DNA of 64,000 bases from Glaciecola sp. (lineage in GTDB: Bacteria > Pseudomonadota > Gammaproteobacteria > Enterobacterales > Alteromonadaceae), in the NCBI GenBank assembly GCA_018623155.1, contig JAAZVZ010000001.1, positions 124,001 through 188,000 of the forward strand, written 5' to 3'. The translations under genes and the position numbers were made by a program. The notes beneath the pieces are model-generated. The model was not told where the DNA came from. It saw only the letters and a program-made list of their open reading frames with translations, and made no database searches. Shown in pieces: positions 1 to 64,000 of the stretch. Numbering within the stretch: position 1 is the first letter of the stretch; each line of letters starts with the position of its first letter.

Positions 1-489
1 AAAATTGCCTTTAAATTTGTTTATCTTCTTACCGGCATGACTCGCCGCTTTAGCAAGTGTTGGAGTAGGCCCAATACCGACGCCAACCGGCAAGCGTAAA
101 TTACGCCATACTGTCCAACGGATCAATTGCGCATGATATTGCCAACCGTGCTCGGGTAGCATATCGGCAAAGTGCAAAAAGCATTCGTCAATCGAATACA
201 CATACTGTTTTGGTGCAAATTCGGCAATCACCTGCATCATCTTACGCGACAAATCATCATACAACTCGTAATTAGAGGATCGAATCACGCAGCCATATCG
301 TGCCAAAATATCTTTAACCTGGTGGTAAGGGCCGAACTTCTTCACGCCCGTTTGTTTAGCGTATTCGCACATAGCACAGATACACCCGTCATTGTTAGTC
401 AATACTACAACGGGTTTTTGCCGAATACTCGGATCGAATACCTTCTCAGCAGATGCATAAAAACTGTTGGCATCAACCAGCGCATACAT
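1..489 (-). CDS. umuC: DNA polymerase V catalytic subunit UmuC (5' part, truncated by window edge)
   Basis: This is the N-terminal 163 codons of a Y-family translesion DNA polymerase; the rest lies left of the window. The start MYALVDANSFYAS carries the first catalytic-Asp motif of the family, and YSIDECFL about 100 residues later is the SIDE motif with the catalytic Asp/Glu pair. PVGVGIGPTPTLAKAAS is the following conserved little-finger-proximal region. The ATG overlaps the umuD stop by one base (TGATG), so the two are translationally coupled. Expression should come from the LexA-controlled umuD promoter. UmuC with the UmuD' dimer forms Pol V for SOS mutagenesis. Confidence 0.95.
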   Translation of the reverse strand, partial: MYALVDANSFYASAEKVFDPSIRQKPVVVLTNNDGCICAMCEYAKQTGVKKFGPYHQVKDILARYGCVIRSSNYELYDDLSRKMMQVIAEFAPKQYVYSIDECFLHFADMLPEHGWQYHAQLIRWTVWRNLRLPVGVGIGPTPTLAKAASHAGKKINKFKGNF

Positions 490-911
490 CAATCTTGTCC
501 TAAATTCATACTAACTTTGCGTGAAGCGCGATGCATACGCACCGAACGTACAACAATGCCTTCCTCTTCAAAGGTGTCACCAGGACCAATCGCATAAGGT
601 TCATGAAACTCGGCAGCTGATAACAGCACCATTGCCTTGCGGTCAAATAATTTACAGACAAACGCGCCATTGAGATTCGCTACAATAATATCCAACGAGC
701 CTTTGCCTGCAGCGCGATCAACGATCAATAAATCATTGTCATAAATCCCATAACCCATCATGGAATCTCCCTTTGCCTGACCAATAAAAGTTGCAGAAGG
801 GTGTTCAATCAAAAGTTCGTCTAAATCGAGCCCTAGCTGTTTATATTCAGCTGCGGGCGATTCGAATCCGGCAATACCTGCTTGCGCGGCAAGTGGAATA
901 ACTTGAAGCAT
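489..911 (-). CDS. umuD: SOS response protease subunit UmuD
   Basis: UmuD-like S24 self-cleaving protein of 140 residues, the usual length. The serine nucleophile is Ser50 in GDSMMGYGI and the general-base lysine is Lys87 in FVCKLF; the 37-residue spacing equals that of E. coli UmuD (60/97). A cleavage site of the Ala-Gly type is present at residues 14-15 (also 11-12). After RecA-stimulated cleavage, UmuD' joins UmuC. The start is set by GAGGTGAG just upstream of the ATG. It is first gene of umuDC, with a LexA box overlapping its promoter. Confidence 0.95.
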   Translation of the reverse strand: MLQVIPLAAQAGIAGFESPAAEYKQLGLDLDELLIEHPSATFIGQAKGDSMMGYGIYDNDLLIVDRAAGKGSLDIIVANLNGAFVCKLFDRKAMVLLSAAEFHEPYAIGPGDTFEEEGIVVRSVRMHRASRKVSMNLGQD

Positions 912-927
912 AGCTCACCTCACAAAA

Positions 928-947
928 TACTGTTTATACATACAGTA
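928..947. promoter_or_regulatory. LexA (SOS) box of umuDC
   Basis: TACTGTTTATACATACAGTA is a near-perfect copy of the gammaproteobacterial LexA operator, with CTG-N10-CAG at 930-945. It overlaps a leftward -10 (TATACT, read from 944-949 on the minus strand) with a TTTACA -35 at 965-970, so LexA would block umuD transcription directly. Confidence 0.93.
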
Positions 948-974
948 TAATATTAGGCATTATTTGTAAATATT

Positions 975-994
975 TACTGTTGATTTATCCAGTA
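975..994. promoter_or_regulatory. LexA (SOS) box of yebG
   Basis: TACTGTTGATTTATCCAGTA has CTG-N10-CAG at 977-992. It covers a rightward -35-like TTGATT (980-985), 16 bases before TATACT (1002-1007). It lies 28 bases from the umuD box, so LexA dimers could sit on both divergent promoters. Confidence 0.88.
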
Positions 995-1038
995 GTTTGC
1001 GTATACTTTTATCTATTATTTATCACTGGAGTCAGCCA

Positions 1039-1329
1039 ATGGCCGTCATTACACAATATGTAGTGCAACACAAAGGGGTGGACAAATTGGTTACAACCGA
1101 CAAGAAAGCCGCCGATCAATACGATAAAATGCTAAACGTTGCGGACAATCTAGCTGAGTATATTGACGCTAAGGGGATCAAGTTAGCCGATCAAGAGTTA
1201 GAAGATCTGAGCATCCTGTTAGCGAAACACAAAGATTCAATTCAGAAGATTTTTAAAGGCTCCGAAGCAAGCTCAATGCTAGAGGCCGAAAGCGCAGATG
1301 TTATTAGCCTGGATGAAAACGCAAGTTAA
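1039..1329 (+). CDS. yebG: YebG-family SOS-induced protein
   Basis: A 96-residue protein matching the YebG family: MAVITQYVV start, KKAADQYDKMLNVADNLAEY core and LSILLAKHKDSIQKIFKG, close to E. coli YebG in length and order. The family is SOS-induced; its molecular role is not established. The longer frame opens at 997, but the family start is the ATG at 1039, which has GGAG 8 bases upstream. The LexA box and promoter sit immediately 5'. The C-terminus is acidic (EAESADVISLDE), as is usual for the family. Confidence 0.9.
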   Translation: MAVITQYVVQHKGVDKLVTTDKKAADQYDKMLNVADNLAEYIDAKGIKLADQELEDLSILLAKHKDSIQKIFKGSEASSMLEAESADVISLDENAS

Positions 1330-1396
1330 CTCTCTAACACTCAATCAGCCGCACAACCTCAATCCACACACATTAGCTCCTTGAATTTCAAAACAT

Positions 1397-1412
1397 CGGC
1401 TTATAAAAGCCG
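1397..1412 (+). terminator. Weak hairpin after yebG
   Basis: CGGCTT-ATAA-AAGCCG forms a 6-bp stem about 70 bases past the yebG stop, followed by GTTTAACA rather than a solid T tract. It could be a weak terminator that leaves some read-through into the lysis cassette. Function is uncertain. Confidence 0.35.
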
Positions 1413-1570
1413 GTTTAACAGAGAATGAAAGGAGCAATGGTTACCTATCTCTTTATCAATAAAAATTTATAACTGAATTTAAATTTGTAAATATCCATTA
1501 TTGCATCTATACATAACACAAAATAATCAATCTGCACCATGCTGTGATAATAAAAGGACTGATTTTTAGC

Positions 1571-2119
1571 ATGACATTCAACGATATTGTTGCACTCACT
1601 TTGGATTTTGAAGGCGGTTTCAGTGATCACAAGGATGATCGGGGTGGCGCGACCATGCATGGGATCACCACTAATACCTTAAAAACAGTTTATCAATTAG
1701 CACCTGAGTTATTACTGCCCAAACACGTGAGTGAATTGACCCTTGAACAAGCACATCTAATATATCAACGCTTTTATTATGAAGGACCAAACATTCATCT
1801 ATTGCATTGGGCTGTGCAACAAGTTGTTTTTGACATAGCTGTGAACCATGGTCCACAGCAAGCCGTCAAGCTCGTACAGCGAGTGTGTAACTTATCTGGC
1901 ATCGTGGTGATACAAGAAGACGGTATCATAGGGCCAATGACGATCCGTAGCGTCGATCGCGTCTATCGAGCTATGGGGAACCTACTCATAAACGCTATTT
2001 GTGATGAACGAATCTTATTTTATCGAGCGATTTGCGCCAATGATCCAACCCAACAAATCTTTTTGCATGGCTGGCTCAGACGAGCCAACGCCTTCAAACT
2101 CAAAGGAACTTGCGTATGA
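1571..2119 (+). CDS. GH108 endolysin (N-acetylmuramidase)
   Basis: A 182-residue peptidoglycan hydrolase of glycoside hydrolase family 108. The N-terminal signature DFEGGFSDHKDDRGGATMHGIT carries the catalytic Glu14, and DGIIGPMTIRSV near the C-terminus fits the peptidoglycan-binding part that follows in this family. There is no signal peptide or signal-anchor, so export should depend on a holin, which is encoded next. The frame opens with GTG at 1544, but the ATG at 1571 begins the family-like sequence. The gene overlaps the holin start by 4 bases (ATGA). GH108 lysozymes occur in phages and gene-transfer agents; no other phage genes are present here. Confidence 0.87.
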   Translation: MTFNDIVALTLDFEGGFSDHKDDRGGATMHGITTNTLKTVYQLAPELLLPKHVSELTLEQAHLIYQRFYYEGPNIHLLHWAVQQVVFDIAVNHGPQQAVKLVQRVCNLSGIVVIQEDGIIGPMTIRSVDRVYRAMGNLLINAICDERILFYRAICANDPTQQIFLHGWLRRANAFKLKGTCV

Positions 2120-2808
2120 ATCTATTCGAACATATTCCCATGATGGCTACATTACTTGATACTTTGGGCAAACGCATCGATGATTTATTCACCTCAGATA
2201 AAGAACGGGGTGAAATTTCAATCCAACAACAAAAAGTGGCACTGCGACAACTCGTTACCCAACTCAAAGCACAGCACACTCAACTGCAAATTAACCTGCA
2301 ACAAACGAAACACCCTAGTATATTTGTTGCCGCTGCGCGACCAGCTATTATTTGGATTGGTGCGGCGGGGTTAGCGTATGAAGCCATTATTCGCCCAATA
2401 GGTACTTGGTTGATTTTACAAACATTGGATCTCAATGCCATCATGGGTCCACAAGCTTTACAAAATGCCACGCCACAGCACGTACAAGCGGTATTAGACT
2501 TCTATGCTTTACCAGGCATGAACACTGAATTGTTTTTGCCAATTATCTTTGGTGTATTAGGCATAGGAGGCTTTAGAACATGGGAAAAAATCAACGGCAA
2601 AGCGCGTGACAATCTCAATCCACAACACGGCGAATATGAAGCCATGGCTAAAATTATGCTGAAAAAATATCAAACTGAATTTGAGACTCCAACCAACGAG
2701 TCAATAACAAATCCGAGCGTTAGCCAATTTAAAGCTGCACAAAAAGATGGTACATTTGTACCACAATATCGTTATTTTCAACCTACCGACAGGACAACAG
2801 GAAATTAG
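2116..2808 (+). CDS. Holin, 3-TM gene-transfer-release family
   Basis: A 230-residue protein resembling the 'holin of 3TMs, for gene-transfer release' family. A charged, helical N-terminal part (KERGEISIQQQKVALRQLVTQLKAQ, coiled-coil-like) is followed by hydrophobic segments around residues 72-104 (IIWIGAAGLAYEAII and RPIGTWLILQTL) and 138-155 (LFLPIIFGVLGIGGF), then a hydrophilic tail. It would form membrane lesions that let the upstream endolysin reach the wall. The ATG at 2116 overlaps the endolysin stop (ATGA), which favours it over the upstream TTG at 2110. Only 3 bases separate its stop from gloA. Confidence 0.82.
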   Translation: MNLFEHIPMMATLLDTLGKRIDDLFTSDKERGEISIQQQKVALRQLVTQLKAQHTQLQINLQQTKHPSIFVAAARPAIIWIGAAGLAYEAIIRPIGTWLILQTLDLNAIMGPQALQNATPQHVQAVLDFYALPGMNTELFLPIIFGVLGIGGFRTWEKINGKARDNLNPQHGEYEAMAKIMLKKYQTEFETPTNESITNPSVSQFKAAQKDGTFVPQYRYFQPTDRTTGN

Positions 2809-2811
2809 TAC

Positions 2812-3252
2812 ATGCGTTATCTTCACACTATGGTCAGAGTTCGTGACTTAGAGGCATCATTACACTTTTATTGTGAGTTATTGGGACTAGTTGAGGTCAA
2901 TCGTTTCGATCATGAAAAAGGTCGTTTTACTCTCGTCTTCCTTGCTGCACCAGCAGACGTTGAACGTGCCAAACAAGCCAATGCACCTTGTCTGGAACTG
3001 ACCTACAACTGGGATGATGAAGAATATACTGGCGGACGGAATTTTGGTCACCTTGCTTACCGTGTAGAAGATATTTACGCGACGTGTCAACGTCTGCAAG
3101 ACGGTGGTGTTACCATAAATCGCCCACCTCGTGATGGCCATATGGCATTTGTTCGTTCTCCCGATGGGATATCTATTGAGATATTACAAGAAGGTGACCA
3201 CCTCGCCCCACAAGAGCCTTGGGCAAGTATGCCAAATACTGGTGAATGGTAA
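2812..3252 (+). CDS. gloA: Lactoylglutathione lyase (glyoxalase I)
   Basis: A 146-residue VOC-fold enzyme that isomerises the methylglyoxal-glutathione hemithioacetal to S-lactoylglutathione. The four expected metal ligands are present: His5 (MRYLHT), Glu62 (LELTYNW), His80 (FGHLAY) and Glu123 (SIEILQEG). The bacterial GloA order is kept throughout. The gene begins 3 bases after the holin stop, with its AGGA ribosome-binding site inside the holin coding end, so it is probably co-transcribed with the lysis genes and with ybaK downstream. A methylglyoxal synthase, which makes the substrate, is encoded at 42618. Confidence 0.93.
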
Positions 3253-3264
3253 ATATTCAATATC

Positions 3265-3729
3265 ATGACGCCGGCCATTGCTTTGTTGCAACAGCAAAAG
3301 ATTGCTCATGAGGTATTGTCTTATGAGCATTCACCTAATACACCGTCATACGGTTTGGAGGCTTCTGAAAAACTTGGCCTAAATCCATCTAAAGTATTCA
3401 AGACGCTTGTCACAGATTGTTCAGGCACACTTGTCGTGGCCTTAGTACCAGTAACGCAATCTCTAAACCTAAAAGCCTTAGCCAAATCAGTCGGATGCAA
3501 AAAAGCACATATGGCTTCACCATCAATTGTGCAAGCTAAAACGGGATATGTTCTAGGAGGCGTTAGCCCGTTAGGGCAAAAATCACCGCTCAAAACCTTT
3601 ATTGATCGCAGCGCACAAACATTAGATGTGATGTATGTAAGTGCTGGAAAAAGAGGACTTGAAGTCGCATTAAGTCCAGCAAGCCTATGTCGACTTTGTT
3701 CTGCCCAATGGCTAGACATTGCAACCTAA
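3265..3729 (+). CDS. ybaK: Cys-tRNA(Pro) deacylase YbaK
   Basis: A 154-residue YbaK/EbsC-family editing protein that hydrolyses Cys mischarged on tRNA(Pro). Diagnostic stretches match E. coli YbaK: MTPAIALL, LGLNPSKVFKTL with the conserved Lys46, TGYVLGGVSPLGQK and VSAGKRGLEVALSP. It follows gloA by 12 bases in the same orientation, so the two probably share a transcript. A 48-base AT-rich spacer precedes the next operon. Confidence 0.93.
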   Translation: MTPAIALLQQQKIAHEVLSYEHSPNTPSYGLEASEKLGLNPSKVFKTLVTDCSGTLVVALVPVTQSLNLKALAKSVGCKKAHMASPSIVQAKTGYVLGGVSPLGQKSPLKTFIDRSAQTLDVMYVSAGKRGLEVALSPASLCRLCSAQWLDIAT

Positions 3730-3777
3730 ATCAGTATCCTAAGATATCAATAATTAATAATAACAACGACACACCTT

Positions 3778-4818
3778 ATGCGTAGCTCCAAATCTCAAGA
3801 AACCAATAAACAAGCTATCATCGCATACACACAATCGATGTATATGGGCGATTTTGTCAAGGCAAAACGGATAGCAGATGACTTATTTGCACACGGATGT
3901 ACTCTGCAACTGTGTTTTCCATTTGAAACATTAAACGATATCAGTCATCTATTTCAGATCTACGATACCCTTCTCAACGCCATCCCAGATTTGGAAAGAC
4001 GGGACACTATAGTGATTTCCAATGCTACAGAAAAAGGGGATGAATGGGTTGGCTGTTGTGGTTACTATACCGGAGTAATGGTCAACGATTGGTTGGATAT
4101 CCCAGCCACAGGTCGAATGGTATCAATGCGATATCATGAATTTTATCGCTTCATTGATGGCAAAATTATCGAAATGCAAGCAATTTGGGATATACCTGAA
4201 CTTATGATCCAAGCCAATGCCTGGCCTTTAGCACCAAGTCTTGGCCGAGAGTGGCATGTTCCTGGTCCGGCCACGCAAGACGGCATATCAACTGAGCCAC
4301 TTAATCCCGATCTCAGCACAAAAGCTGCTCGCATCGTTATCGATATGTGTACTGACTTGGGCAATCACGCCACAGGAGGACCCAAAGCGATGCGCCTACC
4401 CAACTATTGGCATGAACGCTGTAGCTGGTATGGTCCAAGTGGTATTGGTACTGCGCGGGGGTTACATGGATTTCGGCACTGGCATCAAATTCCATTTTTG
4501 AATGCCCTTCCTGATCGCGACGGCAACCCTGAGCACGGTCATATGTTCGCAGATAACAATTATGTTGGCTATACCGCTTGGCCTGGGATGTTTATGACGG
4601 TCAGTGATGATGGTTGGTTAGGTATCGTACCGAATGGAAAACGCATTAGCATGCGCAGTTTGGATTTCTGGCGTGTTGAAGGCGATAAGATCCGTGAAAA
4701 TTGGGTCCTCATCGATTTACTGTCTGTATATGATCAACTTGGACTGGATGTCTTTGCCCGTCTACGCGAATTCAACAAAGCTAGAAATTACTCACAGCAT
4801 TTAGATGTGGATCTATAA
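3778..4818 (+). CDS. Tandem SnoaL-like (NTF2-fold) protein
   Basis: A 346-residue protein with two SnoaL/NTF2-like domains, roughly residues 8-145 and 180-335. Each ends in the typical pattern of a sheet strand followed by 'F-W/Y-R-x-x-x-G-K-I-x-E-x-W' (FYRFIDGKIIEMQAIWD and FWRVEGDKIRENWVLID). No signal peptide is visible, so it is probably cytoplasmic. SnoaL-like proteins include polyketide cyclases and ester hydrolases, but the substrate cannot be read from the sequence. Its stop overlaps the ABC ATPase start by one base (TAATG), so it heads a coupled operon with an ABC exporter-like pair and a secreted protease. The reason for this pairing is unknown. Confidence 0.75.
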   Translation: MRSSKSQETNKQAIIAYTQSMYMGDFVKAKRIADDLFAHGCTLQLCFPFETLNDISHLFQIYDTLLNAIPDLERRDTIVISNATEKGDEWVGCCGYYTGVMVNDWLDIPATGRMVSMRYHEFYRFIDGKIIEMQAIWDIPELMIQANAWPLAPSLGREWHVPGPATQDGISTEPLNPDLSTKAARIVIDMCTDLGNHATGGPKAMRLPNYWHERCSWYGPSGIGTARGLHGFRHWHQIPFLNALPDRDGNPEHGHMFADNNYVGYTAWPGMFMTVSDDGWLGIVPNGKRISMRSLDFWRVEGDKIRENWVLIDLLSVYDQLGLDVFARLREFNKARNYSQHLDVDL

Positions 4819-5516
4819 TGGCTAAATCTTTAAAGGACGTATTAAGTCTGAAGCAGCTTCAATTTGCTTATACAAATTCATCTGCTAAACATCCCACCAT
4901 AAACATAAAGCAATGGGTGTTACAAGAAGGCGAATCTGTGTTCTTGCAAGGTAAATCCGGTTCCGGCAAAAGTACGCTATTAAATTTAATTGCAGGTACT
5001 CTGACGCCACAACAGGGCCGTATCGAAGTTGCCGGCACGGATATCACACAACTATCGCATGCACAGCGAGATGTATTTCGCGCTAATCATCTTGGCATCG
5101 TCTTTCAACAGTTTAATTTGGTGCCATATTTAAGCGTATTGGACAATGTGCTCATCGCGGGATATTTTGCAAAAAACCAACCAGCGGATATGCAAAAAAG
5201 AGCGTCAGAATTATGCGAAAAGCTCTTAATTAGTGAAGACCTACTTACCCAAGAGGCCAGACATCTTAGTATAGGTCAACAGCAACGAGTGGCCATTGCC
5301 AGAGCCTTAATCAATCGCCCTAAACTTCTACTGGTTGATGAACCTACCTCCGCCCTAGATTCTGATGCAACGACAAGCTTTATGAGCTTACTTAAGCGAG
5401 AACAAAGCGCGAATCAATGTGCGATGGTGTTTGTGAGTCATGATGCAAGTCTCGCCCAACATTGCGATACCCAAATCCATCTTTCAGAACTCAATATGGC
5501 TCGAGGAGATAACTAA
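4818..5516 (+). CDS. ABC transporter ATPase, LolD/MacB type
   Basis: A 232-residue ATPase. Walker A is GKSGSGKST (residues 45-53), the Q-loop is VFQQFN, the signature is LSIGQQQR (150-157), Walker B is LLLVDEPTSALD and the switch His is in FVSHD. LolD/MacB-type ATPases work with FtsX-fold permeases, one of which starts 3 bases downstream. The pair resembles, by gene content, the zinc-regulated ATPase/permease pairs of Vibrio (zrg) and Pseudomonas (PA4064-PA4065); that link is inference. Translation is coupled to the SnoaL-like gene. Confidence 0.85.
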   Translation: MAKSLKDVLSLKQLQFAYTNSSAKHPTINIKQWVLQEGESVFLQGKSGSGKSTLLNLIAGTLTPQQGRIEVAGTDITQLSHAQRDVFRANHLGIVFQQFNLVPYLSVLDNVLIAGYFAKNQPADMQKRASELCEKLLISEDLLTQEARHLSIGQQQRVAIARALINRPKLLLVDEPTSALDSDATTSFMSLLKREQSANQCAMVFVSHDASLAQHCDTQIHLSELNMARGDN

Positions 5517-5519
5517 TTT

Positions 5520-6833
5520 ATGTTATTACGTCTTGCATTGCGCAGCCTCAAGTATCGTCAGCAGTCAGTATTGTTGACCTTCATCGCTATGGTATTGAGC
5601 CTGAGTGTTTTATTTGCTGTTGAGCACATTCGCGCACAAATAAAGGAGAGTTTTACTCGGAGTGTCTCAGGAGTAGATCTCATTATCGGTCCTCGAACCG
5701 GTGATTTGACTTTATTGCTATCAAGCGTCTTTCATCGTGGCGTCCCTTCTGCCGCGATGACGCTGGATGATCTCAATACCATTAGCGCAAAACCACAAGT
5801 CTCTTGGGCTGTTCCTATTAGTTTAGGAGATATGCATGCAGGCTTTACCGTGGTGGGTACTAGCCAAGATTTTTTTAATTATTTTCAAACGGGTGAGCAG
5901 GTACCGTTATCATTTGCGGATGGACGTGCTTTTGCAGCCAGTAATGAAATCGTTATCGGAGCTCAGGTAGCGAAATCCTTACATTACCAAGTTGGTCAAT
6001 CGATTGTTCTCGCACATGGCCTTGGAGAAGTGAGTTTTCATCATCATGATGACCACCCTCTATTAATTACGGGGATCTTAACTCCAACTGGCACTCCGGT
6101 TGACCATGCGTTGTTTACCTCTTTGCAAGCGCTTAAACAAGCACATGATAGCTCCCCAAAGAGCTTGAAACGCCCAAGTCAAAATACTCATACCCACAAG
6201 CATGAGCACGAACATGATCATGATATTGAGTCAGTGGATGTATCTTTACCAGACCCAGATAAACCTTTATTGCCTTTGTCACCCGGTACAGATATCACTT
6301 CAGCCTTTTTGGGCTTAAGTAATCCTGTTGCCGTATTAAGTCTACAACGGATAATTAACCGCGATAATAACCGCCCATTGAGTGCCATTATCCCTGGCGT
6401 AACATTAAATCAGTTATGGCAGATTTTGCGGTTTGTAGAAACCACGTTGCAAGTCATTACTTGGTTAATTGTATTTGCCACATTATTGGGGTTAATGACC
6501 ATGTTATTGGCCAGTATGCGCGAGCGGAAAGCGGAGTTTGCAGTATTTAGAGCACTTGGCGCAAGACCAGGTCAAATATTTTGGCTGATTCAAATTGAAG
6601 CCATTACGCTGACTATTATTGCAATATTGACCAGCGTAATATTGCTAAGTAGTGTGTTAATCATTGCTGCTAACTCGTTGTCATTGGCTTTAGGTGTCTC
6701 AATATCAACGACGCTAATCAGTGATACAATACTTTACAACATAGGATGGGTGCTTTTGAGTGTGATATTAAGTACAAGTATCCCTGCATGGAATGCTTAC
6801 AAAAATAATTTACAAAGCAATTTACAAAGATAA
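5520..6833 (+). CDS. FtsX-family ABC permease with His-rich periplasmic loop
   Basis: A 437-residue permease with the FtsX/MacB layout: one N-terminal membrane helix (residues 16-34), a long extracytoplasmic domain, then three C-terminal helices (about 315-335, 360-385 and 405-425), including LLASMRERKAEFAVFRALGARPGQIFWL, a hallmark of the family (given in parts: MRERKAEFAVFRALGA). Residues 224-235 are an alternating His stretch (HTHKHEHEHDHD), followed by acidic residues. Such loops bind Zn2+ or similar metals, so the transporter may sense or handle metal. It sits between its ATPase and a secreted zinc protease (12-base gap). Confidence 0.84.
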   Translation: MLLRLALRSLKYRQQSVLLTFIAMVLSLSVLFAVEHIRAQIKESFTRSVSGVDLIIGPRTGDLTLLLSSVFHRGVPSAAMTLDDLNTISAKPQVSWAVPISLGDMHAGFTVVGTSQDFFNYFQTGEQVPLSFADGRAFAASNEIVIGAQVAKSLHYQVGQSIVLAHGLGEVSFHHHDDHPLLITGILTPTGTPVDHALFTSLQALKQAHDSSPKSLKRPSQNTHTHKHEHEHDHDIESVDVSLPDPDKPLLPLSPGTDITSAFLGLSNPVAVLSLQRIINRDNNRPLSAIIPGVTLNQLWQILRFVETTLQVITWLIVFATLLGLMTMLLASMRERKAEFAVFRALGARPGQIFWLIQIEAITLTIIAILTSVILLSSVLIIAANSLSLALGVSISTTLISDTILYNIGWVLLSVILSTSIPAWNAYKNNLQSNLQR

Positions 6834-6845
6834 AGGTTCATCCTA

Positions 6846-9800
6846 ATGACAAAATATATTGTATTTGGACTTAGTACTGTATTTCTCAGTTTCAGTGCAC
6901 TTGCCAATGATTACTGGCAACGTTACAGCGCCAAAGAGACCGATCAATTCGGTGTTGAAGCGACCTATTACGGACTTCAATCTAGTGTGATTTCTTCAAT
7001 TATACAAAGCGACATGCACATTACTGTACCCGCAGCAGATGGCTCAATGCATACTTACGCTTTAACTCCAAGTCGAGTGTTACCTGAAGCGTTAGCGCGC
7101 AAATATCCTCAACTACAATCTTATGTTGGCATTCATGTTGACCATCCTGAATTGAAGGGACGTTTTGATTGGTCTCATCGCGGTATGCATGCGATGTTTG
7201 ATACCCCTTTGCGAGATGGCACAATGCGTACGTTTGTCGATCCGGTTAATGCGACCAAACATCGTGTTTATCAAGTCAGTGAAGAAGCTCTACACCATTT
7301 TAGGCATCAACATAACAAATTGGCACCTAAAATTATTTCAGACCTTTTAGTCAATCAGCCTGCCGTTACCAAACATCGTCGCCAAGTCCAAGCGCGTACA
7401 CCGAGTAACCTTGTCACTTATCGTCTTGCAATCACTGCCACAGGTGACTATTCAGAATTTATCGGTGCAGATAACAAAGCGGATGTCATGGCTGAGTTAA
7501 CGGCCATGACCAATCGCCTCAATGAGGTTTTTTTAGTAGATGTAGGCGCGCAATTTCAACTCGTGAGTAACAATGACGAGATCATCTTTTTGGATCCTGC
7601 AACAGACCCTTTTAATAATGACTCAGATGATGGCACTCTAAACCGAGATGTCCAAGACGACACCATTGGTGTAAATAATTATGATATTGGCCATGTGGTT
7701 AATTCAGATGGAGGAGGCTTAGCTGTACTGAATTCTTTGTGTAGTCGTGCTTTTAAAGCCGATGGCTTATCGGGCATAGCAGGTACTAGCAATAATGATG
7801 CATTTTGGGTGGACATTGTTGCACATGAAATCGGCCATCAATTTGGCGCAACTCATACTTTTAATAGCGACGCGGGAAGCTGCGATGGTAACGGCTCAGC
7901 AAACACTGCGGTGGAACCAGGGTCGGGTTCAACCATCATGTCTTATGCTGGACTCTGTGATGACACCAATCTTAGTAGTTTTGTGCATGATAACTTCCAT
8001 ACTGTCTCATTGGCTCAAATGCTTGAACATCGACAAACCGTTGAAGAAAATGAATTTAATTTTTACCTAAATAGTTGTGGTACTGTTTCTGTAAGTAGCA
8101 ACAATCATCCAGAAGTTGACGCGGGTGATGACTTTACCATCCCAGCCAATACGTATTTTGAACTGAGTGCGACAGCAAGCGACGTGAATCCCGATGATGT
8201 TCTCAGCTACAGTTGGGAGCAAACTGATGTCGCTGACTTAGGCGGAACGAGCATGTCGGAAGGTGATGTACTAACCGACCAAGGCAGTGGCCCATTAATT
8301 CGTGCCCGAATGCCCAGCATCAGCCCGAATCGCCAAATTCCTGATCGAACTGTGCAACGCACTGGTAACCAGGTACTTGGTGAAGTATTACCTACTACAT
8401 CAAGAACGATGGACTTCTCGATTACCGTTCGTGATAACCAAGGTGGTGTTGCACAAGACGAGATGACCGTCACAGTGGACAATACCGCAGGACCATTTCA
8501 GATTACCACTAACCTCTCAGGTCAATTCTTTGAAAGCAACCCTATCAACCTGAATTGGGATGTAAACGGTACTGATGCACCTCAGTTTAACTGCTCTACG
8601 CTCAATGTATTTATCTCTACCAACGGTGGGGTAAGCTATGACCAACAAATCGCAAGTAATATACCTAATAATGGTGCTGCTAGTATCAACTTGCCTGTAA
8701 CAGATGGTCGTCAAAACTTTCAAACTTTGCAGCTAAAATGTTCGGATAACATTTTCTTTGCTTCGCATCTCGGTACATTTTCTAGTGATATTGAAGGCGA
8801 TGTTTTGAGTATTACTAGTCAAAGTGCATTAACCGTGACCGAAGATACTCCAATAACTTTATCATTAAGTGATTTTAGTACCAACGAAACGGCTTCAAAT
8901 TTGACTGTGCTATCGGGTTTAAACTACACCTTTGACGGACTCACCATTACGCCCAATGCTAACTTCAATGGTATACTATCGGTGAATGTTCAAGCGAGTA
9001 ATGGCACGAACACAAGTGCCACATTTGCAGCACAAATAACTGTCACACCAGTCAATGACGCACCTATTGCAACCTCATCCAATGTAAGTTTTGTCGCCAA
9101 TACGACGGACAATGCCATAAACTTAAGCATTAGTGATATAGATAGTGATACCTTGACCGTAACGGAGGCCACAACAGATGGCAATGGCAGTGTTGTCATT
9201 GCTGGACAAGTATTACGATATTCGCCTGAATCAGATTTCACGGGCACTGAAACCATAAGTTATACCGTATCAGACGGCACTGATTCTGCTAGTGCGACAG
9301 TAACAGTGACTGTCACTCCCGAACCGATTGTATTAACAGTGACTGGCTTTGCCGCCACTGTAACGCAAGAGGATATTCCAGTCCAAATCAGTCTTGAAGA
9401 TTTTACGACCAATATTCAAGCCACTGGTATGGTGATTTTAAGTGGCACAAACTACACCGTTTCAGATACAACAATCACACCAGCCTTGAATTTCAATGGT
9501 ACATTATCCGTCAACGTCCAACTGAGTGCTGGCGACGTTCTGGCTGAGATATTTGTCGCGCCTATCACCGTGCAGCCGGTTAATGATATGCCCGTTGTCA
9601 ACAATGAAACTCGTTCAACCACATCCGGTACAGCAATAAACGTTAATGTTCTGAACAATGATACGGATGTGGACAACGACACATTAATAGTTACTAACAT
9701 CAATTATTCTGGTACAGGAACAGCAACACTAAACAACAATATAATCAGCTATACTTCTGCTGCCACTTTTACCGGAACTGAAACTATAACGTATGAGGTG

Positions 9801-9980
9801 TCAGACGGTACAGAAGGTGTTTCTGGCACACTAACTGTGACTGTAACAGCTCCTCCAACACCTACACCAACACCATCTGGAGGTGGTGGCGGTGGTGGTA
9901 GCATGCACTGGCTATTGCTATTAGGATTGTTGGGAATGACAATTCAACGTCGTTCTTCATTTACAAAGGAAACGAAATGA
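6846..9980 (+). CDS. Secreted reprolysin-like zinc metalloprotease with cadherin-like repeats and GlyGly-CTERM tail
   Basis: A 1044-residue exported protein. The signal peptide covers residues 1-20 (cut after LSFSALA). The protease domain contains HEIGHQFGATH at 327-337, an HExxHxxGxxH zinc site, and GSTIMSYAGLC as the Met-turn, typical of M12B/reprolysin-like enzymes. A PKD/Ig-like region follows, then tandem cadherin/VCBS-like repeats with the usual 'PVNDAP' and 'TGTETITYTVSDGT' phrases. The end is a Gly run, a hydrophobic helix (MHWLLLLGLLG) and basic residues, the GlyGly-CTERM signal cleaved by rhombosortase after type II secretion. It overlaps the GST gene by 4 bases. Its paralogue is at 13223-18052. 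Confidence 0.88.
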   Translation: MTKYIVFGLSTVFLSFSALANDYWQRYSAKETDQFGVEATYYGLQSSVISSIIQSDMHITVPAADGSMHTYALTPSRVLPEALARKYPQLQSYVGIHVDHPELKGRFDWSHRGMHAMFDTPLRDGTMRTFVDPVNATKHRVYQVSEEALHHFRHQHNKLAPKIISDLLVNQPAVTKHRRQVQARTPSNLVTYRLAITATGDYSEFIGADNKADVMAELTAMTNRLNEVFLVDVGAQFQLVSNNDEIIFLDPATDPFNNDSDDGTLNRDVQDDTIGVNNYDIGHVVNSDGGGLAVLNSLCSRAFKADGLSGIAGTSNNDAFWVDIVAHEIGHQFGATHTFNSDAGSCDGNGSANTAVEPGSGSTIMSYAGLCDDTNLSSFVHDNFHTVSLAQMLEHRQTVEENEFNFYLNSCGTVSVSSNNHPEVDAGDDFTIPANTYFELSATASDVNPDDVLSYSWEQTDVADLGGTSMSEGDVLTDQGSGPLIRARMPSISPNRQIPDRTVQRTGNQVLGEVLPTTSRTMDFSITVRDNQGGVAQDEMTVTVDNTAGPFQITTNLSGQFFESNPINLNWDVNGTDAPQFNCSTLNVFISTNGGVSYDQQIASNIPNNGAASINLPVTDGRQNFQTLQLKCSDNIFFASHLGTFSSDIEGDVLSITSQSALTVTEDTPITLSLSDFSTNETASNLTVLSGLNYTFDGLTITPNANFNGILSVNVQASNGTNTSATFAAQITVTPVNDAPIATSSNVSFVANTTDNAINLSISDIDSDTLTVTEATTDGNGSVVIAGQVLRYSPESDFTGTETISYTVSDGTDSASATVTVTVTPEPIVLTVTGFAATVTQEDIPVQISLEDFTTNIQATGMVILSGTNYTVSDTTITPALNFNGTLSVNVQLSAGDVLAEIFVAPITVQPVNDMPVVNNETRSTTSGTAINVNVLNNDTDVDNDTLIVTNINYSGTGTATLNNNIISYTSAATFTGTETITYEVSDGTEGVSGTLTVTVTAPPTPTPTPSGGGGGGGSMHWLLLLGLLGMTIQRRSSFTKETK

Positions 9981-10549
9981 TTTTATATGGTTCTACGACG
10001 TCGCCTTATGTGCGACGTATACGCTTAATGTTGCAAGGCGTGGATTATGAATTTCAACGCACTCAAGTTTTTCAAGAAGAGTACCGAGAAGACTTTGCTA
10101 AGATCAATCCGATCATGAAAGTACCAGCACTAATCGATGGCGACACGACTCTATTCGATTCAAATGTTATTGCGGAATACCTTCAAGACAAACTAGGGCA
10201 ACCTTTTTTATCCATTGAGCAAAAAAACATATTAGCCACCATTAACGGCGTGCTTGATTCATTAGTGCAAGTTATGATTTTGAGTCGAGAACAGATCACT
10301 GCTGAGCAAGCTCCAACGTATGTTGGCTTGCAACGAAATCGTGCTCAATTGTGTTTTGCTTATCTAGAAGGCTTGTTGGAAACCGGCGAATTTGCCTATT
10401 GGGATTATTTATCTATCAGCCTGTATACAACGTTAGATTGGATTGCATTCAGGCAAATGAGCGATTGGTCGGTATACCCAAACTTAAATACTTTTTATGC
10501 AAGACATCATCAACGTAATGATGTCATTCAAACTGACCCTAGATTATAA
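9977..10549 (+). CDS. Glutathione S-transferase family protein
   Basis: A 190-residue GST-fold protein. The thioredoxin-like N-terminal half (LYGSTTSPYVRRIRLML ... INPIMKVPAL and LFDSNVIAEYL) carries the cis-Pro and the Ser/Asp glutathione-binding motif, followed by an all-helical C-terminal half. It is short for a GST (about 200-220 residues is usual). The start overlaps the protease stop (ATGA), so it is the last gene of the operon beginning at 3778. A strong hairpin follows. The substrate is unknown. Confidence 0.85.
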   Translation: MILYGSTTSPYVRRIRLMLQGVDYEFQRTQVFQEEYREDFAKINPIMKVPALIDGDTTLFDSNVIAEYLQDKLGQPFLSIEQKNILATINGVLDSLVQVMILSREQITAEQAPTYVGLQRNRAQLCFAYLEGLLETGEFAYWDYLSISLYTTLDWIAFRQMSDWSVYPNLNTFYARHHQRNDVIQTDPRL

Positions 10550-10554
10550 AACAA

Positions 10555-10596
10555 AAAACCGTGAGGTACTTTATAATCAGTGACACTCACGGTTTT
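10555..10596. terminator. Bidirectional terminator between GST and TonB receptor
   Basis: AAAACCGTGAG (10555-10565) pairs with CTCACGGTTTT (10586-10596), an 11-bp stem with A/T flanks suitable for termination in both directions between two convergent genes. Confidence 0.85.
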
Positions 10597-10612
10597 CACA
10601 TAACAACTTTTT

Positions 10613-13054
10613 TTAGAACTGTCCGCGTATACCAACCTTGATGTTGCGACCTGCTAATGGTGCTTCATCTTTTAGGAAAGACGTATGGACCTGTGCGTAT
10701 TCATCGAACACGTTTTTGACTTGGGCATACAACACCAAATCGACATTTTGTACATCTAAATAGTAGTTGAAGTTAGCATTCACTAGTGTGTAAGCATCTG
10801 TCTGCGATTCTTCAACCGCCACATTGTCTTGTTCAAATACGTGTTGTAATGACACTTGAGCCATGTAATTAGACGTTTGGTATGTTCCTTTGAACAACGC
10901 TCGCATCGGTGGTGTACGTGGAAGATTGCCATTATCAGAACGCGCACGAACATAATCAAGTTGGACCAAAGAGTGAAGTTCTGGAGTGAACTGATAGTTC
11001 ACTTGCGCTTCAAAGCCAGATAATGTTGCATCCACTTGTGTGTAACGATAAATCGGTAAATCACCGCCATGACCGTGGTCTTCATGCACATCAGACTCGT
11101 CATGGTCGTCGTGTTCACTTTCATGCATTTCATCATGTTCTTCGTGATCTTCGTTCTCATCATGATGCTCAATCATGTCAGACATAAAGCCCGTATCATC
11201 CAAGACTAAATAGTTATCAACCTTGTTATAAAACACATTGAAGATAACGCCCAAATCACCGCTGAATTTTCGCCAAGTAAGTTCTACGTTTTTCGATGTT
11301 TCGATATCAATATCGATATCATGCGTTTCAATATCTAAATGACCATCGTGCAATTCTACTTCAAATAACGCACCCACTTCATAAGTACGAGTTGCGATAT
11401 GTGGACCATTTGCAAATAACTCTGCTGCAGATGGAGCTCTCTGCGCATTCGATAAGGCAATACTGTAATTGTAACCCGGAGCATAATCATGAACGACACC
11501 AGCAGAGAAACTCACAGGGTTAAAAGATTCTGAAAGTGAGCTATCTTCTAACTCTGCATCAATATCTACTGACTCAACTCTCGCGCCAAATTGATACAGC
11601 ATTTCGCCCTTGTGATACTCACCCAACCAAGCTAGACCAAGCATCGTGGTATCCGTTTGAGGAATGAAGGCTTCTTCACCTTCCGCTGCAAAATCTTGAA
11701 ATTTATACTGCAGACTTAATGCGTTGCGCAAATGACCTTGTGGACGCAACTCCAAATCCAGCTTGGCTTCATGCGTCTCATTATAGAAGCCAGTTCCAAC
11801 ACTATCATCTTCTATCTCAACATGTGCGTAATCGATATATGAGTACTTTGCGTTAACGGCATTCAACCATCCGTCATCAAAAGAGAAACGCGATAATACC
11901 TGTACACGGTCTTGCTTCATGTCTGCAAACACATTTTCTTCACCATGTTCATCATGGTCGTCATGCTCGCCCTCTTCGTGTTCTTCATGATCTTCTTCCT
12001 CGTGCTCACCATGAGCATGTCCTGTAATACCGTACTCTTTATTCAGGCGCCCAAAAGAAACACCCACAAAACCATTATCAAGAAGATAACTTGCTCCAAT
12101 CGTAAAACCGCTGCTTTCATACTGTGAGTTTTCTACTTTGCCTTCAGCGAATTCTTCATGCTCATCATGGTCGTCATGCTCGTCATGCTCGTCATGCTCG
12201 TCATGCTCGTCATGATGACTGTAAGACGGTACTTTATATTCTTCTGCATCGCGATAGAATGCGTTTGCCGTTAAGACAAATTGTCCTAAAGCTTGTTTCA
12301 AATTAAGACTGCCCGCAGTTTCATCATTCACACTTGCTTGGCTGAGATTAAACTGAAGTTCTTCGTCAGCGTCTGTTGCGATACGATCGTCAATGACATT
12401 AACCACACCACCTATCGCACCACTGCCGTAAAATAACGTAGCAGGGCCTCGGAAAATCTCAATCTGCTGTGCGGTTGCTGTGTCGCTTGCGATAACATGG
12501 TCGGCGCCAATTCGAGATGCATCACCAGCATCCAGACCATTTTGCGTGATAAGTACTCTTGGGCCGTCTAAACCACGAATGATTGGGCTACTTGCTACCC
12601 CTGCGTAAGCAGTAGAGTGTATGCCAACTTCTTCTGATATGGTGTCACCTAGGGTCGCAGCTTGGGCATTGCGTAAATCATCCTCGACCATAACGCTAAT
12701 AGGCAGAACGGACTCAACTAAAGAGGCATGAAGTGGAATACCTTTAACATCAATTACTTCAATAGAACTTCGAAGGAGACTTACCTGAATTGGATTGTTC
12801 AAATCTTGTACAAAAACAGTTTTGTGTGCATAGTTTTCTGCACTGATATGTAACTCTAATTTACCTTGAGCCGCGTTGGGTAAAGTAAATGCACCCTCCT
12901 TATCGGAACGTAGGGTCGTATTACTTCCCTTCACTGTGATCTTGGCATTCTGGATGACCGCATTACTCTGCGCATCAGTAATAATGCCTGTTGGCGTCTG
13001 TGCAGCCGCAAAGGTTGAGATGATCGATAGTGATAATAAAGATAATTTTTTCAT
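10613..13054 (-). CDS. TonB-dependent receptor with three His/Asp/Glu-rich segments (ZnuD-like)
   Basis: An 813-residue outer-membrane receptor. Signal peptide 1-18; a carboxypeptidase-regulatory-like domain at about 20-90; a plug with SSPIIRGLDGPRVLIT, an ADHVIASD-type stretch and FYGSGAIGGVVNVID; then a barrel ending in ...IKVGIRGQF. Three long segments at about residues 275-305, 343-373 and 624-664 are made almost only of His, Asp and Glu. ZnuD-type zinc receptors carry His-rich loops and a similar plug, so zinc is the best guess; nickel, cobalt or copper remain possible. AGGA precedes the ATG and a Zur-like palindrome lies 29 bases upstream. The first segment is encoded by a 9-bp tandem repeat. 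Confidence 0.88.
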   Translation of the reverse strand: MKKLSLLSLSIISTFAAAQTPTGIITDAQSNAVIQNAKITVKGSNTTLRSDKEGAFTLPNAAQGKLELHISAENYAHKTVFVQDLNNPIQVSLLRSSIEVIDVKGIPLHASLVESVLPISVMVEDDLRNAQAATLGDTISEEVGIHSTAYAGVASSPIIRGLDGPRVLITQNGLDAGDASRIGADHVIASDTATAQQIEIFRGPATLFYGSGAIGGVVNVIDDRIATDADEELQFNLSQASVNDETAGSLNLKQALGQFVLTANAFYRDAEEYKVPSYSHHDEHDEHDEHDEHDDHDEHEEFAEGKVENSQYESSGFTIGASYLLDNGFVGVSFGRLNKEYGITGHAHGEHEEEDHEEHEEGEHDDHDEHGEENVFADMKQDRVQVLSRFSFDDGWLNAVNAKYSYIDYAHVEIEDDSVGTGFYNETHEAKLDLELRPQGHLRNALSLQYKFQDFAAEGEEAFIPQTDTTMLGLAWLGEYHKGEMLYQFGARVESVDIDAELEDSSLSESFNPVSFSAGVVHDYAPGYNYSIALSNAQRAPSAAELFANGPHIATRTYEVGALFEVELHDGHLDIETHDIDIDIETSKNVELTWRKFSGDLGVIFNVFYNKVDNYLVLDDTGFMSDMIEHHDENEDHEEHDEMHESEHDDHDESDVHEDHGHGGDLPIYRYTQVDATLSGFEAQVNYQFTPELHSLVQLDYVRARSDNGNLPRTPPMRALFKGTYQTSNYMAQVSLQHVFEQDNVAVEESQTDAYTLVNANFNYYLDVQNVDLVLYAQVKNVFDEYAQVHTSFLKDEAPLAGRNIKVGIRGQF
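12155..12214. repeat. 9-bp tandem repeat coding for (His-Asp-Glu)n in the TonB receptor
   Basis: The + strand repeats TCATGCTCG (and TCATGGTCG variants) about six times in a row. On the coding strand each unit gives three codons (Asp-Glu-His register), so gain or loss of a unit by slippage keeps the frame and only alters the length of the metal-binding loop. The + strand reading of this stretch is a shadow, not a gene. Confidence 0.85.
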
Positions 13055-13082
13055 TAGAATCCTACTTCTTATAATTAATTAC

Positions 13083-13095
13083 GTTATAATATCAC
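13083..13095. promoter_or_regulatory. Candidate Zur box in the divergent receptor/protease promoter region
   Basis: GTTATAATATCAC matches the core GTTATA-W-TATAAC of the gammaproteobacterial Zur operator with a single mismatch, and the right flank ATAAC partly continues the palindrome. It is centred 35 bases upstream of the receptor ATG and 134 bases upstream of the second protease. Reading by eye only; AT-rich DNA makes chance matches possible. Confidence 0.5.
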
Positions 13096-13222
13096 ATAAC
13101 ACAACATGTGCCATACCCTTCTCATCTATATCTATTGATTTTGATATCTTTTACAAAAATTGATTTATGGCACTCGACTCATTCATAATGTTGAAAATAT
13201 GTTGAATGTATTGATGCTTACT

Positions 13223-16200
13223 ATGAAAAATTTACACACTTCACTCAGCTTTCTCCTTCTTATCAGTTTTTTTTCAAACGCTGCACCGGAAGCTTGGCAA
13301 AAGGCATCAGCAAGTAAAGGGCAAACCTCGTCAGCCTTATATGTATTAGATGAAGAATGGTTACTTGATACCGCAACCACCCAACATATTGTATATGTAC
13401 CTAATTTAAATGGTGAAATCATGGCATTTGCTGTGCGTGACAGCGGCGTGTTGCCTCCAGAATTGCAAGAAAAATTCCCAGATATCAAATCATACGTTGG
13501 TACCGCGCTGAATGACTCAGGACTCACCGGCCGTTTTGACTTTTCACCAAACAAATTTTCAGCGTTATTTCAAGATGGTACAGGCAGGACTCATCTAAGC
13601 ATCACACAACAACCTGATGCATTTTACAAAGTAAAAAAAGAATCGCCTTCCCACGACCACACTCAACCTGATTACAATTTACTCGCCCCAATTGAAATTC
13701 CAAATTTACACGTCTCTCATCCCAGTGATGTTCTCGATGTCACAAACACGGGTAGTCAAAGGGATTATCGTTTTCGCTTGGCCATGGCAACCACAGGTGA
13801 GTTTACCCAAACGGTTGGTGGAACCGTTGCAGGTGGTATGGCGGAGGTCACCTCTATCGTCAATCGGCTGAACCAAATTTTTCAGATCGAGACTGGCGTG
13901 CAATTTACCTTGGTGGCTAATAACGATGAGATTATTTATACCAATGGAAGCACAGACCCATATAGTAATAGTACGGGTGCTACCGAACTTAATAACAATC
14001 AAAGTAATCTCACCAGTGTCATTGGTACTGCTAACTATGACATTGGCCATGTCCTGACGACTTCAGGTGGTGGTGTCGCAGGTGGTGGTGTTATGTGTAT
14101 TGATAATTATAAAGCCTGGGGTATTTCTGGCAGTAATAACAATAATGAAACTGGCGAAAGCTTCTGGATCCGAGTCATCGCACACGAATTAGCGCATCAA
14201 CTTGATGCCAATCATATTTATAACGCAACAGAAAGCGTATGCACAACACGAAACGCAGATACGGCATACGAACCTGGTTCAGGCTCAACCATTATGAGTT
14301 ATAACGGGTTGTGTGGATCACAAAACTTACAGTCTGATACAGATGGGTATTTCCACCACCAGTCTTTGATTGAAATGCAAAGCAAACTCAATTCTATCCC
14401 TGGTTCTTGCGGGACAGTCACTACAACGACCAATACTCACCCAACCGCAAATGCCGGCAGTGATTATACGATCCCCGCCAACACATACTTTCAACTATCT
14501 GGTCAGGGAAGTGATGCTAACACCACTGACACGTTAAGTTTTGTATGGGAACAAGCGGATTTAGGGCAAACTACCAATAGCAGTAATGAAGCGACGACTG
14601 ATTTTGGTAGCGGTCCGATTTATCGGACTATTCTGCCAAGCTCATCGTCCATTCGAACTTTTCCAGCATTGGCTAATATCCAATCTGGCACGAACAGTAT
14701 TGGTGAAATCGTCCCGACCACAGCCCGTACATTAAATTTTGCATTTATTGTACGTGACGGTCAGGGCGGTATTACCTCAGATAATATGACGGTTACCACA
14801 GTCAGCAGTTCAGGTTTTTCATTAAATACCAGTTTTGATGGCGTAACTTTTACGGCCAACCCAATTACACTGGATTGGAATGTCGCAGGCTCTGATCAAG
14901 CTCCTGTCTCTTGTGCCAATGTGGATGTACAACTTTCCACCAACGGCGGTACAAGTTTTAATAGTATTGCAACTGACTTAACCAATGATGGTAATGCAAC
15001 CGTCAATCTACCCACAACCGGTAATCAGCAAGATAATCTCATGTTGCGTGTCAAATGCTCTGACAACATCTTTTTTGCTCAACATACCGGCACATTCAGT
15101 GCCAATATCAGTTTGTCCGATTATGTCGTTACTTCTCAGTCTGAATTGACCATTGCCGATGGTGAGTCTTCTTTAACTCTAGCTATCAGCGATTTTGTTG
15201 TTTCCAATATGGACACTCCAACATCCTTAACGGTTTTATCTGGTGACAACTACACAGTGAATGACACGACCATTACCCGGGTAGCCAACTTCAGTGGCAA
15301 TTTGAGTGTCGGGGTGCAACTTTCAGATGGCACCAATACGAGTGATGTTTACTTTGCAACGGTTACGGTGGAAGGTTCTGCCCCAGCTGACGAACCCGAT
15401 GCAGATGACCCTAACAATGATGATGACAGCGATTCAAATTCAGATGGGTTTGGCGGTTCAGGTAGCTCAACCATAAGCGACGCTGCAGACGTCATCTTAG
15501 TGAGCTCCGATCAAGCTGCGATATTTACAATAGGTGTACCGAACTTATCGGCTACTGACACGCTGAGCTCTGCAACGATTGATGCTTACTCTAATCTTAG
15601 CAATCAGTTGAATTGTAATACCTATGATGCGCAGAACGACCCCAATGATGCAGATTGTCCAGGTACTGTTTCGGTAAGTGGTCAAAATATTCTATTTACT
15701 CAAGTTCCGCAATTTTCTGGCCTCGTTCAAATCAGCTATACCACAGCACAAAGCAATGGCACGTTAGTGCTTGGTTTACTGGAAGAGACAGGTAGCGTAA
15801 GTGACTTTGTTTATCGTCGCAATGGCGATGGTGATACTGAAGGGCAAGATGCATTAGAAGATACGTCCATTGCACTTGAAATCGACGATTTTGATTTCAG
15901 TGGTATTTTTCCAACCAAAATATTTATAGCGGATGGCGCTAATTATACCTTCAATAATAATATTATTACCCCAGAAGCGAATTTTACTGGTCCGTTGAGC
16001 TTTGGCGTGCGCCTCAGTGATGGCAACAATGTCACGCCTCAATTTATGGCCAACGTGAATGTTGCAAACGTCAATGATGCACCGGTTGCGAACAACGATG
16101 CATTTTTGGTTACACAAAACTCATCAGACAATGCATTACAAGTGCTTGTAAATGACTTTGATATCGATCAAGACGATACAGTTGCCATTGTGAATGCTTC

Positions 16201-18052
16201 AGTTGATGAAGGGAGTGTGACATTTGATGCCAATCAGCTACTTTATACCCCGGACAACAGCTTTACCGGTACCGCAACCATCAACTACTTCATCTCTGAT
16301 GGTGAGTTAATTAGTAATGCGGCAACAGCAGTGATTACTGTTCAACAAACTATTAGTTCGGAGTCATTCTCAACCGATGAAGAAACAGCCATTACGTTTG
16401 CTCCATCCCAGTTTGTTGCCCCATTTGCCGTGACAAGCGTAACCATACTTTCTGGCGATGACTACTCTGTAGTAGACGGCGGCGCCGTGCCCAGTGACGA
16501 TTTTAGTGGCGAGTTATTAGTTCGTGTCCTACTGGAAGGTGCAAACGATGAAAGCACCGAGTACCTGGTTGCTGTCGACGTCACCAATGTTAATGATGCC
16601 CCCATTGCAGTAGATGATGCCTTCACAATTACTGAAGATACACTTAGTACCTTTGCTGTTTTAGATAACGATAGTGATCCAGACGCCAATGACACGCTGA
16701 TTATTACTGCGGCAACCACCTCTGGTAATGGTCAAGTGAATATTATTTCAGGTCAGCTAAGTTATTCTCCGGCAGCCAATTTTAGTGGGCAGGAGAGCAT
16801 CAATTATACCATCACTGATGGTTCAGAACTGACCAGCTCTGCACAAGTGGTAGTGACAGTAACCGCGCAAAATGATGCCCCAACAGTCGTAAACGATGTG
16901 GCCTATACGAATATAAACCGTGCGTTGTTGACGGTAGATGTTTTGGCCAATGATTCAGATGAAGAAAATGACCTTTTGGTTTTAACTGGGGTGACCCAAG
17001 CGACCAACGGTAATGCTTTCATTCGTGATAATCTAGTAGATTATACCCCCAACCCAGAATTCAGTGGCATTGAAACGGTCACCTACACCGTATCAGATGG
17101 CACTACGAGCAGTACCGGTACTTTGACAATTAATGTACTTAATACTCCCGTAGCCAGTACTTTAACTGTTAATGAAGAAGATTCATTTACCATTAGTACG
17201 TCTGATTTTGCTAATTTTGATTTTACCGTCAGTCAAGTTGTGTTGCGTGCAGGCGATAACTACACGCTCGTAGGAAATCGAATCATCCCTGATGCGAACT
17301 TCGTAGGTACATTATCAGTCAACGTAGAAGTGTCTGGTGGGGGTAATGTTGTTCTCACTCAACTTAATGTGACCATTCAAAATACCAATGATGCGCCAGT
17401 GGCAGTTCCAGACGCATTAGTATTGAATGAAGATCAACAAGTTTTCATCAACCCTACCGTTAACGACACCGATATTGATCCTGATGACACCATGACACTA
17501 TCGAGTGTTACAGGTAACGCTGGTGGTTCTATTACCTTTGAGGAAAATACGATCACTTATACACCAGCCCCTAATTATCATGGTGAGGAAGTGATCACTT
17601 ACACTATTGTGGACACATTGGGTTTATCTTCTACATCAACTATTACAATCACGATTAATCCTGTCGACGATGCACCCATTGCAGTAGCGGACACTAAACG
17701 CGCTAATATCAATCAGTCTGATATAAGCATTGATGTTCTATCTAATGACCGAGAGGTCGATAATGAAACGCTCACATTGGTCCGTGTGTCGACTGCAGGT
17801 GATGGTCAAGTTCGCATTCTGAACAATCAAATTATTTATACTCCTTTACGTGATTTTACCGGCGAAGAAGTTGTCACATATATTGTGTCAGATGGCATTA
17901 CAGAAGTAGAAGGTACTTTGACTATCAATGTGGTTGACTCGGTCGTCCTAGACAATAATGATCATGTTAACAGTCAAGCGGGCTCAGTCTCGTGGATATT
18001 ACTGCTGTTACTCGCCGGCCATATTTTATATCGTAGAGACCTACTAACGTAG
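13223..18052 (+). CDS. Giant secreted reprolysin-like metalloprotease with tandem cadherin-like repeats
   Basis: A 1609-residue paralogue of the 6846 protease. The frame opens at 13160, but MKNLHTSLSFLLLISFFSNA at 13223 is a clean signal peptide. The zinc site is HELAHQLDANH at 321-331: all three His and the Glu are kept, but the Gly usual after the second His is Asp. GSTIMSYNGLC is the Met-turn. A PKD-like region is followed by about seven cadherin/VCBS-like units with 'NDAPVA' linkers. The C-terminus has a hydrophobic helix (WILLLLLAGHIL) then YRR, like a sorting tail but without the Gly run. It diverges from the receptor and would share the Zur-like site. Secretion is probably by type II. 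Confidence 0.85.
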   Translation: MKNLHTSLSFLLLISFFSNAAPEAWQKASASKGQTSSALYVLDEEWLLDTATTQHIVYVPNLNGEIMAFAVRDSGVLPPELQEKFPDIKSYVGTALNDSGLTGRFDFSPNKFSALFQDGTGRTHLSITQQPDAFYKVKKESPSHDHTQPDYNLLAPIEIPNLHVSHPSDVLDVTNTGSQRDYRFRLAMATTGEFTQTVGGTVAGGMAEVTSIVNRLNQIFQIETGVQFTLVANNDEIIYTNGSTDPYSNSTGATELNNNQSNLTSVIGTANYDIGHVLTTSGGGVAGGGVMCIDNYKAWGISGSNNNNETGESFWIRVIAHELAHQLDANHIYNATESVCTTRNADTAYEPGSGSTIMSYNGLCGSQNLQSDTDGYFHHQSLIEMQSKLNSIPGSCGTVTTTTNTHPTANAGSDYTIPANTYFQLSGQGSDANTTDTLSFVWEQADLGQTTNSSNEATTDFGSGPIYRTILPSSSSIRTFPALANIQSGTNSIGEIVPTTARTLNFAFIVRDGQGGITSDNMTVTTVSSSGFSLNTSFDGVTFTANPITLDWNVAGSDQAPVSCANVDVQLSTNGGTSFNSIATDLTNDGNATVNLPTTGNQQDNLMLRVKCSDNIFFAQHTGTFSANISLSDYVVTSQSELTIADGESSLTLAISDFVVSNMDTPTSLTVLSGDNYTVNDTTITRVANFSGNLSVGVQLSDGTNTSDVYFATVTVEGSAPADEPDADDPNNDDDSDSNSDGFGGSGSSTISDAADVILVSSDQAAIFTIGVPNLSATDTLSSATIDAYSNLSNQLNCNTYDAQNDPNDADCPGTVSVSGQNILFTQVPQFSGLVQISYTTAQSNGTLVLGLLEETGSVSDFVYRRNGDGDTEGQDALEDTSIALEIDDFDFSGIFPTKIFIADGANYTFNNNIITPEANFTGPLSFGVRLSDGNNVTPQFMANVNVANVNDAPVANNDAFLVTQNSSDNALQVLVNDFDIDQDDTVAIVNASVDEGSVTFDANQLLYTPDNSFTGTATINYFISDGELISNAATAVITVQQTISSESFSTDEETAITFAPSQFVAPFAVTSVTILSGDDYSVVDGGAVPSDDFSGELLVRVLLEGANDESTEYLVAVDVTNVNDAPIAVDDAFTITEDTLSTFAVLDNDSDPDANDTLIITAATTSGNGQVNIISGQLSYSPAANFSGQESINYTITDGSELTSSAQVVVTVTAQNDAPTVVNDVAYTNINRALLTVDVLANDSDEENDLLVLTGVTQATNGNAFIRDNLVDYTPNPEFSGIETVTYTVSDGTTSSTGTLTINVLNTPVASTLTVNEEDSFTISTSDFANFDFTVSQVVLRAGDNYTLVGNRIIPDANFVGTLSVNVEVSGGGNVVLTQLNVTIQNTNDAPVAVPDALVLNEDQQVFINPTVNDTDIDPDDTMTLSSVTGNAGGSITFEENTITYTPAPNYHGEEVITYTIVDTLGLSSTSTITITINPVDDAPIAVADTKRANINQSDISIDVLSNDREVDNETLTLVRVSTAGDGQVRILNNQIIYTPLRDFTGEEVVTYIVSDGITEVEGTLTINVVDSVVLDNNDHVNSQAGSVSWILLLLLAGHILYRRDLLT

Positions 18053-18058
18053 GTTAAT

Positions 18059-18616
18059 TTATAAGGCCTTCATCACTCTTGCCGGATTGCCAACCACCAC
18101 AACGCGATCCGGCACATCTTTTGTCACAATACTCCCCGCGCCAATCGTTACACCATCCCCGACTGTGACTCCGGGTAGAATAATCGCACCAGCTCCAATC
18201 CACACGTCATTACCAATTGTTATGGGTTCACCTGACTCTGTTTCTCTTCGTGCGACTGGATCAAGCGGGTGTGTGGCACCGGTAATCGTGACATTCGGCC
18301 CACAAAACACATTTTGCCCAATAGTGACTGTGCATACATCGAGTATAGTGAGATTATGATTCGCGTAGAAATTGGCGCCTAAAGAGATATTGTAGCCATA
18401 GTCCACCCAAAAATTCGGCTCAATATGTGCTCTGCCTTGGAGATTGACTAGTTCAGCAAGAATGTTATTGCGTTTTTTATAGTGATTTGGATGACATTGA
18501 TTGAAACGATGACACAGATCCTTGGCATGCTTTCGGTCTTTTAGGATTTCTGGATCCCAACCGATATAAGGCAGTCCTGATAACATCTTTTGTTTTTCAG
18601 TAAGTGATTCATTCAT
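18059..18616 (-). CDS. maa: Maltose/galactoside O-acetyltransferase family (hexapeptide) protein
   Basis: A 185-residue left-handed beta-helix acetyltransferase of the Maa/LacA/NodL group. Features are the N-terminal cap ([14 protein letters not shown]), the acceptor-site region [17 protein letters not shown], the catalytic His in GATHPLDP and the hexapeptide run [20 protein letters not shown], ending in GNPARVMK. It transfers acetyl from acetyl-CoA to a sugar; the exact sugar is not readable. It is convergent with the second protease, 6 bases away, and followed upstream by a small unknown gene. Confidence 0.85.
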
Positions 18617-18642
18617 GTAGGCGTATAATGTGTTATTAAATT

Positions 18643-18813
18643 CTACGCCAATAATATCATAACAACGTTTTCAGGTTCTTCATTGCGACATTTTTGTATG
18701 TCATCTTCAGACCAACCAGAGTTAATCAGTAACTCATGTGCGATCTGTTTCGCCGCAATTGTAGTTTCTGGATTGTGAATTGTTTTTACCGCCATGACCT
18801 GATACTCATCCAT
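18643..18813 (-). CDS. Small hypothetical protein (56 aa)
   Basis: A 56-residue acidic protein starting [12 protein letters not shown] and ending ENVVMILLA, with no signal peptide or recognisable motif. The ATG at 18813 is preceded by GGGGGA at good spacing, which favours it over the longer frame opening at 18843. It lies 26 bases upstream of the acetyltransferase start in the same direction, so the two may be co-transcribed. I do not recognise the family. Confidence 0.6.
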
Positions 18814-18854
18814 ATCTTTCCCCCTGACAAATTGTAAAAACAATGGAAAAACAA

Positions 18855-18877
18855 AAAGGCGTAACCATTACGCCTTT
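18855..18877 (-). terminator. Terminator after the 153-aa membrane protein gene
   Basis: AAAGGCGTAA-CCA-TTACGCCTTT forms a 10-bp stem. Leftward transcripts then enter a T-rich stretch (GTTTTTCC read on the minus strand). Confidence 0.8.
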
Positions 18878-18948
18878 CATCCATGTTTATTTTGTCATAC
18901 GAGACTATAGTCTTATGAGATCAAGTTGTATTTATGATGATAAATATG

Positions 18949-19410
18949 CTAAGGAGTTTTTGTTATAAACTCAGAGATATATTGACCACCGTCTATGGTA
19001 GCAACAAATCTAAGTGTCTTCTCACTGCCGGGTGCTGCCAACTGCTCAGCGAGTGATGTTTTTTGATACCAATAATGTGGGCTGTCTTTCATACCCATGC
19101 GGAATGTTTCTGCTACGCCATTGTCGTCGACAACAAATAACGTCATCGTATCTAAGGCGAATGTAGAATTTGCTGTGGTTAGGCCATTTTCTTCATAAAT
19201 ACTGATACGCAGATTATCAACAGCTAAGATACATTCTTTTGTCAATATATTACATTGGTTATTTTCAGGTGTCATTTGATAAAAACGAACTTCTGATGCT
19301 TTGTTTTCTTCCCACAGATCTGCCGCAGCAAACCCAAGGATCAGTAGTATTGGTGCAATAAAGATTGCCATCTTTGTGTGTTTATCAAGTTTAAAAAAAG
19401 CGTTAATCAT
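18949..19410 (-). CDS. Hypothetical single-pass membrane protein
   Basis: A 153-residue protein with a hydrophobic helix at about residues 13-32 (MAIFIAPILLILGFAAADLW) after a basic N-terminus, followed by a hydrophilic domain of about 115 residues likely to lie in the periplasm. The domain has two cysteines, one in NQCNILTKECIL, that could form a disulfide. It lies downstream of the sodium:solute symporter gene in the same orientation but separated by a terminator, so it has its own promoter. Function is unknown. Confidence 0.7.
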   Translation of the reverse strand: MINAFFKLDKHTKMAIFIAPILLILGFAAADLWEENKASEVRFYQMTPENNQCNILTKECILAVDNLRISIYEENGLTTANSTFALDTMTLFVVDDNGVAETFRMGMKDSPHYWYQKTSLAEQLAAPGSEKTLRFVATIDGGQYISEFITKTP

Positions 19411-19516
19411 AGTGCTGTCTTAATCGTTCAATGTCGTGCTGATATATGGTAAATAATATCATAAGAGGTTATATATTACAGGGCTTCTATTGATTGTATA
19501 TTGGTTGTAGATACAA

Positions 19517-19544
19517 AAAACCCTCAACCTAAGTTGAGGGTTTT
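19517..19544 (-). terminator. Terminator of the symporter operon
   Basis: AAAACCCTCAAC / GTTGAGGGTTTT with a 4-base CTAA loop, a 12-bp stem flanked by A and T tracts. It lies 33 bases past the symporter stop. Confidence 0.88.
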
Positions 19545-19577
19545 GAAGTCAATCTAATATAGATTAGAAATCATTTC

Positions 19578-21317
19578 TTAGTGGTCGTGTGCTGCCGCAA
19601 TCTCACCGTGTGGTGAACGGAAGTTATCAACCATATCAGCGATTTCTTTAGGTGCTGGACCAGTAGCTTTCAATACGGTGAAGGCAACAGCGAAGTTCAC
19701 GATTGCACCAACCGCACCGAATGCGTTAGGTGAAATACCTAGGAACCAGTTAGCATCTAAGCCGCCTAAGAATGAAGTACCAGGAATAAACATGATGCCT
19801 TTGTGTTGGAATACGTAAAGCATTGTTACACCTAGACCTGCACACATACCTGCGATGGCGCCTTTGTCATTCATAGTGCGTGAGAAGATACCCATCATTA
19901 GCGCAGGGAAGATTGATGATGCAGCTAGACCGAAGGCTAGTGCAACAGTACCTGCCGCGAATCCTGGTGGGTTAAGGCCTAAGTAACCTGCGAACAGAAT
20001 CGATACTGACATAACGATACGTCCCCACATTAGCTCAGACTTCTCGCTCATATCTGGAGTTAAGATACCCTTCATCAAATCGTGTGAAATTGATGATGAG
20101 ATAGCAAGTAGTAGACCCGCAGCTGTTGATAGTGCCGCAGCTAGACCACCGGCAGCAACAAGTGCAATAACCCAGTTAGGTAAGTTAGCAATTGAAGGGT
20201 TAGCTAGTACCATGATGTCACGGTCAACTTTAACCATTTCGTTAGTTGCTTTATCTGCAGTGTACTGGATTTTGCCGTCGCCATTTTTATCTTCGAATTT
20301 CAATAGACCTGTACGTTCCCAATCTTTGAACCACTGAGGACGTTGCTCATACTCAAGGTTTTGACCTGGAGCTGGTTCAATTGTGTTCATTAGGTTAAAA
20401 CGAGCCATTGCACCAACAGCAGGAGCTACTGTGTATAATAATGCGATGAATACTAATGCATAACCAGCAGAAGAACGAGCAGCTTGTACTGAAGGAACAG
20501 TAAAGAAGCGCATGATAACGTGTGGTAAACCTGCAGTACCAATCATTAGTGAAAGCGTGTACGCAAACATGTTCAATGAGTTACCAAGGGTCGCAGTTGT
20601 ATATTCTTTAAAGCCAAGGTCAGTAACAACCATATCAAGCTTATCAAGAAGATAAACACCACTTCCGTCCGCTAAAGTAGAACCAAGACCTAATTGTGGA
20701 ATTGGGTTACCAGTTAACTGGAACGAAATGAAGATTGCTGGAATAGTATAAGCTGTGATAAGTACGATGTACTGAGCGATCTGAGTATAAGTAATACCTT
20801 TCATACCACCTAATACAGCGTATACGAATACAACCGCCATACCAATGTATAGACCTGTATCGTATTCAACTTCTAGGAAGCGAGAGAACGCAACACCAAC
20901 ACCTTTCATCTGACCGATGATGTAGGTAACTGATGCAACAATCAAACATACGATAGTTACAATACGTGCAGTACGCGAGTAGAAACGGTCACCGATGAAC
21001 TCAGGAACAGTAAACTTACCGTGCTTACGCATATAAGGAGCTAGACACATAGCTAGTAGTACATAACCACCTGTCCAACCCATTAGGAATACAGAACCAC
21101 CGTAACCTAAGAAGGCAATAAGACCAGCCATCGAAATAAACGATGCAGCTGACATCCAGTCTGCGCCGATTGCCATACCGTTTTGGAATGGTGTAACACC
21201 ACCACCAGCAGCATAGAAGTCAGCAGTTGATCCCGCGCGCGCCCAGATAGCGATTGCGAAATACAAACCAAACGTGCCGAATACGGCAATGTATGTATAA
21301 ATCTTTAACTCATCCAT
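19578..21317 (-). CDS. Sodium:solute symporter, VC_2705 subfamily (ActP-like)
   Basis: A 579-residue SSS-family symporter with 13 or so membrane helices. It starts with IYTYIAVFGTFGLYFAIAIWARAGSTADFYAAGGGVTP (quoted in pieces: TADFYAAGG is the family motif) and contains FIGDRFYSR and ALAFGLAASSIFPALMMGIF. It is related to the acetate permease ActP, but the pairing with a DUF4212 subunit places it in the VC_2705 subfamily, whose substrate is probably a short carboxylate. A hydrophilic insert near residues 320-370 contains DKNGDGKIQYT, an EF-hand-like calcium loop. The start overlaps the small-subunit stop (TAATG). Confidence 0.88.
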   Translation of the reverse strand: MDELKIYTYIAVFGTFGLYFAIAIWARAGSTADFYAAGGGVTPFQNGMAIGADWMSAASFISMAGLIAFLGYGGSVFLMGWTGGYVLLAMCLAPYMRKHGKFTVPEFIGDRFYSRTARIVTIVCLIVASVTYIIGQMKGVGVAFSRFLEVEYDTGLYIGMAVVFVYAVLGGMKGITYTQIAQYIVLITAYTIPAIFISFQLTGNPIPQLGLGSTLADGSGVYLLDKLDMVVTDLGFKEYTTATLGNSLNMFAYTLSLMIGTAGLPHVIMRFFTVPSVQAARSSAGYALVFIALLYTVAPAVGAMARFNLMNTIEPAPGQNLEYEQRPQWFKDWERTGLLKFEDKNGDGKIQYTADKATNEMVKVDRDIMVLANPSIANLPNWVIALVAAGGLAAALSTAAGLLLAISSSISHDLMKGILTPDMSEKSELMWGRIVMSVSILFAGYLGLNPPGFAAGTVALAFGLAASSIFPALMMGIFSRTMNDKGAIAGMCAGLGVTMLYVFQHKGIMFIPGTSFLGGLDANWFLGISPNAFGAVGAIVNFAVAFTVLKATGPAPKEIADMVDNFRSPHGEIAAAHDH

Positions 21318-21568
21318 TACGAATTCTCCACGTCATATTTTTTATCTAGATCATTCATTTTCTTGCCATACCAGAAGATAAGAGCTAAGAAGGTATAAAT
21401 TGAACCTTGTTGTGCAAACCAGAAACCTAACTTATAACCACCCAAACGGATTGCATTTAACGGTTCAACTAAAATTAAGCCGAAGCCGAAAGAAACTACA
21501 AACCAAATGACCAAGCAGATCTTGATTACGCGAAGGTTCTCTTGCCAGTAAGTGCTTTGATTCTCCAC
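21317..21568 (-). CDS. DUF4212 symporter small subunit
   Basis: An 83-residue two-helix membrane protein of the DUF4212 family that accompanies VC_2705-type symporters: YWQENLRVI, VIWFVVSFGFGLILVEPLN, GGYKLGFWFAQQGSIYTF and MNDLDKKYDV. The frame extends to 21610, but I choose the GTG at 21568 because GGGAG lies 6 bases before it and the family begins near this residue. It is first gene of the two-gene operon and overlaps the symporter start by one base. Confidence 0.87.
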   Translation of the reverse strand: MENQSTYWQENLRVIKICLVIWFVVSFGFGLILVEPLNAIRLGGYKLGFWFAQQGSIYTFLALIFWYGKKMNDLDKKYDVENS

Positions 21569-21979
21569 AGAGTTCTCCCAAATCGTCATCTGCGGCCATA
21601 GTGACCACATCGACTATTAAGTTAAATTTGATGGACCTGATGCAGAGGCTAAACTTTTGTTCAACCATGAACATTACATCCATCGCCAGTTAAAAAGTTT
21701 ATAGATTTGTTAATAATTTGATATAAAACCTTAGTCGCAACCCTAAGGTTTGTTATCGAAAAGAAGTGAGGTAAGCGACTTGTTGGACACAGAGATATAT
21801 CTATCCCACTGAATGAATTAATCGTAAATTACTGATATATATTGAATTATTTCAATTCATTGCCACTATTCACGAATTTCCCATATTATATTCATGTTAA
21901 AAATATTAACACTTATGGCTTATATACAATTCAGATCGTTTAAAAAGAGAACAAAATTAAGAGAGGATTTGTTAACAAT
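21569..21979. other. Non-coding spacer (about 410 bases) with an inverted repeat
   Basis: The spacer between the symporter operon and the lacI-type gene shows no credible coding frame. It holds one clear inverted repeat, AAACCTTAG at 21726-21734 with CTAAGGTTT at 21743-21751 (8-base loop), followed leftward by T-rich sequence. That could be an operator or attenuator upstream of the symporter operon. Nothing else was seen. Confidence 0.6.
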
Positions 21980-22999
21980 CTACATGTCATTGATGAAAAT
22001 TGGTTCGCTTAATGAGTCTCTTACAACCACTCTAGTTTTAAACAAGTTTTCTATCTTATTACCAGTTGATTGTTTGTAGACCGTTTGTAAAATCCAAAAA
22101 GCTGCCATGGTCCCCATATCTGAGATAGGATTTTCTACAGAAGTTAATGATGGATAAGTGTAACGAGCAAAGATCAAGTCATCAAAACCTATTACTGAAA
22201 GCTGTTGTGGCATGTTAATTCCAGCTCGACGCGCGGCAAAAATCACACCTGTTGCCATATCATCGTTACCGCATACAATCGCAGTACAAGATTTATCTAA
22301 TGATTGTAAGTAATCAAAACCGGCCTCGCCTGAACTGTCATGGTAATCACCGCAGTACACATAATCAGCGTCAAATTCAATTCCTGCTTCTTCAAGGGCG
22401 CGTTGATGGCCACGTAAGCGTAGCCGTGCATCTTCTTTATACGACGGGCCACTAATATAACCTATCTGTTTATGACCTTTATCAATCGCTGACTTAGTCG
22501 CTAGATAACCACCCTGCTCATTATCGACGATAAAGCAACGTTCAGCGATCTGTGGGATTTGATGGTTGATCACCGCAAATTGTACATTCCGGTCAGATAA
22601 CTCAATAAGATAATCATCAGAAATAGAGTCGATACACAAAATGAGTGCATCACAACGACAGCTGATAAGAAACTCTATTGCTTCTTTTTCTTTCGCTTCG
22701 TCGCTATGACCAGCAGTGATAATAACGTGTTTGCCTGCGTCACGAAGTGTCGTTTCAATAGAAGCCAGCATATTGCTGAAGAAAGGACCATCAAGCACAG
22801 ATACTAATATTCCTACCCGATTCGAGGTTGCTGATGCCAAGGATTGCGCAATAGAGTTTGGGCGATAACCCAGTTCTTGCATCGCGATTTCGACGCGGTC
22901 CTTAGTGCGTTGGGCAACTTTGGATTTACCGTTTATTACACGCGAAACGGTTGCAAGGGACACTCCTGCTCGTTCTGCAACTTGATAAATATTCGCCAT
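21980..22999 (-). CDS. LacI-family repressor of the glucan locus
   Basis: A 339-residue LacI/GalR regulator. The N-terminal helix-turn-helix is IYQVAERAGVSLATVSRVING, with the hinge region RPNSIAQSLAS that inserts in the operator minor groove. A periplasmic-binding-like sensor domain follows (NRVGILVSVLDGPFFSNML, IVCGNDDMATGV and VIGFDDLIFARYT). It lies 22 bases downstream of the GH1 gene in the same direction, so it is probably co-transcribed and autoregulated through the operator at 24457. The likely effector is glucose or a laminarin oligosaccharide (inference from context). Confidence 0.92.
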   Translation of the reverse strand: MANIYQVAERAGVSLATVSRVINGKSKVAQRTKDRVEIAMQELGYRPNSIAQSLASATSNRVGILVSVLDGPFFSNMLASIETTLRDAGKHVIITAGHSDEAKEKEAIEFLISCRCDALILCIDSISDDYLIELSDRNVQFAVINHQIPQIAERCFIVDNEQGGYLATKSAIDKGHKQIGYISGPSYKEDARLRLRGHQRALEEAGIEFDADYVYCGDYHDSSGEAGFDYLQSLDKSCTAIVCGNDDMATGVIFAARRAGINMPQQLSVIGFDDLIFARYTYPSLTSVENPISDMGTMAAFWILQTVYKQSTGNKIENLFKTRVVVRDSLSEPIFINDM

Positions 23000-23021
23000 G
23001 ACACCCTCAACAACTTTTTAC

Positions 23022-24356
23022 TTAACTTCGAGAATATAGCATATCCCGATAAGCGAGTGCGCTATCCTTTAGTATGCGGTCTTGCGTAACGTAATCAACA
23101 TACACAACGCCAAACCGTTTGCTGTATCCTAACGCCCATTCAAAATTATCCATCAAACTCCATGCAAAATACCCACGGATATCTACTCCTGCCTCAATCG
23201 CATCAGCAAGAGCATTGAGATGTGTTTGAAAATAATCTATTCGCTGAACATCTACGACCTTTCCTGATTCAAGCTGATCGGCCATTGCGGCACCATTTTC
23301 AGTAATGTAAATGGGGGGGAGAACGTACCGTTGATGTAGACCAATTAATAAATCCGTGAATGCATGAGGTGTGATTTCCCAGCCCATTTCTGTTTTGGGA
23401 TAATCATTGCGTTCGACCTCCTCAAACCATCCATCGTTCGTACTTCGGTAGACTGCACGCGTATAATAATTCAAACCTAAGAAATCTATCTTTCCACTAA
23501 TAATGTCCATGTCGCCGGTGACAACCTCTGGCTGGACATCACAGGGTAAATTCTCCAACAAGGCTGGGTAGGATCCGGTCAAGATAGGAGTAAGGTACCA
23601 ATGAAATAGATAATCACTGGCCATCTGTGCAGCCCTTTGATCCGCCGACGAAGCACTATCTGGATAACTTGGATGAATATTCAGTACGATCCCTGCAGGG
23701 ACTGATGGTGCATGCTGTCGTATTTTTTGCATTGCTAAGCCGTGCGCTAATAACAGAATATGGTTTGCTTGACGTCCCGCTTTTTGGTTTTTTTGTCCTG
23801 GTGCGTGCACACCGATTTCATAGCCAAGATACCCAGAACAAAAAGGTTCATTTAATGTGATGTAAGCATCTGCCTGGTCTCCAAGGCGGTTTACGACAAG
23901 GCCGACGTAATCTGCAAAAGCGTAGGCGGTATCTCGAGACAACCATCCGCCTTCATCTTCTAGATGTTGTGGTAAATCCCAGTGGTAAAGGGTAATGAAT
24001 GCTTGTTTGCCATGTTGCTTCAAGAAATTAAGAATATTTTCATAAAACTGTATACCGACTTCGTTTAACGTACCATCCTTCCCAACGACTCGGGGCCATG
24101 CGATGGAGAAACGATATGCATCAACCCCTAACTCAATAAGCATAGACAAGTCTTGTTCCCAAAGAGAATAATGATCACACGCTGTATCACCGTTGCTTTG
24201 ATCTAAAATAGTGTCTTGTTGCTCACAAAACGTATCCCAAATACAATCAAGACGCAGTTCTCTAGCGCCTTCAATTTGAAAGCTTGAAGTAGCAACGCCA
24301 AAAGTAAAATCGCCACCGAGGGCACGTATTGCGTCCGGGAGTACCAGTTTTTTCAT
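23022..24356 (-). CDS. bglA: GH1 beta-glucosidase
   Basis: A 444-residue family 1 glycoside hydrolase of normal length, without a signal peptide, so cytoplasmic. The acid/base is Glu170 in TLNEPF and the nucleophile is Glu353 in ITENGAA. The N-terminal FTFGVATSSFQIEGA signature and the WSLMDNFEW aglycone-site motif near the end are intact. It would hydrolyse cellobiose- or laminaribiose-type glucosides to glucose. It is divergent from the MFS transporter with a LacI-type operator between them, and the repressor gene follows it. Confidence 0.93.
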   Translation of the reverse strand: MKKLVLPDAIRALGGDFTFGVATSSFQIEGARELRLDCIWDTFCEQQDTILDQSNGDTACDHYSLWEQDLSMLIELGVDAYRFSIAWPRVVGKDGTLNEVGIQFYENILNFLKQHGKQAFITLYHWDLPQHLEDEGGWLSRDTAYAFADYVGLVVNRLGDQADAYITLNEPFCSGYLGYEIGVHAPGQKNQKAGRQANHILLLAHGLAMQKIRQHAPSVPAGIVLNIHPSYPDSASSADQRAAQMASDYLFHWYLTPILTGSYPALLENLPCDVQPEVVTGDMDIISGKIDFLGLNYYTRAVYRSTNDGWFEEVERNDYPKTEMGWEITPHAFTDLLIGLHQRYVLPPIYITENGAAMADQLESGKVVDVQRIDYFQTHLNALADAIEAGVDIRGYFAWSLMDNFEWALGYSKRFGVVYVDYVTQDRILKDSALAYRDMLYSRS

Positions 24357-24456
24357 TTCGTTTACATTCTTGCTAGTTGATATGTGCTGTTTTTATTATT
24401 TATTGTACACATTCATTGAATTTATTTTGAGTTCATGTAACACTTGTTAGTTATTA

Positions 24457-24470
24457 TGAAAGCGCTTACA
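24457..24470. promoter_or_regulatory. LacI-type operator between GH1 and the MFS transporter
   Basis: TGAAAGCGCTTACA is a 14-bp near-palindrome centred on AGCGCT. It directly abuts a rightward -10-like TATTAT (24452-24457) with TTGAGT at 24427-24432. The same motif recurs at 35984 and 36032, so one repressor probably controls both gene sets. Confidence 0.85.
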
Positions 24471-24521
24471 TTTGTTAATGTAATGTTTACAACGAAAAAA
24501 ATCAAGTCTTAGGAGATAAAT

Positions 24522-25766
24522 ATGGCATCTTCAGCGCCAGGTGCGTCAGTTACAGCAAGTAACGGCAATCAAACCTACCGATTCGCATTAATTGCGTTAA
24601 CGTCACTGTTCTTCATGTGGGGGTTCATTACATGTCTAAATGACATATTAATCCCAGCGCTGAAAGGAGCATTTGAACTGAGCTTTACCCAAGCGATGCT
24701 CATTCAATTTTGTTTTTTCAGTGCTTATTTTTTAGTCTCTTTACCGGCAGGTAAACTCGTTGGTAAGATAGGTTATCAAAAAGGAATCGTTGTCGGTTTA
24801 TCTGTTGCGTGCTTGGGGTGTGTTTTATTTTACCCGGCAGCAGCATTAAGTGTGTATGGTATCTTCTTGTTTGCGCTATTTGTATTGGCGTCTGGGATCA
24901 CCATTTTACAGGTATCTGCAAACCCTTATGTCACCGTCTTAGGTCCTGCAGAAACCGCCTCGTCTCGTTTAACGTTAACCCAAGCATTTAACTCCTTCGG
25001 TACCACTATCGCGCCGTTTTTTGGTGCGTTTTTAATTTTTGGAGCGAGTGGTGAGCATACGGTATCAGATGCTGCGGCTGTCAAATTACCCTATCTCATT
25101 CTTGCTGCAGCATTACTTGTACTTGCGGTTATTTTTGCGGTATTAAAGCTTCCAACTATCGCTTCAACCGAGGGCAGTGATACGTCTAACGTTAGTGGTT
25201 CTGCGTGGCAATATCGGCATTTGGTCTTTGGTGCAATTTGTATCTTCTTATACGTGGGTGCGGAAGTGGCTATCGGCTCTTTCCTCGTCAATTACATGGC
25301 ACAACCTGAGATTGCTGGATTTGATGAAGCGACAGCAGCCAAATACATTGCCTACTATTGGGGTGGCGCCATGGTTGGACGCTTTATTGGTGCGGCAGTC
25401 ATGCAATATGTTGCAGCAGGCAAGGTACTTGCATTCAATGCGTGCATGGCTATTTTGTTAATTATTGTCTCTGTAAACAGTACCGGTATGTTGGCAGTTT
25501 GGGCGATTTTAGGTGTGGGTTTATTCAACTCAATTATGTTCCCAACGATCTTCTCATTAGCTCTTCAGGGGCTTGGTAAACACACAGCACAAGGTTCTGG
25601 CATCTTATGTCTTGCCATTGTTGGTGGCGCAATTGTGCCATTAATGCAGGGTTTCTTAGCAGATACATTTAGCCTACAAATTTCTTTCGTACTGCCAATG
25701 CTGTGCTACGGATTTATCGTGTATTACGGCTTCAAAGGTCATAAGCCAGTTGGTCAAGAGGGTTAA
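24522..25766 (+). CDS. MFS sugar transporter, FucP/GluP-like
   Basis: A 414-residue, 12-helix major facilitator of the fucose/glucose-galactose proton symporter group: [23 protein letters not shown] at the first helix (quoted as [12 protein letters not shown]), the [16 protein letters not shown] segment and [17 protein letters not shown] late in the protein. It would bring glucose or a disaccharide across the inner membrane. AGGAG precedes the ATG. The GH3 gene begins 4 bases after its stop, so the two are an operon under the operator at 24457. Confidence 0.9.
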
Positions 25767-25770
25767 ACAC

Positions 25771-28317
25771 ATGCAATTCAAACACTCATTAATTGCTATA
25801 GCTATGGCGGGTGTATTAAGCGGTTGTGGTACACCGCAGTCACAAAAAGAGAGTGCGACAGATATGAAAGATTCTTCTACAGGTGCCCATCCCATATGGC
25901 CAGCACTTGATATCAGTGTCAAAAAAGACCCTGAGGTTGAAGCGAAAGTGGAAGCGATTTTAGCGACAATGACTGTCGAGCAAAAACTCGCGCAAATGAT
26001 CCAACCAGAAATCCGAGATGTCACGGTTGAAGAAATGCGCCAATACGGATTTGGTTCATTTCTAAATGGTGGCGGGTCATATCCAAACGCAAACAAACAG
26101 GCTACAGTTCAAGAGTGGATTGATTTAGCTGAAGCTATGTATCAAGCTTCAGTTGACGATTCATTGGATGGTTCAACTATTCCAACCATGTGGGGTACTG
26201 ACGCAGTACATGGTCATAACAACGTAATAGGCGCAACCTTATTTCCACACAATATTGGTTTGGGCGCAGCAAACGACCCTGAACTCATTGAACGCATCGC
26301 CAAGGTCACGGCAACCGAAGTATTAGTAACCGGCATTGATTGGATCTTCGCTCCAACGGTTGCTACCGTGCGCAATGATCGCTGGGGTCGTACATACGAG
26401 GGTTACTCAGAACATCCAGATATTGTACGCAGCTACTCAGAAGCCATTGTTAAAGGGCTTCAAGGTGATGCTACTGACAACTTTATGGGTGAAGGAACCG
26501 TTATCAGCACTGTTAAGCACTTTGTTGGAGACGGTGGCACGACTGACGGTGTTGACCAAGGTAACACTGTTGTAGATGATGAAACATTATTTAATATTCA
26601 TTCTCAGGGTTATGTAGGTGGTTTGACTGCTGGCTCACAGTCCGTCATGGCCTCATTTAATCGCTGGAATGGTAAAAAAATTCACGGCGATCATTATCTA
26701 CTTACCGAAGTCCTCAAAGACCGCATGGGCTTTGACGGTTTTGTGGTAGGCGATTGGAATGGTCATGGGCAAGTGGCAGATTGTTCAAACGAAAGCTGCC
26801 CACAAGCGATCAATGCAGGCCTTGATATATTTATGGCGCCTACCCAGTCATGGAAAGCACTTTGGACAAACACGTTACAGCAAATTAATGATGGCATTAT
26901 TCCAATGTCTCGAGTCGATGACGCTGTACGTCGTATCTTACGTGTAAAAGTGCGCGCAGGGTTATTTGACAAACCCAGCCCAGCAAACCGTCCGTTATCA
27001 GGCAAAACAGAATTACTCGGCTCTCCTGAGCACAGAGCAGTCGCTCGTGAAGCCGTTCGTAAATCCCTAGTCATGCTTAAAAATAGCAACAACTTATTAC
27101 CGTTATCACCAAAACAACATATTTTGGTCGCCGGTGATGGTGCACATAATATTGGTAAACAATCCGGTGGCTGGACCATTACATGGCAAGGTACCAACAA
27201 CGAAAACAGTGATTTCCCAGGTGGTTCATCGATTTTTGATGGCATTGAACGCCAAGTTGACGCCGCTGGTGGTAGAGCTGTTTTAAGTCTGGATGGTAGT
27301 TTTGAAGAGAAACCAGACGTTGCTATCGTTGTTTTTGGTGAAGAACCTTATGCAGAAGGTGTTGGTGATATTGCCAATTTAGAATATTCACCTAATGACA
27401 AGAAAGATTTAGCCTTATTAAAGTCATTCAAAGAACAAGGGATCCCAACGATTGCATTATTTATTACAGGTCGCCCTTTATGGGTCAACAGCGAACTCAA
27501 CGCATCTGATGCATTCGTTGCAGTTTGGCTTCCAGGCTCAGAAGGTGAAGGGATTGCTGATGTTATTTTGCGTGACGCAGAAAATAATGTGCAGCACGAT
27601 TTTGTTGGTAAATTGTCCTTCTCTTGGCCCAAAGATCCCAACCAAATCGTTAATGTAGGAGATGCTGATTACGATCCGTTATTTCCATATGGCTTTGGTT
27701 TGACCTATTCTGATAAAGATACGCTCGGTGATACTCTTTCTGAAACGGTTGAAACACAGACGCAAGTAAATGATTTAGTCTTCTATAATCGTTCTACACA
27801 AGCGCCTTGGACCAAGACACTCGTGTCTGCGTTCAATACTGCACCTGTAACAGCGAGCACTCAGAGCATAGGTTCAGTAAGTTACCGAACACAAGACCGT
27901 GAAGTTCAAGAAGACGCATTTTCATTGACTACCACTGGTGGCAGTTATGCAGGTGTTCGTTTTGCAGGAAATGGAACGGCACAAGATTATTCACAAGCGT
28001 TCAGCACACCTAAATCTCTTAGTATGTTAGTTAATGTGGCACAAGCACCAAATGCGCCACTTATGCTAGGTATTAATTGCGGTTCCGTCAGTGACTGTGG
28101 GACCGTTGTTGATATTACGCCAAGCTTATCAAAGCTACAGCCTAATACATGGCAACGTATCATGGTACCAGCAGAATGCTGGAGTGATTTGGGTGTTGAC
28201 TATGGTAAATTGTCTGAAGGCTTAAGTATGATTACTGCAGGTAAGATGCAGGTTTCCTTCTCTGATATTGGTTTTGTTAATATCGGGGATGATGAGCAGA
28301 CTATTCGCTGTAAGTAA
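25771..28317 (+). CDS. GH3 beta-glucosidase / exo-glucanase lipoprotein
   Basis: An 848-residue family 3 glycoside hydrolase with a lipoprotein signal (lipobox LSGC, Cys near residue 20), so membrane-attached in the periplasm or at the surface. The GH3 N-domain has the nucleophile Asp328 in FVVGDWNGHG, with WGTDAVHGHNN and TVKHFVGDG as substrate-site motifs. The second GH3 domain is at about 410-650. A C-terminal beta-rich domain of about 170 residues resembles the ExoP galactose-binding-like module. The frame opens at 25750 inside the transporter gene, but the ATG at 25771 has GAGGG upstream and starts the lipoprotein signal. Confidence 0.9.
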   Translation: MQFKHSLIAIAMAGVLSGCGTPQSQKESATDMKDSSTGAHPIWPALDISVKKDPEVEAKVEAILATMTVEQKLAQMIQPEIRDVTVEEMRQYGFGSFLNGGGSYPNANKQATVQEWIDLAEAMYQASVDDSLDGSTIPTMWGTDAVHGHNNVIGATLFPHNIGLGAANDPELIERIAKVTATEVLVTGIDWIFAPTVATVRNDRWGRTYEGYSEHPDIVRSYSEAIVKGLQGDATDNFMGEGTVISTVKHFVGDGGTTDGVDQGNTVVDDETLFNIHSQGYVGGLTAGSQSVMASFNRWNGKKIHGDHYLLTEVLKDRMGFDGFVVGDWNGHGQVADCSNESCPQAINAGLDIFMAPTQSWKALWTNTLQQINDGIIPMSRVDDAVRRILRVKVRAGLFDKPSPANRPLSGKTELLGSPEHRAVAREAVRKSLVMLKNSNNLLPLSPKQHILVAGDGAHNIGKQSGGWTITWQGTNNENSDFPGGSSIFDGIERQVDAAGGRAVLSLDGSFEEKPDVAIVVFGEEPYAEGVGDIANLEYSPNDKKDLALLKSFKEQGIPTIALFITGRPLWVNSELNASDAFVAVWLPGSEGEGIADVILRDAENNVQHDFVGKLSFSWPKDPNQIVNVGDADYDPLFPYGFGLTYSDKDTLGDTLSETVETQTQVNDLVFYNRSTQAPWTKTLVSAFNTAPVTASTQSIGSVSYRTQDREVQEDAFSLTTTGGSYAGVRFAGNGTAQDYSQAFSTPKSLSMLVNVAQAPNAPLMLGINCGSVSDCGTVVDITPSLSKLQPNTWQRIMVPAECWSDLGVDYGKLSEGLSMITAGKMQVSFSDIGFVNIGDDEQTIRCK

Positions 28318-28358
28318 TAAAGTAAGCGCATTCACGCGTTCGATATAACCCCGTAAAA

Positions 28359-28387
28359 AAAAGCCCTTGTTACAAACAAGGGCTTTT
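28359..28387. terminator. Bidirectional terminator between GH3 and TonB receptor
   Basis: AAAAGCCCTTGT (28359-28370) pairs with ACAAGGGCTTTT (28376-28387) around TACAA, with an A tract before and T-rich sequence after. It serves two convergent genes. Confidence 0.88.
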
Positions 28388-28404
28388 ATCATTAATAAAC
28401 AGAG

Positions 28405-31400
28405 TTATAAGCTGCTAATACGTACACCTAGCGTATAGCGAGGGCCATATTGTGCAGCACTTAAGAACTGTTCTTTGAAACGACCATACACTTCCTCGGT
28501 CTCATTAAGAATATTAATACCATCTAGGAAGAATGTGACGTTGTCGTTCAAACGATAATTCACACTGAAATCCCATTGCATATATTCTTTAGCAAACTGA
28601 GGTGGAGCTTCAGAACTACCTTGTGACTGGCCTTGACCGATCAAGTACTCGTCACGCCAGGTGCCCGTCAACTTCACTGATAAACCATCTTTATCATAGA
28701 AGAATTGAGCATTTGCTGAGTCACTTAGACCAGGTAAAACAGGCTGAGTTGCTAATGTATATGGATCGTAATTTACATCACCATCAACAATCGTACCGTT
28801 AAGACCAAAGCCAAAGCCTGAATCACCTAATAGATGTTGTATAGCAAATTCAAGACCATTGGTGCTACGCTCTTCTACGTTCAATGGTGAGTTTACTGTC
28901 CATTCAACAAGTGGATCCGTTGCTGGGTCAGGTAGAACTCTTGCTCCATCGACACCTTGACCACTGGCAATAATGCTCGCATAAATATTATCATCTGTTG
29001 CATCTTGACCGTTAGCAATCAAGTCAGCACTTGCTGCATTCCAACGTGCGCCGTTAAAGATGTCATATACACCTGGAATGATGCGCGAAGACTGTGAATC
29101 ATCGATCCAGTTTTCTACATCTTTCCAGAATAAGCTTACTGCAGCATAGCTACCTTCATCATAATACCATTCAACAGATACATCTAAGTTTGTTGATTCA
29201 TAAGGTAATAATGAAGGATTACCTGAATTAATGAAACGAGAAGACTTACCTGGGAAACCAGTTATGCTCTCACCACCAAGTAATTGACCAGGTGCAGCAC
29301 GACTGATTGATTTACCCCAAGAAAGACGTGTTACCACATCATCGGTAACGTCCATACGCAAATCAAACATAGGTAACAATACATCATAGTCACCACTGAA
29401 GTTTTCAACAGTGAACGCGCCACCATTTGCAAATTCAGTACGCCACTCTGAGCCACCGTTCCAAACAATTCGATCAACAACTCGACGTTGGCCTGGGCTT
29501 TCTACTTCGGTTTCTTCGTAGCGTAAACCAGCATTCACATCAAGAATGTAATCGCCGAATTCAAATTCCCAGCTTGTATTTACATACAAACTAGTAGTTT
29601 CTTCTTCAACAAAAACAGGTTGTGGGGCTAAGTTACTTAGAAGAGGGAAGCCCTCTGTGCCATAGTAGTTAAGCGTACGAGATAATGCTTCATCGAAACT
29701 AAAGCTATATGTATAACCCGGAGAAATGCCAGCGCCACCAAAATCAAACTGATCTAGGAAACCAGTAAGATCAACTTGTTCAAACATGCCATCAGGGAAT
29801 ATTACACTGTTGAAGTTAAAACCAGCTGGTTGAGCCGTTTGTGATGAACCTGATAATGATTGAGTGGTATTTTGCGCACCAAACTCAACGGTCGTCAGAC
29901 CATAATCAGAATCAACTAACCACTCTACATCGACACTGGTTTGCGTCAATTCAGATTCACCTGGTGAACGACCGAAGATACCTAAGTTCAAACCAATATC
30001 GCTTGGTTCGACTTGATCAGTACCATTTCTCCAATTTACTGCGAATACAGGTATGTCAGCACCTGCACGGTTATCATAATACTTGCTCGTAAAATTATTT
30101 GAACCAAGAATCATTAAACCTGTACTGTTCAAACCAGAATCAAGAGTGTTATCCGTTTTCGTTTTTGATTTGTGGGTATCAAATTCTACTGTAATGTCAT
30201 CGTTTACGTTCCACTCGATGTTCAAACCAGTTGCTTCTGAATCAACTTCTGATGTGAAACGGTTTTGTGTGAACGATTGGTCATTACCCACGGATTCATA
30301 ATAAATAGCTGTACCATTTTGATCTAGCTCATAATTAGCTGCGCTGCCACCAAATGAGCCATTCCAGATACCCCAACCTAGTGTGTTAGAGCCTGTCACA
30401 GCATTTGAGATGGTGTGATCAACGGTCACAATAAAATTATCATGAAGCGCTAATTGGCCAGTGAACTGGGCATTTAATCGCTCTTGAGATGTATCTTGGA
30501 TACTGTAGTTCATATCCTGCGGTAAGAAGTGCGCCGCAGTTGGTACCGCTGCACCAGTCTCGGGATTGATCGCAGTAAAGATTGGTAGCGGATTTCCTTC
30601 TGAATCAGTTGCACGACCATCAATCGCACCTGTTAAACCTGATGGTAATGGTGCATCATCAATGAAACGTACAGCGTCCGTCGAAAAAGTACCATCTGTG
30701 TTCTGAGTGCGCACATCATAAGTAGCGTCTGTGAACGCTTTCCAACCTTGAATATTTGCAGCTTGACGCTGGAAATCACGGTTGTAGTAAGAGAAGTTTG
30801 CAGAGAAGCCAAAACGCTCATCTTCAAACGTATTACTGTAAATACCTGCTACTTCAGGAGTAACGTTTTCACCTACCTCGTTTGACGAATCGTGAATGCC
30901 TTTAAGCATTAACGAGAATTTCTCACCAGGTTGCTGAAAAGGTTTTGCAGTGACGATATTTACCGTTGCACCTAAACCACCAGTTGGTATGTTTGCTCGA
31001 GCTGTTTTGTAAAGCTCAAGAGCCGCAACACCTTCAGATGACAAATTTTCAAAGTTGAATGAACGGGTGAAACCCGTACCAGTCATTTGACGTCCGTTCA
31101 AGGTAACAAGGTTAAATTCTGGTCCGAAACCACGAACTGTGATCTGGCTACCTTCACCATTTGCACGGCTTACTGATACACCGGTAATTCGACCGAGTGA
31201 TTCTGCAAGGTTTGTGTCTGGGAATTTACCGAGTTCCTCTGCAGAGATACCATCAACGATACCATCAGAACCACGTTTCAGGTCTGCACTGCGGATCAAG
31301 CTACCCTTGATACCGCGTACAGAAATTATCTCAACTGCCTCATCCGCCTCTGCGGTCGCCTCTTGGGCGACAGCAGGAAGGGATAGAGAGGCACCCATCA

Positions 31401-31452
31401 ATAGAGCGATAGATGCTGCGAGTTTCGTTTTTGTAAAAGTCATATTTTTCAT
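28405..31452 (-). CDS. TonB-dependent receptor of the glucan locus
   Basis: A 1015-residue outer-membrane receptor of the large alteromonad/xanthomonad TIGR01782-like class. The signal peptide ends at PAVAQ (about residue 30). A TonB-box-like stretch EIISVRG is followed by a plug with FPDTNLAESLGRITGVSVSR and ITVRGFGPEFNLVTLNGR, then a barrel ending ...GPRYTLGVRISSL. Adjacent enzymes suggest beta-1,3-glucan oligosaccharides as ligand. It follows the GH16 gene by 25 bases in the same direction, so it should be driven by the operator-controlled promoter at 36053-36080. GAGAG lies upstream of the ATG. Confidence 0.92.
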   Translation of the reverse strand: MKNMTFTKTKLAASIALLMGASLSLPAVAQEATAEADEAVEIISVRGIKGSLIRSADLKRGSDGIVDGISAEELGKFPDTNLAESLGRITGVSVSRANGEGSQITVRGFGPEFNLVTLNGRQMTGTGFTRSFNFENLSSEGVAALELYKTARANIPTGGLGATVNIVTAKPFQQPGEKFSLMLKGIHDSSNEVGENVTPEVAGIYSNTFEDERFGFSANFSYYNRDFQRQAANIQGWKAFTDATYDVRTQNTDGTFSTDAVRFIDDAPLPSGLTGAIDGRATDSEGNPLPIFTAINPETGAAVPTAAHFLPQDMNYSIQDTSQERLNAQFTGQLALHDNFIVTVDHTISNAVTGSNTLGWGIWNGSFGGSAANYELDQNGTAIYYESVGNDQSFTQNRFTSEVDSEATGLNIEWNVNDDITVEFDTHKSKTKTDNTLDSGLNSTGLMILGSNNFTSKYYDNRAGADIPVFAVNWRNGTDQVEPSDIGLNLGIFGRSPGESELTQTSVDVEWLVDSDYGLTTVEFGAQNTTQSLSGSSQTAQPAGFNFNSVIFPDGMFEQVDLTGFLDQFDFGGAGISPGYTYSFSFDEALSRTLNYYGTEGFPLLSNLAPQPVFVEEETTSLYVNTSWEFEFGDYILDVNAGLRYEETEVESPGQRRVVDRIVWNGGSEWRTEFANGGAFTVENFSGDYDVLLPMFDLRMDVTDDVVTRLSWGKSISRAAPGQLLGGESITGFPGKSSRFINSGNPSLLPYESTNLDVSVEWYYDEGSYAAVSLFWKDVENWIDDSQSSRIIPGVYDIFNGARWNAASADLIANGQDATDDNIYASIIASGQGVDGARVLPDPATDPLVEWTVNSPLNVEERSTNGLEFAIQHLLGDSGFGFGLNGTIVDGDVNYDPYTLATQPVLPGLSDSANAQFFYDKDGLSVKLTGTWRDEYLIGQGQSQGSSEAPPQFAKEYMQWDFSVNYRLNDNVTFFLDGINILNETEEVYGRFKEQFLSAAQYGPRYTLGVRISSL

Positions 31453-31477
31453 TTTGTTTACTCTCTATGCTCTACCA

Positions 31478-34400
31478 TTATTCAGCAGCAGTCACTTGGA
31501 TGTTCTTAATGATGACCGACTGGTCTTGTTCATTTAAGTACATCAAGAATGAACTGTATGTGTTAGCTGCATCTTGCGCACCAAAGGTAATCGTGTACTG
31601 AGTCATACCTTCACCCGTTACAGTCACCGCATCTGTGTTGAATGAAGGTTCAACATCTGGGTACGGTAAACGTTCGAAACGGAAACGTACATTAGTGTCA
31701 GTGCCACCAGCAGGTAATGCTGCATCAAATGTAATCGTACCACCATTTGGGAAACTCATTGGATATAAGCTTGAATTATCATTTGAGAAACCAGCCCATG
31801 CTTCCGCACCTGTTGGCCACGCGTAGGTCGCATTTGATTTCGTTGCACCACCAAATGGTACCATCATCGCTTGTGTATCAAACGTTGTCACCTGAATATC
31901 ACGGATCATGACCGTCGCATCACGCTCTACCAAATACAGTAGGAACGAGCTGAACTCTGTCACACCTGTTTGAGCAGGGATGGCAACACGATACTCAGTT
32001 TCGGCAGTACCTGTAACAGTCACTGATTCGGTGTTGAACGCAGTGCTGTTATCTGGATGTGGTAAGTTTTCGAAGCGGAAGAATACATTAGTATCCACCG
32101 CATCACCCACTAGCGCACCCGTAAAGGTAATGAAACCACCGCGTGATAAATCCATTGGATACAACGCTGTATTTAAGTTTGCAAAGCCTGCCCATGATTC
32201 CGCTGCAGCAGGGAAGGTATAGTTATCACCGTCTTTCGCACTGTTGCCGAATACACCAGACATATCAGCTGCCGTTGAATTCGCTGTTACAGTGATGTCA
32301 GTTACCGTTACACCTTGGTCACGCTCAACAATATACATCAAGAATGATTCGTATGTATTCTCTGCATCTTGTGCAGGGATAGTCACACTATACTCAGTTG
32401 CCGTGGAGCCTGAGACAACGACATTCGCCAAATCAAACGCTGGGTCAGTATTCGGGAATGGACGACGCTCAAAACGGAAGCGTAAAGTGGTATCCGCAAC
32501 ACCTTCAGCTACAGATGCCGTGAACGTCACTGTACCGCCTGCAGGGAAAGTAAATGGATAAACTTCTGCATTGTCGTTGGCGAAACCTGCCCAACTTTCA
32601 GCGCCAGTAGGGAATGTATACACACCATCTGCTAATGTTGCGCCACCAAATGAGCCTGTCATCTGTACACCAGATGGACCATTAGCAGTGACCACGACAT
32701 CTTTAATGATGACGTTTGCATCCATATTCTCGAAGTACATCAAGAATGAACTGAACGTATTCTCACCTTGTTCGCCAATGGTGAGCGTATAAGTTGCTTC
32801 ATCAGTGCCTGTAACTGTCGCATATTCTGTGAAGAATGATGGCTCAGTCGCTGTTGCATCATCAGCATTAAATGGTAGACGTTCGAACTTGAAGCGAACA
32901 TTCACATCTGCCGCACCCGCTGGTAATGCACCCGTAAAGGTAATTGTACCACCATATGGGAAGCTGAATGGATATAGGTCATCATTGTTATTCGCTACCC
33001 CACCCCAAGTTTCAGAGCCTGATGGCCATGTATAGGTTGAAGTTGCCGCATCAAACGTTACGCCACCAAACAATCCTGTGAAGTCAACGCCTGTTGGTGC
33101 TGGAGTTTCACCGCCACCATTGTTGTCGTCTGAACCGCCGTTATTATCATCAGAGCTGTCTGAACCACCGTTGTTGTCGTCAGAGCTGTCTGAACCACCA
33201 TTGCTGCTACCACCGCTGGTGTCGGCTGTGAAGAACATGTTATCCACGCGGTATACTGCGTCAGCACCGGTTCCCCATGCTGGGAATATCATGATGACGT
33301 CAATCGCTGATGGATCTAATGTGCTATCTACCAAGTCGCTGACATCAAAGCTAAATGTCTGCCAGTTCTCAGATGGGTTAACACCTTCATTTGACGTATT
33401 TAAGTTAACTTCAATGAACTCGCCTTGGTTCGCATTAGACTCAAGTTTCAACATCCATGCTTCATTGCCTGCCGCTGGCGCGTTGACTACTTTTAAGTCA
33501 AAACGGAATACACCAGAAGACAACAAGCTTGATGCATCGATTGAAACACCGGTACCACCGTCAGAGGTACGCGAGTTCAAACCAAGTACTGTGCCTGAAT
33601 TACCATTGTTTACAGCAAACTCAACAACCGAACCGCCTGCATCTGCATCCGCTACAAAGCTTGGTGTAGAGCCACCACAACAATCCCATAGTGCCCAGTT
33701 TTCGTTCACTGCACCAGCGTCAATTAATGTCGCAAGTGGTGGAATTGCCGCACCAGAACCTGGCACGTGGAATTTAAGGTCAGCTACGCGGAAGACTGCG
33801 TCAGCACCCGTTCCCCATGCTGGGAAAATCATAATGACATCAATACCACTTGGATCCAAAGAACTGTTGCTCGTCAAATCGCTGATATCAAAAGTGAAGG
33901 TCTGCCAGTTTTCAGAAGGGTTTTCACCTTCGTTAGAAGTATTTAGGTTTACTTCAACAAATTCGCCTTGGTTTGCATTAGATTCAATCTTCAGCATCCA
34001 ACCTTCATTACCTGCAGCCGGTGCGTTTTGAACTTTCAAATCAAAAGATAATACGCCATTGCTTGCAATTGGAGTAACATCAATTGGGCTATCATTACCA
34101 CCATCAGAACTGCGTGTAATGAAGCCTAGTACTGTTCCTGAGTTGCCGTTTGCAACATTAAACTCAGCTACTTGGCCTTTCACATCATCGGTTACAAGAC
34201 CTGGTGTTGAACCACCACAGCAATCCCATAATGCCCAATCTGCGTTTCCTGAAACAGGGAATTCAGGGAACGTTTGACCAGAGGTATCTTGTTCGATTGC
34301 AACATTGTCCATACGGAATACCGCACCATCACCAGTCATCCAGGCTGGGAATACCATAATGACGTCGAGTAATGTTAAATCTACACCGTTATCTGCAATG

Positions 34401-35938
34401 TCTTGTAGTGGTACACGATAGTTTGCCCACTCACCTACAACAGGTGCTGGACCATAGTTCACTAAATCTGTTTCCCATGCGCCACCAGCGGCCTCATCTG
34501 CTTCAATCTTAAATTTCCAGACAGATGCTGGATCAGCAGGTGCACTGGTTACCTTTAAGTCAAAGGTCACATAACCGCCATCTATCATGCCGAGTGCATT
34601 ATGAGGTGTTGCACGCGCTGGAGATGATGGATCCGGATCCAAGAATAATGAGCGAGTGATGAAGCCAAACACAGTACCATCGTTGCCATTTGCAACTTGG
34701 AACTCGTATACGTTACCACGGTCAGCATCGTCAGCAACTAATGCTGGAGTAGAACCGCCACAGCAATCCCACGCAACCCAGTTAGTGTCTACAACATCAT
34801 CGAAAATGGTGATTGGGTCAGGCGCACCAGGGTTTAATGTCGGGCTTGGTGCTCTACCTTGGACTAAGAAACCACCATCTTCGGCATCTACATCATAACC
34901 TGGCGCAACGGTTTCACATCCACGACCTGTTTCTGGATCAGCACCACATTCATACACACGAACATAATCGATTTCATAGGTCTGACCTGCTCCAGCGAAC
35001 ATGGTTGCATCCACGCCACCTTCGTTCACTGAACTAGGCCAGCTGCCGCCAACTGCTAAGTTAAGTATCATGTAAAAGTTTTGGTCAAAAGGTGCAGAAG
35101 AGTAATCTGTTTCTAAGTTACCTGTAACAATGTCATATAACTCAGCATACCATCCGCGATGAGATAAACCCAAAATAGTACCATCAGAGGAGGTACGTAA
35201 CTGAGATTGGCGTTGAACTGCGTATAATTCGTTGTTGAAATACCAACGCATTTCGCCTTCTTGCCACTCAAGAGCATAGGTATTAAACGAGTCACCTGGA
35301 TTTGTCTCAGGGGTATGAGCTGCACCTGAGAAGTCACTACCTGGGCCAGCACCATAATGGATAGTACCATAAATATTTGTTTCAGGAGTGCCATCTGCTC
35401 GAGCAGCACCTAAGTTTACTGCTTCAACAATGTCGATTTCGCCAGATTTTGGCCAGTTACCATAGACAGAATCAGTTGGCATCATCCAAAATGCAGGCCA
35501 AGTTCCTTGACCTTTTGGTAACTTAGCACGCATTTCAATACGTCCGTATTTAAAGTCACCTTTATAACGAGTAGTCATGCGTGCAGAGGTATAATCGTTA
35601 TCTTGATCTCCCGCTGCGCCGTCATTTAATTTTGCAACTATTTTTAAAGTACCTTCAGATACGAACGAGTTTTCGTCTGAATCTGTGTAGCATTGTAACT
35701 CTTGGTTACCGCCACCATCACAGTTGACTTCATGCGTCCATTTGCGCGAATCGATAGCTGAGCCATCAAATTCATCTGACCAGACTAGTTGCCAGTCATC
35801 AACAGGTTGATTAGGAGTTACCACCGACAAATTTGTCGAGGTAGCAGAACTGCTATCGCTGCCGCCGCCACAACCGGCGATGGTTGCCGCTGCGACTAAT
35901 ATAGCAATTCTTGATGTATTCAAGATTGATTTATTCAT
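31478..35938 (-). CDS. Multimodular GH16 laminarinase-like lipoprotein
   Basis: A 1486-residue surface or periplasmic lipoprotein (lipobox TIAGC). The GH16 domain covers about 40-335, with GEIDIVE at 166-172: nucleophile Glu167, Asp169, acid/base Glu172. Three consecutive 180-residue modules follow, each starting near a W-D-C-C-G-G-S-T-P motif (about 383, 563 and 743); copies 2 and 3 are nearly identical over long stretches. A Gly/Ser/Asp/Asn linker (about 910-945) leads to four 130-residue beta-rich modules with 'FGG-(A/V)T ... WP-x-G-x-E-x-W-x-G-x-x-N'. The frame opens at 35998, but that would place an operator inside the gene; the lipoprotein start at 35938 is preferred. Likely an endo-beta-1,3-glucanase. 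Confidence 0.88.
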   Translation of the reverse strand: MNKSILNTSRIAILVAAATIAGCGGGSDSSSATSTNLSVVTPNQPVDDWQLVWSDEFDGSAIDSRKWTHEVNCDGGGNQELQCYTDSDENSFVSEGTLKIVAKLNDGAAGDQDNDYTSARMTTRYKGDFKYGRIEMRAKLPKGQGTWPAFWMMPTDSVYGNWPKSGEIDIVEAVNLGAARADGTPETNIYGTIHYGAGPGSDFSGAAHTPETNPGDSFNTYALEWQEGEMRWYFNNELYAVQRQSQLRTSSDGTILGLSHRGWYAELYDIVTGNLETDYSSAPFDQNFYMILNLAVGGSWPSSVNEGGVDATMFAGAGQTYEIDYVRVYECGADPETGRGCETVAPGYDVDAEDGGFLVQGRAPSPTLNPGAPDPITIFDDVVDTNWVAWDCCGGSTPALVADDADRGNVYEFQVANGNDGTVFGFITRSLFLDPDPSSPARATPHNALGMIDGGYVTFDLKVTSAPADPASVWKFKIEADEAAGGAWETDLVNYGPAPVVGEWANYRVPLQDIADNGVDLTLLDVIMVFPAWMTGDGAVFRMDNVAIEQDTSGQTFPEFPVSGNADWALWDCCGGSTPGLVTDDVKGQVAEFNVANGNSGTVLGFITRSSDGGNDSPIDVTPIASNGVLSFDLKVQNAPAAGNEGWMLKIESNANQGEFVEVNLNTSNEGENPSENWQTFTFDISDLTSNSSLDPSGIDVIMIFPAWGTGADAVFRVADLKFHVPGSGAAIPPLATLIDAGAVNENWALWDCCGGSTPSFVADADAGGSVVEFAVNNGNSGTVLGLNSRTSDGGTGVSIDASSLLSSGVFRFDLKVVNAPAAGNEAWMLKLESNANQGEFIEVNLNTSNEGVNPSENWQTFSFDVSDLVDSTLDPSAIDVIMIFPAWGTGADAVYRVDNMFFTADTSGGSSNGGSDSSDDNNGGSDSSDDNNGGSDDNNGGGETPAPTGVDFTGLFGGVTFDAATSTYTWPSGSETWGGVANNNDDLYPFSFPYGGTITFTGALPAGAADVNVRFKFERLPFNADDATATEPSFFTEYATVTGTDEATYTLTIGEQGENTFSSFLMYFENMDANVIIKDVVVTANGPSGVQMTGSFGGATLADGVYTFPTGAESWAGFANDNAEVYPFTFPAGGTVTFTASVAEGVADTTLRFRFERRPFPNTDPAFDLANVVVSGSTATEYSVTIPAQDAENTYESFLMYIVERDQGVTVTDITVTANSTAADMSGVFGNSAKDGDNYTFPAAAESWAGFANLNTALYPMDLSRGGFITFTGALVGDAVDTNVFFRFENLPHPDNSTAFNTESVTVTGTAETEYRVAIPAQTGVTEFSSFLLYLVERDATVMIRDIQVTTFDTQAMMVPFGGATKSNATYAWPTGAEAWAGFSNDNSSLYPMSFPNGGTITFDAALPAGGTDTNVRFRFERLPYPDVEPSFNTDAVTVTGEGMTQYTITFGAQDAANTYSSFLMYLNEQDQSVIIKNIQVTAAE
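33110..33210. repeat. Low-complexity linker repeat in the GH16 gene
   Basis: A tandem repeat codes for GGSDSSDDNN units, the flexible linker between the CCGG modules and the fourfold C-terminal modules. Confidence 0.75.
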
Positions 35939-35983
35939 TGTTATGCCCATTACAAACAGTGGTTGTTTTTGTGTGCTTAGAAT

Positions 35984-35997
35984 TGTAAGCGCTTTCA
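35984..35997. promoter_or_regulatory. LacI-type operator O2 upstream of GH16
   Basis: TGTAAGCGCTTTCA is the reverse complement of the site at 24457 (TGAAAGCGCTTACA), that is, an identical operator. It lies about 46 bases upstream of the chosen GH16 start and downstream of the promoter, where a bound repressor could block elongation. Confidence 0.85.
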
Positions 35998-36031
35998 CCT
36001 ATTTTCCAAAAAATAAGCGACTTTACAAAAA

Positions 36032-36045
36032 TGTAAGCGCTTCCA
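36032..36045. promoter_or_regulatory. LacI-type operator O1 at the GH16 promoter
   Basis: TGTAAGCGCTTCCA differs by one base from O2 and lies 48 bases from it. It sits just past the leftward -10, about where transcription should start. A degenerate third copy may be present near 36012-36025. Confidence 0.82.
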
Positions 36046-36052
36046 CCATCGG

Positions 36053-36080
36053 ATTATAACCTGATTAATGTAAAGATCAA
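36053..36080 (-). promoter_or_regulatory. Promoter of the GH16-TonB receptor operon
   Basis: Read leftward: -35-like TTGATC (36075-36080), 16-base spacer, perfect -10 TATAAT (36053-36058). Operator O1 directly follows. Confidence 0.65.
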
Positions 36081-36220
36081 TATCCAATGTTAAAAAAAGG
36101 TAACAAGTATTTAACGAAAAAGTATGCGCGGAATTTTTATTAACAAGCTGATTACCGCTATTGTTATTTAGTATGCCTTCATTCATACTGGCATTGAATT
36201 GTTTACAGTAGAGCTTGAAC

Positions 36221-36457
36221 ATGACACAGCATCAACCGAATAATCCATTGCACGGTATTAAATTGGCACAGATAGTCACTGAGCTTCAGGCTCATTTCGG
36301 TTGGTATGCCCTGTATGCTCGCGTTCGAATCAATTGTTTTAGTAATGACCCTTCTATCAAATCATCTTTAAAATTTTTGCGGCGAACACCTTGGGCGAGA
36401 GAGAAGGTTGAAAATTTGTATGTAGAAACATTCTGCGAAAAAAAAGGGAGCAATTAG
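36221..36457 (+). CDS. VF530-like (DUF2132) small DNA-binding protein
   Basis: A 78-residue protein of the VF530/DUF2132 family: [22 protein letters not shown], then [31 protein letters not shown] (the [22 protein letters not shown] phrase is nearly invariant in the family). A double-stranded-DNA-binding role has been proposed for the family from structure. The ATG at 36221 is preferred over TTG at 36215. Its last five codons lie inside the terminator hairpin that it shares with the convergent gnd gene. Confidence 0.85.
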
Positions 36458-36468
36458 CTCCCTTTTTT
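36438..36468. terminator. Terminator overlapping the 3' ends of VF530-like gene and gnd
   Basis: GGGAGC-AATTA-GCTCCC (36446-36462), flanked by an A tract and TTTTTT. The VF530 stop (36455-36457) falls in the loop and right arm; the gnd stop (36467-36469) touches its edge. Confidence 0.88.
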
Positions 36469-37939
36469 ATACATCGTAAGTTGTTGATGCGGTATCGCCA
36501 CCGCGTCCAGTCCAGTTGGTATGGTGGAATTCACCTCGCGGACCGTCTAGGCGCTCATAAGTATGCGCGCCAAAATAGTCACGCTGCGCTTGCAACAAGT
36601 TAGCTGGTAAACGAGCTGTACGATACGAATCAAAATAGTTCAACGCAGCGGATAAGCAAGGGGTTGGGATCCCAACACTAATCGATTGACTAAGGACTTG
36701 ACGCAAACCGCTTTGTGCATTTTGAATCGTCTCGCTAAAATACGGATCCAACAATAAATTAGAAAGTTCTGGATTATTGTCATAAGCAACTTTGATATTA
36801 TCAAGGAACGCAGAACGAATAATGCATCCGCCACGCCACATTAATGCGATACCACCATAGTTAAGGTGCCAGCCAAACTCTTTGGCGGCTTCGGTCATCA
36901 AATCATAGCCTTGGGCATAAGAAATCATTTTCGCCATTAACAACGCTTGGCGTAAACTTTCTAAAAAGGCTTGTTTGTCGCCCGTAAATTGGATTTTCGC
37001 GGGCCCTGAAAGAACCGATGAAGCGGCTACACGGGCGTCTTTTTGGGCACTAATGCAACGAGCAAATACCGATTCAGCGATTAAGGTCAAGGGAATCCCC
37101 AACTCCAAGGCCGTCACCCCGGTCCATTTCCCGGTACCTTTTTGCCCCGCAGTATCAAGGATCTTTTCGACCAAAGGAGCACCGTCAGTATCTTTATAAC
37201 GACAAATATCAATGCTGATATCAATTAAATAAGAATCGAGCTCAGTCTTCGACCACGCTTCTAGTACATCAGCGATTTCGTCTGAATTCAAACCGACCAC
37301 GTCATGCATAATATGATAAGCCTCACAAATCAGCTGCATGTCACCGTATTCGATACCGTTGTGTACCATTTTGACAAAGTGGCCAGCGCCGTCTTCACCG
37401 ACCCAGTCACAACATGGCGCCTCTTCACCGGTCGCAGTATCGGTTACTTTGGCTGAGATGTTTTGGAAAATTTCTTTCACACTTTCCCATGCTTCAGGTG
37501 CGCCGCCTGGCATAATTGAAGGACCGGTTAACGCACCTTCTTCACCACCTGAAACGCCAGTACCAATAAAGTGTAAGCCTTTTTCACGTAAATACTGAGT
37601 GCGTCGATTGGTATCTGGATAATGCGTGTTGCCGCCATCAATGATGATGTCACCGGGTTCTAAATGGGGGATGAGCTTTTCGATAAAATCATCAACTGGT
37701 TGGCCAGCTTTAACCATTAGCATGACCTTGCGGGGTTTTTCTAAAGACGCAACAAACTCTGGTATGTCCCTAGCGCCACGGATCGTTTTATCTTGAGCAC
37801 GACCGTTTAAAAACTTTTCAACTTTGTCATAAGAACGATTAAATGCGGTGACTGTATAGCCCTTGGATGCCATATTTAAAATGAGGTTTTCCCCCATCAC
37901 TGCCAAACCAACTAGACCAATATCAGACAATGCTTTCAT
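36467..37939 (-). CDS. gnd: 6-phosphogluconate dehydrogenase, decarboxylating
   Basis: A 490-residue enzyme oxidising 6-phosphogluconate to ribulose 5-phosphate with NADP+. The N-terminal Rossmann fold is IGLVGLAVMGENLILNMASKG; GTGVSGGEEGA and HNGIEYGDMQLICEAYH (with the catalytic Lys-His region KMVHNG just before) follow, and the end has FHTNWTGRGGDTAST. It starts at 37939 rather than 37957 because GGAG lies 7 bases before this ATG. The gene stands alone between its terminator and the fructokinase gene. Confidence 0.95.
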   Translation of the reverse strand: MKALSDIGLVGLAVMGENLILNMASKGYTVTAFNRSYDKVEKFLNGRAQDKTIRGARDIPEFVASLEKPRKVMLMVKAGQPVDDFIEKLIPHLEPGDIIIDGGNTHYPDTNRRTQYLREKGLHFIGTGVSGGEEGALTGPSIMPGGAPEAWESVKEIFQNISAKVTDTATGEEAPCCDWVGEDGAGHFVKMVHNGIEYGDMQLICEAYHIMHDVVGLNSDEIADVLEAWSKTELDSYLIDISIDICRYKDTDGAPLVEKILDTAGQKGTGKWTGVTALELGIPLTLIAESVFARCISAQKDARVAASSVLSGPAKIQFTGDKQAFLESLRQALLMAKMISYAQGYDLMTEAAKEFGWHLNYGGIALMWRGGCIIRSAFLDNIKVAYDNNPELSNLLLDPYFSETIQNAQSGLRQVLSQSISVGIPTPCLSAALNYFDSYRTARLPANLLQAQRDYFGAHTYERLDGPRGEFHHTNWTGRGGDTASTTYDV

Positions 37940-38044
37940 GCATGTGCTCCAAACCAATGAAATAAGGAATAAAAAGATGCGTAATTATGACGTAATCACG
38001 CATCTAACACAAACAAATCGAATATTGAATATAGCTATGCTGAA

Positions 38045-39019
38045 TCAGCTGTCTGTTTTTTCTACAAATACAGTTGAATTAACATCGTCCAAGGTTGGTA
38101 ATGCGGTCATAGCGCCCAGTTTGGAACAGACTAGACCTCCTACTTTTGAGGCAAATTGAACGTATTGAGTGAGGTGCTCTTGGTCAGTATGCCAACCTTG
38201 TACCGACACCTGATATAGGATTGCACCGATAAAGGCATCTCCAGCACCGGTGGTATCTTGCACCTCTATTTGATAGGGAGGAACGGTAAAATGTCCATTA
38301 TGCGTAGCCACATAACACCCCTTACTCCCTAAGGTCACAAAAACCACTTCTGGGCCTTTGTCTAATAATTGTTGAGCGCCTTGTGCAATGTCTTGTTCGT
38401 CTGTCAGTATTGTCAGCTCCTCATCACTGACTTTGACCACGTTGGCTTTTTCAAGGAAAGGTTGGCAATGCGCAACAAACTCTTTTTCGTGTCCAGCCCA
38501 AAACGCATCCCGATAGTTCGGATCAAAACTAATAAAATTCCCTTTATCTTTGACGCTGTCTAATACAATGCGATAGGTTTCTTTAAGTGCGCCTGGTAAA
38601 AAACAAGTCGCCGCCCCAAAGTGATACAAACCACCGCGATTGATCATATCCAACAACTCATCGTTAAGTTGTAGATCCGCATCTGCACCTCGATTGAACA
38701 CAAAATCGCGTTCTCCGTCCTCGGCTAAGGCAACAAATGCGAGCGTTGTCGGTCGGTCTGAACGTTGTAACAAATCAGTATCCACCCCGAATTGAGTAAT
38801 GTAATCAGCCAAAAAATTGCCAAAAGGGTCCGTTCCCACGGCTCCGACAAAATGCGCATTACCTCCTAGACGCGCAGCCGCTGCAGCAACATTAGCAGGG
38901 GCTCCGCCTGGTTTTTTTAAAAAATTTTCACCTATGGATAAGTCTGTCCCTTTGTCGGTACATACAAAATCAATCAGTAACTCGCCAATACAGTAAATTG
39001 CTTTCACTTTTTTATTCAC
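38045..39019 (-). CDS. scrK: Fructokinase (PfkB family)
   Basis: A 324-residue ribokinase-fold sugar kinase. The first PfkB signature is GGAPANVAAAAARLGG near residue 38, and the second is DTTGAGDAF with the catalytic Asp, near residue 255. Bacterial fructokinases of this layout phosphorylate fructose at O6; other sugars cannot be excluded. The start is a GTG at 39019 (a second GTG at codon 5 is also possible), with no strong ribosome-binding site. An 18-bp perfect palindrome lies 56 bases upstream. No sucrose transporter or hydrolase is nearby. Confidence 0.83.
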   Translation of the reverse strand: MNKKVKAIYCIGELLIDFVCTDKGTDLSIGENFLKKPGGAPANVAAAAARLGGNAHFVGAVGTDPFGNFLADYITQFGVDTDLLQRSDRPTTLAFVALAEDGERDFVFNRGADADLQLNDELLDMINRGGLYHFGAATCFLPGALKETYRIVLDSVKDKGNFISFDPNYRDAFWAGHEKEFVAHCQPFLEKANVVKVSDEELTILTDEQDIAQGAQQLLDKGPEVVFVTLGSKGCYVATHNGHFTVPPYQIEVQDTTGAGDAFIGAILYQVSVQGWHTDQEHLTQYVQFASKVGGLVCSKLGAMTALPTLDDVNSTVFVEKTDS

Positions 39020-39074
39020 TCAAAATTGAACACACAGTGCTAAACTAACAATTATTTAACACAGTTACAAGCAA

Positions 39075-39092
39075 AACTTAATCGATTAAGTT
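39075..39092. promoter_or_regulatory. 18-bp perfect palindrome upstream of the fructokinase gene
   Basis: AACTTAATCGATTAAGTT reads the same on both strands. The AATCGATT centre is typical of LacI/GalR-family operators. It lies between the divergent fructokinase and AlkC-like genes. No cognate regulator gene is present in the window next to it. Confidence 0.65.
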
Positions 39093-39108
39093 ACTTTAAG
39101 AATTTACT

Positions 39109-40260
39109 ATGCCAAAGTCTTTCAAACAACAGTATAACCATCAATCCATTAGGGCTCTTGGCAAAACAATAAGCACTAATTATCCTGATTTCCCACTTGA
39201 CAATTTTGTCCATGAAGCAAGTCATAAAATCGAATCTTTGGAGTTTAAGGCGCGTTCACAACAAATTACTCAAGCCTTAGTCAACCATTTACCGCACGAT
39301 TTTGCTGATGCTATTGCGACCTTAATGGCCTCACTGGCGCCCGATTTTGACGCGTTAGGAGTGGATGCAGCGCAAGCAGGCTGGACTATCCAAGATTTTA
39401 CTCCTCAAGGCATCTCAGGTTGGATGATTATGCCTTGTGCGGACTTTGTTGCGCATAGAGGACGAACAGATGAGTATTTTGAATTAAGTATGACAGCGCT
39501 AGAAGCCATGACCAGCAGGTTCAGCTCAGAATTTGCTATCCGACCTTTTTTACGAACGTTTCCCAAGCGCACTCTCGAGCAATGTTTACATTGGACAAAG
39601 CACCCTAATCAGCACGTTCGACGCCTAGCTTCGGAAGGGACAAGACCGGTGTTACCTTGGGGGATCAAACTCCCAGAACTGGGTGCAGATCCAAAGTTAA
39701 GCTTACCAATATTGGATGCATTAAAAGACGACCCTAGTGATTATGTACGAAAATCCGTTGCTAACCATCTAAACGATCACTGTAAGCTTCATCCTGATTG
39801 GGTGTGTGCTACAGCAACATCATGGTGGCAACTTGATAAAGCCAGACAACGTTTACTCAAACATGGATGTCGCACCTTGCTTAAACAAGGTCATATTCAA
39901 ACCTTGGCACTATTCGGTTTTGGTGGGGTACAAGCCAATGTACAACTCTCATTATCCAGAAAAACCGTTATAATGGGGGAGTCATTAGACATTAATCTTT
40001 CCATTCAAAGTCATTCAACTGAACCACAATTATTGATGATTGATTACATTGTTTGGCATCAAAAAGCCAATGGCACAAAAAGCCCCAAAGTATTCAAATG
40101 GAAAGAAATCCTACTCACTGCTGATCAGGCCGTAGAGATTGTCAAAACCCATAACATCAAACCCATTACCACCCGCAAATACTACTCTGGTCAGCATTCT
40201 ATAGAGATACAAATCAATGGGCGAGTGTGTGGTTGGGCGGATTTTATGCTCCAATGTTAA
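39109..40260 (+). CDS. AlkC-like DNA alkylation repair protein
   Basis: A 383-residue HEAT-like-repeat DNA glycosylase of the AlkC group (3-methyladenine/3-methylcytosine removal). The repeat region (LALGKTI-type helices at the start, then FPKRTLEQCLHWTKHPNQHVRRLASEGTRP, DDPSDYVRKSVANHLND) fills residues 10-275. A C-terminal beta-rich domain (about 280-383, starting VQANVQLSLSRKTVIMGE) matches the Ig-like domain of AlkC. The stop shares bases with the convergent amylase stop (TTAA at 40257-40260). Two further alkylation-repair genes lie at 58796 and 59265. Confidence 0.83.
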   Translation: MPKSFKQQYNHQSIRALGKTISTNYPDFPLDNFVHEASHKIESLEFKARSQQITQALVNHLPHDFADAIATLMASLAPDFDALGVDAAQAGWTIQDFTPQGISGWMIMPCADFVAHRGRTDEYFELSMTALEAMTSRFSSEFAIRPFLRTFPKRTLEQCLHWTKHPNQHVRRLASEGTRPVLPWGIKLPELGADPKLSLPILDALKDDPSDYVRKSVANHLNDHCKLHPDWVCATATSWWQLDKARQRLLKHGCRTLLKQGHIQTLALFGFGGVQANVQLSLSRKTVIMGESLDINLSIQSHSTEPQLLMIDYIVWHQKANGTKSPKVFKWKEILLTADQAVEIVKTHNIKPITTRKYYSGQHSIEIQINGRVCGWADFMLQC

Positions 40261-42542
40261 TCTGTTCGAATTTGCCACACACCGACAAAACCAGCTGGAA
40301 GTGTCATTGAACTTGCCCAGTTGACCATATCAGTTTGTAGTAAATTGGTTTCGATACCACTCAGGTTGTGAGTGAAAGATTGACTCTGATCGCTCACATT
40401 AATCAGCGTTAGATAAGTGATGGTTTCGGTACTGCGGGTAAATGCTAAAACCGGTTCACTCGCCTGAGTCAGGACCTGCATTATTCCAGTACTGAGCGTA
40501 GGATGCGCACTGCGCAATGCATACAAAGATTGATACCAATAATACAACGACGAACTATCTAACTGCTGGGCTTCAACATTGTTCACAGAAGCATTTTGAG
40601 ATAAAGCCCGAAACGGAGTACGCGTTGAAAATCCCGCATGTGTGACGTCGTTATTCCAACTCATAGGGGTACGTAAAGAAGCGTCTGGTTGCAAATTCGC
40701 TCCAGCGGCCATACCAATCTCTTCGCCATAGTAAGTATATGGTTGTGAAGAGAGCAAAAGATACAATGCACTGGCCAGCCGATATTGTGTCATGTCACCA
40801 TTGAGCTGGTTATACACACGGTCACCTGCAAAAAAGTCGTGATTGGCCAAAATCATCGGCATTTGATCTCGACGAGCCTGACTGAGCTCATTAATTAATC
40901 CAGCGGAAATTCTGCGATTGCGAACACTCTCCAAAATAGTATGCCCAGCACTGAAGTTAAACGCGTTTACACAACTATCAGTTTGCGCCATATCGCGAAA
41001 TTGCCCCGGCGCTTCACACACAATATAGGCGTACGGATAATCATCCAGTACAGAAGCCATCTCTCCCATGACGGTTAAATTTTGCGGTTGATTTTCAAGT
41101 TGGTTAATACCGTTCTCAACTAATACACCGACCGCATCAAAGCGAAAACCATCCACCCCCAAATTGAGCCAAAAACGCATATTGTCTTTGTGATAATCCA
41201 ATACTGCTTGATTGCGTAAATTAAAGTCTGGCATACGCTCAGTAAAGGCACCGTAATACACTCCATAAGGACTGTTTCGCCAAGGCGTCCGCCCCCAAAG
41301 TTGCCAACGATTATCAACCGTATCATTCCAAATAAACCAATCTCGCAACGGATGATTCGGACTTGAGGCCGCATCTTGGAACAATGGATTTTGCGATGCT
41401 GCATGATTCATCACATAGTCAATGATGACTGCTATGCCTAACCGGTCTGCCTCATCGAGCAAATTCTGAAAATCAGCTAATGTGCCATAATCACTCTCTA
41501 CATCTCGATAGTTTTGAGTCTCATAACCGTGATCATTATCTGCCGACTCCATGATGGGCATCAACCAAAGTGCATTAATACCTAACTCTGCCAAATAGGG
41601 AAGTCGCTGGGTCAAACCGTTAAAATCTCCGACCCCATCCCCATCAGAGTCTTGATAGCCACGGACATAAATCTCCATAAAATTAGCGCTTTGCCACCAA
41701 TCATCTGCAATGTTTTTTTCTACGGGTAGTGGCTCAATGGAAGAAAAATCAAGCTCCTCGCTTTCATTGCCAGTGTTTGCCATAACTTGAGCTAATGCCG
41801 CTCTTGCTTCCGCCTCAGTACTAAACGGAGTCGCCGTAATTCCAGGCCCTTCTGCCGCAACGCTATCCTCAGTGACCCAAACGGTATCGCCGAACGTCGC
41901 AGGAGTGAGGATCAAATCGTAATTCGGACTTTTTAGATCCCCAAAATGCACAATAAAACTAAAAATTTGGTCTTCATCAACAATTGGTACTTCCCAATAC
42001 GCATAATCGTTTTCCACACGGGTTGGGGGCATGGCATTTTGCCAGGTCGTAACATACTCAGGATCGACTGAGTTGCCCCATAAATGCAAGCCCCAGCCTG
42101 TATAAAAACCACTAGAGTGAAGATAATAAATCTTCATCGTGCGTATACTGGTATCCGGCGGTGGGATTTGAGTGACTGTCACAGCCAGTGTCTGTGAGGT
42201 TGTTTCACTCCCATCACTCACATCTATACGAGCGCTGTAAGTACCATTTTGCGCAACGGTAAACACAAATTGAGTCGTCACTCTACAATTGGTGACTTGG
42301 TGAGTTTCAGGCGATGCCCCCATCATCGTCAATGTACATCCTAAGTTCGTGTTATCGCTGTCATCGACTTGCCAGTTTAATGTGATAAGTCCTTGTTCAG
42401 AGACGTTAGCAACATTGAATGCAGTGATTTCTGGCGCTTGATTAGACGGTGTGTTCTCTGGCAGGACGGAAACAGAGTCAGCACTGCCTCCACCACATGC
42501 CATAAGAGTCAACGTCATACAGAACAACAAAAATACACGCAT
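40257..42542 (-). CDS. GH13 alpha-amylase-like lipoprotein with CBM41-type domain
   Basis: A 761-residue lipoprotein (lipobox LMAC) with, in order, an Ig-like domain (about 35-120), a pullulanase-associated/CBM41-like starch-binding domain (about 130-235, YYLHSSGFYTGWGLHLWG) and a GH13 barrel from about 290. Barrel motifs: DYVMNHA, GFRFDAV with nucleophile Asp469, YIVCEAPG with probable acid/base Glu510 and LANHD. It would cut alpha-1,4-glucans in the periplasm or at the surface. The ATG at 42542 with GGAG in front is chosen over the frame opening at 42674, which would overlap mgsA. The acid/base context (CEAP) is unusual compared with the common GE-x-W. Confidence 0.86.
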   Translation of the reverse strand: MRVFLLFCMTLTLMACGGGSADSVSVLPENTPSNQAPEITAFNVANVSEQGLITLNWQVDDSDNTNLGCTLTMMGASPETHQVTNCRVTTQFVFTVAQNGTYSARIDVSDGSETTSQTLAVTVTQIPPPDTSIRTMKIYYLHSSGFYTGWGLHLWGNSVDPEYVTTWQNAMPPTRVENDYAYWEVPIVDEDQIFSFIVHFGDLKSPNYDLILTPATFGDTVWVTEDSVAAEGPGITATPFSTEAEARAALAQVMANTGNESEELDFSSIEPLPVEKNIADDWWQSANFMEIYVRGYQDSDGDGVGDFNGLTQRLPYLAELGINALWLMPIMESADNDHGYETQNYRDVESDYGTLADFQNLLDEADRLGIAVIIDYVMNHAASQNPLFQDAASSPNHPLRDWFIWNDTVDNRWQLWGRTPWRNSPYGVYYGAFTERMPDFNLRNQAVLDYHKDNMRFWLNLGVDGFRFDAVGVLVENGINQLENQPQNLTVMGEMASVLDDYPYAYIVCEAPGQFRDMAQTDSCVNAFNFSAGHTILESVRNRRISAGLINELSQARRDQMPMILANHDFFAGDRVYNQLNGDMTQYRLASALYLLLSSQPYTYYGEEIGMAAGANLQPDASLRTPMSWNNDVTHAGFSTRTPFRALSQNASVNNVEAQQLDSSSLYYWYQSLYALRSAHPTLSTGIMQVLTQASEPVLAFTRSTETITYLTLINVSDQSQSFTHNLSGIETNLLQTDMVNWASSMTLPAGFVGVWQIRTD

Positions 42543-42566
42543 TTTTACTCCAAAATCTTTGCGCCT

Positions 42567-42579
42567 TGAAACGCTTTCA
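42567..42579. promoter_or_regulatory. LacI/MalR-type operator-like palindrome before the amylase gene
   Basis: TGAAACGCTTTCA has palindromic arms TGAAA/TTTCA around CGC, 25 bases upstream of the amylase ATG. The arm sequence and position fit a LacI-family sugar regulator. It has 13 rather than 14 bases, so it may be bound by a different regulator from the glucan locus. Confidence 0.4.
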
Positions 42580-42617
42580 TATATAAACATGATACATACT
42601 AACCATAACTTAAGATT

Positions 42618-43070
42618 ATGCAATATACGACCCATCAATCTCCAGAACAGAAACGCATTGCACTGGTAGCACATGACAATATGAAAGACACACTCGCCAA
42701 GTGGTGTTTAGACCATCGAGACCATCTTGCAAAACATCAACTTTATGCAACGGGGACGACGGCAAAATTGATTGCAAATGTGGCTCAGCTAGAGTTGACT
42801 GCACTACTGAGTGGGCCGATGGGAGGCGATCAACAAATTGGTGCAATGATCGCTGAACAAGCGTGTGACGTTTTGTTCTTTTTTTGGGACCCATTTGCAG
42901 CCATGCCACATGATCCTGATATCAAAGCGCTTCTAAGGATCGCTGCGGTATGGAACATTCCGGTTGCATGTAATCCAAGTACGGCGGATATGTTGATAAG
43001 CTCTCCTTTACTTAATCAAAGTTATACTTATCAACACCCGGATTATTCTAGTTATCAAGCTAACCGTTAA
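42618..43070 (+). CDS. mgsA: Methylglyoxal synthase
   Basis: A 150-residue enzyme converting dihydroxyacetone phosphate to methylglyoxal and phosphate. Catalytic and binding residues sit at the E. coli positions: His19 (VAHDNMK), Asp71 (SGPMGGDQQ), Asp91 (FFWDPF), His98 and Asp101 (PHDPDIK). It is divergent from the amylase gene and convergent with glpK, whose stop shares TTAA with its own (43067-43070). Glycerol metabolism next door feeds dihydroxyacetone phosphate, and glyoxalase I is encoded at 2812. Confidence 0.94.
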
Positions 43071-44551
43071 GCTTGGATGACTCTTTTGACAGCAGATTGC
43101 CACTGTGAATATTGCTCATCTCGTTCGGTTTTGGACCAGTTAGGCGTGTAATCCTGTTGCAACTGCCACATTGCGCTGATCTGTTCTAACGACTCATAGA
43201 TGCCATGCTGGTATCCAGCTAAGTATGCTACCCCAAGGGCTGTGGTCTCAGTGACCGCAGGGACATGGACCGGCGCTCCCAAGATATCGGCCAAATATTG
43301 CATTAGCCATTGATTGTGAACCATCCCACCATCGACCCGAAGTGTCATCGGGCGTTGACCGTCTTGTTCCATGGCTTTTTGTAAATCCTTGGTTTGCAAA
43401 CCAACCGATTGCAAGGCTGCTGCCACAATCTCTTTGATACCTGTGTCACGAGTTAAGCCAAAGATCGCACCTCGAGCATTAGGTTCCCAATAAGGTGCAC
43501 CAAGACCGGTAAATGCTGGCACCATGATAACAGGATTGTTCTGTTTTACTTGCTTAGCCAGTGCTTCGGTTTCTTTGGCGTGTTGAATTATTTGCAAACC
43601 ATCTCGCAACCATTGAATCGTTGCACCCGCCATAAAAATACTGCCCTCTAACGCATAGGTGGGCTTCCCATCAATCCGATAAGCAACCGTCGTCAACAGG
43701 CGATTATCCGACACAACACAGTGCTCACCGGTGTTAACAATCATAAAACAACCTGTGCCATAAGTACTTTTTGCCATACCAGGTTTGAAACACGTTTGAC
43801 CAAATAGAGCAGCTTGTTGATCGCCTGCAATACCTTGTACAGGAATGGCTGAACCCAACCAATCTGAGTGAATAAGACCAAAATCTGCTGCACTGTCTTG
43901 GACCTGCGGGAGCATGACTGCTGGGATGTTGAAAAGCTCGAGCAGTTCTTTGTCCCATTCTTGCTTTTGAATATTAAACAACAGCGTGCGTGAAGCATTG
44001 GTCGCATCCGTCTTATGCGCATTGCCTTTTGTCAATTGCCATAGGATAAAACAATCCACCGTCCCAAATAATAACTCACCCGCTTCGGCTCGACTTTGTG
44101 CGCCTTCCACGTGATCTAAGATCCAACGCACTTTACTTGCAGAAAAATAAGGATCTAGCAGTAATCCGGTCTTCTGCTGAATATCTGCCATGAGCTTTTT
44201 GTCTTGTTTAAGTTTTGCGCAATACTGTGCTGTACGACGGTCTTGCCAAACGATTGCAGGATAAATGCATTTCCCTGTTGTTTTTTCCCATATCAAGGTT
44301 GTCTCACGTTGGTTGGTTATCCCACAGGTTGCTATTTGAGACGCGTCAATGCCAGCGTCAGTTATGGCTTGTCGGCAGCTATCTAAAGTCGTTTGCCACA
44401 AATCGTCCGGCATATGCTCAACCCACCCATCTTGCGGAAAATGTTGCGCAAACTCTTGTTGCGCTTGAGCAATACGCGTACCCGCTGTATCAAAAATAAT
44501 TGCACGAGAAGACGTTGTGCCTTGATCGATGGATAGGATATAGTGAGTCAT
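43067..44551 (-). CDS. glpK: Glycerol kinase
   Basis: A 494-residue FGGY-family kinase making glycerol 3-phosphate. Motifs: [18 protein letters not shown] at the N-terminus, [36 protein letters not shown] and the ATP-site [13 protein letters not shown]. The start at 44551 has GGAG 5 bases upstream and matches the family; the frame opening at 44680 is too long. It is divergent from glpR with a GlpR-like operator in between. No glpF is in the window. Confidence 0.96.
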
Positions 44552-44606
44552 GTGGTCTCCTTGTTTTTGTATATCTAAGCAAATTAACATGGTTTTTACA
44601 ACATAA

Positions 44607-44626
44607 AATTTTCGTTTTCGAACATT
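44607..44626. promoter_or_regulatory. GlpR operator between glpK and glpR
   Basis: AATTTTCGTTTTCGAACATT matches the E. coli GlpR consensus WATGTTCGWTAWCGAACATW at 18 of 20 positions. It would control divergent glpK and glpR. A weaker half-site (TATTTTCG, 45445-45452) precedes glpD. Confidence 0.78.
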
Positions 44627-44665
44627 TTCTAAAACACAACAACATAAAGAATTGAAGATACTGGT

Positions 44666-45427
44666 ATGAAACAAGCACAACGCTTATACGACATTGTCAA
44701 CGTGGTAAAAGAACAGGGCTACATGACCATAGAGGAGTTAACGAAGCGCTATGAAGTGACGCCGCAAACCTTGCGCCGAGACCTCAATACACTTGCAGAT
44801 AAAGGCAAAATCAAACGCCATCACGGCGGTGCTGCAAGCATTGAATCTAGCATCGAAAACACCCCATATCAGCAACGCAAAGCCGAAAACCAAAACGCCA
44901 AACTTGCGATTGCTAAGCGCGTCGCTCAGCTTATCCCGAACAATGCATCTTTGTTTATCAACATCGGTACAACCAATGAAATAGTGGCAGAACAACTCTT
45001 GCAACATCAAGGCTTAACCGTCGTTACCAACAATATATATGCGGCAAGCATTCTGTCCCAAAAACAAGACTTTTCGGTCATTATTGCTGGAGGTGAAGTG
45101 CGTTTTCAAGATGGCGGGATCATAGGTGAAGCGACCCGTGATTTTATCCAGCAATTTCGTATGGATTTTAGTATTCTGGGGATCAGTGGGATTGAATCCA
45201 ACGGTGCATTGTTGGACTTTGACTTTCGCGAGGTGAAGGTCTCACAAGCCATGCTGGCTCATGCACAACACAATATCTTAGTTGCTGATGGAAGTAAGTT
45301 CCATCGGCAAGCCATGGTCGAGCAAGCTCACATGTCACAAATCAATACTTTTGTATGTGATCGGGAAGCGCCGAGTGAATTAATGAGTGTAATGAAACAA
45401 AATGATGTTCGTTTCATAAAAATTTAA
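44666..45427 (+). CDS. glpR: Glycerol-3-phosphate regulon repressor GlpR
   Basis: A 253-residue DeoR-family repressor. The N-terminal winged helix-turn-helix is [24 protein letters not shown] followed by KIKRHHGGA. The sugar-phosphate sensor domain has [23 protein letters not shown] and [12 protein letters not shown]. It sits between glpK and glpD, which fixes the assignment. Glycerol 3-phosphate is the family inducer. Confidence 0.94.
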
Positions 45428-45519
45428 CTGCAAAAACTTTCATTTATTTTCGTTTGTGCTATATTTTTTTATAAATGAACTATCATGACCTTTTTATTAT
45501 GTCTTTCACACAAACGAAC

Positions 45520-47016
45520 ATGGAATATGACATTGTCATCGTTGGCGGTGGTGTCAACGGCGCAGGTATTGCTGCAGATGCTGCTGGACGAGGCCTGTCT
45601 GTATTACTAGTCGAAGCAAAAGACCTCGCTAGCGCCACCTCAAGCCAGTCAAGTAAACTCATTCATGGTGGTTTGCGTTACCTCGAACACTATGAGTTTC
45701 GTTTGGTGCGTGAAGCGCTTGCTGAGCGCGAAGTATTGTTAAAGAAAGCCCCGCATATTATGTGGCCGTTGCGTTTTCACTTACCGCATCAACCTCATTT
45801 GCGTCCGGCTTGGATGATTCAGGCCGGTTTATTTTTGTATGACCATTTAGCAAAACGTGAAATTTTGCCTGGTTCTAGACGTCTGAAACTCGATGCACAT
45901 TCTCCATTGAATAATTCGATGCACACGGCGTTTGAATATTCGGATGGTTGGGTTGATGATGCGCGACTTGTGGTGCTCAATGCAATGCAAGCACAGGATA
46001 AAGGTGCTGACGTACTGACTTATACCCAATGCACAGGTGCTAAACGCGCTAATGAGCACTGGTCTATTACCCTGCAAAATGCACAACGCGGTGAATTCTC
46101 AGTCAGTGCTAGAGCATTGATCAACGCCGCAGGACCATGGTCGATCCAGTTCCTAGACGATGTAGTCGCGGAACGACATAACAAACACATGCGCTTAGTC
46201 AAAGGGAGTCATTTAGTTGTTCCTAAGATCCACGACGGTGAGCAAGCTTATATTTTACAAAATGCCGATGGGCGGATTGTATTTGTATTGCCTTATGAAG
46301 ATGACTTTTCGCTAATTGGTACCACAGATGTGAACTTTACAGGCGATCCACGTAATGCAACAATTGATCAGGAAGAAACGGACTATCTCATCAAGATCAC
46401 TAATGAGTACTTTAAGACACAAATTAGTGTAACCGATATCGTCCATACATTCTCAGGGGTACGCCCACTTCTTGAGGAAGAAGGCGCGGATGCCCAAGCG
46501 TTGTCTCGAGATTATGAATTTAAATTAACCGGGGACGCACAATCTGCGCTCCTGCTTAACATCTATGGCGGTAAAATTACCACTTACCGCAAACTCGCTG
46601 AGCACGCTGTTAATAAATTAGTCGCGTTCTTTCCTCATGCAAAATCAACTTGGACTGCCCATGAACCATTACTCGGTGGTGATTTTGCTGACCCAGCGAC
46701 ATTACTGAATCAACTCTGTGAGCGATGCCCCTTTATTCCGATAGATACTCTGAAACGCTATGTAAGATCCTATGGTTCCTTAACCTCTCATCTTCTTGCT
46801 GGGGTAAAATCAGAGCACGAACTTGGGCGAGATTTTGGCGCTGGATTATATGAGTGTGAATTACGTTATCTGCAAACCCATGAATTTAGTAAAACACTGG
46901 ATGATGTTTTATGGCGTCGAACCAAATTAGGGCTACGTCAGACAGAGCTTGATATGGAAGCGCTCAACCGTTTTTTTAGTGCTGACCAAAAAGCACTTGA
47001 AATAAGCGCAGTTTAA
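45520..47016 (+). CDS. glpD: Aerobic glycerol-3-phosphate dehydrogenase
   Basis: A 498-residue FAD enzyme oxidising glycerol 3-phosphate to dihydroxyacetone phosphate at the inner membrane. FAD-binding YDIVIVGGGVNGAGIAADAAGRG, SSKLIHGGLRYLEHYEFRLV, LIGTTDVNF and GGKITTYRKLAEHA match E. coli GlpD almost word for word. The frame opens at 45475; ATGs at 45475, 45499 and 45520 all lack a clear ribosome-binding site, and I take 45520 by alignment to E. coli GlpD. It follows glpR by about 90 bases. Confidence 0.93.
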   Translation: MEYDIVIVGGGVNGAGIAADAAGRGLSVLLVEAKDLASATSSQSSKLIHGGLRYLEHYEFRLVREALAEREVLLKKAPHIMWPLRFHLPHQPHLRPAWMIQAGLFLYDHLAKREILPGSRRLKLDAHSPLNNSMHTAFEYSDGWVDDARLVVLNAMQAQDKGADVLTYTQCTGAKRANEHWSITLQNAQRGEFSVSARALINAAGPWSIQFLDDVVAERHNKHMRLVKGSHLVVPKIHDGEQAYILQNADGRIVFVLPYEDDFSLIGTTDVNFTGDPRNATIDQEETDYLIKITNEYFKTQISVTDIVHTFSGVRPLLEEEGADAQALSRDYEFKLTGDAQSALLLNIYGGKITTYRKLAEHAVNKLVAFFPHAKSTWTAHEPLLGGDFADPATLLNQLCERCPFIPIDTLKRYVRSYGSLTSHLLAGVKSEHELGRDFGAGLYECELRYLQTHEFSKTLDDVLWRRTKLGLRQTELDMEALNRFFSADQKALEISAV

Positions 47017-47061
47017 ACATAAATGGTTTATCATAACGCCAGTGAGCAATAAGGAGTATTT

Positions 47062-47529
47062 ATGCGCTACTGGCTGTTTAAAACCGAACCGGATGCGTTT
47101 TCCATTGATGATCTCGCCCACCGACCAGATGGCACTGAAGGTTGGGATGGCGTGCGCAATTATCAGGCGCGTAACTTTATGCGCGACCAAATGAGCGTGA
47201 ATGATCTGGCCTTTATTTACCACTCGAGCTGCAAAGTCCCAGGAATAGCTGGTTTAGCGAGAATATCGCAAACGGGTTTGGTTGATCCTACTCAGTTTAT
47301 ACCTGATTCAAAGTACTTTGACCCAAAAGCAACGCCAGAACAGCCTAGATGGCATATGGTTGCGCTGACCTTTGTCGAAAAATTCAGCCAAGTATTGCCG
47401 CTGTCACTCATAAAGCAACAAGCTAATATTTGTGAACTTAGCTTGGTCAAAAAGGGCTCAAGATTATCCATTATGCCCGTCGCATCAAACGAATTTGAAT
47501 GGTTATTGGAACTGGCTAGGAAACAGTAA
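47062..47529 (+). CDS. EVE-domain protein
   Basis: A 155-residue EVE-domain protein (PUA-like fold related to YTH domains): YWLFKTEPDAFSIDDL, GWDGVRNYQARNFMRDQM and AFIYHSSCKVPGIAGLA, then DPKATPEQPRWHMV. EVE domains bind modified bases in DNA or RNA; the ligand of the housekeeping type is not settled. AAGGAG lies before the ATG. It is convergent with the SWIM-domain gene, 4 bases apart. Confidence 0.9.
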   Translation: MRYWLFKTEPDAFSIDDLAHRPDGTEGWDGVRNYQARNFMRDQMSVNDLAFIYHSSCKVPGIAGLARISQTGLVDPTQFIPDSKYFDPKATPEQPRWHMVALTFVEKFSQVLPLSLIKQQANICELSLVKKGSRLSIMPVASNEFEWLLELARKQ

Positions 47530-47533
47530 GCGT

Positions 47534-49198
47534 TTATTGAGCGTCATCAAAATGGTGCTGTAAGAGCATCACAAAACTGCGCTTTTTCGCGTAGTTTTCC
47601 TGTAACAAGTTAAGTAATTTATAAAAAGGCGTAAGAGCCTTATCCTGGTCAACAAATTCATCATGGATTTCTTGTAATATTTCGATGATGTAGGAATAAC
47701 CTTTGTGCCCCTGATCAATATTACGTGTAATCAAATTGAGATAAAGTTTTAACGCTTGTTCATAAATACGTTCTTGTAAACATGCAAATGCCAAAATATG
47801 CAATTCTTCATTATTTAACTGGATTTTTTGGCTCAGAGCCAATGCTTCAGTAACCGGACCAAAATGCACATATAAGGAGAATAATAGCTTTTCCTGCCGA
47901 TGGGTGGGTTGTTTATGAATAATCGCACGTGCATGTGTCACTAACTCTGAACGGGAAACACCTTGTTGATTGACTAAAGCTTTGAGAAGGTCAATATCAA
48001 AGTTCTGAGCATATTGTTGTAACGCTAACTGCAGAGCATCCTCTGGTCTTCCTTGCAATTGATTCACTTTGATGAGCATCTGATTGATTCGCTGCAGATC
48101 TTGCGGCAAAGCATTGACTTTCATATCAAAAAGCAACGTTAATGCTTGGGTTAAATGCCCTTGATGAATCAAACCATTGGTCATTTCTATTTTACGATTC
48201 ATCGGCAAATGCGATGCCTTGGCATATTCAACCGCGTTTAAATAGTCTTCTTGCAATGCAAAATATACCGCGAGAGAAGAAGCCATCTGTTTGGTATGCA
48301 TCGCACCTGAAGCTTGGTCTACATTGACCTGATATTCTTTGCGTAGTACATCATAATATTGTTGATACAATTCATCTGATGCTTGTCGAAGAAACAATTG
48401 TCCAATATCACCCAAATCTACATAAAGATATTCATTGTAATAGAGGCTGATCAAATACTTAATTTTGGTCTGTTGCTCCGCTTCCCAGCGTTGGAACGTT
48501 TTGACATATTGCTGTTCAATTATGGTTTCCAAAGCAAAGCGATAACCACCTGAATCATCAACGCGCTCACAAATTTTATCATACCGAGCCAAAATAAACT
48601 CACAGGCATGCAATGCCGTAATATCAGGTAATTCGTCAATTAATGGATGGATAAGCGCAAGTTGATTTCGCGCTTTATCAAAATATTTGCGCACCAGTTC
48701 ATAGCGCCAGACATCTCGTAAAGGAAGCGCTTTGACCACCCATTTCCGCAATGTTTTGATATCAAATTTGCCAAAGGCAATGTCGGCTTTGGAGGCCCAA
48801 TGTTGGACGAGCTCTTTTTCTTGACAAATCAAATGGGCTAAAGCCGATTCCAGCTTATCTCTGGGCATCGTTTGTAGTAATGCAGTGATTTTGTCTTCAG
48901 AATCCCCTTGCATTAAGACGTTTAAATTTGTCTCAAAGGCATCGTGATGGAGTGCTACGGCGACACAATGGCGACAAAAATCAAACCCATCTGATTCAGG
49001 ACAAGAGCAGCTGCCGTCGTAACTTTGACTGAGAATATTTAAATTAACAGAATGGATATCTTGATCAGTGACTTGAGCCTGAATGCGGTCTCCGACTACT
49101 GAAATTTGCGTGATGGAACCGGCGGACAACAATGCTTGTCCGCTTACAAATGCATTTTTACCAGCAAGTCGTTGAATCAGAGCTATTCTGTCTGACAT
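47534..49198 (-). CDS. SWIM zinc-finger protein of unknown function
   Basis: A 554-residue protein with a SWIM finger at Cys64-x-Cys66-x8-Cys75-x-His77 (SCSCPESDGFDFCRHC), followed by about 450 residues of alpha-helical, TPR-like repeats (for example ALTLLFDMKVNALPQDLQRINQMLIKVNQLQGRPEDALQL, in parts). No signal peptide. SWIM fingers are thought to bind DNA or protein. Proteins of this layout are widespread but uncharacterised. It has its own promoter region in the AT-rich spacer upstream. Confidence 0.82.
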   Translation of the reverse strand: MSDRIALIQRLAGKNAFVSGQALLSAGSITQISVVGDRIQAQVTDQDIHSVNLNILSQSYDGSCSCPESDGFDFCRHCVAVALHHDAFETNLNVLMQGDSEDKITALLQTMPRDKLESALAHLICQEKELVQHWASKADIAFGKFDIKTLRKWVVKALPLRDVWRYELVRKYFDKARNQLALIHPLIDELPDITALHACEFILARYDKICERVDDSGGYRFALETIIEQQYVKTFQRWEAEQQTKIKYLISLYYNEYLYVDLGDIGQLFLRQASDELYQQYYDVLRKEYQVNVDQASGAMHTKQMASSLAVYFALQEDYLNAVEYAKASHLPMNRKIEMTNGLIHQGHLTQALTLLFDMKVNALPQDLQRINQMLIKVNQLQGRPEDALQLALQQYAQNFDIDLLKALVNQQGVSRSELVTHARAIIHKQPTHRQEKLLFSLYVHFGPVTEALALSQKIQLNNEELHILAFACLQERIYEQALKLYLNLITRNIDQGHKGYSYIIEILQEIHDEFVDQDKALTPFYKLLNLLQENYAKKRSFVMLLQHHFDDAQ

Positions 49199-49493
49199 AG
49201 CGACATCACAATCATAAGTTCGTTTATGGTTTCTAATAACTTCATAATTATTCAGTAATATTTCACATTTGTATCAATACATAAATTTAGTTTGATCATT
49301 ACTCTTTTATACTGACACAATCCCTTTAATTATCAATATTTTAAAACGTTTTTAATTTATTTTTATACTTTTGACTAATAAAAACATTAACGTATACAAA
49401 TATTCTGGCTTAACATTGAGAACCAAAATATGAAGCTACACATTTTTACTGCGATTTTGGTATGATAGAGAGGTTATCTTTTGAGTACAAATT
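49199..49493. other. AT-rich spacer (295 bases) between divergent genes
   Basis: No coding frame or RNA structure was seen. It should hold the divergent promoters of the SWIM-domain gene and ygiQ; no operator could be identified by eye. Confidence 0.6.
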
Positions 49494-51626
49494 ATGCCAG
49501 CCACCATTAAAGCCGACCGAGGTTTATTTTCTTACCCTAAATACTGGGCACATTGTTATGGCACCGCGCCATTTTTACCTATGTCTCGCGCAGAGATGGA
49601 CGAACTGGGATGGGATAGCTGTGACATTATTTTGATCACCGGCGATGCTTATGTTGACCATCCGAGTTTTGGTATGGCGATTATTGGTCGTTTACTCGAA
49701 GCGCATGGCTTCCGCGTCGGTATCATTGCCCAACCTGAATGGCACAGTAAAGAAGACTTTATGAAATTAGGCGAGCCGAATTTGTATTTTGGGGTGACTG
49801 CGGGCAATATGGATTCCATGATCAATCGCTACACAGCTGACAAAAAATTACGCCATGACGATGCGTACACGCCCAACAATAAAGGAGGCAAACGCCCTGA
49901 CCGCGCAGTCACTGTATATACCCAGCGGTGCAAAGAAGCCTACAAGCATATCCCAGTGATCATTGGGGGCATTGAAGCAAGTTTGCGTCGCATTGGGCAC
50001 TATGATTATTGGTCAGAAAAAATCCGTCGTTCGGTGATATTTGATGCTAAAGCGGATTTGTTGATGTTTGGAAACGCTGAACGTCCATTAATTGAGGTTA
50101 CCCACCGGCTGGCAGCGGGTGAAAATATCAAAGACATCAAAGACGTCAGAGGCACCGCCATCATTGTGAAAGACGCATTACCTGGTTGGGAAGGTGTGGA
50201 TTCGACCTCTTTGGATAAACCGGGCAAAATCGACGCCATACCTTCTCCATATATTATGGAGCCGGAGTGTCCCACCGATGCCGACACCAAAGCAGATGTG
50301 ACGCAAACCACCCAACCAATAACGATTGCACCTCCTACAAAACGCAAACCTTGGGAGAATGTTTACGTCAAACTACCCGCATTTGAAACGGTTCGAGATA
50401 ACAAGGTGTTATATGCGCATACCAGCCGTATTTTTCACCAAGAAACCAACCCGGGTTGTGCTCGTGCATTAATGCAGCGACACGGCGATCGACATGTTTG
50501 GCTTAACCCACCGGCTATGCCTTTAGAAACCGAGGAAATGGACGCAGTATTTGGCTTACCTTACCAACGTGTGCCACATCCTGTGTATGGCGATGCCAAA
50601 ATCCCAGCGTATGACATGATCAAATTCAGCGTCAATATTATGCGAGGCTGCTTTGGAGGCTGCACTTTCTGCAGTATTACCGAACATGAAGGCCGGATAA
50701 TTCAAAGTCGTTCAGAAGCCTCCATCCTGCAGGAAATTGAAGATATTCGCGATATGGTACCTGGCTTTACTGGCGTCATTTCTGATTTAGGTGGACCGAC
50801 GGCAAATATGTATCGCTTGCGTTGCAAATCGCCAAAAGCTGAAGCGACATGTCGCCGTCCCTCTTGTGTCTACCCAAGTATTTGTGCACACATGGACACG
50901 GACCATACTCCTACAATTAACCTTTATCGCAAAGCCCGCGATTTGCCAGGGATCAAAAAAATCCTCATTGCATCTGGTGTGCGTTATGATCTAGCTGTAG
51001 AAGATCCGAATTACGTCAAAGAACTGGCCAAATATCACGTTGGAGGCTATCTCAAAATCGCCCCAGAACACACAGAAGATGGTCCTTTATCGAAGATGAT
51101 GAAACCGGGCATGGGCAGTTATTATGAGTTTAAACGCTTATTTGACAAATTCTCTAAAGAGGCGGGCAAAGAACAATATTTGATTCCGTATTTTATCGCT
51201 TCTCACCCTGGCACCACCGATGAGGACATGTTGGAACTAGCGATTTGGCTCAAGGAAAATAAATTCAAACTTGACCAGGTACAGAACTTTTATCCCTCGC
51301 CAATGGCAACCGCCACGACTATGTATCACACTGAAGTGAACAGCCTGCGCAAAGTGACCAAGAATTCTGAAACCGTACCCAGTGCTAAAGGTGAAATCCA
51401 TCGTCGCCTACACAAAGCTATGTTGCGATACCACGACCCAAAAAACTTTGCTCAAATTCGCAAAGCGCTTATCAAAATGGGGCGTGGAGATTTGATTGGT
51501 CGAGGCCCTGAGCACCTAGTACCTCCTGAGTCACGCAATGAACGCCAGCAACGTGCAAAACCTGCCCGACGCGGAGGACGTGGTGTGACTAAACATACTA
51601 AAGCCCAGTTTGTTAAAGCGAGATAA
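49494..51626 (+). CDS. ygiQ: YgiQ-family radical SAM protein
   Basis: A 710-residue UPF0313/YgiQ protein. The N-terminal part is cobalamin-binding-like ([21 protein letters not shown]), and the radical SAM cluster motif is Cys386-x3-Cys390-x2-Cys393 in [11 protein letters not shown] second Cys group, [21 protein letters not shown], is typical of the family, and a basic tail ([12 protein letters not shown]-like) ends the protein. The reaction is unknown. The start is supported by its match to the conserved N-terminus; the ribosome-binding site is poor. Confidence 0.92.
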
Positions 51627-51671
51627 TTGAACGCATTATAATCCAATTTATTCACTTAAAATCTGAGTCAA

Positions 51672-52679
51672 TCACGAGCCTGGGAAAGCATTCGCGTTTT
51701 TCAAACTTTCAAAGTCGTTAAAACGCACACCTTGCTGTTCCATTACTCTATTTACTTTGGCGCTGATCCACTGCCGGATATAAAATGGCTGGTTAGGCAC
51801 AAAATGGTGAATCGTATGTGTTTTGCCAAAGTTAAAACAGAACAAGTGAAATAGGCTAAACCACTTACTCGTAATGACATGTGTTTGCTGATGTAAATGA
51901 CTTACACCACCGTAGTAATGCATCGATGAAGTGACAAAGTTCAGCGACGTCGAACGAATGATATTGGGTAATACCAAGACCACCATCAAGAACTCAAATG
52001 CACTAATCACCGGACTGAACATTGCCGGAACATAAGTCTCGATTGGCAAAAATAAACCAAGCCCGTGATACCCAATCATAGTATAGAGTACAACAAAATA
52101 AGCGGTCGCGATTGGAAATGCTGCATGAAAAACTTTGCCAAAACTAAACCCTTTTATTTCTTTTTCATACGTTTTGCGGAACAAAATCAAGCCTAATAAA
52201 CCATCCGTAATGACCAGCAAGCGTTTAAAGGGGTTTTTAATACCATTTCCGACCAGACGTTCCTCCAAATCTTGTTCCGTACCGGAAACTTGATGATGAT
52301 GTAGGTGCATATGTCGTCTAAACCAAGGGTTGACTGTATTAGGGCGCATCAACCAAACAGTGAGCATCATAAAATTATGTATCAAAGGCATCTTGCTAAA
52401 GTATTGACGATGGATGAGGTCATGCTCCAATTCATGAGAAATAGAGGCAACCATCGCAATCAAGATAATGGCTAACCAAGCTGGCAAAATCTCATAATAA
52501 TACATACTGCCAAGTCCGAACATGGCACTGGCGGAAAATAAAAGAATCAGCATTCCGATAGTATTTTGATGTGACAAAAACGAATATCTGTCTCGCAATG
52601 CCTGTTCTTCAGACCGTATGGCTTGAATAATAATTTTCGTTTGTTCTCTGAGTTTGTTGCGCATGGGTACATTCGTCAT
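51672..52679 (-). CDS. Membrane fatty acid desaturase/hydroxylase family protein
   Basis: A 335-residue di-iron membrane enzyme. His boxes: HELEHDLIH (82-90), HMHLHHH (123-129), HLHQQTH and HTIHHFVP near the C-terminus. Hydrophobic segments lie at about 42-62, 66-80, 105-112, 165-200 and 215-245. The family inserts double bonds or hydroxyl groups into acyl chains or related lipids; the substrate is not readable. The gene stands alone, with the glmS region on its upstream side. Confidence 0.85.
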   Translation of the reverse strand: MTNVPMRNKLREQTKIIIQAIRSEEQALRDRYSFLSHQNTIGMLILLFSASAMFGLGSMYYYEILPAWLAIILIAMVASISHELEHDLIHRQYFSKMPLIHNFMMLTVWLMRPNTVNPWFRRHMHLHHHQVSGTEQDLEERLVGNGIKNPFKRLLVITDGLLGLILFRKTYEKEIKGFSFGKVFHAAFPIATAYFVVLYTMIGYHGLGLFLPIETYVPAMFSPVISAFEFLMVVLVLPNIIRSTSLNFVTSSMHYYGGVSHLHQQTHVITSKWFSLFHLFCFNFGKTHTIHHFVPNQPFYIRQWISAKVNRVMEQQGVRFNDFESLKNANAFPGS

Positions 52680-52783
52680 GACTGCCTTGCTCCAATATTC
52701 AATCAGTAATGGATAAATGTTTCTTATATAATTTTAACACTGTGTATAAGACATAATATAACTTTTTAGTCTGTATGATTTAA

Positions 52784-52885
52784 ATTAGAGATTTTTTTGC
52801 TGCGGTTATCGCCAAACCATTTGAAGTGCAAGACATTATAGAAGCACTGCAAATGGTTGGGATCGATTCTTGTATGGAGTATTGA
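52784..52885 (+). pseudogene. Remnant of a response-regulator receiver domain C-terminus
   Basis: An in-frame stretch without a start codon reads IRDFFAAVIAKPFEVQDI, then IEALQMVGIDSCMEY and stop. The hydrophobic strand followed by K-P-F and an amphipathic helix is the end of a CheY-like receiver domain, Lys being the conserved active-site residue. The rest of the gene is missing; an in-frame stop lies just upstream. It ends 2 bases from the glmS stop, so it is best read as debris of a deleted or rearranged regulator. Confidence 0.65.
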
Positions 52886-52887
52886 AG

Positions 52888-54720
52888 TTATTCGACAGTC
52901 ACTGACTTTGCCAAATTTCTTGGTTGGTCTACATCCGTGCCCTTAATGAGTGCGACATAATAAGACAGCAGCTGTAGTGGAATGGTATACACAATTGGTG
53001 CAATGGAAGCATGACAATGCGGTACCGGTACCACGCGCATTGTTTCATCTGACTCAAATCGCGCGTCCTTATCTGCAAAGACATACATAATACCGCCACG
53101 TGCACGTACTTCTTCGACGTTGGATTTAAGTTTTTCGAGTAATTCGTTGTTTGGTGCAACCACAATCACTGGCATTTCGTCATCAATCAATGCCAATGGA
53201 CCATGCTTTAGCTCTCCTGATGCATAAGCCTCTGCGTGAATATACGAGATTTCTTTAAGCTTTAATGCGCCTTCCATTGCAATCGGGTATTGCTCACCAC
53301 GCCCTAAGAACAATGAATGATGTTTATCCGCAAACTCTTCTGCCAAATCTTCAATGTCACTTGCCAAAGCCAAAGTTTCATCAAGTTTTGCAGGTAAACT
53401 TTGTAGGCCTGCAATGATGTCGGCTTTATCCGCATCCAGCATCCCGTTGTATTTGCCAAGTGCAAGCGTTAACAACAAAAATGCAGTGAGCTGAGTGGTA
53501 AAGGCTTTCGTCGATGCAACCCCAATTTCTGCACCTGCTTTGGTCATAAATGCCATATCTGACTCACGAACTAACGACGAGCCATCCACATTACAAATCG
53601 TCAAGCTAGACATATAACCCAGTTCTTGTGCTAGACGTAACGCAGCTAGGGTATCTGCCGTTTCGCCCGACTGAGAAATCGTCACCAACAAGCTGTTAGG
53701 TTGCACGACTGATTTGCGATAACGAAATTCTGATGCAATCTCGACATTACACGAGATATTAGCATACTGCTCAAGCCAGTAACGCGCCGTCATGCCCGCA
53801 TGATAAGACGTCCCGCACGCGATAATTTGTACGTGTTTGACTTTGCTTAGTAACACGTCTGACCCTTCACCAAAAATGCCTTCTATAGCACCCATGGCAT
53901 CCAAGCGCCCTGCTAATGCATTGCGCACAACAGTTGGCTGCTCATACGTCTCTTTAAGCATATAATGACGATACTGTCCTTTATCACCAGCATCGTGTTC
54001 TACATTGGATTCGATGATCTCTCGCTCAACCTGATTGCCATCTACATCATAAATCGTTATCGAGCGACGAGTGACTTCGGCCACATCACCTTCTTCTAAG
54101 AATATAAAGCGACGTGTTACCGGTAATAATGCCATTTGGTCGGATGCAATGAAGTTTTCACCAAGACCTAATCCAATGACTAAGGGCGAGCCTGAACGGG
54201 CGACAACCACCCGAGACGGATCAGCCTGATCCATAATGACTGTGCCGTATGCACCTTCAAATTTTTTGACCGCAGTTTGCACTGCCGCTAATAATGAATC
54301 ATGACTCTCCAATAACGCATGTACTGTATGTGCGATGGTTTCAGTATCTGTATCGGTCGCAATGGTATAACCTTGAGCAGAGAGCTCTTCACGCAACGCT
54401 TGAAAATTTTCAATAATCCCGTTGTGCACCACCGCGATACGAGATGAAGAGGTATGGGGATGGGCGTTGTTTTCGGTTACGCCGCCGTGCGTTGCCCAGC
54501 GAGTATGTGCGATTCCCGTAGAACCTTTAGTGTTGTCATCCGTGATCGCATCTGCAAGAGCCTGAACTTTGCCCGTACGTCTCACCCGAGTGAATTCGCC
54601 ACCCGCCGTCAACAATGCCACTCCAGCAGAGTCATACCCACGATATTCTAGGCGTTTTAATCCTTCTAACAAAATTTCCACTACGTTGCGTTCGGCAACA
54701 GCACCAACAATTCCACACAT
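52888..54720 (-). CDS. glmS: Glutamine-fructose-6-phosphate aminotransferase (isomerising)
   Basis: A 610-residue enzyme making glucosamine 6-phosphate. N-terminal glutamine amidotransferase domain with Cys2 as nucleophile ([12 protein letters not shown]) and [18 protein letters not shown]; two SIS domains with [31 protein letters not shown] and the end [15 protein letters not shown]. Full length. It follows a DeoR-type regulator gene by 2 bases and should share its promoter and operator. No glmS ribozyme-like leader is present, as expected outside Gram-positives. Confidence 0.97.
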
Positions 54721-54722
54721 AA

Positions 54723-55478
54723 TTACTCTCCTTCTTCCGCTAATAACACTTGTACCTGATGAGTACGGATCTGCTTAACGGCTACATCTGCAATAAGGTT
54801 ATCGGTCACAAAATGTGAAATCTGTGACCATGCTAGTTCGATATTCGGCATTTTCTTATTTAATTTATCTGATTCAGCCATCAAAACAGTGTGTTCAGAC
54901 ACTTCTGACATGACTTGACTGAGTTTAGTTAATTCGTGAAACGTTGCAGTACCGGTTTCGACATCCACACCTGATGCCCCTACAAACGCCCACTCAAAAT
55001 TGTATGATGCAATCATTTTCTCTGACATTTGCCCTTGAAATGAATGCGAAACCGGATCCCAAGTCCCACCACACATCAATATCGTCGCATTATTACTGCG
55101 TTCTGTTAGCGCTGTGGCAATCGGTAACGAATTTGTCATAACGACAATGTCCGGTATTAGCTGCAAAAATGGTAACAGATGTGCTGTCGTCGAGCCGCTA
55201 TCAACAATTATTCGAGCACCAGGCTGAATAAGGCTAGCAGCGACCTTCGCAATGGCTTGTTTTACTGTAGAGTGAGGTTGTGTTGCTGAGGATTTTTCAG
55301 GAACTAAAACGGCCCCACCGTGTGTACGGATACAAATTCTATCCCGCTCAAGCTGTGACAAATACTTTCGAATCGAAACCTCAGAAATACCCAATAACTC
55401 TGACAAGCCTGAAACGGATACAGATTCATGCTTAAAAAGCTGTTTTTTGATTAAATTACGATTATCAGCGACGGCCAT
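54723..55478 (-). CDS. DeoR-family regulator upstream of glmS
   Basis: A 251-residue DeoR-family repressor. Winged [27 protein letters not shown] with [13 protein letters not shown]; sensor domain with [25 protein letters not shown] and [13 protein letters not shown]. Immediate linkage to glmS suggests control of hexosamine synthesis, with an amino-sugar phosphate as effector (inference). A perfect 10-bp inverted repeat just upstream is the probable operator, making it autoregulatory. Confidence 0.9.
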
Positions 55479-55493
55479 GGCACATTTAAATTT

Positions 55494-55532
55494 CGAAACG
55501 AAACTTAATTATACGCAATAAATTTCGTTTCG
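55494..55532. promoter_or_regulatory. Inverted-repeat operator upstream of the DeoR-glmS operon
   Basis: CGAAACGAAA (55494-55503) and its exact reverse complement TTTCGTTTCG (55523-55532) are 19 bases apart. Repeated CGAAA units are typical of DeoR/AgaR-type operators. The left arm is 15 bases upstream of the regulator start. Confidence 0.75.
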
Positions 55533-55629
55533 CAATTATCTTATTCTAATCCTTTTTCTTAATAGGTGATTTGAACAACAGTTCAAAGCTTGCGACAATA
55601 TACTTTTAAAATAACATGTCTTAATTTTA

Positions 55630-56478
55630 ATGACCTCATCCATCCCCTCTCATTGGTTATGTCCCGCATGCCAACTCCCACTTAGACAAACAGAGCAAAC
55701 CTTAGGATGTGACAACCAGCATCAATATGATGTAGCCAAACAGGGATATGTGAACTTGCACCTTGTGCAACACAAAAAAAGCAAACACCCTGGTGATTCA
55801 CCTGAGATGGTCACCGCGCGGCGGTCGTTTTTATCTCAAGGACATTATCAGCCTCTGGCAGAACATCTTAGCCAATTAATCGCGCATCACCATGCAATCA
55901 CGGATATGAGTCTTTTTGATGCAGGCTGCGGAGAAGGATATTACGTTTCAACACTACGTGGGCTACTGCAAACGTTATACCCTGAAGCGACATATTCTGG
56001 GATTGACATTGCCAAATCAGCTGTTGCAAAAGCTGCTAAGCGATTATCAGACGGTCACTTTGCCGTTGCAAGTACGTTTGCCATCCCTGTCGCGTCACAC
56101 GTTAAGTCGATAGCCATTCAAATCTTCGCACCTTCATCTGCAGCAGAAATACATCGCATATTGGCTGATGATGGTATTTGGATCACAGTTGACCCCGCGC
56201 AAGACCACTTATTCGAGCTCAAAGAGTGCGTCTATGATGCGCCGGCAAGGCATGAAATTGATAAAAGTTGTCCAGAGGGATTCGAGTTACTAAAAACAGA
56301 AACTTTGAAATTTGCGATCGATGTACAAAAACACCCAAATACCCGTGAAGCGCTATTACAAATGACGCCATTTTACTGGAGCATTTCAGAAGAGAAACGC
56401 GCGCTACTGACCAAACGACTGAGGCAAGCACACGCACATTTTCATATCAAAGTCATGCGAAAAACCGCTGACAAATAA
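55630..56478 (+). CDS. rlmA: 23S rRNA (guanine-745-N1)-methyltransferase RlmA
   Basis: A 282-residue methyltransferase. The N-terminal zinc finger has Cys11, Cys14, Cys27 and His31 (CPAC and CDNQH). The linker YDVAKQGYVNLHLVQHKKSKHPGDSPEMV (quoted in pieces: KQGYVNLHLVQ, HPGDSPEM) and SAM motif DAGCGEGYY follow, as in E. coli RlmA. It methylates G745 in helix 35 of 23S rRNA. Its stop abuts the glmU stop with no base between. Confidence 0.93.
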   Translation: MTSSIPSHWLCPACQLPLRQTEQTLGCDNQHQYDVAKQGYVNLHLVQHKKSKHPGDSPEMVTARRSFLSQGHYQPLAEHLSQLIAHHHAITDMSLFDAGCGEGYYVSTLRGLLQTLYPEATYSGIDIAKSAVAKAAKRLSDGHFAVASTFAIPVASHVKSIAIQIFAPSSAAEIHRILADDGIWITVDPAQDHLFELKECVYDAPARHEIDKSCPEGFELLKTETLKFAIDVQKHPNTREALLQMTPFYWSISEEKRALLTKRLRQAHAHFHIKVMRKTADK

Positions 56479-57837
56479 CTACTTTTTAGTAGGCCGTTCC
56501 CATCCGCTCAAATTGCGTTGTTTGGCTCGTGCAATGGCTAATTCGCCATCTAGGACAGTTTTAGTTAGGACCGAACCCGCTCCTACCGTCGCCTGTTCAC
56601 CAATTTCAACAGGTGCCACCAAGGATGAATTCGAACCAATAAATGCGCCATCACCAATAACGGTTTTGGATTTGTTGACGCCATCATAGTTACAGGTAAT
56701 GGTTCCAGCCCCGATATTTGCCCCTTCACCTACTGTTGTGTCACCAAGATAAGTCAAATGATTGGCTTTAGAACCTTTGCCAAGATACGTTTTTTTCATC
56801 TCAACAAAGTTACCTACTTTCGCGCCTTGAGCCATCTCTGCACCTGGTCGTAAGCGTGCATATGGTCCGACTTGGCAGTATTCACCTACGATCGCTTCTT
56901 GCACAATACTAAAGGCTTCGATGACTGCACCATCCGCGATACGACAATTTTGTAACACACAGTTAGGCCCGATTTGCACGTTATTGCCAAGAACCACATC
57001 CCCTTCAAAAACGCAGTTCACATCTATAAACACATCGTTACCAACAGTTAAGGAACCGCGGACATCGAAGCGACATGGATCGGCAAGTGATGCACCATTA
57101 AGCATTGCCATTTCTGCTTGCTCATGCTGATAGGCACACTCTAATTTTGCTAGCTGGACACGGTTATTGACACCTTCCACTTCAACCGGGGTATCTGGAT
57201 GTGCGGCCCTAATTTGTTTGCCTTCATCGGCGGCCATCGCAATGACATCCGTCAAATAAAACTCACCTTGTGCATTGTCATTATTCAGCTGTCCTAACCA
57301 ACGTTTGAGATCAGCTCCGCCCATCACCATCATCCCGGTATTGATTTCAGTAATCGCTCGTTGTGCATCACTTGCATCTTTATGCTCAACAATCGCGGTA
57401 ATATTTTCACCGTCACGAATGATACGCCCCATGCCCGTCGGGTCGTCCAAATGCACGGTTAACAAGGCCAAATCTGCTGATGCTTTGGCCTCTAACAATC
57501 TACCCAATGTGGTGGCTTTGATCAGTGGCGCATCACCAACCAAAATAAGCACATCAGCATCATCAGCGATATGGGGTATTGCTTGTTGTACGGCATGACC
57601 GGTACCAAGTTGCTCAGCTTGCAAACACCAGTTCAAATTATCGTGCTTAACGGCAGCTTGTAACTGTTCTGCACCATGACCATAAACGAGATTGACTTGT
57701 TCTGCACCTAAGCTATCCACAGTATCAATGATGTGTTGAACCATAGCTTTGCCGCCAATCGGATGCAGGACCTTAGGGAGAGATGATTTCATGCGCGTGC
57801 CTTTCCCGGCCGCAAGGATGACTACTGATAATGACAT
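56479..57837 (-). CDS. glmU: Bifunctional GlmU (GlcNAc-1-P uridyltransferase / GlcN-1-P acetyltransferase)
   Basis: A 452-residue enzyme of the UDP-GlcNAc pathway. The pyrophosphorylase domain starts [26 protein letters not shown] and includes EINTGMMV and GEFYLTDV; the C-terminal left-handed beta-helix includes [23 protein letters not shown] (in parts) and NYDGVNK with the acetyl-transfer residues. The ATG at 57837 is preferred over 57867 because it fits the family start and follows AAGGA. glmS of the same pathway is 2 kb away. Confidence 0.95.
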
Positions 57838-57906
57838 TCTTGTCTGTTCCTTTTGTCTAAGTTGCAATAGTGTAGCGAAAAGCGAAGGATGTGTAAAAGT
57901 AGAAAA

Positions 57907-58791
57907 TTATTTTGAGTTGAGCCATTGCCATGCCCGATCAAACCCACCGCTCGTTAGCATCACTCCTAGCAAGATGATCACTGCGCCCAGAAGCATTAAA
58001 TGAGATATCGTTTCATTCAACAGCCACCAGCCCCAAATCAGACCAAACACGGGGACAATATACCCAACATATATCGCTTTGGAGGCACCAATTTTGCCAA
58101 TCAAATCAAAATACATCATATACGCAATCCCTGTACACACCACCGCCAAAAACAACACGGCTCCCCATGCTTCCAACGATGGCATGGTAGTGACAGGGTA
58201 CATGACAACCAAAGGCAATAACACAACCGCTGACACTAACTGTGACCCAGCCGCTACAGCAAGTGGCTTCGCACCGGTTAAGTACTTTTTGAAATAACAA
58301 ATCGCAACGCCATAACAGAAGGTTGCAATCAGACAAGCAAACACTGGCATTAAGGTAACGCCTTTTAAGTTAAGTGATTCATAGCTAAGTAAGTACACAC
58401 CAACCACGCCGCAAGCAAAGCCTATTTTTGCCGCATGTGAAATTGTTTCACGCAACCACAGCCAAGCCAATAACGCACCAAATATACCTGCGGTTCCGTT
58501 TAACAGGGCAGTGAGAGCAGAGGGCAAATGCAACGACCCATAAGCAAAAAAACAAAATGGAATCGCTGTATTTAATAAACCAACCACAATCACATGACGC
58601 CAATGAGTAAACATCTCAGACGTTTGTTTGAACCAGACCACAAATGGCAACAATATTAGTGCGGCAAGCAAAGCGCGTATCTCGACCATGACAAAGATTC
58701 CAAACTCAGGGGCTGCAATGCGCATCAACATGAAAGACGCACCCCAAATAGCGCCTAATACAATTAATTCAACAAAATCCTTGAATGGCAT
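57907..58791 (-). CDS. EamA/DMT-family transporter
   Basis: A 294-residue drug/metabolite transporter with ten membrane helices arranged as two EamA repeats: FVELIVLGAIWGASFMLMRIAAPEFG opens the first (quoted as LGAIWGASFML) and FACLIATFCYGVAICYF the second. The frame opens at 58863 inside ogt; the ATG at 58791 starts the typical EamA sequence and follows the ogt stop by 4 bases, so translation is probably coupled. Substrate unknown. Confidence 0.83.
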   Translation of the reverse strand: MPFKDFVELIVLGAIWGASFMLMRIAAPEFGIFVMVEIRALLAALILLPFVVWFKQTSEMFTHWRHVIVVGLLNTAIPFCFFAYGSLHLPSALTALLNGTAGIFGALLAWLWLRETISHAAKIGFACGVVGVYLLSYESLNLKGVTLMPVFACLIATFCYGVAICYFKKYLTGAKPLAVAAGSQLVSAVVLLPLVVMYPVTTMPSLEAWGAVLFLAVVCTGIAYMMYFDLIGKIGASKAIYVGYIVPVFGLIWGWWLLNETISHLMLLGAVIILLGVMLTSGGFDRAWQWLNSK

Positions 58792-58795
58792 GAAT

Positions 58796-59275
58796 CTAAA
58801 AAAATCCTCGTTGCGGGTTCTCATGCGCAAGCAATGCAGATTTGATATCCAAACCGCCAGCATAACCAGTTAATTTTCCGTTTGCACCAATAACACGATG
58901 GCAAGGAATGATGATCGCAATTGGGTTTTTGCTATTTGCATTGCCCACAGAACGGCTCCCTGTAGGCTGACCAATGTACTTAGCTAACTGTACATAACTC
59001 CAAGTCTGACCGAATTCAATTTGCTGCAACGCGGCCCATACTTTGTGCTGATAAGCTGTCCCAACCGGTGCAAGAGGTAATGAAAAGTGCTTGCGATGAC
59101 CAGTAAAATAGTCAATGAGTTGCGTAACACAAGATTGGGTTAAGGCATTGGGTACATCTTGGGCCATGCGATCAACAAAAGTAACTGCAGTGATGGCTTC
59201 ATCAGTCGCGACTACTCGGACCGGTTTGAATGGGGTTGAAATATATTGCTCAAAAACAGCATCTTTATATATCAA
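58796..59275 (-). CDS. ogt: Methylated-DNA-protein-cysteine methyltransferase
   Basis: A 159-residue O6-alkylguanine repair protein with the acceptor Cys in [19 protein letters not shown] and the DNA-binding stretch [28 protein letters not shown] (quoted in parts: [13 protein letters not shown]). No ATG lies at the expected start; the first in-frame ATGs lie far inside alkA. A TTG at 59275 with GGAG upstream gives the family-typical length and overlaps the alkA stop by 11 bases. It belongs to a speA-alkA-ogt-DMT run. The start is uncertain, the identity is not. Confidence 0.9.
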
Positions 59276-60038
59276 GGCTGGACCACTCCCACGTTTGCAA
59301 ACACAAGTAACTGCGCCACGGTATCGCTTTATTGGCATCAATGTCAAAACGTGTGAGCATCTTTTTGACAATCAGATCATTGGCCAAATAGATATCCGGC
59401 AAAGCAAAGCCTCGCAATCGCACATAATTTAACGTCCATTCGCCGATTCCTTTGATTGCAATCAACTCATCGAGTTGCTCGGAGGAAGTCAATTCACCTA
59501 TTTGGGCTATGGCATCGCACACATCGGCAATTGTTTTTTTGCGTCGCTCTGGCATACCTAAACCAGAAAAATCAGTTCGAGTGCATAACTCTGGGCTAGG
59601 GAAGTCGGTTTGAGGGCCATGTTGTTGCTCAACGAGTTCAACCAACAAATTGATTTGTTTTACCGCTGCAGTCACGGAAACTTGCTGACCGACAATCGCT
59701 CGTAACAAAGCTTCAAATGGCGACCAACATCCAGCAATAGACAAACTAGACGAAAGCATATCAGCTTGAACACCAGCCCTGATCAAAGACGGTTTTGCTT
59801 CTTGCCAAGGTGTTTGACAGCCAAGGACTCTGGATAATACGGCTAACGTTTGAGGGGTGTTCGTGCCGAGAACCGAAAACGCATTTTCACCTGGAATATA
59901 AGTTGCCTCAATGTTACCCCCTGTAGTCACTCTTTGATAAAAATGACTGCCCACGGTTTCCAATCGGCTCAAAGCTCGACGTGATAAGAAGTCACGCACT
60001 GGCGACCACTGATAACCTTCTGCACACGCCAATTGCAT
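59265..60038 (-). CDS. alkA: AlkA-type DNA-3-methyladenine glycosylase
   Basis: A 257-residue HhH-GPD glycosylase that removes alkylated bases. The AlkA N-terminal domain is followed by [16 protein letters not shown], the helix-hairpin-helix [11 protein letters not shown] and, in the loop after it, the catalytic Asp of LANDLIVKK; the end has [11 protein letters not shown]. It is shorter than E. coli AlkA (282) mainly at the N-terminus and lacks the Ada-like regulatory part. AAGGAAGG precedes the ATG, 12 bases after the speA stop. Confidence 0.88.
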
Positions 60039-60050
60039 AAGGACCTTCCT

Positions 60051-62033
60051 TTACCGTTTTAGGTAAGTGTAGCCTGACAAACAGTTTTCGTAGAAGTCAG
60101 TTAACTTAACCCCCTCACGAGGTTTGATGTTTCCGGCAGCGACTTGTTTGTCAATCAAGCGCTTGATATCTTTAGCCATGGAATCTGGGTTATATTGCAT
60201 AATGGAAAGTACACTTTCTACGGAAGAGCCTCGCACAACCTCCTCAATATAAAAATCCTGTGGATCGTCATCATGACTAAAAATATGTACTTCATTCAAC
60301 CGCCCAAACAAGTTGTGCATATCGCCCATCACGTCTTGATACGCGCCTGTCAAAAATAAGCCAATATAATAGTTCTCTTCGCTGCGCAACTGATGCATTG
60401 GGATCACATTGGAGATCTCACGCCCCACAGTAAACTGATCAATCTTGCCATCCGAGTCACATGTTATATCCACCAGTGAACAATTGACGTCTGGCACTTC
60501 GTTCATCCGAGTTAATGGCACAACAGGGAGAACTTGATCGATTGCCCAAGTATCGGCTGCAGATTGAAAAATAGAGAAATTACATAGATATTGGCTCGAT
60601 AAATCAAAATCCAACTGTTCCAATTCTTCTGGCACAAACTCAGCCGAGCGAAGTTGCTCGCGCACACGATTCATGATTTGCCAGTAAATTGTCTCGACTT
60701 TGGCAACTTCTTCAATATCTAATACGCGAAATTTAAACGCCGCGTCTGCTTGCTCTTTGTATTGACTAGCATCATTAAAGACTTCTTGCATATTCTCTTT
60801 GTTGATATCAGTTTGACTCAACTCTCGAATATTGGTCACCAAAATATGTTCATCATCCTTCACAGATGTGTCTACTGCAGAGCTGTCTGGACGGATTTCA
60901 CCAACAATCTCAGTGATCACACAACTGTGATGAGCGGTAATAGCACGACCTGATTCACTTACTAGTGTAGGGTGAGGAACTTTTTCTAAGTCACACACCT
61001 CTTGCATGCCATACACGACATCCGCCACATATTCATCTAAGGAGTAATTCCGTGATGAATCATTGGTGGATTTACTGCCATCGTAATCAATCCCTAAACC
61101 ACCACCGACATCCACGTATTGTAATGGAAACCCCAAATGATGCATTTCAGCATAGATCAAGGCCCCTTCGTTAATTGCTTCTTTTACCGCGCGGATATCC
61201 GTTAGTTGTGAACCTATATGAAAATGCAACAGCTGTAAGCAGTGTCCCATTCCTTCACTTTCTAAGTACCGCGCAGCGTTGATGATTTCACTAATAGTCA
61301 AACCAAATTTAGCGCGATCGCCTCCTGAGCCTTCCCATTTGCCACGCCCTTTGACTGAGAGCTTCGCTCGAACACCAATCATCGGTTCAATACCAACGTC
61401 TTTGGCTACTTTCACAATCAAATATAACTCAGAAAACTTCTCTACTACGATAAGCACTTTACGTCCAAGTTTCTGAGCTAAAAACGCCAGTTTTATGAAT
61501 TCTTCGTCTTTATAGCCATTGAGGATCGTCAACGCATCTGGTGTCGTGTTATACGCCATTACGGTTAGGAGCTCAGCTTTTGAACCAGCCTCTAAACCAT
61601 AATGATAGGGTATGCCAGCATCGACAATCTCTTCTACCACTTCCCGCATCTGGTTGACTTTGACTGGGTACACACCTCGGTATAAGCCTTGGTAATTAGC
61701 CTCTTCAATAATCCGGTTGAACGTCTCGTTGAGTTGGGCAACTTGAGCTCTTAATACATCGTGGAAACGCACTACTACAGGTAACTGTATCCCTTCCTCT
61801 CGGATTTCTTCAATCACAGCTGTAAAATCGATCTGCATATGAGGACGAGCGGTATCAGGCGTCACACACAAGTTGCCATTTTGCCCAATGGCAAAATAAC
61901 CTGCGCCCCATTTAGACACACCATATAATGCGTCGGCTTCCTCTATATTCCAGTCTTTTTGTAATGAATGTTCGATCATCTTTGTCAGATCCAGATGGCT
62001 TGATGTAAGCGATTTCGCAAACGGCGAAAGCAT
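60051..62033 (-). CDS. speA: Biosynthetic arginine decarboxylase
   Basis: A 660-residue PLP enzyme making agmatine, first step of the arginine route to putrescine. The Schiff-base Lys125 is in YPVKVNQMREV; GLEAGSKAELLTVMAYN, LLHFHIGSQLTDIR and DVGGGLGIDYDGS follow, and the tail LSGYTYL matches E. coli SpeA. An ATG at codon 19 (MIEHSLQKDW) is an alternative start; neither has a strong ribosome-binding site. It is the first gene of a run with alkA and ogt. Confidence 0.94.
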   Translation of the reverse strand: MLSPFAKSLTSSHLDLTKMIEHSLQKDWNIEEADALYGVSKWGAGYFAIGQNGNLCVTPDTARPHMQIDFTAVIEEIREEGIQLPVVVRFHDVLRAQVAQLNETFNRIIEEANYQGLYRGVYPVKVNQMREVVEEIVDAGIPYHYGLEAGSKAELLTVMAYNTTPDALTILNGYKDEEFIKLAFLAQKLGRKVLIVVEKFSELYLIVKVAKDVGIEPMIGVRAKLSVKGRGKWEGSGGDRAKFGLTISEIINAARYLESEGMGHCLQLLHFHIGSQLTDIRAVKEAINEGALIYAEMHHLGFPLQYVDVGGGLGIDYDGSKSTNDSSRNYSLDEYVADVVYGMQEVCDLEKVPHPTLVSESGRAITAHHSCVITEIVGEIRPDSSAVDTSVKDDEHILVTNIRELSQTDINKENMQEVFNDASQYKEQADAAFKFRVLDIEEVAKVETIYWQIMNRVREQLRSAEFVPEELEQLDFDLSSQYLCNFSIFQSAADTWAIDQVLPVVPLTRMNEVPDVNCSLVDITCDSDGKIDQFTVGREISNVIPMHQLRSEENYYIGLFLTGAYQDVMGDMHNLFGRLNEVHIFSHDDDPQDFYIEEVVRGSSVESVLSIMQYNPDSMAKDIKRLIDKQVAAGNIKPREGVKLTDFYENCLSGYTYLKR

Positions 62034-62072
62034 AAAAAACCGAATTATATCGATAAGTCGCCAAAACGCGAG

Positions 62073-62102
62073 AAAAAAACGCCCTGACGGGTCAGGGCGT
62101 TT
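62073..62102 (-). terminator. Terminator of groESL
   Basis: A GC-rich hairpin, ACGCCCTGA-CGGG-TCAGGGCGT, has an A tract on its left (a T tract for leftward transcripts), 25 bases past the groEL stop. Confidence 0.88.
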
Positions 62103-62126
62103 GGCAATCTAGTATTAGTAATTAAA

Positions 62127-63785
<1,659 letters not shown>

Positions 63786-63800
63786 CTATTTTCGTTAGGC

Positions 63801-64000
63801 TTATTCGACGATCGCAAGGATGTCGCTTTCGCTAAGAATTAATACTTCTTCGCCGTCTAATTTTTCAGTTTTGACGCCATAGCCATCATTAAAAATGACT
63901 TTGTCACCCACTTTAACGTCAAGTGCTTTCACGTCACCGTTATCTAACACACGGCCATTACCTACCGCGATAACTTCGCCGCGTGTCGATTTTTCAGCTG
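63801..64000 (-). CDS. groS: Co-chaperonin GroES (C-terminal part, truncated by window edge)
   Basis: The last 66 codons of Gro[38 protein letters not shown] and ESDILAIVE at the end. The 5' part, including the mobile loop, start codon and heat-shock promoter, lies right of the window. Confidence 0.96.

Follow-up and report, generated by a model that had tools for sequence, protein, structure and literature searches.

The GH16 enzyme encoded in the window, by which we mean the whole 64,000-nucleotide stretch of DNA analysed here, carries three tandem repeats that, on sequence grounds, constitute an uncatalogued branch of the CBM30/Exop_C superfamily. The branch is set apart by comparison with Pfam and NCBIfam, in neither of which it appears to have a name of its own, and the module is common in the bacterial family to which the window belongs. 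We consider it very probable that these repeats, hereafter WDCC modules, act as tandem laminarin-binding carbohydrate-binding modules (CBMs) that would hold substrate at the cell surface for an endo-glucanase and a receptor. Specifically, the three repeats would be tandem CBMs of CBM30/CBM11/ExoP_C type on a surface-anchored endo-beta-1,3-glucanase; laminarin, a beta-1,3-glucan, would be held by avidity beside the GH16 site; and products would be let go next to the TonB-dependent receptor, whose gene lies immediately downstream. The W-x-x-W-D-C-C loop of each module would probably be stiffened by a vicinal disulfide.

Architecture and history of the repeats

The GH16 gene is an open frame on the minus strand (31478-35998) encoding a lipoprotein-type protein of 1506 aa. 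Its match to Pfam Glyco_hydro_16 (PF00722; E 3.2e-17) reaches 63 bits against a cut-off of 22, and the catalytic domain (34934..35818, minus strand; Pfam match aa 124-299, boundaries approximate) contains GEIDIVE, with EIDIVE from aa 187, so that ExDxxE, the catalytic signature of GH16, is present. A likely lipoprotein signal runs from Met21 to Cys43 (TIAGC; 35870..35938, minus strand), in which we take TIAGC with Cys43 to be the lipobox. On the same strand lie WDCC module 1 (aa 394-573; 34280..34819), module 2 (aa 575-747; 33758..34276) and module 3 (aa 753-929; 33212..33742), whose sequences contain the vicinal pairs Cys412-Cys413 (34760..34765), Cys593-Cys594 (34217..34222) and Cys773-Cys774 (33677..33682), respectively. 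A Gly/Ser/Asp/Asn linker (33083..33211, minus strand), which includes a 30-base tandem repeat at 33128-33199, separates the modules from four C-terminal repeats of another family (32678..33082, 32276..32662, 31877..32263 and 31481..31867, all minus strand). The model of the fourth (m9b674bfe1858, pLDDT 85.6) predicts a CBM-like beta-sandwich, and no kinship between the C-terminal repeats and the WDCC modules was detectable with hhalign (1%).

The preliminary description had reported three WDCC modules in this enzyme, and three there are, each of about 175 aa and each with WDCCGGSTP. The double-cysteine motif does recur in every module, but not at the exact 540-base period that had been claimed: WDCCGG begins at aa 410, 591 and 771, giving spacings of 181 and 180 codons, or 543 and 540 bases. 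By BLASTP, modules 2 and 3 share 71.9% identity (E about 1e-81), modules 1 and 2 45.4% (E 4e-38) and modules 1 and 3 40.5% (E 7e-39); all real pairs score at least 117 bits, and the top score among 200 shuffled versions of module 2 was 27.7 bits. The near identity of modules 2 and 3 over tens of residues, also claimed at the outset, holds in patches only, the longest identical runs being 17, 12 and 10 residues.

A recent duplication of modules 2 and 3, which had been proposed from this resemblance, is not supported. Throughout the genus the two behave as positional orthologues: in five genomes their copies separate according to position, with 100/100 support outside a single patch, although the final third of the module, taken by itself, parts them at 61/92 only. 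The exceptional patch, of about 95-96 nt, groups by lineage, unlike the rest of the module, and lies at 33926..34021 in module 2 and 33383..33478 in module 3 (both minus strand). Support for this grouping in the tree of that segment (segment B) is uneven: 99/96 for the window pair, 85/89 for the four L005/L006 copies together, 73/79 for the L007 pair and 68/52 for the L004 pair. The patch thus appears to have been homogenised within lineages, its boundaries having been set after the data were inspected, which makes it a weaker test of module 2/3 history. Module 1, for its part, groups with modules from other genera (L037, L064 and L083; support 95/92).

Predicted fold and sequence kinship

Structure prediction had been suggested as a check on the modules, and it returned for module 3 (AlphaFold model mb2b68e066cc1; pLDDT 88.3, pTM 0.86) a confidently predicted beta-sandwich nearest to CBM30, followed by CBM8, CBM11 and CBM29 (VIA Z 16.1, 14.9, 13.9 and 13.7). 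Lower Z scores were obtained for ExoP_C (12.9), 8qx6 (11.0) and CBM4 1gui (10.7). In Foldseek, the best six chains for the module 3 model were all CBM30 (2c24_A, E 1.9e-7), and the laminarin-binding CBM 8qx6 matched the model at E 6.3e-4. A structure search against viral proteins brought up tail-protein and esterase domains of a generic kind, and this comparison was set aside.

In an HMM comparison with CBM families, the window's three modules fall below every Pfam and NCBIfam cut-off, and a profile of their relatives reaches CBM30. This profile (A6), built from 33 diverse relatives (33 of 34 representatives, the truncated L024 being omitted), matches CBM30 in sequence at E 7.3e-7; the set A3 leaves out the N-broken third module of L008. 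Module 2 itself scores 16.4 bits against CBM30 (PF21582), below the cut-off of 27, and modules 1 and 3 have no CBM30 row in the Pfam search. NCBIfam and PHROGs contributed nothing useful for the modules, and a first PDB sequence search with the three window modules was without matches. CBM_4_9 (PF02018) likewise has no row for them at E <=10, though the fold is common to both. With respect to Exop_C (PF18559; cut-off 26.1 bits), neither the three modules nor the whole window protein has a row at E <=10. Among relatives, the CC-bearing L051:1498-1992 exceeds the cut-off (29.2 bits), the whole GH16 protein of L006, from the same genus, scores exactly 26.1 bits, and 18 of the 33 diverse relatives match at E <=0.1. 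The match between the WDCC modules and the Exop_C group of the window's own GH3 is weak (hhalign probability 25.7%, E 7e-4), and the GH3 Exop_C domains form a clade apart from the WDCC modules (support 100/99).

The repeats had been described as a possible new carbohydrate-binding module. The CBM character of that proposal is borne out by predicted fold, CBM30 and Exop_C profiles, GH16 linkage and a laminarin-type locus; as to novelty, the modules form a branch of the CBM30/Exop_C superfamily and not a family unrelated to it. The open-access literature searched, for 'WDCCGG' among other terms, yielded no description of the modules, and CAZy numbering has reached CBM113 by 2026, according to PMC13235733.

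Conserved residues, distribution and the laminarin-type locus

Collection of modules at E below 1e-5 and a model span >=120 gave 233 sequences from 52 loci, reduced to 146 once duplicates and substrings were removed. The CC pair is present in 130 of these 146 unique modules, none of the 130 holding any other cysteine, and in 115 of the 131 clusters that the set forms at 90% identity; the lone row with a single cysteine is a sequence cut by N. The W-x-x-W-D-C-C loop is strictly conserved, and Trp15, Trp18, Lys98 and Glu100 are invariant across the 130 CC modules. Because the pair recurs in so many unique modules that have no further cysteine, a vicinal disulfide is likely on sequence evidence. 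That the pair instead binds a metal or works as a redox switch is very unlikely in our estimation: vicinal disulfides are rare and, according to PMC12102755, can also have a switch role, but the protein has an export signal, the CC pairs are the sole cysteines of their modules, and the columns conserved at >=93% in the 130 modules include no companion histidine or further cysteine. A disulfide-stiffened loop remains our preferred reading, and the CC loop would offer a clean test case for whether sugar binding in a CBM can be served by a vicinal disulfide.

The module profile matches 189 of the 295 genomes of the window's family, six of them weakly (E 8e-4 to 7e-6). A module match coincides with GH16 in 188 genomes and occurs without it in one, while 40 have GH16 only and 66 have neither; these counts are not independent, as the genomes are related. 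In loci hand-picked from strong matches (L104, which has no module gene, being left uncounted), 25 of 27 module-bearing frames also encode GH16, as does the window; of the remaining two, one is a Shewanella lipoprotein and the other the latter half of a gene broken by N. The WDCC modules thus fit the general picture of a CBM as a non-catalytic domain on a carbohydrate-active enzyme.

Some beta-sandwich modules of CBM type do not bind sugar and can be structural. The WDCC modules might be spacers, CBM-like folds that keep the catalytic domain off the membrane and have lost sugar binding. Their tandem arrangement and varying copy number, three or four (14 and 9 of 23 loci, respectively), would suit such a role, but the strong conservation of the Trp/Lys/Glu/Cys set in 130 modules argues against it, as does the presence of modules beside other CBM families (CBM4_9 and CBM56) and, as a pair, in the Shewanella lipoprotein-type protein, which lies in the same locus and has no recognised catalytic domain. 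We regard mere spacing as highly improbable and a binding role as the better account.

Gene order points to the probable ligand. A co-directional TonB-dependent receptor gene comes next after 24 of the 25 GH16-module genes in the selected loci, the single exception being a frame broken by N. The same holds in the window, where the receptor gene (28405..31452, minus strand; Pfam TonB_dep_Rec_b-barrel and Plug) lies 25 nt past the stop codon of the GH16 gene. Further along are genes for a GH3 beta-glucosidase-type enzyme with a C-terminal Exop_C domain (25750..28317, plus strand), an MFS transporter (24522..25766, plus strand), a GH1 beta-glucosidase-type enzyme (23022..24356, minus strand) and a LacI-type regulator (21980..22999, minus strand). 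In some cases a CBM recognises a polysaccharide that is not the substrate of its enzyme, and module 1 is unlike modules 2 and 3, so that specificities may differ; the modules could bind some glycan other than laminarin, such as a polysaccharide of algal walls, which would anchor the enzyme on algae, or the surface of the cell itself. We judge this quite unlikely, given the linkage to GH16 and to a GH1/GH3/MFS/TonB-receptor beta-glucan locus, and given that close folds bind beta-glucans (CBM11 and 8qx6 by their entry titles, and CBM30). Laminarin stays the favoured ligand. PMC12844025 reports an Opacimonas PUL1, whose gene order matches that of the window's GH1/MFS/GH3/TBDR/GH16 locus, with a 1.75- to 2.12-fold increase of its GH1, GH3 and GH16 after 24 h on laminarin, and growth on laminarin by at least one relative of the window organism.

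Laminarin accounts for over 10% of CO2 fixed per year, according to PMC11345257. If the modules bind it, a widespread unnamed CBM branch would become annotatable, and the conserved pair of GH16-CBM and TonB-receptor genes would provide a testable model of surface laminarin capture.

Comparison with known systems

The closest known relative in structure is CBM30 of Clostridium thermocellum (2c24, 1wmx), with which the predicted fold is common over the whole module (157 residues, 2.8 A) at 14-15% identity in structural alignments. CBM8, CBM11 and CBM29 (7t7y, 6r3m and 1gwl) are also alike in fold (identity 14-20%), and none of them is among the PDB profile matches at E <=10. X584 (8qx6), a laminarin binder by its entry title, aligns with the module over 142 residues at 18% identity and, despite the similar fold, lies outside the PDB profile matches of both module profiles at E <=10. 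The fold of Exop_C, the C-terminal domain of the GH3 enzyme ExoP (3f95), is similar as well, and this domain occurs on the window's own GH3 too.

SGBP-B (7k44; Foldseek E 3e-5) resembles the WDCC array in the role proposed for the latter, binding glycan at the cell surface next to a transporter of TonB type; its sequence match is sub-threshold (SGBP_B_XBD 0.06), and the WDCC modules are instead fused to GH16. A bolder proposal, which we think rather unlikely, is that the modules constitute a new family of CBMs, that their vicinal disulfide by the two invariant Trp is itself part of a sugar-stacking platform, and that the array replaces the SusD/SGBP partner in SusD-less Alteromonadales, delivering laminarin to the TonB-dependent receptor of the adjacent gene. 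Finally, the WDCC modules may be likened, by description, to Uk-C, the C-terminal glucan-binding domain of a Vibrio GH17, which is also C-terminal on a beta-1,3-glucanase and which, according to PMC9026390, binds laminarin and belonged to none of the CBM families then recognised; the C-terminal part of a GH17 frame in L073 matches the WDCC profile weakly (i-E 1.4e-4 among 619 frames).

Architecture of the GH16 enzyme and its paired cysteines

The GH16 enzyme is encoded at 31478-35998 on the minus strand of the window (1506 codons, counted from the first listed start). Its likely start is Met21, followed by what reads by motif as a lipoprotein-type signal with TIAGC and Cys43 at its end. The signal is followed by a GH16 catalytic domain (63 bits in Pfam against a cut-off of 22; EIDIVE at residue 187), three WDCC modules (module 1, 34280-34819; module 2, 33758-34276; module 3, 33212-33742; all minus), a linker of Gly, Ser, Asp and Asn, and four shorter C-terminal repeats. 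The preliminary description assigned the modules an exact 540-base period; this holds for the second step between WDCCGG motifs (residues 410, 591 and 771), but the first measures 543 bases. Identity is 72% between modules 2 and 3, 45% between 1 and 2, and 40% between 1 and 3, and real module pairs score at least 117 bits against a top score of 27.7 bits in 200 shuffles. The C-terminal repeats (31481-33082, minus; about 129 residues) belong to a family other than WDCC, match no Pfam family above cut-off, and are predicted to adopt a CBM-like beta-sandwich nearest to a GH51 domain, CBM29, CBM22 and CBM36. They are present also at the loci L006, L007 and L016-L018.

The neighbouring cysteine pair of the motif (CC) was compared across 146 modules from 52 loci, duplicates removed. 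CC occurs in 130 modules, each with exactly two cysteines; the other 16 comprise ten cysteine-free modules, five with two separated cysteines (D-C...P-C type) and one that is N-cut. Clustering at 90% identity yields 131 clusters, 115 of them with CC. All 130 have Trp15, Trp18, Asp19, Cys20, Cys21, Lys98 and Glu100 (positions as in module 3). The complete GH16 enzyme of the window contains 11 cysteines: that of the lipobox, two pairs within or just past the GH16 region, and those of the three CC. Because CC provides the sole cysteines of 130 of the 146 modules, and given this layout of the whole protein, CC likely forms a vicinal disulfide. Such disulfides can contact sugar, as in arabinofuranosidase 1wd4, according to one report (PMC12102755).

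Kinship and predicted fold of the modules

As single sequences, the three window modules found no match in the PDB and passed no Pfam or NCBIfam cut-off. A 23-row module profile reached CBM30 at E 7e-4, and one built from 33 diverse relatives did so at E 7.3e-7. At E <=0.1, 18 of the 33 relatives match Exop_C; one CC-bearing relative (L051, 1498-1992) scores 29.2 bits, above the Exop_C cut-off of 26.1, which the L006 protein taken as a whole only just attains (26.1 bits). Against the kinship with Exop_C that these matches show stand a weak direct comparison (probability 25.7%) with the Exop_C group of the window's GH3 (25750-28317, plus) and the placement of that group in a clade of its own (100/99).

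An AlphaFold model built with 23 aligned modules is a beta-sandwich (pLDDT 88.3, pTM 0.86). Foldseek ranks six CBM30 chains first in the PDB (2c24_A at E 1.9e-7); behind them come GH50 agarase domains, an SGBP-B, CBM8, CBM4 and CBM16, with the laminarin-binding CBM 8qx6 at E 6.3e-4. VIA-align Z scores, gaps below 1 being treated as ties, are 16.1 for CBM30, 14.9 for CBM8, 13.9 for CBM11, 13.8 for an exo-agarase domain and 13.7 for CBM29, and lower for ExoP_C (12.9), 8qx6 (11.0) and CBM4 1gui (10.7). We conclude that WDCC modules, CBM30 and Exop_C constitute one superfamily, and that the window modules belong to neither CBM30 nor Exop_C as Pfam defines them. The earlier proposal of a new carbohydrate-binding module is only partly sustained: the lack of any Pfam or NCBIfam match above cut-off favors it, but the CBM30 fold and the reach of the family profile to CBM30 do not. 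The modules are real, widespread and well conserved, and no library searched gives them their own name; by type they are a CBM of known fold class, for which a CAZy number may already exist.

Age of the duplication of modules 2 and 3

The duplication of modules 2 and 3 had been described as recent, which is not supported by trees of the five genomes with both modules intact (the window and L004-L007; L008 was omitted, its module 3 being broken by N). Outside one patch, module 2s and module 3s occupy opposite sides of a 100/100 branch, a split recovered at 100/100 by the first half alone and at only 61/92 by the last third. Inside the 32-codon patch, whose limits were chosen after data inspection, the topology reverses and copies of one lineage come together, namely modules 2 and 3 of the window (99/96), all four from the closely related L005 and L006 (85/89), and the pairs of L007 (73/79) and L004 (68/52). 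Over 29 codons covering nearly the patch columns, modules 2 and 3 of the same genome share 73-87% DNA identity, against 64-70% for the same module between the window and the other four genomes (73% for L004 versus L007); over the whole module, paralogues (68-73%) are about as alike as the window's orthologues (69-73%). These data are most simply explained by an old duplication predating the split of these genomes, with local gene conversion since. Module 1 clusters with modules found at three other loci (95/92), separate from module 2, so the split between modules 1 and 2 is older than that between 2 and 3.

Distribution, gene neighborhood and probable working

The module profile is matched (E <=0.001) in 189 of 295 sampled genomes of the window's family, spread over 39 of 52 genera, with weak matches (E 8e-4 to 7e-6) in six of these genomes, and in 19 of 398 genomes of a phylum sample. 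Module and GH16 co-occur in 188 family genomes, 40 have GH16 only and 66 neither (Fisher p 2e-36, though the genomes are related and GH16 often shares a protein with the module); G073 alone matches the module (E 7e-17) without matching GH16. The loci read, stretches of at most 20 kb hand-chosen from strong matches plus six further loci, contain 27 module-bearing frames. GH16 is present in 25; the remaining two are one Shewanella protein and the latter half of the L008 gene, which is interrupted by N. Across 23 loci, GH16 genes carry three modules in 14 and four in nine, and in the 20 of these that lie beyond the genus group of the window (L009, L086-L103, L105) the frame ends directly past the last module. 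A TonB-dependent receptor (TBDR) gene comes next, in the same direction and at most 112 nt away or overlapping, in 24 of the 25 GH16-module frames, the exception being the broken L008 frame; in the window the gap is 25 nt.

Modules occur also alongside Exop_C and CBM56. GH16 frames in L070 (2950-9234, minus, 2095 aa) and L071 (1991-9703, plus, 2571 aa) each hold six WDCC-type modules in addition to several CBM4_9 domains. The L081 frame (2410-8859, plus, 2150 aa), combining GH16, a CC module, CBM56 and a di-haem oxidoreductase domain, may be a true fusion or a frame artefact. A 3715-aa L072 frame (6735-17879, minus) has leucine-rich repeats, thrombospondin-type repeats and a single CC module, with no GH16 match. 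Directly downstream of a TonB receptor, Shewanella hanedai encodes a lipoprotein-type protein (L009, 13920-16097, plus) with Ig-like domains, one CC module, one CC-less module, a further C-terminal domain and no recognised catalytic domain; it looks like a surface glycan-binding protein.

Domain order, predicted fold, kinship and linkage are shown here, whereas location, ligand and transfer to the receptor are inferred; the enzyme probably works by surface capture, GH16 cutting and such a transfer. A lipid anchor would hold the enzyme at the surface, several CBMs would retain laminarin chains through avidity, GH16 would cleave the laminarin, and the products would pass to the neighboring receptor. 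A broader idea is that the tandem array might replace SusD or SGBP in bacteria without those proteins, which would fit both the pairing of GH16 and TBDR genes and the Shewanella protein that has no recognised catalytic domain.

Elsewhere in the window, inspection by eye found a TonB-receptor-like protein with very many runs of His/Asp/Glu (10613-13054, minus; 9-base tandem repeat at 12156-12214) and, close to it, a permease-like protein with a His-rich loop (5520-6833, plus), which suggest uptake of a metal, perhaps zinc. Two related large secreted proteins (6846-9980 and 13160-18052, both plus) resemble, again by eye, metalloproteases that carry cadherin-like repeats and a hydrophobic tail at the C-terminus.

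A GH17-like frame in L073 (5365-7299, plus; Pfam match below cut-off), whose C-terminal part weakly matches the module profile, recalls a published Vibrio GH17 with a glucan-binding C-terminal domain (PMC9026390). The genes around the window GH16 are LacI, GH1, MFS, GH3, TBDR, GH16, gnd and pfkB, the last two named by likeness to the published order, and this set matches PUL1 of Opacimonas immobilis. In the accessible part of that account, the GH1, GH3 and GH16 genes of PUL1 are up 1.75- to 2.12-fold at 24 h on laminarin, and the GH16 is described just as an endo-beta-1,3-glucanase (PMC12844025).
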